Shown: piece after piece, positions 1 through 33,610 of the stretch
Layout of the letters: each line of letters opens with the position of its first letter
How positions within the stretch are numbered: the first letter of the stretch is position 1
Source of the DNA: a virus
Virus record (IMG/VR): IMGVR_UViG_3300022602_000270
Coordinates: 1-33,610 of that record
Length of the DNA: 33,610 bases
Strand: one strand, 5' to 3'
Notes under the pieces: model-generated
Seen by the model: only the letters and a program-made list of their open reading frames with translations
Databases searched by the model: none
Told to the model about the DNA's origin: nothing
Program-made: the position numbers and the translations under genes

Positions 1-108
1 AATACGTTTTTGCGCTCTTACAACGGCAGGGCGCAAGTAAGTCTTGAACACCTTTGCTCTTGACGAATTCTTTGCCGCAACCTGACCAGCATTTGTGCTA
101 ACTCGCAT
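1..108 (-). CDS. Start of a structural gene, cut by the left edge
   Basis: An ATG at 108 opens a frame with no stop for 36 codons up to the edge (begins MRVSTNAGQVAAKNSS). It overlaps the last codons of the 686-aa repeat protein by 11 bases, as most neighbours do. The visible part is basic, ending PAVVRAQKRI. The other two frames give less protein-like products, although one is cysteine-rich. By position, after connector-type genes, it may be a head-tail or tail gene, but no family is recognised. It is the best evidence that the leftward morphogenesis operon continues outside the window. Confidence 0.6.
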   Translation of the reverse strand, partial: MRVSTNAGQVAAKNSSRAKVFKTYLRPAVVRAQKRI

Positions 109-2158
109 AGGTGAATTCCAAGACCGAGCAAGTAAAGCTAAGCACCCCGATCTCGATCTCATCCCCTAGATCTGCATAGTGAGTTGCGAACTCATTCATG
201 CGATCGTAAGGAGTGGACACGATATTCGTGTCATAGCAGGAGGGAATGTCCGAACCGCCCTTTTGCTGATAGTCGGAAATCAAGCGTTGGCCAATTGGAT
301 GCAACAAATCCCTGATGAAGCTGGGGTTGTCGGTTCCGTCTCGCAGCCTCTTCTGAACTAGAACCAAGTCGAATGGGATTTCGATAGCTTGGTCCTGGAC
401 CGCTAGCCCTGAAATCGGGCTGGGCTTCTGGGCGATGATCGAGATTATTGGATACGCTAAGTCTTGACCGGTTTCGACATCGGCCAAGGCTTCAAGGATT
501 GCCGTGGGCGGAATGGTCCATGCCTCAGATATCTGTTTGATGTTGTAGCGTATGCTGGGGATTAACCTTGAGCTGGTCAACGGCTGGTTGGCACTTGCTG
601 GAATTCCTTTTCCGCTAACAGCTTGAATCTCTGTGATGACCTTGTGATCAATTTCTGCGGGAACGCCTTTTGCTGTCGCAAGGCTTACTTCAACCAGTGA
701 TCTCGAATTAATCTGTGAAGGGCGACCAAGACCAGATGCAACTGTGTATTCCTTGGATTTCCAATTATCTTTTGGAGTGGCAGTTCCTTTACCTGTTGAC
801 GTAGACACGTCATTAGCTGTGTATCCGGAAGACGATTTTGGAGATCCTACGCCTACCGTTCTTGGGGCGTCCGCAAAAATAACGGTATCGGTTGACCTGG
901 GACTTGCAATTCCTTTGGCTTGGTTTGCCGAACTCGAAACATGAACGTTTACATTTGATGGGATGCCATGTCCTGAAGCCGAAGACAAATCTTTGGACTT
1001 CAGGTTATCAGATCCTGCTACCAATCCTCGACCAGTTGCCATTCCTATTTCTCGAGGCCCATATCCACCGTTGCTGAACGGCAAACCTTTTCCTGTAACC
1101 GTTGTCGTTCCGGCATAAAACACGGCTACTGACGAACTCGAAATTCCCCTTCCTGAGCTCTTAATTTGATCAAAGGCTTTTTGTGAATCCTGAGTGCTTG
1201 GCAGGCCATCGCCTATCGCAATCGTGAGCTCATAGTAGTAGTTGGGAGTGCTTGACGGTATATAGACGTCGGTAAGCGAAGGCATACCGACACCAGATGC
1301 CGGCAACGCCTCAATTGAAAGCTGTCTGTCCGCAGACGGAACCAAACCCACGCCAATGACTTGAGTGGTCTCATAAACTGTCCCAATTGGGTTATTCCAG
1401 AAATCGAGGGACGGCAGACCTTTACCAGTTGCTAGATTTTGCTCGGTAAAGGTCGTGCCTGGATAAAGAAAAGTATCAACTGAAGACGGTTGCCCTTTCC
1501 CTATGCTTGTGCTGTCTTCGTTGTAAATATAGGGGCCGCCATGCACGTACGTATCAGTGCCAGACGCAATGCCTTCGCCAGTGGCGTTGGTGGTTTCATT
1601 GTAGATGCCAGGCGAAAGAGAAGTCGAAATATGAAGAACAATCGTGGGTGAAAGTGGAACAGGGAAGAGGTACGAACCGGATCCCGTCAAATAAAAGGCT
1701 AGGGTGTCTCCATTATTTAGGAGCGATCCCAGACCTTTGAGGGCCCATTCAACCTCTACGGCGCCGTTGCTTCCTATGGTGATTCCGGCGCTTTGGCCAG
1801 AAGCCTGGGATACAACACCTGAGGCTGTTTGGAATGAATACGGCGAACCGGGGCCACTAAGCTGCTGAGTCGTGTTCGCGCCCTGGGTTAAGTTTGAGCT
1901 AGCATTTCCAGTTACATAGCTGGAAGTAGCATTTACAGGGAACCAAGAGCCCCCATTGTAGGAGCACATGAGCGAGAGCGCAGACGGGCCCGCTCCTATG
2001 CTACCAATTTGAAGCCTTACCCTGAAATTGGTGTTTGCGCCCCCAACGATATTTAAGGTTGCGTTTGTATTTTCGGGCGCAAGCCAGCTGGCCAGAGCTT
2101 GTGAGCCATCGTCATTTCTGAACCGATAGCGTAATACTGTGCCAAATACGGTTGCCAT
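98..2158 (-). CDS. 686-aa virion protein with 16 Gly-x-Gly repeats and a tail-terminator-like C-terminus
   Basis: Three parts are visible. Residues 1-185 are a Ser/Thr/Gly-rich, probably beta-structured N-terminus. Residues about 190-525 hold 16 copies of a motif like (A/S)(T/S)G-x-G-(I/L)-P-S, with the GxG at residues near 194, 220, 245, 269, 289, 316, 336, 356, 376, 396, 415, 437, 456, 476, 497 and 516. The last ten are spaced 19-22 residues apart. Residues about 530-686 look like a compact alpha/beta domain (AWTIPPTAILEAL; IEIPFDLVLVQKR) that resembles phage tail terminator or minor tail proteins, which is inference. The gene follows head-connector genes, so a virion role, perhaps a fibre or collar decoration, is likely. 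The start lacks a Shine-Dalgarno (ATAAACCATGG). The function of the repeat is unknown. Confidence 0.75.
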   Translation of the reverse strand: MATVFGTVLRYRFRNDDGSQALASWLAPENTNATLNIVGGANTNFRVRLQIGSIGAGPSALSLMCSYNGGSWFPVNATSSYVTGNASSNLTQGANTTQQLSGPGSPYSFQTASGVVSQASGQSAGITIGSNGAVEVEWALKGLGSLLNNGDTLAFYLTGSGSYLFPVPLSPTIVLHISTSLSPGIYNETTNATGEGIASGTDTYVHGGPYIYNEDSTSIGKGQPSSVDTFLYPGTTFTEQNLATGKGLPSLDFWNNPIGTVYETTQVIGVGLVPSADRQLSIEALPASGVGMPSLTDVYIPSSTPNYYYELTIAIGDGLPSTQDSQKAFDQIKSSGRGISSSSVAVFYAGTTTVTGKGLPFSNGGYGPREIGMATGRGLVAGSDNLKSKDLSSASGHGIPSNVNVHVSSSANQAKGIASPRSTDTVIFADAPRTVGVGSPKSSSGYTANDVSTSTGKGTATPKDNWKSKEYTVASGLGRPSQINSRSLVEVSLATAKGVPAEIDHKVITEIQAVSGKGIPASANQPLTSSRLIPSIRYNIKQISEAWTIPPTAILEALADVETGQDLAYPIISIIAQKPSPISGLAVQDQAIEIPFDLVLVQKRLRDGTDNPSFIRDLLHPIGQRLISDYQQKGGSDIPSCYDTNIVSTPYDRMNEFATHYADLGDEIEIGVLSFTCSVLEFTYAS
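584..1591 (-). repeat. 16-copy protein repeat (GxG[I/L]PS, about 20-residue period)
   Basis: This is the coding span of residues about 190-525 of the 686-aa virion protein. Each unit carries G-x-G-(hydrophobic)-(P/A)-S/x, often followed 2-5 residues later by Asp (for example GKGLPSLD, GVGMPSLTD, GKGQPSSVD). The DNA copies have diverged, so this is an old protein-level repeat rather than a recent tandem duplication. Confidence 0.8.
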
Positions 2159-2188
2159 GGTTTATATCGTTGGGGGTGCAAATGAGCA

Positions 2189-2632
2189 CTAGCCGGTTGT
2201 AAGTAAGAACTTGAAGGTCTCGTTGATTTGATCTCCGTTTGCCACGTTTCGAGTCGTGGAGAGAGGAGCTGAGGCGATCAGGTTGCCACTGTTGTCAGAA
2301 GAGTCTGCAATAAAGGCATGAGTGATTCCGTTTACGGAGCCGGTGAAGTTGAACTGCTGAACTGCTAGCGTGAGAAGGGAGTCCGCGCCAGAAAGAGATT
2401 CTGGCATATTCGTGCTGTTCAATGTGACAGCGATTCGGGCATATCCTCCGCCTGAAACTTCTGCAAGATTGCTTGTCAAAGAATCTGCTTCTGCGGCATC
2501 GGAAGGATGACCGCTGACTCCGTCGAGGGTTCGCAATCCCAAGTAAAGGGTAGCTGGCTTAGTCGCCGCTCCATTGAACAGCTTATTGAAGAGACGGGCA
2601 CCGCCCGTATGGAATTTTGCCGATGCGGCCAT
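2189..2632 (-). CDS. 147-aa beta-rich phage structural protein (GYAR type)
   Basis: The protein contains ATLYLGLRT near the N-terminus, GGGYARIAVTL in the middle, and VNGITHAFIADS, TRNVANGDQ and FKFLLTTG at the end. This succession (LYLxLxT, GYARxxV, ITHxxI, VxxGDxxxF) is typical of small phage virion proteins often annotated as tail-fibre or minor structural proteins. That assignment rests on remembered resemblance. A strong AAGGAG lies 7 bases before the ATG. It sits between a connector-type gene and the repeat protein, with short gaps, in the leftward head-tail operon. Confidence 0.7.
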   Translation of the reverse strand: MAASAKFHTGGARLFNKLFNGAATKPATLYLGLRTLDGVSGHPSDAAEADSLTSNLAEVSGGGYARIAVTLNSTNMPESLSGADSLLTLAVQQFNFTGSVNGITHAFIADSSDNSGNLIASAPLSTTRNVANGDQINETFKFLLTTG

Positions 2633-2652
2633 GATGTTTCTCCTTGATGTCC

Positions 2653-3078
2653 TTAAGAGTTGATCTGTGACGGAATCCCGACACCGTAACCCAAAGTCGT
2701 TTCGTATATTGGGAGGCCCGTTGCCGGAGCCTTAAATAGTTGAAGCTCACAGCGAACATGAGCTGTAGAAGGAAACCGATTTCTGACGCTAGGGATTGCC
2801 ATGATGCGCCAGTATTCGCCTTCGGCAGGTATGGCAATTATTCGCCCACTTCGAAGCATGGGTGCGAACTTGACATTGAAGTAGCCAGTTGCAGATAAGG
2901 TCGGATCTCTTCCGCTTGCCAGCGCATCGTCTTTACTTTCTCGAGTGCCTCTATGGATGTTGCAATGCATCTTCGAAGCACCTTGGACTGGCGCAACTTG
3001 GCTTGGAATGAGATTAAGGTTCGAGTCAATATTGTTCGTGGGCTCGAATAAGGCGCCAAACTCTCTGAATACCGGCAT
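2653..3078 (-). CDS. 141-aa probable head closure/stopper-like protein
   Basis: The start overlaps the stop of the upstream connector gene (TGATG), so the two are coupled. The segment with AEGEYWRIMAIPSVRNRF followed by AHVRCELQLF suggests the small beta-barrel of head-closure (stopper) proteins, which usually follow the gp6-like adaptor. This rests mainly on gene order. The C-terminus, GYGVGIPSQINS, repeats the GxGxPS motif of the 686-aa protein nearby; one copy there also reads PSQINS. The fold is not certain. Confidence 0.65.
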   Translation of the reverse strand: MPVFREFGALFEPTNNIDSNLNLIPSQVAPVQGASKMHCNIHRGTRESKDDALASGRDPTLSATGYFNVKFAPMLRSGRIIAIPAEGEYWRIMAIPSVRNRFPSTAHVRCELQLFKAPATGLPIYETTLGYGVGIPSQINS

Positions 3079-3731
3079 CAGATACCTACCGTTTGCAATC
3101 TGTATTTTGCGATCACTCGAGCGCTATATTCATCCCAGCCTTTGCCAATGTCCCGACTGTCATCCTGAATCGTGGTTTCATCTCCTTCTTTAGTGGTGGA
3201 TGGAGACCAAAGAATTCCCTGAAGTAAGTCGCGCGCACGTATTGAAGCCGCAAGGGCTCGAACTGCTTTCCAAGCATCCTCCGGAAGTGTCGCCGCGTAA
3301 CCGCCTCTCCCAAGAATGACCAGGTCTCCGTTCAGACCCCAATAAGGAGTTTGGAATTCAATCATGGTGTACGGTCGGTTTTCAATTGGAGCATTGTAGG
3401 GGCGCAATTTATACGAGCTCGGAGATATCACATTGCCGTTAATTGAAATCGATGTGACCGCGAGAAGGCCGCGTTGCAACGCCAGCATTCGACCACCCCC
3501 AGACACTGGCCAGTAAAGACGGGCATTCGGGGCAGAACCTGGAAGATCGTAAACAAATTCTTGGTCTGTTTGATCCATAAGAAACGGTATGCGGCCCGTT
3601 TCCTTTTCAAAGGCATCAATTCCTTCCTGTGCCGATCCGACGAAATCAAATCCATCTGGCACAGTGATGCCACACCCAGCGATGAAAGCAGCGACGTCGT
3701 CATCGCTGGGATAAGTGGTTCTCGTAGGCAT
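3078..3731 (-). CDS. Head-tail connector (gp6/gp15-like adaptor)
   Basis: The 217-aa protein begins MPTRTTYPSDDDVAAFIAGC and has an early helical part, a middle with ISINGNVISPSSYKLRP, and a helical C-terminal part with PEDAWKAVRALAASIRAR. This pattern (short helix, loop with a typical connector xVxxxGxxL/SxxYxL element, long helix) matches phage head-tail adaptors that dock under the portal. It follows the capsid gene and one small gene, the usual position. No clear Shine-Dalgarno is seen. Its stop is shared with the next gene's start (TGATG). Confidence 0.7.
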   Translation of the reverse strand: MPTRTTYPSDDDVAAFIAGCGITVPDGFDFVGSAQEGIDAFEKETGRIPFLMDQTDQEFVYDLPGSAPNARLYWPVSGGGRMLALQRGLLAVTSISINGNVISPSSYKLRPYNAPIENRPYTMIEFQTPYWGLNGDLVILGRGGYAATLPEDAWKAVRALAASIRARDLLQGILWSPSTTKEGDETTIQDDSRDIGKGWDEYSARVIAKYRLQTVGI

Positions 3732-3737
3732 CTTGGT

Positions 3738-4214
3738 TTACTTTTGCGGTTCCTCAGGAGCCTTTGGCTGTGATTCGCCTGTTGCAGATTCGTTTGGCTT
3801 CGCAGATTCTGGTTTCTTGTCTGAAGTTTCGGGCTTCTTGTCTGCTTCCTTTGCAGGCTTAGCGGCTGGCTTTTGATCAGCCCAGGTACCGCGAACATGC
3901 AGTTTTGCCCCGACCTGCCATTTGCCATCGTTACTGGACTGTGATCGCATGAGCGCTGGGTGACCAGCTGCATCAGCGTCGAGCATATACATTCGAACCC
4001 TGTGGGTTTCAAAGCGCGTGTGCGTCGTGTCCGTTGGAACCTGCTGTTCGTGAAATTCAGGGATGACGCGACCGTTCAATCGCACCTCTTCGACTGTTAG
4101 ACAGTTGGGCAATTCCACGTAGTCTGCGTTTACGATATCGAATGATCGGAATCCCTGAGACTCGAGCGAAGCCGGAGCCACAGGCCGCGTAAAGTTATTG
4201 ATTTCTTTGGACAT
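3738..4214 (-). CDS. 158-aa structural-region protein with Lys/Pro/Glu-rich tail
   Basis: Residues 1-105 look folded (RSFDIVNADYVELPN, VRLNGRVIPEF, GAKLHVRGTW). Residues about 110-158 are low-complexity Lys, Pro, Glu, Ser and Ala (KPAAKPAKEADKKPETSDKK) and are probably disordered. The family is not recognised. The gene lies directly after the capsid terminator, and its Shine-Dalgarno (AAGAGG) is part of the terminator's T-rich tail. A role in the head or neck is inferred from position only. Confidence 0.65.
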   Translation of the reverse strand: MSKEINNFTRPVAPASLESQGFRSFDIVNADYVELPNCLTVEEVRLNGRVIPEFHEQQVPTDTTHTRFETHRVRMYMLDADAAGHPALMRSQSSNDGKWQVGAKLHVRGTWADQKPAAKPAKEADKKPETSDKKPESAKPNESATGESQPKAPEEPQK

Positions 4215-4220
4215 AGGACC

Positions 4221-4261
4221 TCTTAAAAGAGATCAGGGAACCTATCGCTAGGCTCCCTGAT
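4221..4261 (-). terminator. Intrinsic terminator after the major capsid gene
   Basis: Two 13-base arms, ATCAGGGAACCTA (4232-4244) and TAGGCTCCCTGAT (4249-4261), pair with one G-U and a 4-base loop. On the minus strand they are followed by TCTCTTTT. It lies 25 bases after the capsid stop. The next gene's ribosome binding site starts at once, so partial read-through is likely, a way to make more capsid than downstream products. Confidence 0.85.
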
Positions 4262-4286
4262 TGGAAGGCTATGGAAGCGCCAGAGA

Positions 4287-5711
4287 CTAGACCGGAGTCA
4301 GGCCAGTGGAGATTGCGAAGACCGTTGCACCCTTCATTCGGGGAACGGAGTACACGGAAACAATGCCCGGGTACTTCTGGGGCGAGGTGGCCGCTGGTGC
4401 AACTTCCTGCGCGACGTAGCCCTGAATGTTCACGTTCGGAGCAAGTTCAGGCAGCTGAACCTGTGGGAGAACACGAACGTCCATGGCGACCTTACCGTCA
4501 GCGAGGTAGTCGCTTCCGAAGATCATGGTGCCGGCAGGAACAAAGCGGGAAACCAGGATCGGAACGATCTCACCCGTGATTGGGTGCTTATAGCCGGTGA
4601 CCTTCAAGCCGAGCGGGGCATCGGCATCAGCCGTTGCCATTACGCGGATGATAGTTCCAGATCCCTCAGCCAAGTGGACCAGTGAAAGAGCTTCCTGACC
4701 ATTGACGAGGATATATTGACCGTTACCGCCCTGATTAAAGACCCTGGTCAACTGAGAGTCAATGTGGGCAGTGGTGAGGGCGCCCACGTTCACTTGAACA
4801 TGCGCAGCCGGAGTTCCGTTCGCAGTCGAGATGAGCTTAATCATGCCGTCATAGGCGAGAGCGTTGGTGCCGTCGCCAAACGGAGCAGTCACGATGGTGG
4901 AGTCAGCGTTAATGAGCGCATTCTCTTCCATCAACATCAGACGTCGAATGGCCGCAGTCTTTTCCAGGGCGAGCTGATTGTCGAATGAAGCGCCAGCAGC
5001 CATAGCAAGCCCAGTGATGCTGAACATCGTGCCCAAGAGCTTGTAGGTCGCTGTCTTCTTAGCGTAGGTTGGGGACACGTCTGACGGTGCTCCAGACTCA
5101 CTAAAGAATGCTTGCGCGCTTGGATCCTGGCCTGGCTGGACGAATGGGCCAGCGCTGACTGACTCACCAGTGGTCGTTGAAATCGTGGAAGTCAACACGA
5201 CTGTGGTCGAGTTGGTCACGCTCTGCACGGTTCGGTAAGCATTCGTGACAGCAAAGTACAGGGAAGTACCAGCCTGCATACCACGGGTGTCGCCAACCGT
5301 TTGAGTGGCCGAAGAAGCTCCCAAGGTAACAGTGGTCTTGACACCGTAGCCGCCGCCAAGGCTTGTTTCCTGTTCCCAAGTCGATGCTGAGCCTGAACCC
5401 ACGCTACGAGGCAGTCGATTGCGGAGAGGCGTTTGAACTGGGATCAGAGAGGAAACTTCGGCTTCCAGGTCTTCGCGGACTGGAACGCCAGCGAGATTCT
5501 GGGCACGAAGAACGCCTTCCATCATTGCCATGTTGAGTTCATACATGGCCTGCTGTGGATCTACTCCACCGAAGTCTCCGCGCTGGATGCGATCAAACTT
5601 CTCTCTGACGTCAGACGTGATCGATCGCGAAAATACTGATCGCGAAATAGGGACGATACCGAGGCCGGATTCCCCGAGGCCGGGGTCCATGAAGCCGCTG
5701 TTTGGAAACAT
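4287..5711 (-). CDS. Major capsid protein (HK97-type) with an inserted domain
   Basis: The 474-aa protein follows the protease-scaffold gene and precedes connector genes, the canonical place for the capsid protein. The acidic, helical N-terminus (residues 30-90) fits a delta-like region. SLIPVQTPLRNRLP (residues 88-101) is typical of capsid proteins that assemble through an N-arm. Residues about 126-188 are a Thr/Ser/Val-rich domain of about 63 residues that is 60% identical to part of the gene at 6956-7507. Later parts (KLLGTMFSITGLAM; EENALINAD; GYKHPITGEIVPILVSRF) look like the HK97 A and P domains. A good Shine-Dalgarno (AGGAG) precedes the ATG, and a strong terminator follows. The HK97 fold is inferred, not proven. 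Confidence 0.85.
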   Translation of the reverse strand: MFPNSGFMDPGLGESGLGIVPISRSVFSRSITSDVREKFDRIQRGDFGGVDPQQAMYELNMAMMEGVLRAQNLAGVPVREDLEAEVSSLIPVQTPLRNRLPRSVGSGSASTWEQETSLGGGYGVKTTVTLGASSATQTVGDTRGMQAGTSLYFAVTNAYRTVQSVTNSTTVVLTSTISTTTGESVSAGPFVQPGQDPSAQAFFSESGAPSDVSPTYAKKTATYKLLGTMFSITGLAMAAGASFDNQLALEKTAAIRRLMLMEENALINADSTIVTAPFGDGTNALAYDGMIKLISTANGTPAAHVQVNVGALTTAHIDSQLTRVFNQGGNGQYILVNGQEALSLVHLAEGSGTIIRVMATADADAPLGLKVTGYKHPITGEIVPILVSRFVPAGTMIFGSDYLADGKVAMDVRVLPQVQLPELAPNVNIQGYVAQEVAPAATSPQKYPGIVSVYSVPRMKGATVFAISTGLTPV

Positions 5712-5720
5712 TGTGATCTC

Positions 5721-6929
5721 CTATTGGTCGTGCGCGAGCGTGGCGATCTCGCGCTTGAGTTGAGTGATGCGACCTACACGTCGCAGTCCCTCGGCTTCGT
5801 CGGCTGTTGGCTGCATTCGCTGAATTTCGGCGAGTTCTGCCTTCAACTCCGTTAGCTTCTCGTTCGAGGGTTTTGCGTCACCGAGCGTCCGTTCTACACC
5901 CTCAAATCTTCGGGTAACGGGAGCCGGGTTTCGCGGCATGTTATTCAGGCGAGTGATTTCAGCATTTGCGGCTTCATGGAGCCCTTGCACTCTCTGGAGT
6001 TCACTTGCTTGTTCATCGCGCTCACGAGTTAGCGCTGAAATTGTCTCTTGTGATCTCGTGATCTCGAGCTCAAGTTTTTGTGCTCTCGCGATCACTGATT
6101 CTTCATCTGCCGTAAGGAATCGGCTTTCCTTATTGACAAGGATTTCCCCGATTCTTGAAGCGGCATCAGCTAGTTCGGCGCGGGATAGCGTAGGCAAACC
6201 TTCACCGCGATCGACTTCGTCTTCATCGGCCGGGATCTCTGGAATCTTGCCCGTGGCGATGGCGCCTACAATGAATTCTGTGAATTCGGCGCAAGTCTGT
6301 CTAATAGCAGCTTCTTTCTCTTCGGGCGAGAGTTCAGCTTGGCCCCAGCCCCATTGGATGTCATAAAGAGAATTCCACAGGTAATCGAGGGCCATGTCCC
6401 GCAGTTGGGACGGCGCACAGTCCGCAAGATAGTCTGAGAATGACGCTCTCTCGAGGACTTCAACTTCGACTTCGGTTTCCGGATCCACTTCACCCGATCG
6501 CCACATAGTGATCAGGGCATCTCGATCTTTGCCGCGATCGACAAGGGAAGTGTCCCACCATTCGCACGCAGTGACTTGGTTGCCTCGCATTACCTTTGGT
6601 GTGACTCCGACACTGAAGCCACGGTAAACGCCCTCTTGGACCTTCTTCCATGCCTGGTCATCGACAACCTTCATGCGTAGAAAGGCGCCCTTTTCGTCCC
6701 AGACGACGTCGATTGGCTTTCCAGCTGCACTGGGCTGGTGGATCTCTCGGCAGGTTCCGTTGGCAAGGTAGTCAGCGGTTGCTGACTCCATAGCCGACCG
6801 GGTCAAACGAATCCCGCCTTCGCCGGGTACGACTTCGTTTACAAAAGCGTAGCCTTCGACAATGCGCTCTTCGTTATCAATGCGCGAAATCTCGCTATAG
6901 AGCAAGAACGGCTTGAGTTTTCTTTTCAT
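5721..6929 (-). CDS. Prohead protease (XkdF-like) fused to a coiled-coil scaffold
   Basis: Residues 1-145 look like the XkdF/prohead serine protease group: GYAFVNEVVPGEGG, then REIHQPSA (His64), then YRGFSVGV (Ser106), then WWDTSLVDRG (possible acidic member Asp126 or Asp131). Residues about 265-402 are rich in Glu, Leu, Arg and Gln with heptad-like spacing (LELEITRSQETISALTRERD) and should form a coiled coil, as in scaffolds. It is immediately upstream of the capsid gene. The inferred role is head assembly on the coiled-coil part, followed by self- and capsid cleavage. The length (402) fits a protease plus scaffold fusion. Confidence 0.8.
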   Translation of the reverse strand: MKRKLKPFLLYSEISRIDNEERIVEGYAFVNEVVPGEGGIRLTRSAMESATADYLANGTCREIHQPSAAGKPIDVVWDEKGAFLRMKVVDDQAWKKVQEGVYRGFSVGVTPKVMRGNQVTACEWWDTSLVDRGKDRDALITMWRSGEVDPETEVEVEVLERASFSDYLADCAPSQLRDMALDYLWNSLYDIQWGWGQAELSPEEKEAAIRQTCAEFTEFIVGAIATGKIPEIPADEDEVDRGEGLPTLSRAELADAASRIGEILVNKESRFLTADEESVIARAQKLELEITRSQETISALTRERDEQASELQRVQGLHEAANAEITRLNNMPRNPAPVTRRFEGVERTLGDAKPSNEKLTELKAELAEIQRMQPTADEAEGLRRVGRITQLKREIATLAHDQ

Positions 6930-6955
6930 GATTGTTTGCGCTCCCGCGCTGTCGC

Positions 6956-7507
6956 TTAGGCTCGGCTTTGGACCGAGAGCGAAAGAGTTGCGTCAGGCGT
7001 GTTCTTCACCGTGACTGCTTCTGTAGTCGTGGAGTTGATTGCCTGAGTTAGCACGACGTGGGTGCTATCCGTTACCGACTGGATGGTTCTGTCCGCATTG
7101 GCAGTGGCAAAGTGGAGAACATCACCCGCGACCATGCCGGCCGTACTACCAAGAACCTGGGTTGCCGAATTTGCACCTGTCGTAACAGTGGTTGCTATGT
7201 TTGTTCCCGTGAATGCCCATCGCACTCGAGCCAAGTCTGTCAGGGCTTGATTCGTAGCTTGGCCGGATCCGATTGTCGTGGAAAGACTTCCAGAAGCACT
7301 CAAGGCAGTTGGAGACCAGATCGGATACCAATTCCCATCTGCACCTTGACGCTCGAAGAAGATTGCGATTGTGGGCGTATTGCCCCGCAGGCGTGAGACA
7401 TTGACGTCGACGGCTAAGTAACTGAACTTGTCGGTCTTGAATGCCGAAGTCTGGCCATTGCTACTGTAGTTGACGGATTCTAGTGCGATGCAGGTGTATT
7501 GGTTCAT
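6956..7507 (-). CDS. 183-aa beta-rich virion protein carrying the capsid-like inserted domain
   Basis: Residues 1-100 are clearly paralogous to the neighbouring 112-aa protein (shared SNGQ, DxNVS, GxDGNY/W, W-S-x-T/A-L, GSLSxxIGxG and W at the end). Residues about 106-168 are a domain 60% identical (38 of 63, counted by eye) to residues 126-188 of the major capsid protein. A short tail (DATLSLSV) resumes the paralog's last strand, so the domain is an insertion. A GTG at 7537 would add 10 residues, but it lies inside a terminator stem. ATG 7507 aligns with the paralog's start and is chosen, although it has no clear Shine-Dalgarno. A decoration or head-fibre role is inferred from location. Confidence 0.75.
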   Translation of the reverse strand: MNQYTCIALESVNYSSNGQTSAFKTDKFSYLAVDVNVSRLRGNTPTIAIFFERQGADGNWYPIWSPTALSASGSLSTTIGSGQATNQALTDLARVRWAFTGTNIATTVTTGANSATQVLGSTAGMVAGDVLHFATANADRTIQSVTDSTHVVLTQAINSTTTEAVTVKNTPDATLSLSVQSRA

Positions 7508-7521
7508 GATCGTTTGGGTTA

Positions 7522-7560
7522 GCAAAGAAAAGGCCACCTAACCAAATTGGGTAAGCGGCC
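7522..7560 (-). terminator. Intrinsic terminator between two paralogous virion genes
   Basis: On the minus strand GGCCGCTTACCC and GGTTAGGTGGCC pair around a 5-base loop, with two G-U pairs and one mismatch. TTTTCTTTG follows immediately. It lies 17 bases after the stop of the 112-aa gene. It places a transcription stop inside the head operon, before the protein carrying the capsid-like domain. Confidence 0.8.
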
Positions 7561-7577
7561 GCGTACAAGATGTTTGG

Positions 7578-7916
7578 CTACTTTCCGTTGGCTGATGCAG
7601 AGAAGGTAACGCTGGCTCCTGAGCCAGCAAGAGTCCAAGACAGTTGCCCGATCATTCCGGGCTCCTTATTCACTTCGAGTCCGTGCCCGATATTTGCGGA
7701 GAGCGATCCCGTGTTTCCAAGCGTTCCGGACCACACTTGGAAGTAATTACCGTCGTGGCCCTTGCGACTGTAAGTAAAGGTCACGGAGCCTGTGATTGCA
7801 CTCACATTGATATCCAAGTGCACGCGATCAACTGCAGACGTGGGGAAGTCTTCAGATTGACCGTTTGAGTTCTTTGTGGCGCTTGCCAACAGGAGAAGAG
7901 ACTGTGAATTAGGCAT
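7578..7916 (-). CDS. 112-aa beta-rich virion protein, paralog of 6956-7507
   Basis: The protein has the pattern SNGQSEDF, HLDINVSAITGSVTFTYSRK, GHDGNYFQVWSGTLG, TGSLSANIGHG and QLSWTLAGS, all matched in the next gene. It is wholly beta-like, with no membrane segment or signal peptide. It starts on the last base of the portal gene's TAA (TAATG), so it is coupled to portal translation, and it ends at a terminator. Such small proteins beside portal and protease are often decoration or head-associated proteins, but no named family is claimed. Confidence 0.7.
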   Translation of the reverse strand: MPNSQSLLLLASATKNSNGQSEDFPTSAVDRVHLDINVSAITGSVTFTYSRKGHDGNYFQVWSGTLGNTGSLSANIGHGLEVNKEPGMIGQLSWTLAGSGASVTFSASANGK

Positions 7917-10219
7917 TAGATTATTCCGTCCGCAGGGTCATAGAACGAAGTCGAACCCGATTTGGCGACAACGTAGCAGCGACAATTCTTGCGACATTGG
8001 GTTTGGCAGAGACCGGGAAGGGTCGGGATTGTTTCAGGAGTGTATGGAGAGTTAGAGGCCAACTCCTCGCAGTCGCCGCACTCGCTTTCGTCTTCGGTAT
8101 CAACCCAATCGAGCTCGTCATCCTTCTCAAGTGAATTCGCCCAGGCTTGGTTAGCGGTTCCAACCAGACGCCTTGCGAATCCTTCGACTCTCTGTCTGAT
8201 CTGGGCTTCGGACAAGCCGCCCTGAATATCTCCAGCGAGTTTCTCAAGGTAAATCAGTTGGGACTTCGCAGACTTGATTCCAAGCTCGATGTCTGCTGCA
8301 GAGGCAACCTTTGTATCTCCTGACAAGGTTGCTCTGACTCTCCCAAGTGTTGCCGCTTGCGTGTGCAGGGGCTCAAGAGCTTCGACAACGTTTTGGGCGA
8401 AACCGGTGATTCCGACTTGACCGTTTTGAAGATCGGCGACGGTGACCTCGAAGGCTGACGGCACTTCTCCCATAACTGACAGCAGGAGCGGGATCAAACG
8501 CTTTCGTTTACGATCATCCTCCGCGTCATCATCGCCTTCGTCTTCGGTTGCTGCACGGAAAACCGATTGCACGTCCGCAATAGACATGGCATCAGCAAGG
8601 CCAGTGGCAATCCTGAATGCCTTTTCTCGGCTGATGGTGGCACTTTCAAAAGTGCACTTAGCTGGTCGACCATCCTTGACTCGTCTGATGGACTTCCGTA
8701 GCCACCGGTTAAGGTCTTCGGCATCATCCGCAGGTGCTTGCGATTTGGGATCGCTTGCATCTGGAGCAATGTCAGGCTCTTGCTGAGCAAAATCAAGAGT
8801 GATAGTGCCGTTCGGAACAAGAATTACGTCTCCGCCTGCAATCGGATCTTCACCCGCGAGCTTTCTAGCATCGTTAACGGTTCGGAACCCGAAACCTCCG
8901 GTTGAGGTTACGAGCCGGGAATCTCGTTCGCTGTTGGTTTCTTCAGCTGCCTTTGGTTTTCTAACCTCAAGATCATGGTAACCGAGATCCTGGAGGAGAT
9001 CGTCGTAGTGCTCATTTCGAAGGTCTAGCAGAGTGCTGGCCCCGAACTGAGTTGTCGAGTTCATTGATTCCTCTTGACTGACTTTGTACTGCTCTCCCGC
9101 GAATCCGATTGAAGCCGGAGAGACGCCCATGATCGAACAAGTTCGACGGAGTAACCACAGCATGAACTCCTGAAAGTCTTGATCCTTTCGTGTAGCTGCT
9201 CTCGACTCCTTGACGCCTGTTGGGACAAATATGGCTGACTGGCGCTTAGCCAGGTCACCGATCATGAGCATGTTGAAGTACTCACTGTATTCCCGGATCA
9301 TCGATGGGGTCCAGGTTTCCGGAGTGTTGAACATTTGCCCGGGCGTGTTACCTTCCGTAAGCCAGACTCGGTTCCATTCATCGGCCTTGAGTGCAGACAA
9401 TACAGTCGCAATTAGGTATTCGACAGGGGAGTCGAAGTAAGGCGAATCTGTTCGAGGATATAAGCCATCGTAAGTGAGTTCATCGGGCAAGAACTCCGTG
9501 ATCTTCATCCCGAGGATCCATTGTTCAAACCAGTTCTCTCCTGGTCCTGGCCAGCCATAAGCATCCATGCGCGGGCGGATGGTGGCACTGTCAATGAGGA
9601 TGGAATTCAGGAGATCGCCAGCAAGGGTTCTCTTTTTCCATGCGGCAAATGCACCAATGACAAGAGTGTCCTCAACGAGCATGGACTCATAGTGGCGACG
9701 GGTTTGGTTGATCTCGCCGAGGCCTCCACGTTTGCCGAAGAAGTACGTGGCTTCCTTGACGCGCTTCATCATGGCTGCACTGGCGTCGTTTTCGTCCTTT
9801 GGACCAATAACAAATGGTTGAGCGTGGAGCTCAGTCTTGAGATGGTTTATACAGGACCTCAAGACGTCGTAATTCTTAGCAAACTGTCTGAGCGTGTCCG
9901 TACTGAGGATCGTGTTTGGTCTACGCTTGGGAGTATTTGGAGTCGCATAGAATAGCGGTTGATCATAGCCGTAGAGCGGTCTCGGACTGCCTTGGACCTG
10001 GGGATAGCTGAACGGAACCTGAGCTGTTAACTGGTAGCCGCTCTTTCCACCTGCGTTGCCATCATTGCCAAACATCTGCCTGGCCAATTCCATGGCCATC
10101 TTTTCACGGGCTCTCTGCTCGATTTTGGGTGCTTCTTCTGCTAGTCTGCTCTCGATAGCCGCTGGAAGGCGCGAAGCCATCTGGCGCTCAAAGTAGGCAG
10201 AGACAATTGGTATCTTCAT
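7916..10219 (-). CDS. Portal protein fused to a MuF-like C-terminal domain
   Basis: The 767-aa product starts 4 bases inside the terminase end (ATGA). Residues about 100-490 have portal hallmarks: DTLRQFAKNYDVLRSCINHLK near the N-terminus, LIDSATIRPRMDAYGWPGPGE, the long helix region with LAKRQSAIFVPTG, and SIMGVSPASIGFAGEQYKVSQEE. Residues about 560-700 are helical (VVEALEPLHTQAATLGRVRAT). Residues 705-767 carry WVDTEDESECGDCEEL, SPYTPETIP and six Cys (714, 717, 738, 742, 746, 748), which matches the Cys-rich end of MuF/minor head proteins (PF04233). The portal forms the DNA entry ring; the MuF part is probably internal. Confidence 0.85.
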   Translation of the reverse strand: MKIPIVSAYFERQMASRLPAAIESRLAEEAPKIEQRAREKMAMELARQMFGNDGNAGGKSGYQLTAQVPFSYPQVQGSPRPLYGYDQPLFYATPNTPKRRPNTILSTDTLRQFAKNYDVLRSCINHLKTELHAQPFVIGPKDENDASAAMMKRVKEATYFFGKRGGLGEINQTRRHYESMLVEDTLVIGAFAAWKKRTLAGDLLNSILIDSATIRPRMDAYGWPGPGENWFEQWILGMKITEFLPDELTYDGLYPRTDSPYFDSPVEYLIATVLSALKADEWNRVWLTEGNTPGQMFNTPETWTPSMIREYSEYFNMLMIGDLAKRQSAIFVPTGVKESRAATRKDQDFQEFMLWLLRRTCSIMGVSPASIGFAGEQYKVSQEESMNSTTQFGASTLLDLRNEHYDDLLQDLGYHDLEVRKPKAAEETNSERDSRLVTSTGGFGFRTVNDARKLAGEDPIAGGDVILVPNGTITLDFAQQEPDIAPDASDPKSQAPADDAEDLNRWLRKSIRRVKDGRPAKCTFESATISREKAFRIATGLADAMSIADVQSVFRAATEDEGDDDAEDDRKRKRLIPLLLSVMGEVPSAFEVTVADLQNGQVGITGFAQNVVEALEPLHTQAATLGRVRATLSGDTKVASAADIELGIKSAKSQLIYLEKLAGDIQGGLSEAQIRQRVEGFARRLVGTANQAWANSLEKDDELDWVDTEDESECGDCEELASNSPYTPETIPTLPGLCQTQCRKNCRCYVVAKSGSTSFYDPADGII

Positions 10220-11988
10220 GATTGATGAGTCCGCTCGGAAAGCATCTGGCGCATGTATTCGATGTGGTGGCTGAATGGGCTCTTGTCAGCAAAGATGAAT
10301 TCAGGGGCAACAGCCAAGACAAATCCGTCACCGTCATCCGGTGACCGTCCAAACTTCTTTCTAAACTTCTCTTTTTCGTCCAGCTTCTTGACCGATTTGC
10401 CCGATCGATTCACGAAGTCGAATGTGCGCTCCGTCAGATCGACTTCAAGTTCAGTCGAAGGCCTGTGGATCCGAATTCCCTTGAGGGTTTCTGCTGCTTC
10501 CGCATATAGCTCTGTGACCTTGTCGGCATACTTGTCGTCGGCGTAGGGATCGGACCCGAAGTGGACTTCGTGAACACTGTAGTTGTCACCAAAGGCATCG
10601 CGGAGCCTCATATCGGCTTTTAGCCCGTCGATGGCTCCCGCCCCAAATCCTCCGGTTCCGTCTACTCGAATCGACAAGTGTGTGGCTCCAGCCGCCTGGC
10701 ACTTGAGAGCTGCTTCAATCGCGGGTTCAACGTAGGCACTCGTATTTCCCTGGTAGATCTGGGTGTGCCTTGTTGTTACTCCCTTGTGGTGAACGTAGAT
10801 GGTGCCGGCGTCCTTTCCATAGCGAGCGCAGTCGATTCCGATCTGAGCCAGATCAGGGGTAAAGCCTTCGGGATCTCGCTTACATGCGGCCTCGTACCGG
10901 CCTGGGGATACAAATACCTTATCCGCAACATTGGCCGGCGCTATCCCGAGAACTCGGAACTGAAATTCTGAGTTGGGTCTGAAGATGGTGCCGGGAGCGT
11001 AAACAATCCCATCCTTCTTGGTATCGACAGCGAATGGAACCGTAAACGTGTAGTCGTCCTCGCTGTGCTGATCAACGATTTCACACCAGTTCGCAATCTT
11101 GTCTACACACCACTCGCGCATAACTGCGCCTGGAACGACCGCCTGGCCAGTTACCACGTTCGGATGCTTGAGACAATTAAATCGATAGCGTCTGACGCCT
11201 CCCTGTTTGCCCTTCTTGGCAAAGGAAGAAGTACGGGTTTGAGGATTTGCCAGCATCAAGACGATGCCAACGGATCCACCAGTCATCATGCCATCGACGG
11301 CACCAAATACGAAGTCGGCAACGCCTTCGGCTTCATCTAGAACATACAGCCAGTAATCAGGGTGCTGGCCCTGCATTCTCGCAGTTCCTTGGCCACCGCT
11401 GTTCGAGGTCGTGCGCCCGATCGCGAACCAGTCCTCGGCCTTTTGCATCCTCGGATCTTCAGGAAGCACTTTGCCGGGAAGGTTTCTCCCCTTTCGCAGA
11501 GTCTTGATGTCCTTCCAGAGCAGCAGGCGGACCTGATCATCCGATGGCGCAGTCGTGATCGTAATCGAGCGAAAGACGTCGAAGTACCAGTTGACGACAG
11601 CAGCTGCACCTCGAGTCTTGCCGACTCCGTGACCAGCCTGAACGTGAAAGACTTTCTGGTGTGGTTTGCCTTCAAGCTGCAGTCTGACACTCTCGCTGAT
11701 GTCTTGGAAGAGTTCGAGCTGTCCTGGTTCTCCATCAACACCTGCCCACGGTTCCATTTCCAACTGCTCTCGGCAGTAGGCGACGAGATCCGTCCGGTAC
11801 GGTTCTGCAAGTTCCTCCCAAGCCTGCAATTCAGGATCAAAAAGATCCGCTAAGGCTTTGATTTCGTCGTCACTGAGCTCATCTAGGTGATCAGCTATCC
11901 ACCTAAGTGCTCTCGCTTCCTCCTCCTTGCTCAAGCGCTCGCCTGATAAGTTGCTTTCGAAGAGCTTGTTTGTCGATTGGAGTGACAT
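10216..11988 (-). CDS. terL: Terminase large subunit
   Basis: The motor ATPase is clear: Walker A GHGVGKT (residues 119-125), Walker B LYVLDE (214-219) and a coupling motif LMLANPQT (244-251). The RNase H-like nuclease has IGIDCARYGKDAG (Asp386), RVDGTG (Asp443) and a late DDGDGF acidic cluster (about 555). At 590 aa it is a full-length packaging enzyme. It lies directly upstream of the portal (4-base overlap). The ATG at 11988 is preceded by GAGG with almost no spacing and overlaps the upstream ORF by 86 bases, so the true start may be further in; residues 1-20 are the doubtful part. Confidence 0.95.
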   Translation of the reverse strand: MSLQSTNKLFESNLSGERLSKEEEARALRWIADHLDELSDDEIKALADLFDPELQAWEELAEPYRTDLVAYCREQLEMEPWAGVDGEPGQLELFQDISESVRLQLEGKPHQKVFHVQAGHGVGKTRGAAAVVNWYFDVFRSITITTAPSDDQVRLLLWKDIKTLRKGRNLPGKVLPEDPRMQKAEDWFAIGRTTSNSGGQGTARMQGQHPDYWLYVLDEAEGVADFVFGAVDGMMTGGSVGIVLMLANPQTRTSSFAKKGKQGGVRRYRFNCLKHPNVVTGQAVVPGAVMREWCVDKIANWCEIVDQHSEDDYTFTVPFAVDTKKDGIVYAPGTIFRPNSEFQFRVLGIAPANVADKVFVSPGRYEAACKRDPEGFTPDLAQIGIDCARYGKDAGTIYVHHKGVTTRHTQIYQGNTSAYVEPAIEAALKCQAAGATHLSIRVDGTGGFGAGAIDGLKADMRLRDAFGDNYSVHEVHFGSDPYADDKYADKVTELYAEAAETLKGIRIHRPSTELEVDLTERTFDFVNRSGKSVKKLDEKEKFRKKFGRSPDDGDGFVLAVAPEFIFADKSPFSHHIEYMRQMLSERTHQS

Positions 11989-12298
11989 CCTCGGTTTCTA
12001 GGCGGTCGTTCTTTCCGACTCCGTACTCACAGCATTTTGCGATTGCATAGTTGCGCTCGTCAACAGTCGGATATCGGAAGTGGGTGCGTTCGGTTCCGTT
12101 AGCGTTGTAGACGGGAATGCACTTATTGCCCTTGCTGACCCTGATCCAAAAATCTGCGCCGGCATCAGCACCTTTGATCAAGCGAATGCGAACGTCCTTC
12201 TTGAGCCTGCCGACGTTGACCGTGTTGCCGCTCTTGAGAAGCCCTGCAGGTTGGCCTGTGGACCTTTGCTTGCCCGGCCTCATTCTCTCTTCTGCCAC
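11903..12298 (-). CDS. 131-aa protein upstream of terL, possible terminase small subunit
   Basis: It starts with GTG at 12298, with AAGGAG 8 bases before it, and overlaps terL by 86 bases in another frame. The protein is basic at first (GRLKKDVRIRLIKGADAG), then reads FWIRVSKGNKCIPVYNANGTERTHFRYP and DERNYAIAKCCEYG, with a Lys/Arg-rich C-terminus. No HTH is obvious. Position next to terL makes a packaging role possible, but the adjacent 34-aa ORF looks more like small-terminase sequence, so this one is left unnamed. Confidence 0.6.
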   Translation of the reverse strand: MAEERMRPGKQRSTGQPAGLLKSGNTVNVGRLKKDVRIRLIKGADAGADFWIRVSKGNKCIPVYNANGTERTHFRYPTVDERNYAIAKCCEYGVGKNDRLETEDVTPIDKQALRKQLIRRALEQGGGSEST

Positions 12299-12300
12299 GG

Positions 12301-12405
12301 TTATCGCTCCTTCCAGCCACCACGATTCTTGAGGATGAACATTGCGGCTTGATTGTCGCCGGCGAGTGCTACGTTCACCAGCTTATGATCTGCGACCCTG
12401 TCCAT
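12301..12405 (-). CDS. 34-aa ORF resembling the end of a small terminase/HTH protein
   Basis: ATG at 12405, TAA at 12301, two bases before the GTG of the next gene. The peptide contains LAGDNQAAMFILKNRGGWKER. That pattern (GDxxAAxFxLKNRxGWK) is common at the C-terminus of phage small-terminase or HTH proteins. The frame stays open upstream of the ATG for about 26 codons (RRSERPGRPDKPNSGARVRR) without a start codon, so it may be the remnant of a longer gene. It is too short to be a full terminase subunit. Confidence 0.45.
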   Translation of the reverse strand: MDRVADHKLVNVALAGDNQAAMFILKNRGGWKER

Positions 12406-12478
12406 TCTTCTTACTCGTGCCCCTGAGTTGGGCTTGTCTGGCCTTCCTGGCCGCTCTGATCTTCTTTTTGGTGTTCAC
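12383..12478 (-). CDS. 31-aa very basic peptide
   Basis: A GTG overlaps the stop of the secreted-protein gene (TAGTG), and TAA is at 12383. About half the residues are Lys or Arg (VNTKKKIRAARKARQAQLRG). It overlaps the 34-aa ORF by 23 bases in another frame. The coupling and density of the operon argue for translation. Function is unknown. Confidence 0.35.
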   Translation of the reverse strand: MNTKKKIRAARKARQAQLRGTSKKNGQGRRS

Positions 12479-12834
12479 TAGAACTTAAATGTCCCGCCGA
12501 CGAGGATGCCGACGCTGTTCTTGTTGATATCGCTGAACTGGAACCGAGATGCTTGGTACGTGGTGCCAAGTCCAAGGTCAAAGCTAAACCAGCTTGCCTT
12601 CTGCCAATGCGCCGCAACTGCGCCACCGATGGCGGGTTCGTTGGTGGTCACGTTCGCGCCGACCAACCCATCAAGACTAATCGACAACGGGCCCTTAGTC
12701 CAAAGCACTTTGACCGGGGCCACAACGACAGCCAAGGTTGCCTTGCGCTGGATCAAAAACGAACCGCCGAGTGATTGAGCCTGAGCGACGGCGATGGTGG
12801 CGAGCGCGATGGCTGCGATTGTGAAGGTTTTCAT
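12478..12834 (-). CDS. 118-aa secreted beta-rich protein
   Basis: Starting at ATG 12834 gives a clean signal peptide, MKTFTIAAIALATIAVAQAQ, with an AQA-type signal peptidase I site. An upstream in-frame start (12987) would bury it and run through a terminator. The mature part has alternating strands (ISLDGLVGANV, GGAVAAHW, FSFDLGLGTTYQ) and ends NSVGILVGGTFKF. A C-terminal Phe and alternation are typical of outer-membrane barrels, although about 98 residues are few. It lies between terminators in late genes, a moron position. It may alter the host envelope; this is inference. Confidence 0.7.
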   Translation of the reverse strand: MKTFTIAAIALATIAVAQAQSLGGSFLIQRKATLAVVVAPVKVLWTKGPLSISLDGLVGANVTTNEPAIGGAVAAHWQKASWFSFDLGLGTTYQASRFQFSDINKNSVGILVGGTFKF

Positions 12835-12840
12835 GGTTAT

Positions 12841-12880
12841 CAAAAGCGAAGCCCGAATCACGGGGTAGCGTGACCGGGCT
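12841..12880 (-). terminator. Intrinsic terminator after the PLD nuclease gene
   Basis: On the minus strand AGCCCG-G-TCACG and CGTGA-TT-CGGGCT pair around a 6-base loop. It is followed by TCGCTTTTG, a short T-run. It lies between the PLD gene and the start of the secreted protein, so the latter may need its own promoter or read-through. Confidence 0.6.
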
Positions 12881-12904
12881 CGTGGGGTTGGTGGATAGGG
12901 CGGT

Positions 12905-13504
12905 TTAATTTGGTGAGTTGTCTTGGCTACCAAGTTCCTGCGGTTGCGTTTGAACTGCCTCGCCATTTCGCTGGAGCATGGTCTCATGCTCGACGTTCAA
13001 AATCGTGATGGCTTCGTGAGCAAGCGCCCGATTCATGGCTATGCTGGCCTCATTGTTCTGGCCATGTTTGCCGTCTCCAAGCCCTTCGCCGTCTTTACTC
13101 CAGTTGGTGCTTCCGGAGAGAACGAAAAGACCATCGACGACAACCATCTTCAGATGGTTTATGAGTCCATTGGCACTTGTGCCCACGACAACCCGTGTTG
13201 TCGGGCAGGCTTTCAACTGCGCAACCAATGGTGACTCCGCGGAACCTGCGGCCTGGGTCTTATCCAAGTTCACTTGTACGAAGATGTTGGGGTCCTTGGC
13301 CTTGTTCAGAATTTCAGCCGTAAGCTCCGGGTCATCCTCTCCGTACATAGAAACGTAAAGGCTCTGAGCCGTGCCCGCGATCAGGAATTTGAATGCGTCA
13401 TGGACGCTGTCAAACGGGGAATATAGCCTGATCACCGAATCAATCGGATAATCGCAAGGGACAGCCTTTGCCGCTTTGAATTGAACGAAATCTTGAAGTG
13501 TCAT
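12905..13504 (-). CDS. Phospholipase D-family nuclease-like protein (single HKD motif)
   Basis: HLKMVVVDGLFVLSGSTNWS (His117, Lys119, Asp124, Gly131, Ser132, Asn134) is a full HxKx4Dx6GSxN motif. The 199-aa product with one motif resembles Nuc-type endonucleases, which act as dimers. No signal peptide is visible, so it is probably cytoplasmic or packaged. The ATG at 13504 is chosen; TTG at 13513 would add MNA. No good Shine-Dalgarno is seen. The gene is bounded by terminators on both sides, typical of a moron expressed apart from the late operon. Candidate substrates are host or competitor DNA. Confidence 0.8.
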   Translation of the reverse strand: MTLQDFVQFKAAKAVPCDYPIDSVIRLYSPFDSVHDAFKFLIAGTAQSLYVSMYGEDDPELTAEILNKAKDPNIFVQVNLDKTQAAGSAESPLVAQLKACPTTRVVVGTSANGLINHLKMVVVDGLFVLSGSTNWSKDGEGLGDGKHGQNNEASIAMNRALAHEAITILNVEHETMLQRNGEAVQTQPQELGSQDNSPN

Positions 13505-13511
13505 GGCGTTC

Positions 13512-13549
13512 AAAAAGTGGCCAGCCTCGAGGAATCGTTCAGGCTGGCC
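13512..13549 (-). terminator. Intrinsic terminator upstream of the PLD gene
   Basis: Perfect 9-base arms GGCCAGCCT (13519-13527) and AGGCTGGCC (13541-13549) with a 13-base loop. On the minus strand the stem is followed by ACTTTTTG. It ends transcription of the lysis cassette and short ORFs upstream. Confidence 0.85.
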
Positions 13550-13774
13550 GATGCACTTGTGTTCTTTGGTCTAGCCCTCGTCTGACTGGAGAGGCCATTT
13601 GACGGTCATTTGATGGGACCGCCCATTTGAGCCAATCTCAGGCTCAAATCTTATTTGATGGGTTTTTGATTGCCGGGCAGGCTCCACGCCGTGAACGTGA
13701 AAACCTTATCGGGGCTTACGCTACTGACATTAAGCGCCTAGCCACAGGGAGGAAATGGCAACCCGGCAAAGCGG
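13550..13774. other. Intergenic stretch with repeated CCCATCAAAT and a hairpin
   Basis: About 225 bases between the 94-aa gene and the terminator. On the minus strand CCCATCAAAT occurs twice (ending near 13598 and 13652), with related CTCAAATGG and GTCAAATGG. On the plus strand TTTGAGCC and GGCTCAAA (13626-13648) make an 8-base hairpin followed by T-rich sequence. Two short minus-strand frames look protein-like: one at 13571-13687, and one ending at 13651 that reads VSPDKVFTFTAWSLPGNQKP with no start codon. They could be halves of one frameshifted gene. Confidence 0.5.
13571..13687 (-). CDS. 38-aa ORF, possible fragment of a frameshifted gene
   Basis: GTG at 13687 to TAG at 13571, with no Shine-Dalgarno. 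The end reads QMTVKWPLQSDEG. It overlaps another start-less frame (ending at 13651) that also looks coding. Joining both by a frame change near 13650 would give a beta-rich protein of about 60 residues. It may be a decayed gene, a programmed frameshift or chance. Confidence 0.3.
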   Translation of the reverse strand: MEPARQSKTHQIRFEPEIGSNGRSHQMTVKWPLQSDEG

Positions 13775-14059
13775 TTAGCTGATCTTGACAGTGCCCTTAA
13801 ACTTGACGCCGTCAATCGTCTCTTCGATCGAGTGAACCCCTACTTCAGACAATTCAATCACGAAGACTTGGCCAAGAATCGGCGCATGCTGTGAGAACTC
13901 GAGAACGCCATTCTTCTGGGTTATCACAGTGCTGAAGCCATGCGATTCCTGGACAATCTTTTGAGTGTCGGGGATGGATTTAACCCAAGCCACTTTCTTG
14001 GAGAATTGGCGACTGCCGAGAGTGCCTTCAACGTCGAGATCAAGTTCGATAGATGTCAT
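13775..14059 (-). CDS. 94-aa protein at the end of the lysis cassette
   Basis: ATG 14059 has AAGAGG just upstream and overlaps the previous gene's stop (ATGA). The sequence is beta-like (SIELDLDVEG, FSTVITQKNGVLEF, QVFVIELSEVG, VKFKGTVKIS), with no membrane segment or signal. No family is recognised. Its placement as the last of a tightly overlapping series of small membrane proteins suggests co-expression with lysis functions, but this does not establish its role. Confidence 0.65.
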   Translation of the reverse strand: MTSIELDLDVEGTLGSRQFSKKVAWVKSIPDTQKIVQESHGFSTVITQKNGVLEFSQHAPILGQVFVIELSEVGVHSIEETIDGVKFKGTVKIS

Positions 14060-14211
14060 GATTGCCTCTTATTTGGGGAAAGACTGCTGATTAGGTTCAA
14101 AGCTAGGAATAGGGCTACGAGCCACCAGAATGGGATCTTCTGAGCAAGGGCACTGGCGATTGCTCCAATGCTGTTGGTGACCAGCACCATTGGGTGAACC
14201 TTCAAGCGCAT
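14056..14211 (-). CDS. 51-aa single-span membrane protein (lysis cassette)
   Basis: ATG 14211 lies inside the end of the preceding frame, and the TGA overlaps the start of the 94-aa gene (ATGA). The peptide has a basic start (MRLKVHP), a first hydrophobic part (MVLVTNSIGAIASALA) and a strong membrane helix (FWWLVALFLALNLISSL), ending in SPNKRQS. Lys/Arg at both ends makes the topology unclear. A holin or holin-partner role is plausible from size and place. Confidence 0.65.
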   Translation of the reverse strand: MRLKVHPMVLVTNSIGAIASALAQKIPFWWLVALFLALNLISSLSPNKRQS

Positions 14212-14357
14212 TCGAGTGAGATCCTCGCCTTCTCATCCTCTCGGCCAAACCTGTCGCCAAGGATGAGCCCAGTAACGAATGCGAGCATAAGAGCACAGAC
14301 AGCCACCAAGATCAGGGGTAATGCAGAAGCGTCTGGATACTTGCTATCTGGCTTCAT
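14202..14357 (-). CDS. 51-aa single-span membrane protein (lysis cassette)
   Basis: ATG 14357 shares ATGA with the stop of the previous gene. The membrane helix is LPLILVAVCALMLAFVTGLI, followed by a charged C-terminus (GDRFGREDEKAR). It is the second member of a run of tiny membrane proteins after the coiled-coil protein. No family can be assigned; holin, antiholin or spanin-like partner are options. Confidence 0.7.
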   Translation of the reverse strand: MKPDSKYPDASALPLILVAVCALMLAFVTGLILGDRFGREDEKARISLECA

Positions 14358-14653
14358 GGTCTCTTCGTCACACCAAGAAGCGTTTCGATCCGCGCAAAGC
14401 CTTCCTTGAGTTCGACTTTCAGTTCTGTGACAAGCCGCTCAAGTCGATCATGTTTGGCGTTCTGTTCAGCCTCGCCCTTTTCAAGGCTTTCAATTTTTGA
14501 CTCGCTAACTGCCACTCGTTCACTTAGACGTGCATGAGATTTTTGAAGTGATTTGTAACCGGCGATCGCGCTCGCTATGACAATTCCCAAGAGGGGCACA
14601 CTTGCGGCCAGCAAGGTCGACGCGTCAACTGAATTTGTTATTGCCATAGTCAA
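14354..14653 (-). CDS. Membrane-anchored coiled-coil protein (XhlA-like)
   Basis: 99 aa starting at TTG 14653, 9 bases after GGAAGG and sharing TTGA with the upstream stop; an ATG at 14647 is possible but poorly spaced. An N-terminal membrane helix (LLAASVPLLGIVIASAIAG) is followed by a heptad-rich coiled coil to residue about 92 (LSERVAVSESKIESLEKGEAE). This build resembles XhlA/haemolysin-type lysis proteins, although there the helix order is usually reversed. It is coupled to the next gene (ATGA). Confidence 0.75.
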   Translation of the reverse strand: MTMAITNSVDASTLLAASVPLLGIVIASAIAGYKSLQKSHARLSERVAVSESKIESLEKGEAEQNAKHDRLERLVTELKVELKEGFARIETLLGVTKRP

Positions 14654-14778
14654 ATTTCGGAGCCTTCCAAGTCTTGGAGAGTCTCATCTGTTGGAGTTAC
14701 GGTCCGAAATCGAACCACAAAGGAGGCGATCAGGCAGAAGAGCCCGATTCCAGCAAAACCAAGAGTGACCTTGTCCAT
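14650..14778 (-). CDS. 42-aa single-span membrane protein (lysis cassette)
   Basis: ATG 14778 comes 3 bases after the previous stop, and the TGA overlaps the TTG start of the coiled-coil gene. The helix LGFAGIGLFCLIASFVV is followed by RFRT and an acidic tail (PTDETLQDLEGSEI), giving a likely N-out or short-tail topology. This is among the smallest membrane proteins in the operon. Confidence 0.65.
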   Translation of the reverse strand: MDKVTLGFAGIGLFCLIASFVVRFRTVTPTDETLQDLEGSEI

Positions 14779-14780
14779 TG

Positions 14781-14954
14781 CTAGTCGTTGCATCTAGGCG
14801 GTGGGGGCGGAGGCACATCACCGACTTGGTGCCGATGAATTTGGCTGAGGGATCCGGCCTTAACTTGCGGTTTAGCTGTCAACGCAGATCCCAGAAGGAA
14901 ACCGAACAGCAAGCCGCTGATCCAAACCAAAGGAAGACTGAAAATAACCGTCAT
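14781..14954 (-). CDS. 57-aa membrane protein with polyproline tail
   Basis: The ATG at 14954 overlaps the endolysin stop (ATGA) and is chosen over GTG 14963. The N-terminal helix (MTVIFSLPLVWISGLLFGFLLGSAL) is followed by a soluble part and a run of six Pro before RCND. A helix directly behind endolysin suggests a holin or an anchored lysis partner; a short proline-rich periplasmic tail also recalls spanin components. Undecided. Confidence 0.7.
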   Translation of the reverse strand: MTVIFSLPLVWISGLLFGFLLGSALTAKPQVKAGSLSQIHRHQVGDVPPPPPPRCND

Positions 14955-15550
14955 GGCATCCACAGGAAAGCAGTCGAAGTCGCGGTATCGGTATCGCAGT
15001 CAAGGCCAAGAATCTTGGTTTCGGCAAGCTGGATCATCGCGGGCTCCGCGTTACCATCTCTCCAGCCCTTGCTTAGAGACTGCCAGCCATCGTGAGCAAG
15101 TCCTTTGGCTTGAAGGTGCGCGATAACTGCTCGACTTCCGTAATCTCCTTCTAGCCATCCAACGGCCTTCATTCGCTTCTGCACGACGGCGAAGTAAGCA
15201 TCGATGCGGCCCTGATCGCCTGGCTGAGCATCATAGTCGACAGTGAAAGCGATCTCGACAGACTTCGGGACTCCGAGCCTGGTGAGGACAAGAATGGCTT
15301 CGGTGGCATCGGCACCAGCCCTGACCTCGTCGAAGTAATCAGCATTCGTTGGCAAGGTTTCCCAGACGAAACCGACAGCTACGCCATTGGCATGCAGTTC
15401 CTTGATCTCGGTTGGTGTTACCTGTTTGTTCCGGAAGTTCTGAGTATCTGGCGAAATGTAGCGGATTACGAAATCGTAGCCAGCGGCCTTGATAGCCTTG
15501 GCGTTGCCCAACACGGAGCACGGAGTATCAAATCCCTTGAGGTTAATCAT
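14951..15550 (-). CDS. Endolysin, DUF1906 glycoside-hydrolase-like
   Basis: Starting at ATG 15550 (AAAGGCGAG upstream) the 199-aa product begins MINLKGFDTPCSVLGNAKAI. KGFDTP, GYDFVIRYISPDT, ELHANGVAVGFVWET and EIAFTVDYDA follow the TIM-barrel pattern of DUF1906/Rv2525c-like domains used as phage lysins. Asp8, Glu64 and the DYD region are likely active-site residues. A longer start (15637) adds a poor Arg-rich N-terminus. No cell-wall-binding domain or signal peptide is visible, so release should depend on a holin. It heads the overlapping membrane-protein cassette. Confidence 0.85.
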   Translation of the reverse strand: MINLKGFDTPCSVLGNAKAIKAAGYDFVIRYISPDTQNFRNKQVTPTEIKELHANGVAVGFVWETLPTNADYFDEVRAGADATEAILVLTRLGVPKSVEIAFTVDYDAQPGDQGRIDAYFAVVQKRMKAVGWLEGDYGSRAVIAHLQAKGLAHDGWQSLSKGWRDGNAEPAMIQLAETKILGLDCDTDTATSTAFLWMP

Positions 15551-15731
15551 CTTGGACTCGCCTTTGCGGTCGGTACCGGTTTCCGGTTTGGTAGTCGAGC
15601 GATTCGCCACGGTCAGCCGCCGCCGTCTTCGGGCCATAGCACCAACTGATCCAGATGTCGTTCAGGTAGCGCTCCACGCGCTCGCTTTCGCTGACCTTCT
15701 CGGTGCCGGTGGGCGTACACGGTTGCCGCAT
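15543..15731 (-). CDS. 62-aa hypothetical ORF before the endolysin
   Basis: ATG 15731 to TAA 15543; the stop overlaps the endolysin start by 8 bases. The middle part looks protein-like (KVSESERVERYLNDIWISWC), the end is basic (RYRPQRRVQDD). No Shine-Dalgarno is seen, and the gene starts 24 bases after a terminator, so it would be first in its transcript. Other frames in the region are also open for 30-40 codons. Moderate to low support. Confidence 0.4.
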   Translation of the reverse strand: MRQPCTPTGTEKVSESERVERYLNDIWISWCYGPKTAAADRGESLDYQTGNRYRPQRRVQDD

Positions 15732-15754
15732 TTGCGTTCACGGTAGAGTTCGCG

Positions 15755-15791
15755 GCAAAACAAAAAAGCGGCCAGGAGATTCCTGCCGCTT
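15755..15791 (-). terminator. Strong intrinsic terminator between replication and lysis genes
   Basis: On the minus strand AAGCGGCAGGA and TCCTGGCCGCTT pair around a 3-base loop with one bulged C, followed by TTTTTTGTTTTG (arms at 15766-15777 and 15781-15791). It divides the leftward early/replication genes from the lysis and head genes. A late promoter or antiterminator must act here, but no clear late promoter was found. Confidence 0.9.
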
Positions 15792-15951
15792 ACTGCGTTT
15801 GGTCGGACATTTCAGGCGCGACAAAACGGTTACGCAAATATTCTCCATCGGAACCCCGCGACTTTGCAAGGGCTTTTCGAAATTTCTCATAAATTTTCTG
15901 GCGCAGGAGAACACCTTCAAGGCTGTCGCTCTCCTGCCAGCGTGTTCTCAA
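15790..15951 (-). CDS. 53-aa basic protein with TTG start
   Basis: TTG at 15951 shares TTGA with the upstream stop, and TAA at 15790 touches the terminator stem. The peptide reads LRTRWQESDSLEGVLLRQKI and then YEKFRKALAKSRG. It looks alpha-helical and coding; the rival frame in the same place crosses the terminator. Function is unknown; a small early regulator is possible. Confidence 0.6.
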   Translation of the reverse strand: MRTRWQESDSLEGVLLRQKIYEKFRKALAKSRGSDGEYLRNRFVAPEMSDQTQ

Positions 15952-16556
15952 CGGGGGTCCAACCCCGCAGTTTCTGTGAGACCTCGCAGGAAGCGCCTGT
16001 ACTGCCTCGTCAGGAAGTGGATCTTGTTCAGCCCCCAGTCAAAGCAGATCTGATCGACAAAAGAGTTCGGGAACTTGACGAGGTCGTAGGTCCTTCGTGT
16101 GACCATCTTCGGTTCTGCTCTGACGTAGGAAACCGGAGCCTGATCCTGGGGGCGAACTGGATCCGACCTTGTCCCGTCCTCGAAGACATAGACCACGGCT
16201 GCAGCCGTTTCCTGAACTCCGAGCACGTGAATGTACATCAGGAAAGGCTTGGCCATGGCGGGTGCGCTCTTGAGCCAGTTCTCAACCTCTGCGTAGGTCA
16301 TCAGGATTGCACTTGGGTCCGAAGGGCTGGAATCGCCACCAAACGATGGCAAGCCCGTGAACGAGGGCACGGCTGCGGGATCTCCGCTGACTAGGCGCTC
16401 GTTGACAACTCGGCCCCAAATGTCCAGCCACTTGATGGCTTCGGCGTATGTTGGTGAACTTTGATCTTCCTTGGTTTTAGTTTCTGTCATGGCCTCGTGT
16501 GTGGGTTTGGTCCGGAATTCGTTGGCGAGATTTTCAGCGGGAAAAACAGTGCTCAT
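15948..16556 (-). CDS. 202-aa protein after the helicase, unknown
   Basis: The ATG overlaps the helicase stop (ATGA). Residues 1-35 are polar. TYAEAIKWLDIWGRVVNERL and MTYAEVENWLKSAPA are helical repeats of a kind (TYAE + WL), and the C-terminus (VTRRTYDLVKFPNSFVDQICFDWGLNKIHFLTRQYRRFLRGL) is basic and helical. No enzyme motif is seen. Coupling to the helicase suggests a replication or regulatory role, without proof. Confidence 0.65.
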   Translation of the reverse strand: MSTVFPAENLANEFRTKPTHEAMTETKTKEDQSSPTYAEAIKWLDIWGRVVNERLVSGDPAAVPSFTGLPSFGGDSSPSDPSAILMTYAEVENWLKSAPAMAKPFLMYIHVLGVQETAAAVVYVFEDGTRSDPVRPQDQAPVSYVRAEPKMVTRRTYDLVKFPNSFVDQICFDWGLNKIHFLTRQYRRFLRGLTETAGLDPR

Positions 16557-17812
16557 GCGGCGCGGTCCTCAAATCGAAGCCGCTCCAGGCTCCAGTCAAA
16601 GAGGAATTCGACCTTCCGGCCTTTCGTGGATTGCTTGCCGAATCGGGAATAGGGTATCTCGATCATCTTCGTGGTCTCGGACTCCTCGCCAATTCGAAGA
16701 ACCCAGGCCGCGTCTTCTTCCCATTTGCGTGAGCCCTTGGTGATCGCTCTCCGCTCCTGGTTGCCTTCCGTGATCTGAGATCCAACGACGCCGGCGATTC
16801 CTGTGCGCTCAAAGCACCTGCTAAGTTCTCCCGAGCAAATGTCCTGCTCCGAAAGCGGAGAGTTGGCTTTCCGGCTTGAACTCGTAAGCTTTTGCGCGTA
16901 GTCAACGAACACGCAATCAAACTTGTAGCGATCCTGATTGACCTCAAGCCACCTGCAAAATGTCTCGACGTCGTAGCCACTGCGAAGACTCGTGGCATCG
17001 TAGAACCAAGCATCCCAGGTGTTGTTGATCTGCCACAGCGCAGCGTTAAATTCCTCGAGATTCGACAGGTTTTGCGTCGGTGTTCGCGAGAATCCGCTCA
17101 GGTTTCTGAGCGCCCTTCGCTTCAACCTCGTGCTGTTGAGGTCTGCAAAAGTTGCGTAAAGCACCCGATGTCCTTGCTGAGCTTGCTCAATAAAGCTGGA
17201 GAGCATGAACGTGGACTTGCCACCCTTGTGGTAAGCACTGACAATGCTCATCTGGCCCTTCGGATAGCCCTTGGTGCCGATGGCTCCGTCCAGAGTGACG
17301 AAGCCGGTGGTGATGCCTTCGAGAGCGTCGTCATCATCGAGTTCGATGCTGGACAGACTTCGAATTGGGGCTCTGCCTCCTGACAAGACCTTGGGTTGGC
17401 TATCGTGAAGATCGCGGATACTTCCAAGGTCCGCGTCCTCGTTCACCATCCTCAGAATCCGCTGGCACTTGTCTTCGATTGCACGCTTCTCCGCGAGTTC
17501 GAGTGCAGTGTCAGCGTAAGTCTGCCAGTTGCTTGGACTCGGAACAAACTCCGCGATTTCGAGCAAGTAATCCTCGCCGCCAGCTTCCTTGAGGTCCTGT
17601 GCAGGAATCTCCTGCCTCAGGCTCAGGATGTCGACATCACAACCCTTGCTGATGATCTGGTAAGCAGCTCTGGCGATGACCCGATGAGCAGGGCGCAGGA
17701 ATGCTTGCACGGGAACAGCGCCCGAGAGCATGAGCTGATCACGGCTCAGGAGCAGGCTTCCCAAGAACGCCATCTCGGCTTCGTATGCCCTTTTGGCTTG
17801 CTCCTCCGTCAT
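16553..17812 (-). CDS. DnaB-like replicative helicase
   Basis: 419 aa. Residues 10-110 match the DnaB N-terminal domain (EAEMAFLGSLLLSRDQL; FLRPAHRVIARAAY). The RecA-like part has Walker A AYHKGGKST (193-201), Walker B FVDY (Asp304), and a later SQITEGN and SRFGKQSTKG, as in helicases. Where DnaB usually has SLEM there is TFADLN, so the catalytic Glu may be Asp. The linker is short. It would unwind phage DNA ahead of the host polymerase. It overlaps the organiser gene by 4 bases, as expected for a loader-helicase pair. Confidence 0.85.
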   Translation of the reverse strand: MTEEQAKRAYEAEMAFLGSLLLSRDQLMLSGAVPVQAFLRPAHRVIARAAYQIISKGCDVDILSLRQEIPAQDLKEAGGEDYLLEIAEFVPSPSNWQTYADTALELAEKRAIEDKCQRILRMVNEDADLGSIRDLHDSQPKVLSGGRAPIRSLSSIELDDDDALEGITTGFVTLDGAIGTKGYPKGQMSIVSAYHKGGKSTFMLSSFIEQAQQGHRVLYATFADLNSTRLKRRALRNLSGFSRTPTQNLSNLEEFNAALWQINNTWDAWFYDATSLRSGYDVETFCRWLEVNQDRYKFDCVFVDYAQKLTSSSRKANSPLSEQDICSGELSRCFERTGIAGVVGSQITEGNQERRAITKGSRKWEEDAAWVLRIGEESETTKMIEIPYSRFGKQSTKGRKVEFLFDWSLERLRFEDRAA

Positions 17813-18594
17813 CGGTGGATCATCTCCAGTTCGGCTTCGGTTAGACCAAGCACCTGAACAGTGACGGGTTGGGCAGGAGGAGGACTAGAACTCCTGCTCT
17901 CGAATTTCTTGAACATCAACCGCCAGTTCGATATCGGCCTGAATTCCGCATCCTGCCAACCCACGCTCTCGTAGAATTCAAAAAACTCATCCGCGAGTCC
18001 GTCCCGTCCCAAAGTCTTGGCGTGAGCACGAACTTGGTCACGAGTGGGGATGGCATGTCGCTGGTAGGAATCAAGATTTCGACGGTTTTCGATTTCCTCT
18101 GATTTGCCCCCAAGTACATCCTCTTCGGAACGAGTATCTGTATTCTTTTCTGGTTCTGGTACAGGCTCTGGTACAGGCTCTGGTACTGGCTCTGGCTCTG
18201 GTAGTCCCGACACTGTAGCGGTATCTGTGACAGTGTCCCTACACTGTCCCGACACTGTAGGGACGATGAATGCAGTATTGGCCCTTTTAAGCGATAAACG
18301 GGTTGCATCGTCGGCATGTTTGCACCAATCGTGAACGATCAGGCCATGCACGGGATCGTTATCGATCCATTTGGCCGTGATCATGGCCGAGATCAAAGCG
18401 CCTTCTTCTCCATCCCACTCGACCCAGGCTTCTATCTCTTCGACCGAGTATTTGCCGATATTGCCATTGGGGGTGTAGCGTCCTGTGAAGTGCCAAACGG
18501 CCTCCAAGTAGCCCAAGCACTCTCCTTTTGTCAGCTTGAGTAGGGTCTTTAGCCTAAAGAACTTTGGATGATCAACGACAGCTCTTAATGCCAT
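17809..18594 (-). CDS. Replisome organiser / DnaD- or lambda O-like protein
   Basis: 261 aa with AAGGAGGAG 7 bases before the ATG. Residues 1-100 look like a winged-helix domain (FFRLKTLLKLTKGECLGYLEAVWHF; KYSVEEIEAWVEWDGEEGAL). Residues about 107-155 are a linker with repeated TVSG and PEPVPEP. The C-terminal part (RDQVRAHAKTLGRDGLADEFFEFYESVGW; SNWRLMFKKFE) matches the usual end of phage DnaD/O-type proteins. It lies just before the helicase. The linker DNA carries repeats that may be the origin. The inferred role is origin binding and helicase loading. Confidence 0.75.
   Translation of the reverse strand: MALRAVVDHPKFFRLKTLLKLTKGECLGYLEAVWHFTGRYTPNGNIGKYSVEEIEAWVEWDGEEGALISAMITAKWIDNDPVHGLIVHDWCKHADDATRLSLKRANTAFIVPTVSGQCRDTVTDTATVSGLPEPEPVPEPVPEPVPEPEKNTDTRSEEDVLGGKSEEIENRRNLDSYQRHAIPTRDQVRAHAKTLGRDGLADEFFEFYESVGWQDAEFRPISNWRLMFKKFESRSSSPPPAQPVTVQVLGLTEAELEMIHR
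18151..18264. repeat. Iteron-like repeats inside the organiser gene (candidate replication origin)
   Basis: CACTGT occurs at 18211, 18242 and 18253 and inverted (ACAGTG) at 18230, within 50 bases. CCCGACACTGTAG occurs twice. GTCCCTACA and TGTAGGGAC (18236-18264) form a palindrome. Next to them, a 12-base unit TGGTACAGGCTC repeats about four times (18151-18203). Iterons inside the initiator gene is the lambda O/ori arrangement. The repeats also encode TVSG and PEPVPEP, so coding repeats alone could explain them. Confidence 0.5.
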
Positions 18595-18771
18595 TTATGC
18601 GCTCCTCCTTCTCTGGGTCTTGCCTCGGTTTTCGTGTCTGCGCATGGCGATCCTGTCCTCAATTACCTGCCGAAAGCTGATACATTTCCTTCGCTCTTCC
18701 CAATCCTTGAGCCTGTCCGAAACCGCGTCAATATTCATGTCTAGTCTGGGTGCCGGTGCCGGATATTTCAT
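18595..18771 (-). CDS. 58-aa basic protein before the organiser gene
   Basis: ATG 18771 to TAA 18595, one base before the organiser ATG. The sequence starts MKYPAPAPRLDMNIDAVSDR, has DWEERRKCISFRQVIEDRI, and ends in an Arg-rich tail (RGKTQRRRSA). It has no known motif. The end of this gene encodes the organiser's ribosome binding site. Frame, coupling and lack of alternatives support it. Confidence 0.6.
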   Translation of the reverse strand: MKYPAPAPRLDMNIDAVSDRLKDWEERRKCISFRQVIEDRIAMRRHENRGKTQRRRSA

Positions 18772-18797
18772 CTCTTAATCCCTCGCATTCTCGCCAT
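18768..18797 (-). CDS. Nine-residue linking ORF
   Basis: It starts in the resolvase stop (TAATG) and ends in the next start (ATGA), reading MARMRGIKR. A minimal ORF with both junctions suggests that ribosomes re-initiate through it. It could equally be chance. Confidence 0.3.
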   Translation of the reverse strand: MARMRGIKR

Positions 18798-19321
18798 TAC
18801 TTGTTCACCTTTCTTGTTCTGGGTTTTGGTGCGGGTGTAATGCTTCTTGTGCTAGGAATCAGGCTGATGTAGAACTCTGCTTCGCTCTTGCTATCGTGTG
18901 GAGGCTCGACGACTACCGTGATACCTCGAACAAATTCCACCTTATCATCCTTTATCAAGCCCAAGCCTTCGTGATCAAGATCTCCGTTCTTTTTGAACGA
19001 TCTCGGCTTCAGTAGGTCCATGCATGGCTTGACCACATTGTCGATATCTCTGGACGCTGGGAAGCCCTTTCCGAGGCGAATGGTGATCACGACTTCGACA
19101 GGTATTTCAACCGCCTTATCCTTGAGGTCTTCGTGCTCTAGACAGCACTCTCGCAGCCACTTCTTGTATTCAGCGGCCTTGGCAACACGCCCACCCCACA
19201 CACGCCACAAACGGTTTGCAGACGGAGGAATCGGCACCATGATGCCAGCAGGTCTCGATGATGGATCCGCGACCTCATTCTGATCCGATGCGTTGGTTTC
19301 GGTTTCGAACAGGGATGCCAT
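18797..19321 (-). CDS. rusA: RusA-like Holliday junction resolvase
   Basis: Starting at ATG 19321 (TGATG with the upstream stop; GTG 19324 is also possible), the product is 174 aa. IPPSANRLWRVWGGR, then KAAEYKKWLRECC, then RDIDNVVKPCMDLL and GLIKDDKVEFV match RusA, including the paired acidic residues (RDIDN and KDD) that bind Mg. RusA homodimers cut four-way junctions. In phages it resolves recombination intermediates before packaging. The N-terminal 25 residues are extra and polar; the C-terminus is basic (PKPRTRKVNK). Confidence 0.85.
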   Translation of the reverse strand: MASLFETETNASDQNEVADPSSRPAGIMVPIPPSANRLWRVWGGRVAKAAEYKKWLRECCLEHEDLKDKAVEIPVEVVITIRLGKGFPASRDIDNVVKPCMDLLKPRSFKKNGDLDHEGLGLIKDDKVEFVRGITVVVEPPHDSKSEAEFYISLIPSTRSITPAPKPRTRKVNK

Positions 19322-19464
19322 CACGCTGCCTCCGCTTCGTCGGCCTTCTCGACCATGCCTTGAACGGTTTCGTCGCTATCTCGACCAAGCCGGAGACCCG
19401 CCCACACGATGACCGCGCAACAAGCAATCATAGAGGCGATGATCACGGTTAGGGCAGTAGCCAT
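19321..19464 (-). CDS. 47-aa small membrane protein
   Basis: ATG 19464 directly follows the upstream TAG, and the TGA overlaps the resolvase start (TGATG). The helix TALTVIIASMIACCAVIVWAG is followed by RLGRDSDET and an acidic tail. Its role is unknown. It sits between DNA-handling genes, away from lysis genes. Confidence 0.65.
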   Translation of the reverse strand: MATALTVIIASMIACCAVIVWAGLRLGRDSDETVQGMVEKADEAEAA

Positions 19465-20514
19465 CTACTTCACCCCCTGCAACTGCTTTCGCAAAATCTC
19501 AAGGAACTTGTACTGGCCTCCCTCGGGCATCCCATCCATGGCACGGATAAGGGGCTCGCATTCCGTAAGAGCTACCGTAACAGTCGCTGGTGACACTCCA
19601 TAGCGACCGCCCAGTTTCAAGGGTCCAAGCTCTCGATCGCGGACGCAGAGAATGACCTTGTCCAAGTCCAGGCGTATGTGATCAAAAGTCAAGGCTGGCA
19701 AAGTCGAAAGCCCTGATCGAATCCAATCTTCCCAAGGCTGTCCAATCTGTCGCTCCGGCATTCGCCAACCACTTAGCCAAGGCTTAGGCCTTGGGTTTGA
19801 AGTTTCGATGCCCTGCGAGGGTACGGAGTCGTGTACGGTTGCCTGCGACACCGGAGACGAAGCTTTTGGGGCTGGCTTCACCTCTGGAGTTGGTTCTGGT
19901 TGCTCGTCACCAAAATTGGCATTCACCACTACGTTATCAGGGGAGCTTGGATTCTGGCCTCCACCGACTTCTACCGTCTCGCTGATCACGCATCCATCAG
20001 CATCAAGCTCTTCTGGCGGGGCGATCACTCCGGACGCGGTTATGAACCCGCGAAGGGAGTGGGCTGTCTCCGGATCAATTGAATGCGTCAGCCTGTAGAA
20101 GTTGGACTTACCCCTGCCAGCGAGCTCGACCATGAAGTCAAGCCCTCGCAGTCCTACCCTTGGCGTAATCTCTGCCGCAAGCCGAGTAAGTTGAGAAGCC
20201 CTGCTTTTGCTCCCCAGCAATTCCGCGAACGCGGGATCAACGAGAGCAAGCTCAAGGAGATCGGAAACAACAACTTTCTGCGCTCCCAGTTCTCGCCACC
20301 AACGGCCACAGAACTGATTCCAGGCGCCCTTAGTCAAAGGAAGCGGGTTGAGTCTGCGCTGAGGCGAGACTTCAGAGGCTGGTGATGAGCTACCGGTTAC
20401 AGGAATAGCTACTGCTGTTGCTTTTTCCTGAAGAACTCTCTCAAGGATGAGCCGGTCGCCTTCCTCCAACTTCGATTCTAAGTACGCGAGCGCTCGCGTT
20501 CGCCAGCTACTCAT
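19465..20514 (-). CDS. 349-aa putative DNA-binding replication/regulatory protein
   Basis: Residues about 60-150 (GAWNQFCGRWWRELG; VVVSDLLELA; SKSRASQLTRLAAEITPRVG; GKSNFYRLTH) look like the winged-helix end of phage primase-helicases (DLLxLA ... LGxxSxxSxxTRLGxxL ... YRL). Residues about 155-240 are a Pro/Glu/Ser linker (EPTPEVKPAPKASS). Residues about 250-349 contain LGGRYGVSPATVTVALTECE, a possible helix-turn-helix. It lies in the early leftward operon before RusA and overlaps the upstream gene (ATGA). There is no catalytic motif, so an accessory replication or regulatory role is inferred. Confidence 0.65.
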   Translation of the reverse strand: MSSWRTRALAYLESKLEEGDRLILERVLQEKATAVAIPVTGSSSPASEVSPQRRLNPLPLTKGAWNQFCGRWWRELGAQKVVVSDLLELALVDPAFAELLGSKSRASQLTRLAAEITPRVGLRGLDFMVELAGRGKSNFYRLTHSIDPETAHSLRGFITASGVIAPPEELDADGCVISETVEVGGGQNPSSPDNVVVNANFGDEQPEPTPEVKPAPKASSPVSQATVHDSVPSQGIETSNPRPKPWLSGWRMPERQIGQPWEDWIRSGLSTLPALTFDHIRLDLDKVILCVRDRELGPLKLGGRYGVSPATVTVALTECEPLIRAMDGMPEGGQYKFLEILRKQLQGVK

Positions 20515-20716
20515 GGCCTGCCTCCGACGCAGCTAAAGAAATCAGAACTTCTCTTGGTCTTGGGCCATCAGTCGCGACCACAGAGTTCAAGGCAACGCCG
20601 ATCGACATCTGCTCGTAGGTGTCGTCCCCGTTGATGGGCGGCATGGTGAACCCCTTGAGGATCGCCATCAAAAACTTAGAGTGAATGGGAATACTTGATT
20701 TCGTTGTATCTGCCAA
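20507..20716 (-). CDS. 69-aa protein with TTG start
   Basis: TTG 20716 has a strong AAGGAGG six to seven bases upstream, part of a CCCC-AAGGA-GGGG hairpin. The product starts MADTTKSSIPIHSKFLMAIL and contains GVALNSVVATDGPRPREVLI. No family is recognised. It overlaps the next gene by 8 bases. The rare start with a hairpinned site suggests controlled translation. Confidence 0.65.
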   Translation of the reverse strand: MADTTKSSIPIHSKFLMAILKGFTMPPINGDDTYEQMSIGVALNSVVATDGPRPREVLISLAASEAGHE

Positions 20717-20773
20717 TTAACCCCTCCTTGGGGTGGTCGGGGCTTTCGTGGTAACATAACGCTGTCGTTGCAT
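20717..20773 (-). CDS. 18-aa possible leader peptide
   Basis: ATG 20773 to TAA 20717, with the stop right before the TTG of the 69-aa gene. It reads MQRQRYVTTKAPTTPRRG. Its translation would open the hairpin over the next ribosome binding site. Support rests on position only. Confidence 0.25.
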   Translation of the reverse strand: MQRQRYVTTKAPTTPRRG

Positions 20774-20795
20774 TGCCGCGAAAGCGGGGATGTAC

Positions 20796-21014
20796 TCAGC
20801 CCGCTGTGTTGTCGGAAGCCAGCGGGCCATTTGCTTCTTGGGGGTCGGATTTCTTGAGCAACTTGGTTGCCCACTCACGACTAATCCCGAACTCGGCCGC
20901 AATACTGCTCGCGGTTTCTCCCGTCTCTGATCGCCTAAGCAATCGCCCCCGGATTTCCTGCTCTTGAGCTGGGTGCAGCTTTCGCCGTTGATCGGCCAAT
21001 GGTCGAATATCCAT
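20796..21014 (-). CDS. 72-aa helix-turn-helix protein, first gene of the leftward operon
   Basis: Residues about 35-55 (TASSIAAEFGISREWATKLLKK) are a clear HTH. The N-terminus is basic (RPLADQRRKLHPAQEQEI). There is no Shine-Dalgarno. A TATAAT box ends 9 bases before the ATG, so the message is nearly leaderless. Divergent from the repressor, it stands where Cro sits in lambda, but the HTH is of the transposase/resolvase (AxxFGIS) style. It is probably an early regulator. Confidence 0.75.
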   Translation of the reverse strand: MDIRPLADQRRKLHPAQEQEIRGRLLRRSETGETASSIAAEFGISREWATKLLKKSDPQEANGPLASDNTAG

Positions 21015-21022
21015 TGAATGGG

Positions 21023-21053
21023 ATTATATACCCATTCTTATTTACACTGTGAA
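21023..21053 (-). promoter_or_regulatory. Leftward lytic promoter (PL-type)
   Basis: Minus strand: -35 TTCACA (21053-21048), 17 bases, then TATATA (21030-21025), or 19 bases and TATAAT (21028-21023). The -35 is also a repressor-type hexamer, shared with the rightward promoter. It should drive the HTH gene and all genes to the left. Confidence 0.65.
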
Positions 21054-21068
21054 TAGTTTGTGAACAAA
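21048..21068. promoter_or_regulatory. Operator region left of the repressor gene
   Basis: TGTGAA occurs at 21048-21053 and 21059-21064, 11 bases apart; the second is in the near palindrome TTTGTGAACAAA (21057-21068). The same hexamers in the opposite orientation lie on the other side of the repressor. Binding would cover the -35 of the leftward promoter. Confidence 0.65.
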
Positions 21069-21091
21069 TGTGTTAATTTGTTGTAGCCAAC

Positions 21092-21763
21092 ATGATTTGC
21101 ATGGCTTCCGACGATCCACGAATACATTTGATAAATGCTCAGCTCACCCGGCTTGGGCTGTCAGCGCGTTGGCTGGCTGACAAGATCGGGGTAAGTAACG
21201 TCGCTTTGAGTAAGTGGTTGAACGGAGACAGTGTGCCCAGGAACAAGGACAGCTGGACACAAATGCTTTCAGTGCTGAAGGACTATGAAAAGGATATTTC
21301 GAATAACAAAACCGTCGCCTTGCAGAGAGTTGGACTCCGTAAAGTCATTGTCTATCCGAGTATCACCGCTGGCATGATGGGAAGTGTTGAAGCTGATTCC
21401 TTCACTTTAGACCTTAAAGACTGGGGTACAGACCGCGAGCGATGGGGGCGTACGATCAGCGGCCACTCAATGGAACCTGAACTGATCCCAGAAGATATTG
21501 TTATCTTTGAGGATCGACCGTATGAGCCTTATCACGTTGTCCACGCCTTCGACAACGGGGAAGATACGATCAAGGTTGTTCGCGGTCACGGCGATTCCGT
21601 GGAACTTGTACCGATCAATCCAGATTATTCGGTGCTTCCTGCTCGCAATGTGAACATCAAAGGGGTTGCTGTAGCTCGAATCCGCAAGGGGCCAGAGGGA
21701 ATTGTCACTACCACCGAATACCCTCACGGAATGCGGTTTAGAGTTCATTCACAAAAAGCGTAA
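21092..21763 (+). CDS. Prophage repressor, LexA/CI-type with S24 peptidase domain
   Basis: Residues 12-50 are an HTH (LTRLGLSARWLADKIGVSNVALSKWLNGDSV). Residues 85-215 are an S24 domain, with Ser126 in SGHSMEPEL, Lys161 in GEDTIKVVRG, and an Ala-Gly cleavage candidate at 93-94 (SITAGMMG). So RecA-triggered self-cleavage and induction by DNA damage are expected. A start at ATG 21092 or 21101 is possible; no Shine-Dalgarno is visible. It sits between mirrored operator arrays, and its 3' end contains a further hexamer (21748). No terminator separates it from the rightward promoter, so lysogenic transcripts may run into the early genes. Confidence 0.9.
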   Translation: MICMASDDPRIHLINAQLTRLGLSARWLADKIGVSNVALSKWLNGDSVPRNKDSWTQMLSVLKDYEKDISNNKTVALQRVGLRKVIVYPSITAGMMGSVEADSFTLDLKDWGTDRERWGRTISGHSMEPELIPEDIVIFEDRPYEPYHVVHAFDNGEDTIKVVRGHGDSVELVPINPDYSVLPARNVNIKGVAVARIRKGPEGIVTTTEYPHGMRFRVHSQKA

Positions 21764-21786
21764 AAACTATTCACAAATAGTTCACA
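21748..21786. promoter_or_regulatory. Operator region right of the repressor gene
   Basis: TTCACA occurs at 21748-21753 (in the repressor's last codons), 21770-21775 and 21781-21786, spaced by 22 and 11 bases. CTATTCACAAATAG (21768-21780 region) is palindromic around CACA. The arrangement mirrors the left operator. Confidence 0.65.
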
Positions 21787-21809
21787 AACAATTAACGACG
21801 TTGTATACT
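21781..21809 (+). promoter_or_regulatory. Rightward lytic promoter (PR-type) and leader hairpin
   Basis: -35 TTCACA (21781-21786), 17-base spacer, -10 TATACT (21804-21809). The -35 is the third hexamer of the right operator. The leader contains a hairpin (CCAAG-CCCG and CGGG-CGA-CTTGG, 21815-21841) that covers part of the TTGGAG ribosome binding site of the first gene. Confidence 0.7.
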
Positions 21810-21852
21810 GTTATCCAAGCCCGCCGACACGGGCGACTTGGAGTAACACAAG

Positions 21853-22071
21853 ATGCAACGACTTGCAGTATCAACACTAGGATTTCCAGTCCGTCGCTCC
21901 CCGGCAGTTCGCTCTGCCGTTTCTGAACTTAAGGCGTTCGTAAAGGTCGCAGACCTTACTCGGCCCAAAGCCAAAGCCACTCTCCAGCGCTTGAGTAAGA
22001 GCGCTCGCGCTCAGGTTGTCGCCGCTCTCCGCGATGCCGACGATCTCGACGAGATTGGAGGTGGCTATTAA
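21853..22071 (+). CDS. 72-aa basic early protein
   Basis: First gene after the rightward promoter, with TTGGAG 9 bases before the ATG, half inside a hairpin. Residues 15-60 are basic and helical (RRSPAVRSAVSELKAFVKVA; TRPKAKATLQRLSKSARAQV), and the end is acidic (RDADDLDEIGGGY). No family is recognised. Its place fits a Cro-like or N-like early factor, but no HTH is plain. The stop overlaps the next start (TAATG). Confidence 0.65.
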   Translation: MQRLAVSTLGFPVRRSPAVRSAVSELKAFVKVADLTRPKAKATLQRLSKSARAQVVAALRDADDLDEIGGGY

Positions 22072-22430
22072 TGCCTCCGATTACCATCACCAAGCTTCAA
22101 GAGCAGGAGATCGAGGAAAAGGTTGACGATCTCCACGGCACCGCTTCCTATTGGGAAGATGTGATCAAGGAAGCCAGCCAAGCGCAGGAAGCCATTTCAA
22201 ACCTTATCGGCAAGATCAAGGACGGAGACGGATTCCAAACCGACAGCGAGCCTTTCAAGCGATTGCTTCAACTCTTGGAAACAGCTTCAAGAGAGGCTGA
22301 TAAGGTTGAGCGCGATTCCATTGAACAGGTTCGACTTCGAGACCGCTACCGCCGATCACTTCTTGGCGAGGCTCATGCGGCCGCAAGTGCTCCCGCAATC
22401 TGCATGGCTCTGACAGGGGTGATGCCCTGA
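22071..22430 (+). CDS. 119-aa helical early protein
   Basis: Charged and helical throughout (KLQEQEIEEKVDDLHGTASY; READKVERDSIEQVRLRDRY), with a hydrophobic, alanine-rich end (AAASAPAICMALTGVMP). It might form a coiled coil. It is coupled at both ends (TAATG and TGATG). Function unknown. Confidence 0.6.
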   Translation: MPPITITKLQEQEIEEKVDDLHGTASYWEDVIKEASQAQEAISNLIGKIKDGDGFQTDSEPFKRLLQLLETASREADKVERDSIEQVRLRDRYRRSLLGEAHAAASAPAICMALTGVMP

Positions 22431-22750
22431 TGAAGTGCAAACTGACGAAGACGGCTCGCCCAGCAGTTACGACCGTGGTCGCAGTCAATGCGGCCACTCG
22501 GGTTCAAACCGCAAACGCCAAACTTTCCGAAGTTCTGTTCGACGAGTTCGGCGGTTTCACCTTTGACAGTCAAGCGATCACCAACAAGCCTTCTCAAGAT
22601 CGCCAGTTCCGCTACGGCACCAACTGCGTAGTCACCGAGAAGCCCAAGCCCAGCCTCTGGAAGTCGATCTTCAAGCTGGTCGGGCTCTTGTCGGTTTTTG
22701 TCGCAGTCTACGTTGGCTTCGTACTTGCTCTCGCGGGGAGGATTTCATGA
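22430..22750 (+). CDS. 106-aa early protein with C-terminal membrane anchor
   Basis: The first 70 residues look soluble (AKLSEVLFDEFGGFTFDSQA). Residues about 77-102 (FKLVGLLSVFVAVYVGFVLALAG) form one strong membrane helix near the C-terminus. A tail-anchored early protein could act on host membrane processes such as exclusion of other phages, which is speculation. Coupled by TGATG and ATGA. Confidence 0.65.
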   Translation: MKCKLTKTARPAVTTVVAVNAATRVQTANAKLSEVLFDEFGGFTFDSQAITNKPSQDRQFRYGTNCVVTEKPKPSLWKSIFKLVGLLSVFVAVYVGFVLALAGRIS

Positions 22751-23160
22751 ACTTCACCCAGCGATACCAGGAACTCCAGGACATGTCTCGAGAGCTTGGT
22801 CGCAGACTCTGCGAAGCTGAACTCAGTGGAGACATTCACGAGTGCGCTCGCATCCTCACCGAGAGAACAAAGATCGCAGTCGAGTCCAAGCAGATCGAGA
22901 CCGAGATGGCCAAGGCAAAGCGAGACATCGCAGTCGCCAGCATTCAGATGCAACCGGAAGCAGTCAGAACCATGGCCCGATCCTGCCAGTGGGCGAAGCT
23001 CTCTGAACTCGTAAAGCCGATCAACTCAGGCCTTAGCAATCACATGTGGTGGCTGCACTCCAACAAGGTCATCGCCGGCAGGCCCATCTACAACGAGAGC
23101 GAAGCCCAGGTACGTGCTGAACTCGAAGACCTCATCAAAGAACTGACCGGGCGCCGCTAG
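22747..23160 (+). CDS. 137-aa helical early protein
   Basis: GGGGAGGATTTC precedes the ATG. The helical, charged protein (NFTQRYQELQDMSRELGRRL; RILTERTKIAVESKQIETEM) has a later MARSCQWAKLSELVKP and MWWLHSNKVIAGRPIYNESE. No motif is recognised. It ends the first tightly coupled block of the rightward operon. Confidence 0.65.
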   Translation: MNFTQRYQELQDMSRELGRRLCEAELSGDIHECARILTERTKIAVESKQIETEMAKAKRDIAVASIQMQPEAVRTMARSCQWAKLSELVKPINSGLSNHMWWLHSNKVIAGRPIYNESEAQVRAELEDLIKELTGRR

Positions 23161-23175
23161 GCCCCAACCCAAACC

Positions 23176-23562
23176 ATGAAAGACTTACTCAGACACACTT
23201 GCACATCAGCTAAGATCGCCCGAGTCGCATACGATGCCGAAGACAGGGCACTGTTCATCGAATTCAAGCCCAAGCTTTCCTGCTATCGCTATGAGGGCGT
23301 AGAGCGCAAGCACTTCGACTACATCAGCAACTGCAAGACTGCATTCGAGAACTCCCAGCTTGAACGGGTTACAGACTCTGATTTGCAGTTCACTGCGCTT
23401 GATGCCCCTAAAGGTGTCACTCCGGGCTCGGAAGGTAGCTACATCGTCCGCGTCATCGTCGGCACCGACCGCAAAAACCCTCCATTTCCATTTCGCCGCC
23501 TTGACGATGTCGAAGCTGCCGAGATCTTTCCCTTCGTTCCAGACCCAGAGGTAGCCGCCTAA
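23176..23562 (+). CDS. KTSC-domain protein
   Basis: Residues about 12-65 match the KTSC domain: IARVAYDAEDRALFIEFKPK, then CYRYEGVERKHFDYI, then a helix with FENSQLE. KTSC domains are common in phage and plasmid genes and often sit with nucleic-acid functions; their activity is not well defined. The C-terminal 60 residues are extra (GSYIVRVIVGTDRKNPPFPF). No Shine-Dalgarno; the start context is AAACCATGAA. Confidence 0.75.
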   Translation: MKDLLRHTCTSAKIARVAYDAEDRALFIEFKPKLSCYRYEGVERKHFDYISNCKTAFENSQLERVTDSDLQFTALDAPKGVTPGSEGSYIVRVIVGTDRKNPPFPFRRLDDVEAAEIFPFVPDPEVAA

Positions 23563-23569
23563 CTAAACC

Positions 23570-25168
23570 ATGAACGCATTAGCAAACAAACAAGAGAACC
23601 AGATCGCCACTTACGTCGAAGAGCCAGTAAAGCTCCTTGACCCTCGCGCCGAAGGCGGTGTCATCAGCTACGAATCCGGCCAGTCCATGAAGATGTGGGC
23701 GGCAACCATCAGTGCTGGCTATAAGGATGGAGACACCCCCAGAGTTGTCCGCGATGGCAAGATCCGATTGCATGAGGACATGGGTGAAGCCCCAGGAATC
23801 AAAGCCGCTCTCGCCGCAACCGAGCACAAGTCGATCACCATCACCATGCTTAGTGACAACATCGGTGACTGCCTCAAGCAACTCTTCTGTGCTTACGGCA
23901 CGGTCAAGATCTTTGGCGACCAAAACAGCTTGACCACCATGAAGCTGGAGAACGGCAAGCAAGTCCGAGAGACTATTCCATCCTCTGACCCAAGGTTCCA
24001 GTCGATGCTTAGTCTCTGCAAGCCCTGCACGTTCGTTCCGTTTGCCCTCGCCGAATGGGACGAGCAGAACAATCCCAGCATTACCTTCCCCGATGGGCTT
24101 GTGCCTTACCGACTCCGTTTTGGGAGTATTAACAGCGCCAAGGCTTTTGTCGACAGCTTGCAAGCGATCAAGCGCTTAACCGGTGGCCATCTCGTTGGTG
24201 TCCCCTTGGTTCTTAGCATCGCCTACAAGACCGTCATGACGCCCGACCTCAAGAGACAGAGCGTTCCCGTTTGGAATCCTGTGCTCAAGCATCCAAAAGG
24301 GATCCAGTTCGGCGCCCGCGACATCCAAAGAGTTCTTACCGCTGGAATCCGAGACGCACAGCAGATGGCGCTTCCTGCCTCGATTGCCCTCGATGAGCAA
24401 GTCATGGAAGCGGTCGTCGTCTCCGAAGAGAGAATCGCCGACGAGGAAACCGGCGAGGTCATCATGCAGGGAAGCCATCAGGATCTGAGGACAATCACAA
24501 CTGCCGAAGTTCCAGCCCGACGCCAAGAGGATTACTTCAAGGCGATGCAGGGAACTCCTTATGTCACTGATGCTCACCGTCCGCGGTTGATTCAGAGGAT
24601 GGCTGATGCCGCTGGCGTTGTCATTAGCAATCCCAGCCTCAGAGAACTTGCGGAGGTCGCAACTGCTAGCGAGTGGGAAATCTGCGCGGAAGTCATGTGC
24701 AAAGCCGCTGCCGCTTATCACGGGACCGAAGAAACCAAGCCACCGAAGGCAGTAGTTTCCGATGATCCCTACGCGCAACTGAACGAGGCTGCGAATACAC
24801 AGCAAGTGGTGGTTACCGAGCCAGTCCAGGAAGCTGTGATCACGGAGCCTGTGCGGAAGCAGAAGCCACCGGAGGCAGAGCCTGAGAAGCAAGCTCAGGA
24901 AGAAGCGAAGGCAGAGTTACCGAAGGTCAATAACTACCTTGCTCTTGATCGTCAACCGACAGCAGAGGAATCCAAAGCTGCCAGCGCATACACCAAGAAG
25001 CACTTTAACGCCGATCAGTTTATGCAGATCGGCAAAGCCGCTGGTGGCATCGATGTCCGCTTCGTAATCTTGGAAGCTCGAAGGCAAGGAATTACCGACT
25101 TCACCCAGACCATGCGACTGCTGGACGAGAACTTCGGCAAGGAAGAGCAAGCGGGGCTGGAACTCTAA
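23570..25168 (+). CDS. 532-aa early protein, possible recombination or ssDNA-related function
   Basis: Residues about 80-230 hold a compact domain ([58 protein letters not shown]). The run of RLRF-S, then GVPLxLxI, then a VPVW strand recalls the gp3/recombination directionality factor group, a remembered resemblance only. Residues about 395-450 are a Pro/Glu/Lys linker ([19 protein letters not shown]), and the C-terminus is helical ([20 protein letters not shown]). It lies just before the nuclease genes. The start has AAACCATGAA and no Shine-Dalgarno. Confidence 0.6.
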
Positions 25169-25824
25169 TGCGAATTTTTGTAGGGCCACGAAACACAGGC
25201 AAGAGAACCCATGGCATGACGGGAACTCCTACCTACAGAGTTTGGAGGGGCATTATTGCCCGATGTACAAACCCAAAGGTAAGAAGCTACCCAGACTATG
25301 GAGGGCGCGGGATTATTGTTTGCGATCGATGGCGATGGTCGTTTGATAACTTCCTTGCGGACATGGGAGAAAGGCCTGGTGACGGTTACGAAATAAACCG
25401 CCTTGACAACAATGGCCCATATGAACCAGGCAATTGCGAATGGGCAACTAGAAAGGAACAAGCCAATAACCGTCGAAGTAGTCGCGTTCTCGAATTTCGG
25501 GGAAGAAAACAAACTTTAGCTCAGTGGGCGGCAGAACTTGACCTTCCAAGGGCAACTATACAAGCTCGCTTAAAGTACGGATGGAACGTTGAGCGGGCAC
25601 TTTCAGAGCCAAATCTATCTCAGTCAAGCAGAAACGGTCTAAATAATCCTGCGGCAAAGCTTTCAACTCAGCAAATAGCCGAAATACGCCGGATTTGGCA
25701 AACAAACGCGCACCGAACGAGGTGGAAGCCTGGTGTAACCATGCGGGATATCGCAGGTCAGTTCGGCGTTTCACGGGGATACGTTTCTCAAGTTATCTCC
25801 GAAATCAAAAGGAAGGTGGCTTGA
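25168..25824 (+). CDS. HNH-like endonuclease with C-terminal HTH elements
   Basis: Residues 17-106 follow a familiar phage pattern: [53 protein letters not shown] and [19 protein letters not shown]. This looks like a compact HNH-type nuclease. Residues 108-148 ([20 protein letters not shown]) are a NUMOD-like HTH and residues 165-218 ([18 protein letters not shown] region) a second HTH. It is inserted between the 532-aa gene and sbcD, with TAATG and TGATG at its ends, and its codons look more AT-rich. A free-standing homing endonuclease is likely. Confidence 0.75.
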
Positions 25825-26963
25825 TGTTAATAAGTCACATTTCTGACAGTCATTTGGGGAAACGGCAATTCCCCAAAACTCATCAGTCGGGCTTGAATCA
25901 GCGCGAAGTCGACGTCATGACCACCTTCAAGGCAAACCTTGATTCCATCCTGACCTACGCGCCCGACCTGGTTCTCCACAGTGGTGACCTGTTCGACGTC
26001 GTTCGCCCGTCCAACAACACGATCACGCAGGCGCACTTAATCATTTCCGAGTTCCAACGAGCTCGGAACTATGCTCCTTTCGTTCTTGTCGGTGGCAACC
26101 ACGATTCACCCAAGGCCCTGGAGATGGGGAACATTCAGAACCTCATCGCAAGGATTCCTGGCGTCAGATTCGCCGGGAACATGAGTCAAAGAATTGACCT
26201 CAGACCCGAGTTGGACTGCGAAGTCCTATGCGTCCCATCAAATTCCCTAGTTGCTAGAGAAGAGGTCATCTACCGTCCGATGCTGGGGTGCAAGTATTCA
26301 ATCTTGAGCGTCCACGGAATGGCTACTCAGGCCCTTCCGAAAGCAGTGGATCTTGTCCACGCTGACTTCGACGTCAACGAACTCCACACCCACCTCTTCA
26401 CCTATACAGCCCTTGGTGACTATCACGTCCACAGTGAGTACGCCCCCAACTGTTGCTTTGCTGGCTCAACTGACTACACGAGTTCCAATATCTGGGAGGA
26501 AGTCAGCACACCCAAAGGCTGGGTGCTCTTCGACACCGAAGTCGGCCAGCTCAAACACATTGCCGTAGCGACTCGCGAAGCAATCGATCTGCCTGCCATT
26601 GACGCCAGCGAAATGTCGGTCGAAGAGATTCAAGACCGCATGGCTTTAGCCGCCGTATTCGACGGGACTCCAATCGTGCGCCAAAAGATCATGGGCATTC
26701 ACCCCCAAGATCGTCGCCGCCTCTTCCAAGGGCCATGTATTCGCGAGATCCAAGCCCGGTGCCTTAACTACCAGGTCGTATGCGAGGCCCCTGCTCGTGA
26801 TAAGGGCGATGGGTCTATAGCAACCGCTACTGGTCAAGCAAGCACATTGGAAAGTCTTTGGAGCGAGTACAGCCTTGGCTCCAGCATTCCCAGCGGTTGC
26901 GATCGCGAAGCATTTACGAAGGCCGGGCTCGACCTTCTGGAGGAAGCACAGCAAGCAGCATGA
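25824..26963 (+). CDS. sbcD: SbcD/Mre11-type nuclease subunit
   Basis: ATG 25824 (GGAAGGTGG upstream; TGATG with the previous stop) gives 379 aa beginning [14 protein letters not shown]. Metal ligands are Asp8 and His10, SGDLFD (Asp55), GNHD (92-94), VHGM (His164) and GDYHVH (His201/203), the full calcineurin-like phosphoesterase set. With SbcC it cuts hairpins and processes DNA ends. The C-terminal 100 residues are divergent. The overlap with sbcC (ATGA) fits co-assembly. Phage copies (T4 gp47-like) serve replication, recombination and degradation of host DNA. Confidence 0.92.
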   Translation: MLISHISDSHLGKRQFPKTHQSGLNQREVDVMTTFKANLDSILTYAPDLVLHSGDLFDVVRPSNNTITQAHLIISEFQRARNYAPFVLVGGNHDSPKALEMGNIQNLIARIPGVRFAGNMSQRIDLRPELDCEVLCVPSNSLVAREEVIYRPMLGCKYSILSVHGMATQALPKAVDLVHADFDVNELHTHLFTYTALGDYHVHSEYAPNCCFAGSTDYTSSNIWEEVSTPKGWVLFDTEVGQLKHIAVATREAIDLPAIDASEMSVEEIQDRMALAAVFDGTPIVRQKIMGIHPQDRRRLFQGPCIREIQARCLNYQVVCEAPARDKGDGSIATATGQASTLESLWSEYSLGSSIPSGCDREAFTKAGLDLLEEAQQAA

Positions 26964-29356
26964 AAATTATCAGCCTGAAACTAAACAACTTCCGCCAGCA
27001 TGCGGAATCCTACATAGAATTCACTAACGGGCTCACAGCTTTAGTGGGTCGAAATGGTGTCGGCAAGAGCACACTCCTGGAGGCGATTACCTTCGCCTGC
27101 TTTGGAGAGCAACGCAATAGCAAGGACAGTATTCGCTTCGCTTGGGCGACAAGCAAGAAGTTCAGCGTTACCCTCGTCTTTAAACTTGACGGTTCGATCC
27201 TCGAGGTTATAAGAGCAAGCGATACCGCCAGCTTCTCCGATATCACTGGACCCACTCCCAAAGTCTTGGCCACGTCACTGAGTGAGGTCACCAAAGCAGT
27301 CGAGAAGCGACTTGGATTGACCTACGAGCAGTTCGTGAATTCGTTTATTTGCGAGCAGAAATCTTTGGCATTCCTAAACTTCAAGTCCAACTCCGACAGG
27401 CAAAAGGAAGTGGCGAAGATGCTAGGCTTCGACCGCTTGCAGAAGGCCGAGGATTTAGCTAGAGAGAAGGCGAAGACTGCGCGTTTGAAGGTGGAAGCCT
27501 TGGCCCAGGTCCTTGGGGATCTCGAATCCTTGAAGGCAGATGCAAGCGCAAGGGAATCTGAACTCACTGGCATCGTCGAGGAGCTCGGCAAGGTTTGCGA
27601 TCGACACGCCCAACTTGAAGTCGGGCGCCAAGTCGTCGAACTCAGGGCCAAACAAGCTCAGGAGTATAGCGAGCTCTCCACCTGCATCCAAACACTTGGA
27701 GGTCGCTACTCTGCACTCAAGGAAGCGAAGGACTTGGCTGCAGCTGAATTCTCGGCGGCAAACGCACAAGTGGAGCGCCGGCAGGAGATCCAGGAGCAAG
27801 CGCAAAAGTATCCAGGCCTAGCAGACGAGCTCAAGGTCTTGGCGACAGCAAAGGAACACGTCGGAAAGCGCAGGGAACTCGCAGCAGAAGCCGAGGCCAA
27901 GGCAAATGAGATCAAGGTCTTGGAATCGAAGGTTGCGTCTATCAAATGTGGAGATCCCGCAAAGATTGAAGCCGAGATCGAAGCCTTGGTGTCTGAGGTC
28001 AAGACACTGGATAAAGCATTCCAAGCCCTGAACGACGCCTGGATTGCTCGAAAGAGCGAAGCCGCATCTGCTCTCGCGGTTGCACAGTCCAGACTCCAAG
28101 CTGCAGAGAAGGAACTAGCGAAGGCACAGGCTAGGGCCAGCGAAGGCATTTGCGCTAGTTGTGGTCAAGCACTTCCTGAATCTGCGCTACCAAATGTTTC
28201 TGAGTACGAGGAAGCGGTAGCAGAAGCAAAGCAGATGGTAGCCGATGCCGAATCCCAGGCCCAAGCCACAGAACCTGAGAGCCTTGCAAGTGCTCGGTCT
28301 CAAATCCAGGAGAAGGATGCGGACATTCACAGCCTCCGAAATGATCTTAGGACTGCACAGGAGCAAGTGCAGGCGCGAGATCAGATCCTTGGCAAGATTG
28401 AGGTCTTAAAGCAGGCGATCGCAGGGATCGAATTGCAGTTGCAGGGTCTAGCCAGCGCATACGATGTCAGCCGCGAGCATACGCTCAGAGTGGAAGCGCA
28501 GATGCTGGAGCCATTGCACAGGGAATGGCAATCACTGGCTGGCGCAAGCGAGCGCCTGCAACGTGCTCAAGCTCAATTCGACATTGCTACCGCTAACATC
28601 AACGCGGCAAAGACCGAGAACGATAGCTTGAAAGCAAAGCGAGCACTCTTAGGCTTCGATACTCCTGAGGATGCTGTCAGGGCTGTCGATGCTCTAATCA
28701 ATCTCAATACCGAGTCCAGAACACTTACCACGGAAATGAATGGGCTTGGCCAGCGAAAGGCCCAGGCCGAGGCCGCAGTAGCAACTGCCAAAGCGAGAAT
28801 CCAGGACTACCGAAAGCGGGAAGCCGAAATCAAAGAGTTGGTGAGCGCAAGAGTCCTCAACGAGGTCTTGGCTCAGGATATGAAGGCGCTGCGCTTGCAG
28901 CTGAACGCTGGCATTGCTCCTGAACTCAGTGCTCGCGCATCAGAGATCCTTTCACTATTGACGGGTGGTCGCTACACCGTGCTCGAGCTCAATGACAAGT
29001 TCGAGGCATCGCTCGTGGATGACGGTGTCAATAAAGCCGTTCTAAGCGGGGGCGAAGAGGACATAAAGGATCTGGCGCTCAGGCTTGCTCTGGCCCAACT
29101 GATACAAGAGCGACAGGGGCGACCGATGTCACTCCTGATCCTTGACGAAATCTTTGGAAGCCTAGATGCTGACAGACGCCAGGCGGTTTTGGATTGTCTG
29201 ATCGGGCTCAAGAGCTTGTTCTCACAGATCATCCTCATTAGCCACATCGAGGGCACGAGCGAGGTCGCAGACAACATCGTGTACCTGCACCGAGATCCTG
29301 ACACGAGAGCGACGGTCGTAGGAGATGGTCCCGAATCCATGGAGGTGGCGGCGTAA
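26960..29356 (+). CDS. sbcC: SbcC/Rad50-type ATPase subunit
   Basis: ATG 26960 gives 798 aa (MKIISLKLNNFRQHAESYIE). Walker A GRNGVGKST (30-38), a long coiled coil from about 180 to 670, a zinc-hook CASCGQ (Cys about 397 and 400), signature LSGGEED (about 695), Walker B LLILDEIFGSLD (about 725), and an H-loop LISHIEG. All SMC-like ABC parts are present. It is shorter than E. coli SbcC, mainly in the coiled coil. It overlaps sbcD by 4 bases and works with it on DNA ends. Confidence 0.93.
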   Translation: MKIISLKLNNFRQHAESYIEFTNGLTALVGRNGVGKSTLLEAITFACFGEQRNSKDSIRFAWATSKKFSVTLVFKLDGSILEVIRASDTASFSDITGPTPKVLATSLSEVTKAVEKRLGLTYEQFVNSFICEQKSLAFLNFKSNSDRQKEVAKMLGFDRLQKAEDLAREKAKTARLKVEALAQVLGDLESLKADASARESELTGIVEELGKVCDRHAQLEVGRQVVELRAKQAQEYSELSTCIQTLGGRYSALKEAKDLAAAEFSAANAQVERRQEIQEQAQKYPGLADELKVLATAKEHVGKRRELAAEAEAKANEIKVLESKVASIKCGDPAKIEAEIEALVSEVKTLDKAFQALNDAWIARKSEAASALAVAQSRLQAAEKELAKAQARASEGICASCGQALPESALPNVSEYEEAVAEAKQMVADAESQAQATEPESLASARSQIQEKDADIHSLRNDLRTAQEQVQARDQILGKIEVLKQAIAGIELQLQGLASAYDVSREHTLRVEAQMLEPLHREWQSLAGASERLQRAQAQFDIATANINAAKTENDSLKAKRALLGFDTPEDAVRAVDALINLNTESRTLTTEMNGLGQRKAQAEAAVATAKARIQDYRKREAEIKELVSARVLNEVLAQDMKALRLQLNAGIAPELSARASEILSLLTGGRYTVLELNDKFEASLVDDGVNKAVLSGGEEDIKDLALRLALAQLIQERQGRPMSLLILDEIFGSLDADRRQAVLDCLIGLKSLFSQIILISHIEGTSEVADNIVYLHRDPDTRATVVGDGPESMEVAA

Positions 29357-30045
29357 TGGGGCAACTCAAAGACAAACCGATACCGTTCTCCACTCCAATG
29401 GTCCAAGCGATCAAAGAACGTCGCAAGACGATGACACGCAGGATCATCAAGTGTGACTGGCTGGATAAAGTCGAAGTGGACAAAACTGGATTTACCGCTG
29501 CAACGCCTCCAGGATTCATTTCTGTGCGCGGGACATTCCCATCCGGCGAATATGGCGACAAGCACATAAAGCTGCCCTACCAAGTCGGTCAACGGCTATG
29601 GGTGAAGGAAACATGGGCCAAGGTGCCTATGACGGCCTATTGGCATGATTTAACCATCCCACATCAAGAATTGAAGAACAGTGATGCCCGTGGTGATGGA
29701 TGGTGGGCTGTCTACAAAGCTGGCTGGGATCGAGTGTCACCGGGTTGGAAATCATCACGATTCATGCCACGTTGGGCTTCTCGAATCACTTTGGAAGTTG
29801 TGTCCATTCGTGCAGAGCGAGTGCAGGACATAAATGGCGCAGATGCTTTTGCCGAAGGCGGTCCATGCTCAGCATGGGCTGAAATGGACTGGGATGATGA
29901 CGGTTATCCGACTTCATACGTGAAACGAGATCAACGAGCAGTCGAAGAATTCGAAGAACTTTGGGATCGTCTCAATGGCAAAACCTACCCTTGGAGTTCT
30001 AACCCTTGGGTGTGGGTAATCGAGTTCAAGGTGGTGGAACCGTGA
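29356..30045 (+). CDS. ASCH/phage morphogenetic-type protein
   Basis: The 229-aa protein shows the set KPIPFSTPMVQAI, TMTRRIIK, YQVGQRLWVKETW, FMPRWASRITLEV, VERVQDI-like (RAERVQDI), FEELWDRLNGK and NPWVWVIEFK. These mark a family common in lambdoid and other phages, often called morphogenetic or ASCH-like, with no settled activity. An RNA or modified-base binding role is suggested by the ASCH/PUA relation. It starts at the last base of the sbcC stop (TAATG). Confidence 0.75.
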   Translation: MGQLKDKPIPFSTPMVQAIKERRKTMTRRIIKCDWLDKVEVDKTGFTAATPPGFISVRGTFPSGEYGDKHIKLPYQVGQRLWVKETWAKVPMTAYWHDLTIPHQELKNSDARGDGWWAVYKAGWDRVSPGWKSSRFMPRWASRITLEVVSIRAERVQDINGADAFAEGGPCSAWAEMDWDDDGYPTSYVKRDQRAVEEFEELWDRLNGKTYPWSSNPWVWVIEFKVVEP

Positions 30046-30266
30046 AAAGGCTAAGTCAGGAAGGATTTGTACTCTTACTTGTTGGCGCCTGGATGTGGGC
30101 GTGTGTTGCCCGCGTGATTATTGATAATCGCGCAGCTCACTTAAAACCCGGAGTGTTCACCATCCAAACCGGTTGCTATGAGCCGACCACGATCAAGGTC
30201 TACAACGACGATCTTGGCAACACCACGATCAGCGGCACGGTTGTTCCGTGCAAGGGGGAGAAATGA
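30042..30266 (+). CDS. 74-aa membrane-anchored protein
   Basis: GTG 30042 (GTGA with the previous stop, AAGGTGG upstream) gives VKRLSQEGFVLLLVGAWMW and a membrane helix to about residue 27, then an exported-looking part with two Cys (TGCYEP and VPCKGEK). An ATG start at 30006 would add a run through the previous gene and is rejected. Function unknown. Confidence 0.6.
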   Translation: MKRLSQEGFVLLLVGAWMWACVARVIIDNRAAHLKPGVFTIQTGCYEPTTIKVYNDDLGNTTISGTVVPCKGEK

Positions 30267-30784
30267 AAAAGCACTTCTTGAAGTGGTGGAACGAACAGAC
30301 ACGTCTTGGTGATCCATCCCGACGATACAATCTTGTCCAAGATGCTTACCAAGCCGCATGGGAACTCCAGCAAGGCAAGATTGACGAACTGAACTCAACA
30401 ATCAAGGACTTGATGACTCCCAAGATCAAGCAACTGCACTTCAAGGACGGCAAGTTTGATGCGACCCTTCAGCATGAAATGTTTCGGCTTGTCGTAGAGG
30501 CAATGTTTGAGCAATTCAAGGCATGTGGAGGAGCCAATTACGTTTGTTGGACACTGAACCATTTGGAGTCGATGGACCAATACGAACTCACCATGCAGAA
30601 GAAGTCTGGTCAGACGCCATCTGAACAAAATGCACGGCTGAAAACCGAGATTATTGCTATGAATGTCCTAATCAAAGACGCTTACGAATTCCTTGACAGC
30701 TACGGAGTTGTCTACGACGCTGGCGACAAAAGAGGAATTACACAACAAGCCTTATTTGATCGAATGCGTGAGGTTTTGAAATGA
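30263..30784 (+). CDS. 173-aa helical protein
   Basis: ATG 30263 has GGGGGAG upstream and overlaps the last stop (ATGA). The helical product (NLVQDAYQAAWELQQGKIDE; MFRLVVEAMFEQFKACGG) ends with ALFDRMREVLK. No motif is recognised. It couples to the next gene with ATGA. Confidence 0.65.
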   Translation: MKKHFLKWWNEQTRLGDPSRRYNLVQDAYQAAWELQQGKIDELNSTIKDLMTPKIKQLHFKDGKFDATLQHEMFRLVVEAMFEQFKACGGANYVCWTLNHLESMDQYELTMQKKSGQTPSEQNARLKTEIIAMNVLIKDAYEFLDSYGVVYDAGDKRGITQQALFDRMREVLK

Positions 30785-31035
30785 CCTGTTCCAAGTGTGG
30801 CGGTTTAATGGTTTGGGTTGGGCCATTGACCGCCCTTACGCACACTCAGTGCCAAGTTTGCGGAGGCGTGAACTGCCAAGTGGTTGAACCCGAGGATGAA
30901 CCCGAGGATGAAACCAAGCAGATTCGACGCTGGCCGTGTGGCACCGAGCAGGCCATGCCATCAGAGCCTTATGGTTGGTTGAGTGATGACTTTGAAGTCG
31001 TGACTGTGCCGCTCGATTACGAGGTGGGAGAATGA
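30781..31035 (+). CDS. 84-aa zinc-ribbon protein
   Basis: CSKCGG (residues 3-8) and CQVCGG (about 24-29) make a four-Cys zinc ribbon, followed by an acidic EPEDEPEDE repeat encoded by a 12-base duplicate (CCCGAGGATGAA) and a Trp/Pro-rich end. Small zinc ribbons of this type in phages may touch nucleic acids or RNA polymerase. Role unknown. Confidence 0.65.
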   Translation: MTCSKCGGLMVWVGPLTALTHTQCQVCGGVNCQVVEPEDEPEDETKQIRRWPCGTEQAMPSEPYGWLSDDFEVVTVPLDYEVGE

Positions 31036-31280
31036 GCCACATCCAAACCGCCAATCTCCTGCGCGTGTTCGTTCTTCTCGCCATCATCGCTTGTGTGGCG
31101 ATTGGCTTACCTATAGCCATTGTATACGTCGCGGCACTAGCCAGCCTGAGCAGTCGGCAATTCTGGGGGCTGACGCTTTCCTTCGCCGCGCTGTGTGTTT
31201 TGAGCTACGCCGTGCAATGGCTGTTCGGTGTCGCGTCTGATCTGTGCAAGTTTATCAAACAGTTGGAGGTGGAAGCGTGA
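31032..31280 (+). CDS. 82-aa protein with two membrane helices
   Basis: Two helices, LLRVFVLLAIIACVAIGLPI plus the following AIVYVAALA, and FWGLTLSFAALCVLSYAVQW, with a charged C-terminus. GGTGGGAG precedes the ATG, which overlaps the previous stop. Its early-operon position separates it from the lysis genes. Membrane function unknown. Confidence 0.65.
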   Translation: MSHIQTANLLRVFVLLAIIACVAIGLPIAIVYVAALASLSSRQFWGLTLSFAALCVLSYAVQWLFGVASDLCKFIKQLEVEA

Positions 31281-32149
31281 GTCTTAAGCGTCCAGCATTG
31301 CGATACCACGGAGGGAAGTGGCGGCTTGCCCCATGGATTATCACGCATTTCCCGAGGCATCGAGTCTATGTTGAACCATATGGGGGGGGAGGCTCAGTGC
31401 TTTTGCGCAAGCCTAGATCATATGCCGAGATTTACAATGATCTCGACGGCGAAGTCGTTAATCTGTTCCGAGTTCTTAGGGATCCGGAACGGTCAAAAGA
31501 ACTGGCCAAAAACCTCGAGCTCACACCTTTTTCACATCAAGAGTTTGACCTGGCTTATCGTCCGAGCCGCAACCGAGTCGAGCAAGCACGGAGAACAATC
31601 ATAAAGAGCTTCATGGGGTTTGGTAGCGCGGCAGTAACGGCGACGACTCCAACCAAACCCGGAGCAGGATTCAAAGCATCAACTGGATTTAGGGCCAACG
31701 CCAACCGATCAGGAACTACGCCGGCACACGATTGGGCAAACTTCCCACCGCTTATTGCTTCGTTCTGTGAGCGCCTTCAGGGTGTTGTGATCGAGAACCG
31801 TGACGCGCTTGAAGTCATGGCCCAACAAGATTCGGAAGTTACATTGCATTACGTTGATCCGCCCTACGTCCCGACAACAAGAGCGCAAAACCAATGGAGA
31901 CGCCCCTGCTCATATAAGCACGAGATGAGTGCGGACCAGCACGTTGAATTGTTACGGTTTCTAAATGGGCTTACTGGAATGGTGGTCCTCAGTGGCTACA
32001 ACTGCGAGATTTACGAGCAAGGGCTAGATGGTTGGCTGAAAGTTTCAAAAGATTCTCATGCCGATGGTGCTCGAGATCGCGTGGAATGCCTTTGGCTAAA
32101 TCCTCGAGCTCGAGAATTTGGACAGCTTTCTTTGATGGAGGTCGCCTAG
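31277..32149 (+). CDS. dam: Dam-type DNA adenine methyltransferase
   Basis: GTG 31277 (GTGA with the previous stop, GGAGGTGG upstream) gives 290 aa. LRYHGGKWRLAPWI (8-21) is motif X, YVEPYGGGGSV (31-41) is motif I, and YVDPPY (about 192-197) is the catalytic DPPY of alpha-class N6-adenine enzymes. Typical Dam sites are GATC, but the specificity cannot be read here. No partner restriction enzyme lies nearby, so it is orphan and may protect phage DNA or time replication or packaging. Confidence 0.9.
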   Translation: MSLKRPALRYHGGKWRLAPWIITHFPRHRVYVEPYGGGGSVLLRKPRSYAEIYNDLDGEVVNLFRVLRDPERSKELAKNLELTPFSHQEFDLAYRPSRNRVEQARRTIIKSFMGFGSAAVTATTPTKPGAGFKASTGFRANANRSGTTPAHDWANFPPLIASFCERLQGVVIENRDALEVMAQQDSEVTLHYVDPPYVPTTRAQNQWRRPCSYKHEMSADQHVELLRFLNGLTGMVVLSGYNCEIYEQGLDGWLKVSKDSHADGARDRVECLWLNPRAREFGQLSLMEVA

Positions 32150-32155
32150 TCCCCC

Positions 32156-32575
32156 ATGTCCCTCGTCACACTGGCACCACCTGTCACCACCTGGCTACGG
32201 CTTTCTGTCGTCGCTGGGTTGACAGGTGTGCCGGAGTCCACCTTGAAAGAGGCCGCGCAGTCTGGCGAACTCAGAGCGATCAAAAAACTTGCCTCGTGGA
32301 TGACGACCCTACAAGATTACAATGCATGGTGCGAACATGAAGCCATCGAAACCAGCCAAAGCCACAAAACGAGCGAACCAAGAGGGCACGTTCGAGCAAC
32401 TTCCGAGCGGTCGCTGGAGCTGTTACACGGTGATCAACCGAAAGAAGATCAGGGGCAAGCCCGGCAATACGCGGAAGGAAGCCAGCGACAACCTCAGAAC
32501 CCGGTTAAAAAACATCGCTGCCGAAAACGACAAAAGCGCGAAGTCGTTTACGATATTTGCGGAGCGTTGGATTAA
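32156..32575 (+). CDS. xis: Excisionase-like HTH protein overlapping the integrase
   Basis: Residues about 14-60 (LRLSVVAGLTGVPESTLKEA, then SGELRAIKKLASWMTTLQDY) match MerR/excisionase-type winged HTHs. Such domains usually end soon after the NAW helix. Here the frame continues for 80 more residues inside the integrase gene (+1 frame), with a basic end (KKHRCRKRQKREVV). So either a very long overlap is real or translation normally shifts or stops early. It would bend DNA at attP and direct excision. The ATG has no clear ribosome binding site. Confidence 0.65.
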   Translation: MSLVTLAPPVTTWLRLSVVAGLTGVPESTLKEAAQSGELRAIKKLASWMTTLQDYNAWCEHEAIETSQSHKTSEPRGHVRATSERSLELLHGDQPKEDQGQARQYAEGSQRQPQNPVKKHRCRKRQKREVVYDICGALD

Positions 32576-33416
32576 AAGTCTAAAACTTAGCCCGACCACC
32601 CGCGACACCTATTCTTACTGGATCAAAAGCCTGAGCGAAGACCCACTCGGCAACATGGCCCCCGCCAAGATCACCGAGGACGATCTGAACGCATGGAAAA
32701 AACGCCAGCGCATGGCAAACGAAACCCTGCGGAAGCGGTGTATGTGGCTTAACCAGTTACTCAAAGAGGCAAAGTCAACCGTCCGCGTCGAAGTCCCGAA
32801 GAAGAAAGAACACCTTCGAAGACCGATGAGCCCCGGCGAACGCGCCGAGTTCTTGGAAATCATGTCGAAGCTCGACGACAATCTGAGGATCGCCGCGATA
32901 CTGTGTTGGTACTGCGGTCTGCGACGATCCGAAGCGTGTGGCCTTCGCATGGAAGACTTTGACGGTGAAGGGTTCTGGGTGCGCCGTGTCGCGCTCTTGG
33001 TCAAGGCGAAAATCGTCATCCGGTTTAAGGGCAAGTCCACCCGCGCACATGGCTGGGTCCCTGCCCCGCCAGCACTTACCAAGGCCATCGAGGGACGGAA
33101 AGGGTTTGTCATCACCGGCACCGAAGATCCGATGAACCCCAAAGTCTTATCCAACACCATCGCCGAACTAATCAAGGGCACCAAACTGGTGAACGTCCCC
33201 CACATGGGCCTTCACGCACTCAGACGCACATACGGCATGATGCTTCTTGAATCGGGCACCGACGTCGTGACCGCCGCGAAAGCGATGAGACACGATCCGT
33301 CGATGCTCCTAAACGAATATAGTCGATCACGCCCCGACCTGATGAAAGCCGCCGTCTTGACCACCTTTCCCGACGTTGTTCCAGAGCGCAAAAACGAGGC
33401 AGAAAAGGCGGGATAA
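32322..33416 (+). CDS. int: Tyrosine recombinase, phage integrase
   Basis: 364 aa from ATG 32322 (ATG 32337 is equally good; no strong Shine-Dalgarno). Residues 20-65 (EGTFEQLPSGRWSCYTVINR) look like an arm-binding AP2-like domain, 75-155 a core-binding domain, and 165-345 the catalytic domain: GLRRSEACGL (Arg201/202), Lys about 236-238, HALR (His298, Arg301), MRHDPS (His324) and EYSR (Tyr333). The set is complete, so it should be active. It lies next to attP. Confidence 0.93.
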   Translation: MHGANMKPSKPAKATKRANQEGTFEQLPSGRWSCYTVINRKKIRGKPGNTRKEASDNLRTRLKNIAAENDKSAKSFTIFAERWIKSLKLSPTTRDTYSYWIKSLSEDPLGNMAPAKITEDDLNAWKKRQRMANETLRKRCMWLNQLLKEAKSTVRVEVPKKKEHLRRPMSPGERAEFLEIMSKLDDNLRIAAILCWYCGLRRSEACGLRMEDFDGEGFWVRRVALLVKAKIVIRFKGKSTRAHGWVPAPPALTKAIEGRKGFVITGTEDPMNPKVLSNTIAELIKGTKLVNVPHMGLHALRRTYGMMLLESGTDVVTAAKAMRHDPSMLLNEYSRSRPDLMKAAVLTTFPDVVPERKNEAEKAG

Positions 33417-33434
33417 ATGGGCAAAATCAAGGGC

Positions 33435-33457
33435 ATCACCCCAATCTATTACACCAA
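33435..33457 (+). repeat. Left pair of integrase arm-like sites
   Basis: ATCACCCCAA (33435-33444) and ATTACACCAA (33448-33457) share 8 of 10 bases and start 13 bases apart. The same two words recur in swapped order beyond the tRNA-like core. They fit arm-type integrase binding sites. Confidence 0.6.
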
Positions 33458-33466
33458 CAACCCTAG

Positions 33467-33511
33467 TCTGAACTGCCTGTAACCTAGGTTCGAATCCTAG
33501 TCCGGCAGCCA
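33467..33511 (+). other. attP core: 3' half of a tRNA (probably tRNA-Gln, CUG)
   Basis: TCTGAA (possible U33, anticodon CUG at 33468-33470, two A) is followed by CTGCC, a 6-base spacer, the T-arm CTAGG-TTCGAAT-CCTAG (33484-33500), acceptor strand TCCGGCA, G73 and CCA (33509-33511). The 5' half, which should include TGCCGGA, is absent, so this is not a working tRNA. It is the part an integrating phage carries to rebuild the host tRNA end. The isoacceptor is tentative. Confidence 0.75.
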
Positions 33512-33540
33512 CAATTTTAGCTTGATTAGCTTCAAAAATC

Positions 33541-33580
33541 GGGAATCTGCGACGTAGGGCGGGAAACTGCGACGCAGGAA
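33541..33580 (+). repeat. Imperfect 20-base tandem duplicate near attP
   Basis: GGGAATCTGCGACGTAGGGC (33541-33560) is followed by GGGAAACTGCGACGCAGGAA, 16 of 20 bases equal. The conserved CTGCGACG part may bind integrase, excisionase or a host bending protein. Confidence 0.65.
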
Positions 33581-33602
33581 TTACACCAAAAAATCACCCC
33601 AT
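33580..33602 (+). repeat. Right pair of integrase arm-like sites
   Basis: ATTACACCAA (33580-33589) and ATCACCCCAT (33593-33602) again start 13 bases apart, in reverse order to the left pair. Arm sites on both sides of the core are expected in attP, not in an integrated attL or attR. Confidence 0.6.
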
Positions 33603-33610
33603 GTCTACCA

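What the first reader, a model, noticed from the sequence alone, without database searches (positions are those of the whole stretch)
584..1591. A virion protein with 16 Gly-x-Gly-x-Pro-Ser repeats of about 20 residues
The repeat is regular over ten copies (19-22 residues) and conserved at a few positions only. It lies between an N-terminal beta-rich region and a tail-terminator-like domain. I know no named repeat with this pattern. It may form a beta-solenoid or a flexible surface spike for host binding.
Basis: seen in the sequence. Interest (0 to 1): 0.7.

Follow-up and report, generated by a model that had tools for sequence, protein, structure and literature searches.

The report
20-residue repeat protein beside whisker subunit
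A phage gene encodes a protein with sixteen copies of a roughly 20-residue Gly-x-Gly-x-Pro-Ser unit. It sits next to a gene for a known phage neck-fibre subunit, and the same pairing recurs in unrelated phages, so the repeats probably form the string on which the fibre's beads are hung.

Summary
The repeats are real: 16 copies in a 686-aa protein on the minus strand (98-2158), ten of fifteen spacings exactly 20 residues. Pfam, PHROGs and the PDB have no match. (1) The next gene (2189-2632) encodes a Gp80-like protein (PF23140). This family forms chain-like fibre I in podophage GP4 (PDB 8JOU), and a relative is the neck-whisker subunit gp31 of phage Sf14 (PDB 9C39). (2) The gene before that, a neck protein by position, ends in one copy of the same repeat (0 of 5000 shuffles as good). 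(3) The pairing is general. In 17 other phage regions with a Gp80-like gene, an adjacent gene has a dominant period of exactly 20 residues in seven, against 0 of 92 other genes. In reverse, 12 of 22 repeat loci carry a Gp80-like gene against 4 of 98 controls. Best reading: the repeat protein is the scaffold of a neck or tail whisker whose beads are the Gp80-like protein. The pairing is shown; one repeat binding one bead is inferred. AlphaFold could not resolve the fold, and the tail-terminator domain is suggested only by gene position.

The parts
98..2158 (-). P0001, 686-aa repeat protein: N-terminal beta domain, 16 repeats, C-terminal domain
1619..2158 (-). N-terminal domain (residues 1-180) with the YRFRNDDGS signature; the same signature occurs in phage proteins L170-L177, several of which also carry arrays of about 20 residues
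596..1579 (-). array of 16 [AS][TS]GxG[IL]PSxx[DN] repeats (motifs at residues 194-521)
101..577 (-). C-terminal domain (residues 528-686) in the gene position of a tail terminator; identity not supported by sequence
2189..2632 (-). P0004, Gp80-like protein (PF23140, phrog_240): predicted bead of the whisker or fibre
2653..3078 (-). P0006, 141-aa protein in the neck (head-closure) position, no family match
2656..2688 (-). single copy of the repeat motif (YGVGIPSQINS) at the C-terminus of P0006; PSQINS is identical to repeat 14 of P0001
3078..3731 (-). head-tail adaptor (phrog_442)
4287..5711 (-). SU10-type major capsid protein
7916..10219 (-). portal protein

Best explanation
P0001 and the adjacent Gp80-like protein P0004 are the two parts of a whisker or chain-like fibre attached at the head-tail neck. 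P0001 is the string: its 16 units of about 20 residues present a repeated beta segment with a conserved GxG[IL]PS turn. P0004 is the bead, several copies of which bind along the string. The C-terminal domain, in the position of a tail terminator, and the single motif at the end of neck protein P0006 would anchor the assembly to the neck. Shown: the repeats, the gene pair, the extra motif in P0006, the recurrence of the pair in other phages, and that relatives of P0004 are whisker or chain-fibre subunits in solved structures. Inferred: that the repeats bind P0004, the stoichiometry, and the anchoring.
For: P0004 matches PF23140 at E 1.4e-14. A profile of P0004 with eight relatives (A6) matches PDB 8jou_a, which is GP4 gp80 (10 chains), at E 2.5e-21, and 9c39_K at 1.4e-4. 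9C39 is the Sf14 neck, where gp31 is a whisker subunit on a dimer of the adjacent-gene product gp30, one chain of which threads through both whiskers (PMC11821841). The deposited entry lists 6 chains of the Gp80-like gp31 and 2 of gp30. Pairing, Gp80-first: an adjacent gene with top lag exactly 20 in 7 of 17 phage regions (7 of 34 adjacent genes), 0 of 92 other genes; Fisher p 2.7e-4 at z>3. Pairing, repeat-first: 12 of 22 clean 20-residue repeat loci carry a Gp80-like gene against 4 of 98 other loci of the same scan (p 8e-8) and 0 of 79 portal-relative loci. BcepIL02 gp55 (Gp80-like) and gp56 (lag 20, z 11.3) are both annotated virion-associated. The motif at the P0006 C-terminus is not reached by 5000 shuffles. 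L125 independently fuses about 20-residue repeats to a T4 gp15 tail terminator (PF16724, E 3e-56).
Against: Sf14 gp30, the solved partner, is not periodic (lag 22, z 1.4), so the structural precedent is for the bead and not for a 20-residue string. Ten of 17 Gp80-like regions have no adjacent gene whose top lag is 20 (one of these, L270, has lag 40). Sequences of the repeat families differ so much that homology between P0001 and most of them is not shown: only L165 beat all 60 decoys, and L165 was chosen by a motif pattern. No structure of a 20-residue string bound to a Gp80-like protein exists here. In JC1, the gene that by my positional count matches gp56 is not in the virion mass-spectrometry list.
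Confidence: 0.5

Rival explanations
1. P0001 is a self-contained elongated fibre or beta-solenoid spike on the virion. The Gp80-like protein is a neighbour in the same fibre cluster but does not bind the repeats.
For: AF2 of the analogous L125 array gives a regular all-beta model with two short strands per 20 residues (pLDDT 72.5, pTM 0.72). Best though insignificant PDB matches are beta-helices. The L125 array matches the beta-flower model PF21786 (E 6.3e-11).
Against: No significant fold match. AF2 invents confident solenoids for tandem repeats (PMC11795689). It does not explain the strong pairing with Gp80-like genes nor the single motif in P0006. The model of P0001 itself has pLDDT of about 27 in the repeats.
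Confidence: 0.27
2. The repeats are a flexible, disordered linker between an N-terminal beta domain and a C-terminal neck domain; the motif has no partner and only provides length.
For: Low-complexity, Ser/Thr/Gly-rich sequence with irregular early spacings (24-27 residues); AF2 very low pLDDT over the repeats.
Against: GxG, P and D are conserved against divergent surroundings, and the 20-residue period is kept across unrelated phages, which a pure linker would not need. Low pLDDT with 7 rows is not evidence of disorder. A copy in a second protein suggests a functional motif.
Confidence: 0.13
3. P0001 is a host-binding tail spike or adhesin.
For: Its N-terminal signature domain occurs in other large phage proteins with repeats.
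Against: No receptor-binding or enzymatic domain match; the gene lies in the neck cluster, not after the tape-measure and baseplate genes.
Confidence: 0.07

Closest known systems
Shigella phage Sf14 neck whisker, gp30 plus gp31 (PDB 9C39, PMC11821841)
   Same: The Gp80-like subunit (gp31) is encoded next to its partner (gp30), which threads through the whisker; it is attached at the neck.
   Different: gp30 is 166 aa with no 20-residue period and has no sequence relation to P0001.
Podophage GP4 fibre I, gp80 (PDB 8JOU, PF23140)
   Same: P0004 and its relatives match it by profile (E 2.5e-21); Pfam names the family the fibre I protein.
   Different: No 20-residue repeat chain was found in the PDB by sequence. 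Related Burkholderia phages have a 20-residue repeat gene directly after the gp80 homologue; the GP4 genome was not in the collection.
Anabaena myophage A-1(L) bead-chain neck fibre gp80-gp81-gp82 (PMC10966104)
   Same: A beads-in-a-row fibre attached to the neck, built from adjacent genes.
   Different: The beads chain head-to-tail by themselves through N-terminal hairpins with no long string protein. Homology to P0004 not tested.
phrog_23524 proteins (L072, L089, L108, L114) and mycobacteriophage minor tail proteins next to Gp80-like genes
   Same: Period of about 20 residues and adjacent Gp80-like gene.
   Different: Consensus RTATGSGxGTxxA and others; no demonstrated sequence homology to the P0001 repeat.
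Beta-flower fold, PF21786 (PMC10584680)
   Same: Beta-hairpin units of about 19 residues; the L125 array matches the model above its cut-off.
   Different: P0001 has no match at E<=1; the beta-flower is a closed 8- to 12-strand barrel.

Membership tests
Gp80 family PF23140 (for P0004) | curated Pfam score cut-off (27 bits) | tested here: met
   54.9 bits, E 1.4e-14
Gp80 family PF23140 (for P0004) | profile match to the solved member 8JOU | tested here: met
   profile of 9 relatives including P0004, E 2.5e-21; P0004 alone does not reach it
Gp80-paired 20-residue repeat proteins (for P0001) | dominant self-similarity at a lag of 20 residues | tested here: met
   lag 20, z 8.9 over lags 10-40
Gp80-paired 20-residue repeat proteins (for P0001) | gene adjacent to a Gp80-like gene | tested here: met
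   P0004 ends 30 bases upstream of the P0001 start
Gp80-paired 20-residue repeat proteins (for P0001) | physical binding to the Gp80-like protein | not testable with these tools
   single-chain prediction only; no complex available
Tail terminator (C-terminal domain) | sequence or profile match to tail-terminator families | tested here: not met
   no Pfam match, PHROG only 0.29; hhalign E 0.51 to three terminator-position proteins
Tail terminator (C-terminal domain) | gene position after adaptor and neck genes | tested here: met
   Polewnik L180 and L182 gene order
Beta-flower PF21786 | Pfam score cut-off | tested here: not met
   no match for P0001 at E<=1; met only by L125
Beta-solenoid | regular coiled beta structure | tested here: inconclusive
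   P0001 model unusable; analogue model beta but unmatched

The most novel reading that the evidence does not exclude
A general phage device: a tandem 20-residue docking repeat in which each unit captures one Gp80-like subunit, so the number of repeats sets the number of beads and the length of the whisker. Neck proteins such as P0006 carry a single docking unit, so the same bead joins whisker to neck. The repeat sequence varies from phage to phage but the 20-residue step is kept.
Probability: 0.27. Interest if true: 0.78.

Novelty: new variant of a known kind. Interest (0 to 1): 0.55.

Why it matters
Gp80-like proteins are in 283 phage records by one query and are usually annotated as head, minor tail or hypothetical protein. 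Finding that they recur with an unnamed 20-residue repeat protein gives both a likely common role. It also makes a structural question testable: how a repeating chain organises whisker or fibre subunits, and whether repeat number is a ruler for whisker length, as the tape measure is for tail length.

Tried and rejected
Whole-protein tblastn in phages and a peptide scan of IMG/VR: no relatives of P0001. First GxG pattern scan of IMG/VR: mostly Gly-rich low complexity, filtered by hand to 22 clean loci. Second, P0001-specific pattern scan: one convincing relative, L165. Profile-profile tests of P0001 units against 11 repeat families with column-permuted decoys: only L165 passed. Alignment scan for the phrog_23524 family failed. 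AF2 of P0001 unusable. P0006 as head-closure protein: no sequence support. phrog_644 protein upstream of L125 as a Gp80 relative: not significant (E 0.13). GP4 genome record not held. A first periodicity test limited to lags 15-26 was replaced by the unbiased one over lags 10-40, which lowered the count from 11 to 7 phage regions.

Full report
OBSERVATION. The finding lies in an ORF on the minus strand, window 98-2158, 686 aa. Sixteen motif copies start at residues 194 to 516. Ten of the fifteen spacings are exactly 20; the others are 24-27 near the N-terminus and one 18/22 pair. The loose motif count of 16 compares with a shuffle mean of 1.4 and maximum of 7 in 20,000 shuffles. An unbiased self-similarity scan over lags 10-40 puts the maximum at 20 with z 8.9. 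Consensus by position: A/S, T/S, G, K or other, invariant G, I/L, P, S, x, x, D/N. At DNA level only short stretches of 66-78% identity remain, so the duplications are old.

CONTEXT. The window is a whole 33.6-kb virus record; position 1 is the contig end, so genes downstream of P0001 are missing. On the minus strand the order is terminase, portal, two small ORFs, protease, SU10-type capsid protein, a 158-aa protein, adaptor (phrog_442), P0006 (141 aa), P0004 (147 aa) and P0001. The portal and capsid relatives L182 and L184 (capsid identity about 46-48%) show an adaptor, neck proteins and, in L182, a terminator-like protein, major tail protein and tape measure. Brevundimonas phage Polewnik has the same kind of order. 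So P0001 sits where a tail-terminator gene would be, but its C-terminal domain has no profile support for that identity. I treat this as a positional hint only.

THE NEIGHBOUR. P0004 matches PF23140, the fibre I protein gp80 of podophage GP4 (54.9 bits, cut-off 27). A profile of nine relatives including P0004 matches PDB 8jou_a at E 2.5e-21 and 9c39_K at E 1.4e-4. 9C39 is the neck of Shigella phage Sf14. There the 110-aa Gp80-like gp31 and the product of the adjacent gene, gp30, build the neck whiskers, and one gp30 chain threads through two whiskers (PMC11821841). The deposited model lists six chains of the Gp80-like protein and two of gp30. In Anabaena phage A-1(L), bead-chain neck fibres are built from adjacent genes (PMC10966104); whether those beads are Gp80 relatives was not tested.

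A SECOND PROTEIN WITH THE MOTIF. P0006 ends in ...TTLGYGVGIPSQINS. Scored with a matrix from the 16 repeats it is the best non-array site in the window (15.6 bits) and no shuffle of P0006 in 5000 reaches it. One out-of-context six-frame site elsewhere scores 15.1, so the window-wide margin is thin; the position at the exact C-terminus of the neck gene, and the PSQINS identity with repeat 14, are what make it convincing.

THE PAIRING IS GENERAL. Two tests from opposite ends agree. From Gp80-like genes: 17 phage regions were fetched because they hold a Gp80-like gene, without regard to repeats. In seven of them a gene directly adjacent has its top self-similarity at exactly 20 residues with z above 2, against none of 92 other genes in the same regions; Fisher p is 2.7e-4 at z above 3. 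Two more adjacent genes have a top lag of 40. From repeats: an IMG/VR scan for GxG at 20-residue steps gave 22 loci with clean repeats. Twelve hold a Gp80-like gene by HMM, against 4 of 98 other loci of the same scan and 0 of 79 portal-selected loci. Related phages are counted separately in both tests, so the p-values are optimistic. The clean loci were picked by eye and by complexity filters. Proteins of the pair are annotated virion-associated in Burkholderia phage BcepIL02 (gp55 and gp56). In JC1 the list of virion proteins (PMC9144972) contains gp53 but not gp54, the positions I infer for bead and string.

IS IT ONE FAMILY? The repeat sequences differ widely: GxGIPSxE in L165, RTATGSGxGT in phrog_23524 proteins, PGxGSIxFTGxAP in L125, GxGTRRTFGAGAADLVLNV in BcepIL02 gp56. 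Only L165 is alignable to P0001 above 60 column-permuted decoys, and it was selected by a related pattern. So the general statement is about a shared period and a shared partner, not proven common descent.

STRUCTURE. AF2 with a 7-row alignment of P0001 is unusable (mean pLDDT 33.6). A 240-residue array from L125, whose protein ends in a T4 gp15-type tail terminator (PF16724), gives an all-beta model with about two strands per 20 residues (pLDDT 72.5, pTM 0.72), with no fold match at E 0.001 in PDB or BFVD. AF2 is documented to give confident, unrealistic solenoids for repeats (PMC11795689), so I draw no conclusion beyond beta propensity. The L125 array also matches the beta-flower model PF21786; P0001 does not.

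MECHANISM. The most economical account is a bead-and-string whisker. P0001 supplies a repeated beta segment; copies of the Gp80-like P0004 bind along it; the C-terminal domain of P0001 and the lone motif on P0006 tie it to the neck. Shown: repeats, gene pair, second motif, recurrence, and structural role of P0004 relatives. Inferred: direct binding, one bead per unit, and location in this particular virion.

NOVELTY. Neck whiskers and bead-chain fibres are known. A 20-residue repeat partner recurring beside Gp80-like genes is, as far as the held libraries and papers show, unnamed. I file it as a new variant of a known kind, with the docking-repeat model as the most novel reading not excluded.

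Noticed in passing
L125:5236-9471: A 1411-aa protein fuses a long array of repeats (about 20 residues each, 30 or more copies) to a T4 gp15-type tail terminator (PF16724); part of the array matches the beta-flower model PF21786.
   Followed up: partly
window 1619-2158 (minus); L170-L177: The N-terminal YRFRNDDGS domain of P0001 is shared with large proteins of other viral contigs, usually at their C-terminus after arrays of about 20 residues.
   Followed up: partly
phages collection (283 records): Gp80-like proteins are widely annotated as head protein or minor tail protein; the solved relatives are a fibre (GP4) and a neck whisker (Sf14).
   Followed up: partly
window 25168-32149 (plus): HNH endonuclease, SbcC-like protein, phrog_874 protein and a DNA methyltransferase, with a CI/LexA-type repressor at 21092-21763, suggesting a temperate phage.
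   Followed up: no
L184:16958-19588: An 876-aa gene, by eye resembling a secreted parallel beta-helix protein, is inserted between the capsid genes and the adaptor in a relative of the window phage.
   Followed up: no
L264:5821-6978 and L270:5819-6973: Mycobacteriophage minor tail proteins next to Gp80-like genes combine a short 20-residue-period array with a Gly_rich_2 domain (PF21722).
   Followed up: no

Follow-up and report, generated by a model that had tools for sequence, protein, structure and literature searches.

A predicted P22-type I-domain barrel inserted in the major capsid protein and in a second head-region protein of one phage

The head gene cluster and its repeated segment

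The stretch of DNA analysed here (the window; 33,610 bases) is the IMG/VR virus record IMGVR_UViG_3300022602_000270. Genes for an integrase and an S24-type repressor indicate a temperate tailed phage. The head genes lie on the minus strand in the order terminase, portal, p112, p183, protease and capsid. The portal protein (7916-10219; PF04860, 1.1e-10; phrog_2662, 1.1e-35) possesses a C-terminal extension. p112 (7578-7916), recognised by its alignment with p183 and by an orthologue in the related fragment L096, is an intact jelly-roll paralogue of p183. p183 itself (6956-7507) is modelled as a decoration-like jelly-roll protein (AF2 model, pLDDT 83.1; jelly-roll structural matches) and carries the second copy of the barrel described below. 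Its start is uncertain: the ATG used here gives 183 residues and a GTG at 7537, 10 codons upstream, would give 193. The head maturation protease (5721-6929; phrog_3017, 4.2e-6; phrog_21715, 1.2e-17) contains a long coiled region, and the cluster ends with a 474-residue major capsid protein of the SU10_MCP family (4287-5711; PF17236, 2.4e-14), for which the AF2 model gives an HK97 fold.

Several other minus-strand genes of the window were noted. A protein with a phospholipase-D-like domain (12905-13513; PF13091, 5.7e-7) is encoded near the terminase genes, and one with an Rv2525c-like glycoside-hydrolase domain (14951-15637; PF08924, 2.8e-24) is a likely lysin. A 147-residue protein (2189-2632) matches the podophage GP4 fiber I protein gp80 (PF23140, 1.4e-14). 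Ten G-x-G-x-P/A-S-like motifs are spaced out over residues 194-516 of a 686-residue protein (98-2158), and its 141-residue neighbour (2653-3078) has the same motif at the C-terminal end.

Comparison of the capsid protein with p183 reproduced the gap-free match on which the original prediction was founded: capsid residues 126 to 188 (5148-5336) and p183 residues 106 to 168 (7004-7192) carry the same amino acid at 38 of 63 positions, where the best 63-residue diagonal in 300 shuffles of p183 scored 18 (mean 14.1). BLASTP returned 39 identities over 66 residues (68.6 bits, 3e-18), and phmmer found the pair at 4e-14. In the DNA, 104 of 189 bases and 23 of 63 third codon positions are identical. 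Thus, the two copies are old and do not stem from a recent duplication, and the extent to which their protein sequences are still conserved indicates that selection acts on both.

Insertion sites and predicted fold

To place the segment within the capsid protein, related capsids were taken from IMG/VR and from named phages. The IMG/VR part comprised the best 80 of 137 confirmed loci, from a scan with capsid patterns lying outside the insert; L010 and L012 (candidate capsids outside the family) and L008 (the most distant) were left out of the locus scan. Removal of 12 duplicate or short sequences and of the window's own capsid from 83 ORFs left 70 for counting. The window capsid scores 53.9 bits against SU10_MCP, above the curated cut-off of 24.1, in an alignment that covers 324 capsid residues against 232 positions of the profile. 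Against an HMM of the 70 relatives, residues 121 to 202 fall between profile columns 82 and 89, a site that holds 4-7 residues in 70/70 of the related capsids (among the matches listed) and about 80 here. With the domain removed, the score against L014 (the best relative among the matches listed) rose from 48.8 to 63.4 bits.

A whole-length MAFFT alignment had suggested that all relatives possess the domain. This placement, in which the domain was set opposite a later insertion of the relatives, is an artefact, since the 70-relative profile and the domain-free query separate the two sites. After the spine helix, 126-167 residues are present in all 70 relatives (among the matches listed) against about a dozen here; a Pfam search of these segments from three relatives gave no match. 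The region is accordingly not a normal part of HK97-fold capsid homologues, the domain being absent from 70/70 wider relatives (among the matches listed). That it is peculiar to this capsid holds against these wider relatives but not against the close homologue in L096, which carries it in the E-loop (HMM, 7e-7).

The capsid model was computed from an alignment of 40 of 47 representative relatives, entered as N-part and C-part fragments; L042, L052 and L054 (poorly aligned or cut) and four others (for size) were left out. It is weak overall (mean pLDDT 60.5; about 67-84 in the domain). The strands of the domain (residues 125-187) are flanked by strands E110-118 and E214-233, with the spine helix (246-267) next, and HK97-fold capsids and encapsulins head the list of PDB matches (SPO1, Z 16.2; SU10, Z 15.0; HK97, Z 14.8). 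As judged from profile and model, the capsid protein is an HK97-fold protein with an I-domain-like beta-barrel inserted at the tip of the E-loop, at residues about 122-190 (core 126-188; 5142-5348, minus strand).

The corresponding insert of p183 occupies residues about 103-169 (core 106-168; 7001-7201, minus strand) and is delimited by its match to the P22 I-domain and by comparison with the L093 protein. p112 and p183 are identical at 36 of 112 positions (2e-18). p183 leaves the p112 fold only ahead of the last strand, which resumes after the insert; the barrel thereby splits the last jelly-roll hairpin, which is whole in p112 and its homologues. We found seven members of this scaffold family: p112, p183 and proteins of L093, L094, L096, L097 and L098 (L095, which repeats L093, and L003, which repeats the window, were not counted). 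An insert in the last hairpin occurs in one of the seven, p183, and the L093 hairpin is continuous at this point. The predicted discrete domain in both proteins, interrupting in p183 a fold that p112 retains intact, is therefore borne out.

The relationship between p112 and p183 is less straightforward. FastTree paired p112 with the L096 protein (0.97) and split p183 and the L093 protein from the rest (0.92). p183 is consequently no late duplicate of p112, and the paralogy originally proposed is not one of simple duplication. The p183 scaffold is a jelly-roll, with structural matches to XepA (Z 11.2), YomS (Z 9.5) and the BPP-1 cement protein (Z 9.3), the last of which (3.2 A over 108 residues) is tied with many unrelated jelly rolls. 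A major tail protein family (phrog_9522, 6.8e-7) aligns through its C-terminal part with the L093 protein, so that this jelly roll is one that tail proteins also have.

The fold of the segment itself is best seen in the p183 model (pLDDT about 83 overall, about 95 in the domain), which was computed from trimmed alignment rows, untrimmed ones having set the last scaffold strand on the insert. The domain comprises six strands (residues 105-167). Residues 103-170 superpose on the P22 coat I-domain 2m5s (Z 8.9, 1.3 A, 68 residues, 32% identity), and the domain also matches P22 coat 8i1v (Z 8.6), the Mystique tail tube (Z 10.5, 2.3 A, 69 residues) and the Chi tail tip (Z 9.3, 1.7 A, 66 residues). 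The structural matches listed include no Ig fold over the domain. Plain Foldseek of the whole p183 model against the PDB gave nothing below E 0.001, and the P22 match therefore rests on a second structural aligner.

Sequence comparison adds a weaker signal. Similarity to P22 is local, at a G-M-x-x-G-D turn. Of 2000 shuffles, 1 reached the score against P22 coat of the p183 copy, 75 that of the capsid copy and 418 that of the L096 copy. hhalign of the three copies with the P22 piece gave a probability of 33%, and E 4.6e-4 for the single pair. Sf6 coat showed no clear sequence match to the domain copies; when the PDB was searched with a profile built from all three, no chain came up at E up to 10, and PDB sequence searches with the domain returned nothing useful. 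Pfam gave no match to the domain, and PHROGs gave weak matches to unnamed families. The capsid copy is predicted to be a six-stranded barrel by homology with the p183 copy together with its own weaker model. Taking these results together, the shared segment is very probably a short (about 66-residue) six-stranded barrel of the P22 I-domain type, inserted in both proteins.

Occurrence, origin and possible role of the two copies

The nearest relative, the 7 kb fragment L096, encodes a portal protein, a 116-residue p112 orthologue (56 of 112 positions identical to p112, in the equivalent gene position), a protease and a 476-residue capsid protein that is 58% identical overall to that of the window. 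No p183-like gene lies between the L096 116-residue protein and protease genes, which are 2 bases apart; on the strength of this one fragment, p183 is not required wherever the capsid domain occurs. Between the two capsids, 254 of 409 core positions are identical but only 21 of 62 in the domain, which thus evolves faster than the shell.

Further afield, a distant copy of the barrel was detected beside the first collar match of an L005 tail-collar protein (L005:2-1933; E 1.6e-4 among 5862 ORFs). Searches of the phage collection by tblastn with the capsid, p183 and the domain (up to E 10) returned none, although the low-complexity filter may hide a Ser/Thr-rich domain. Pattern scans of genome contigs with the domain (66 stretches) and the capsid (146 stretches) yielded no confirmed relative, the short strict patterns making this weak evidence. 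The proposal that the domain is mobile nevertheless gains support from phage tail proteins and the A-domain of P22 coat, which share the barrel fold, and from the weak sequence match in the L005 collar protein. Judged by these matches, the domain appears to belong to a kind of barrel that recurs across several phage virion proteins. What looks unusual is that one phage should carry it in two genes of the head region; we found no published phage with one domain in both the major capsid protein and a decoration or tail protein, in a literature that mostly excluded subscription journals.

We infer that p183 is a virion component, and the order of the genes, with p183 between those for portal and protease, speaks for a putative location on the outer surface. 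By analogy with crAss001, P1 and P22, the capsid barrel would lie on the outer capsid surface and reinforce capsomer contacts, and p183 would act as a decoration protein docking at the capsid. On balance, we regard as somewhat probable this overall reading, in which an I-domain barrel of the major capsid protein and its copy in p183 serve capsid reinforcement and p183 docking. The manner of docking is less assured: the p183 barrel could possibly pack against the capsid barrel, or replace it, at a local symmetry site.

A different account, which we consider possible but rather doubtful, treats the barrels as generic exposed modules captured independently by the capsid protein and p183, each with its own role in stability or at the surface and with no contact between the copies. 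The wide distribution of the fold (P22 coat, Mystique tail tube, Chi tail tip, L005 tail-collar protein) fits independent capture, as does the p183 scaffold having a history different from that of p112. The identities among the copies, however, favour copying inside the lineage: the p183 domain has its nearest counterpart in the capsid of the same genome (38/62, with 25/62 to the L096 capsid), the two capsid domains sharing 21/62. The disagreement between p183 scaffold history and domain affinity likewise suggests that the domain was copied from one gene to the other within this lineage. The domain tree (bootstrap 32-56) gives no direction of copying. Moreover, none of the 70 related capsids (among the matches listed) has a second copy of its own, different accessory domain in its locus (phmmer E up to 0.01; IMG/VR loci reached <=6 kb to either side of the match, and in many cases less), so double use of an accessory domain is not routine, which also speaks against generic capture. 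Probably, the p183 copy derived from the capsid copy, or both from one shared source, after the split from L096.

The original prediction envisaged instead that both copies perhaps bind the same target; on this account, the two barrels would be adhesion modules at the surface, directed at one receptor or glycan. The divergence of the domain relative to the core between the window and L096 accords with such a role, as exposed binding surfaces may change fast, and an adhesive role is suspected for some Ig-like capsid proteins, according to the available part of one source (PMC7602432). However, the domain has no Pfam match and only weak matches to unnamed PHROG families, and the fold matches over it are to structural components of the capsid or tail. 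The precedents suggest instead that such domains reinforce the capsid and dock subunits, so we judge a shared host target improbable and regard this part of the prediction as unsupported. Least probable is that the domain mainly aids capsid folding or assembly, as the available text on the P22 I-domain, with its folding-stability and assembly role (PMC5701804), might suggest, and that the p183 copy is a functionless by-product of recombination, for the conservation of both old copies argues that each is under selection.

Returning to the reading that we favour, of reinforcement and docking, a bolder extension may be offered tentatively: p183 might be a natural hybrid of a capsid insertion domain and a jelly-roll auxiliary protein, docking by homotypic barrel-barrel contact and reflecting an exchange of parts between the two kinds of protein.

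Comparison with known insertion domains and auxiliary proteins

The P22 coat I-domain and the p183 domain have a barrel fold in common. The P22 domain is about 120 residues long with D- and S-loops, whereas the barrel here has 66-68 residues and lacks both loops. In the alignment of 68 residues on P22 225-345, the gaps fall in stretches of P22 that we take to be these loops. The settings also differ, the P22 barrel sitting in the A-domain sheet of the coat protein and those described here in the capsid E-loop and in the jelly-roll hairpin of p183. P22 I-domains meet across the two-fold, as given in the available part of PMC5701804.

A parallel for the E-loop site is the crAss001 major capsid protein gp32, which, from the accessible portion of PMC10172136, bears a P22-like I-domain in the E-loop, in a three-fold assembly with an auxiliary protein. 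The gp32 domain (residues 79-180, about 102 residues) is longer than the barrel here, and the auxiliary protein gp36 is described in that portion as having PH and FliD-like domains and no barrel copy, unlike p183 (PMC10172136). The capsid proteins of T4, P1, N4 and phiKZ resemble this one, by description, in bearing an extra domain on the HK97 fold. The insertion domain of T4 has a different fold (PMC10172136, same portion), and that of P1 reinforces capsomer contacts (PMC12810830, in part). In phi29, gp8.5 trimers contact the BIG2 insertion domain of the coat protein (PMC7602432, in part).

Among auxiliary proteins, Bbp16 of BPP-1 (PDB 3j4u) and XepA/YomS possess a jelly-roll scaffold as in p183; their descriptions, as far as available, mention no I-domain barrel in the hairpin. 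The available part of PMC3863775 describes the BPP-1 shell as reinforced by a dimer of the jelly-roll cement protein. Insertion domains and separate auxiliary proteins have been presented as alternative means of reinforcing HK97-fold capsids, with a shared origin hypothesised, and a link between the P22 I-domain and the auxiliary proteins of BPP-1 and epsilon15 has been proposed as a hypothesis (PMC5701804, in the part available).

P22-type barrels on phage capsids, including one in an E-loop (crAss001), were thus known already; what the present models would add is a second copy in a decoration-like protein. One genome here holds one barrel in both kinds of protein, with an intact jelly-roll paralogue adjacent and a relative, L096, possessing the capsid copy only. 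Domain exchange and homotypic docking can thereby be put to the test on just two small proteins and a single capsid and, if the hybrid reading is true, p183 shows how capsid insertion domains and auxiliary proteins exchange parts.

Follow-up and report, generated by a model that had tools for sequence, protein, structure and literature searches.

Symmetrical sites flanking a CI/LexA-type phage repressor gene probably allow one repressor to switch off both outward promoters

The locus described here belongs to a bacterial virus capable of dormancy and lies in a 33.6-kb virus contig (IMG/VR record IMGVR_UViG_3300022602_000270), whose full stretch of 33,610 nucleotides was analysed and is referred to below as the window. 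Its main gene (Table 1) encodes a protein that matches the Pfam families HTH_3 and Peptidase_S24 as well as PHROG 4, and that combines an XRE DNA-binding domain with an S24 self-cleaving domain, as CI-type repressors do. The Ala93-Gly94 cleavage site and the catalytic residues Ser126 and Lys161 are conserved. The best PDB matches of the structural model of this protein were lambda CI and LexA, although confidence in this model (mean pLDDT 58) is low beyond the DNA-binding domain. The recognition helix (GVSNVALSKW) resembles that of the P22 C2 repressor (GVSNVAISQW), with GVSNVA-x-S-x-W common to both. The leftward genes encode a small helix-turn-helix (HTH) protein, a replication initiator, a DnaB-like helicase, an endolysin, terminase, portal and head-protein-like products, and the rightward genes an HNH protein, an SbcC-like protein and, at the end, an integrase. 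Judged against the annotated P22 and lambda records, this gene order is the mirror image of that of lambda and P22: replication genes lie on one side of the repressor, as in both phages, and the integrase on the other, as in lambda. However, no XRE-family Cro could be found as the first replication-side gene, in contrast with P22 and lambda. An HTH_23-like protein of 72 aa takes that place, and comparison of its structure with the PDB gave no significant match. Further to the right, positions 23570-25168 encode a 532-aa protein with a Gp3-like recombination directionality factor domain (PF18897) and no PHROG match, followed at 25168-25824 by an HNH endonuclease fused to a sigma-70 region 4-like HTH.

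Table 1. Positions of genes, hexamers, predicted promoter elements and proposed operators at the repressor locus
Feature	Position	Strand	Description
First PL-operon gene	20796-21014	-	72-aa helix-turn-helix protein, HTH_23-like, not XRE
Predicted PL -10, TATATAAT	21023-21030	-	TATATA at 17 bp or TATAAT at 19 bp from -35
PL-proximal TTCACA	21048-21053	-	predicted PL -35
Proposed left operator OL	21052-21069	+	AATAGTT-TGTG-AACAAAT, 18-bp dyad, 5/7 arm pairs
Outer left TTCACA	21059-21064	-	one turn upstream of PL -35
Third left half-site	21076-21082	-	ATTTGTT on the plus strand
Repressor gene	21092-21763	+	223 aa; XRE helix-turn-helix plus Peptidase_S24 (LexA/CI-type)
Third TTCACA(AA)	21748-21753	+	in the last codons, inside the repressor ORF
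Overlapping right dyad	21765-21782	+	AACTATT-CACA-AATAGTT, 7/7 arm pairs
Outer right TTCACA	21770-21775	+	one turn upstream of PR -35
Proposed right operator OR	21776-21793	+	AATAGTT-CACA-AACAATT, 18-bp dyad, 6/7 arm pairs
PR-proximal TTCACA	21781-21786	+	predicted PR -35
Predicted PR -10, TATACT	21804-21809	+	17 bp from -35
First PR-operon gene	21853-22071	+	72 aa, no family; GGAG upstream

The repressor gene appeared to be flanked by two outward promoters, PL and PR, predicted from the sequence and likely to drive the early operons. In the best -35/-10 pair of each promoter the -35 element was TTCACA, as a preliminary description of this DNA had proposed. That description had also placed a pair of TTCACA copies at 11-bp spacing both to the left and to the right of the repressor gene, the two pairs in opposite orientation, and one more copy 22 bp further back, in the 3' end of the gene; all five were found. 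The exact distance of 17 bp that it gave between the inner hexamer and the -10 on both sides held on the right, whereas on the left it required the choice of TATATA (21030-21025) over the better, perfect TATAAT (21028-21023). The repressor's own promoter in the left gap appeared weak (best spacing-corrected score, 8 of 12). It should be noted that promoter-like sites occurred at the chance rate (1 vs 1.1 expected).

Several other features were observed in the leaders. The start codon of the first PL gene (ATG at 21014) lies only 2-4 nt from the predicted transcription start (region 21012-21030), and no Shine-Dalgarno sequence is present before this gene or before the repressor start (21080-21101); the PL mRNA may be almost leaderless. 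A perfect inverted repeat, GAATGGG-N8-CCCATTC (21016-21037), is centred on the PL -10 and extends almost to the ATG of the gene for the 72-aa HTH protein, and a weaker copy with 3 mismatches is found at 21729-21750. It is possible that the repeat at 21016-21037 is an operator of the 72-aa HTH protein. The PR leader contains a hairpin (21814-21842; -14.9 kcal/mol, z -2.9) in which some of the GGAG preceding the first rightward gene is taken up.

Both TTCACA pairs point away from the repressor gene, with start-to-start spacings of 11 on the left and of 22 and 11 on the right, where the copy at 21748 is in 11-bp phase with the pair. The dyad arm beyond TT..AA is absent from this copy, and its role is doubtful. 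An extra TTCACA within the repressor gene, at 21649 on the minus strand, lies outside any array. The hexamer alone was not enriched in the window (15 seen vs 20.4 expected); four of the five window copies of the extended form TTCACAAA are at the immunity locus (whole-window expectation, 1.2), and nowhere else in the window do two TTCACA stand 11 bp apart. When the intergenic stretches (21015-21091 and 21764-21852) underwent dinucleotide shuffling, TTCACA occurred twice in both stretches in 0 of 20000 cases, any hexamer did so in 0.5% and any hexamer with equal spacing in 0.07%; the motifs were sought after inspection of the sequence, and these rates take in every motif of that type, though not every conceivable type. 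Given the rate of 0.07% and the lack of any other 11-bp TTCACA pair in the window, the mirrored TTCACA pairs exceed chance.

An unbiased search of all 7-mers with two W positions revealed the half-site AACWAWT, with three copies per side that alternate in orientation and make up 6 of the 14 in the window, vs 0.15 and 0.08 copies expected per side; no motif of this type reached 3+3 in any of 2000 shuffles. When annotated operator regions were tested blindly in the same way, the motifs recovered were WAWTTAA for P22 and WWCACCG for lambda, both present 3+3 and both halves of the real operators. The right array reads AACTATT-CACA-AATAGTT-CACA-AACAATT and the left one, on the minus strand, AACAAAT-TAACAC-ATTTGTT-CACA-AACTATT, with half-sites every 11-13 bp and array lengths of 29-31 bp. 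Both repressor flanks contain dyad-symmetric motifs, which are putative operators: an 18-bp dyad, AWTWGTT-N4-AACWAWT, is present on each side in one shared form plus an overlapping one. On the plus strand, the OL and OR dyads agree at 13 of their 14 arm positions but not in their centres (TGTG vs CACA). The OL centre contains the outer TTCACA of the minus strand, and the OR centre falls within the PR -35 box. No other copy of the dyad could be found in the window, even with 2 mismatches allowed. On the left, the half-site at 21063-21069 pairs with the third one to give a perfect 7-bp inverted repeat, AACAAAT-N6-ATTTGTT. On the right, the half-site at 21776-21782 is common to OR and the overlapping dyad, so that two dimers could not fill both.

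The symmetry was also examined with the TTCACAAA cores held fixed. Over five bases on each side, 12 of 15 flanking pairs were symmetric (P = 6e-5), a value reached by 6 per 100,000 shuffles. The individual cores had 5, 4 and 3 symmetric pairs, vs 2 of 5 predicted for an exact direct repeat, a figure worked out by hand. Given these dyad-symmetric flanks and the alternating 3+3 arrangement of AACWAWT, the earlier suggestion that the operators are direct repeats unlike the palindromes of lambda is not supported.

Comparison with known systems placed the locus close to P22 and lambda. In P22 (C2 repressor, OL/OR; NC_002371), an XRE plus S24 repressor gene likewise lies between two operator clusters, and a dyad search gave C2 operators of 18 bp with two 7-bp arms and a 4-bp centre, the same size and layout as here; the four central bases vary among the P22 operators. 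The arms are ANTTAAG in P22 and AWTWGTT here, and their inner three bases differ despite the similar recognition helix, so the specificity is not the same. A P22-type TTAA operator was sought by eye, and AATTAAC was seen on both sides with the partner arm absent. In lambda (CI, OL/OR; NC_001416), the repressor gene likewise has an operator cluster on either side, through which the two outward early promoters are shut, and the 3+3 half-sites are matched here. However, P22 has three separate operators per side and lambda has 17-bp operators ~20-24 bp apart, whereas one or two overlapping dyads per side, in arrays of 29-31 bp, were observed in this window. In a dyad-family search P22 and lambda each yielded five operators, with scores of 29.1 and 28.9, and the window two members (12.8); the search did not find two to three non-overlapping operators per flank ~20-25 bp apart at this locus. 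Two to four spaced operators were seen upstream in most of the distant relatives examined, a set that includes several near-duplicates. A spacing of 11-13 bp between half-sites is unusual beside the separate operators ~24 bp apart that P22, lambda and most related repressors have: in an otherwise familiar lambda layout, the sites lie at roughly twice the usual density.

No close relative of the repressor could be identified in the collections searched, which comprised phages, viral contigs, GTDB contigs and 399 Pseudomonadota genomes. The best tblastn matches among phages had ~27-31% identity, viral contigs gave no relative, GTDB contigs gave one cellular LexA-like regulator only, and the 399 Pseudomonadota genomes gave none. 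An alignment-based search detected 80 distant repressors, and those examined have other operators. For a near-identical phage, only terminase-bearing fragments without the immunity region were found (L009 and L010), and an exact 23-mer of the immunity region was absent from the viral contigs. The pattern TTCACA-N5-TTCACA-N17-TATA was considered as a widespread phage module and rejected, since it occurred in 34 stretches of the viral contigs vs 43 for a 12-bp control; exact double-unit matches there were not repressor loci. An unrelated viral contig has about ten CTTCACA/CTTCATA units at ~11-bp spacing (L097:11065-11240), and shorter arrays precede a TATAAT in two others (L006:115-200 and L127:230-270).

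On the basis of these sequence features, we have moderate confidence that the two stretches are OL and OR of a CI/LexA-type phage repressor, that is, a lambda-like immunity region with compact, overlapping 18-bp dyads. We infer operator binding, repression and self-cleavage as follows. A repressor dimer would occupy each 18-bp dyad much as P22 C2 does its operators. The right-hand dimer would sit directly on the -35, where the operator centre CACA and the TT of the arm make up TTCACA; the left-hand one would bind one turn upstream, overlapping the edge of the PL -35, and could also affect the repressor's own promoter. The bound repressor would block RNA polymerase at both outward promoters, and RecA-stimulated self-cleavage at Ala93-Gly94 would lift repression. 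PL would drive the small HTH gene and the replication, lysis and head genes leftward, and PR the accessory genes and the integrase rightward. Thus one repressor probably switches off both growth promoters through the symmetrical sites that flank its gene. The preliminary description had suggested such joint control, and the finding that TTCACA is the best -35 of both promoters is in favour of it; its interpretation as a whole is partly supported. The hexamer itself is most likely the end of an operator arm (TT) plus the operator centre (CACA), doubling as a -35 box. The four central bases, which vary among the P22 operators, would have been free to become CACA toward each promoter, and the repetition of TTCACA would follow from dyad arms combined with a centre shaped for use as -35. 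With one arm common to neighbouring dyads, either a single dimer suffices on each side or the choice of register matters. We tentatively see a modest chance that compact, alternating half-sites, one helical turn apart and shared between dyads, allow register choice or protomer-by-protomer loading to replace the three separate cooperative operators of lambda. Several findings argue against the OL/OR reading: the half-site shared by the two right dyads, the departure of the arms from those of P22 despite the similar recognition helix, the absence of three non-overlapping operators ~24 bp apart such as P22, lambda and several relatives have, the left dyad, which has only 5 of 7 arm pairs, the lack of a close repressor relative in the collections searched, and the low confidence of the protein model.

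It is unlikely, in our judgement, that the repressor instead reads TTCACA as direct repeats one turn apart, with one protomer per unit and the copy at 21748 included. Five outward TTCACA copies, of which the right-hand ones hold an 11-bp phase over 33 bp, would suit such binding, as would the low rate of equally spaced hexamer pairs in shuffles (0.07%). There is also a precedent in P2 C, a dimeric phage repressor for which two 8-bp direct repeats, spaced by 22 bp, serve as operators (PMC4752584). However, the core flanks are more dyad-symmetric than direct repetition predicts, dyads are found in lambda, P22 and those distant relatives with a detectable motif family, and the copy at 21748 and the left inner copy, which lack dyad arms, may represent chance and a plain -35, respectively. 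The P2 C operators O1/O2 are likewise phage-switch repeats near a promoter; they flank the -10 and belong to a 99-aa repressor without S24 (PMC4752584), whereas the repeats here are spaced by 11 bp upstream of the -10 and accompany a 223-aa repressor with S24.

A role of the hexamers as Cox/Apl/Xis-like sites, at which the 72-aa HTH protein would tone down both early promoters, appears improbable. The model for it is Apl of phage 186, a small HTH protein and first early gene product that recognizes 6-bp direct repeats 10-11 bp apart between the early promoters (PMC7498355), and the PL operon likewise starts with a small HTH gene. However, Apl has seven sites between the promoters and another five at attP, and it binds efficiently only where three operators are adjacent (PMC7498355), whereas the locus has two arrays of two, with only two good units per side. 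No other TTCACA array is present in the window, in which the attachment site was not located and which may be an incomplete record. In addition, the 72-aa protein resembles HTH_23 rather than known excisionases, and the RDF-like domain is in a different gene (23570-25168).

That two AT-rich promoter regions merely came to use TTCACA as -35 by chance seems very improbable: the chance-level frequency of promoter-like sites and the examination of motifs after the event would favour it, but shuffles scored for any motif gave 0.0007 for hexamer pairs and <0.0005 for half-sites. Least credible is control of the phage promoters by a host OmpR/PhoB-type response regulator, for although such regulators read 11-bp direct repeats, as described for the 7-bp repeats with 4-bp spacers of M. 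tuberculosis PhoP (PMC4832192), and longer 11-bp TTCACA arrays exist in unrelated viral contigs, the mirrored placement around the repressor gene needs no host factor to explain it and the viral-contig pattern with TATA 17 bp on is no commoner than its 12-bp control.

If the OL/OR reading is right, the ~30 bp on each side of the repressor gene would provide a very small test case of the lambda-class switch, one with shared half-sites and an operator centre that doubles as a -35 box, in a phage without close database relatives. It would also call for caution in similar analyses: repeated hexamers should be tested for alternating half-sites before they are called direct-repeat operators.
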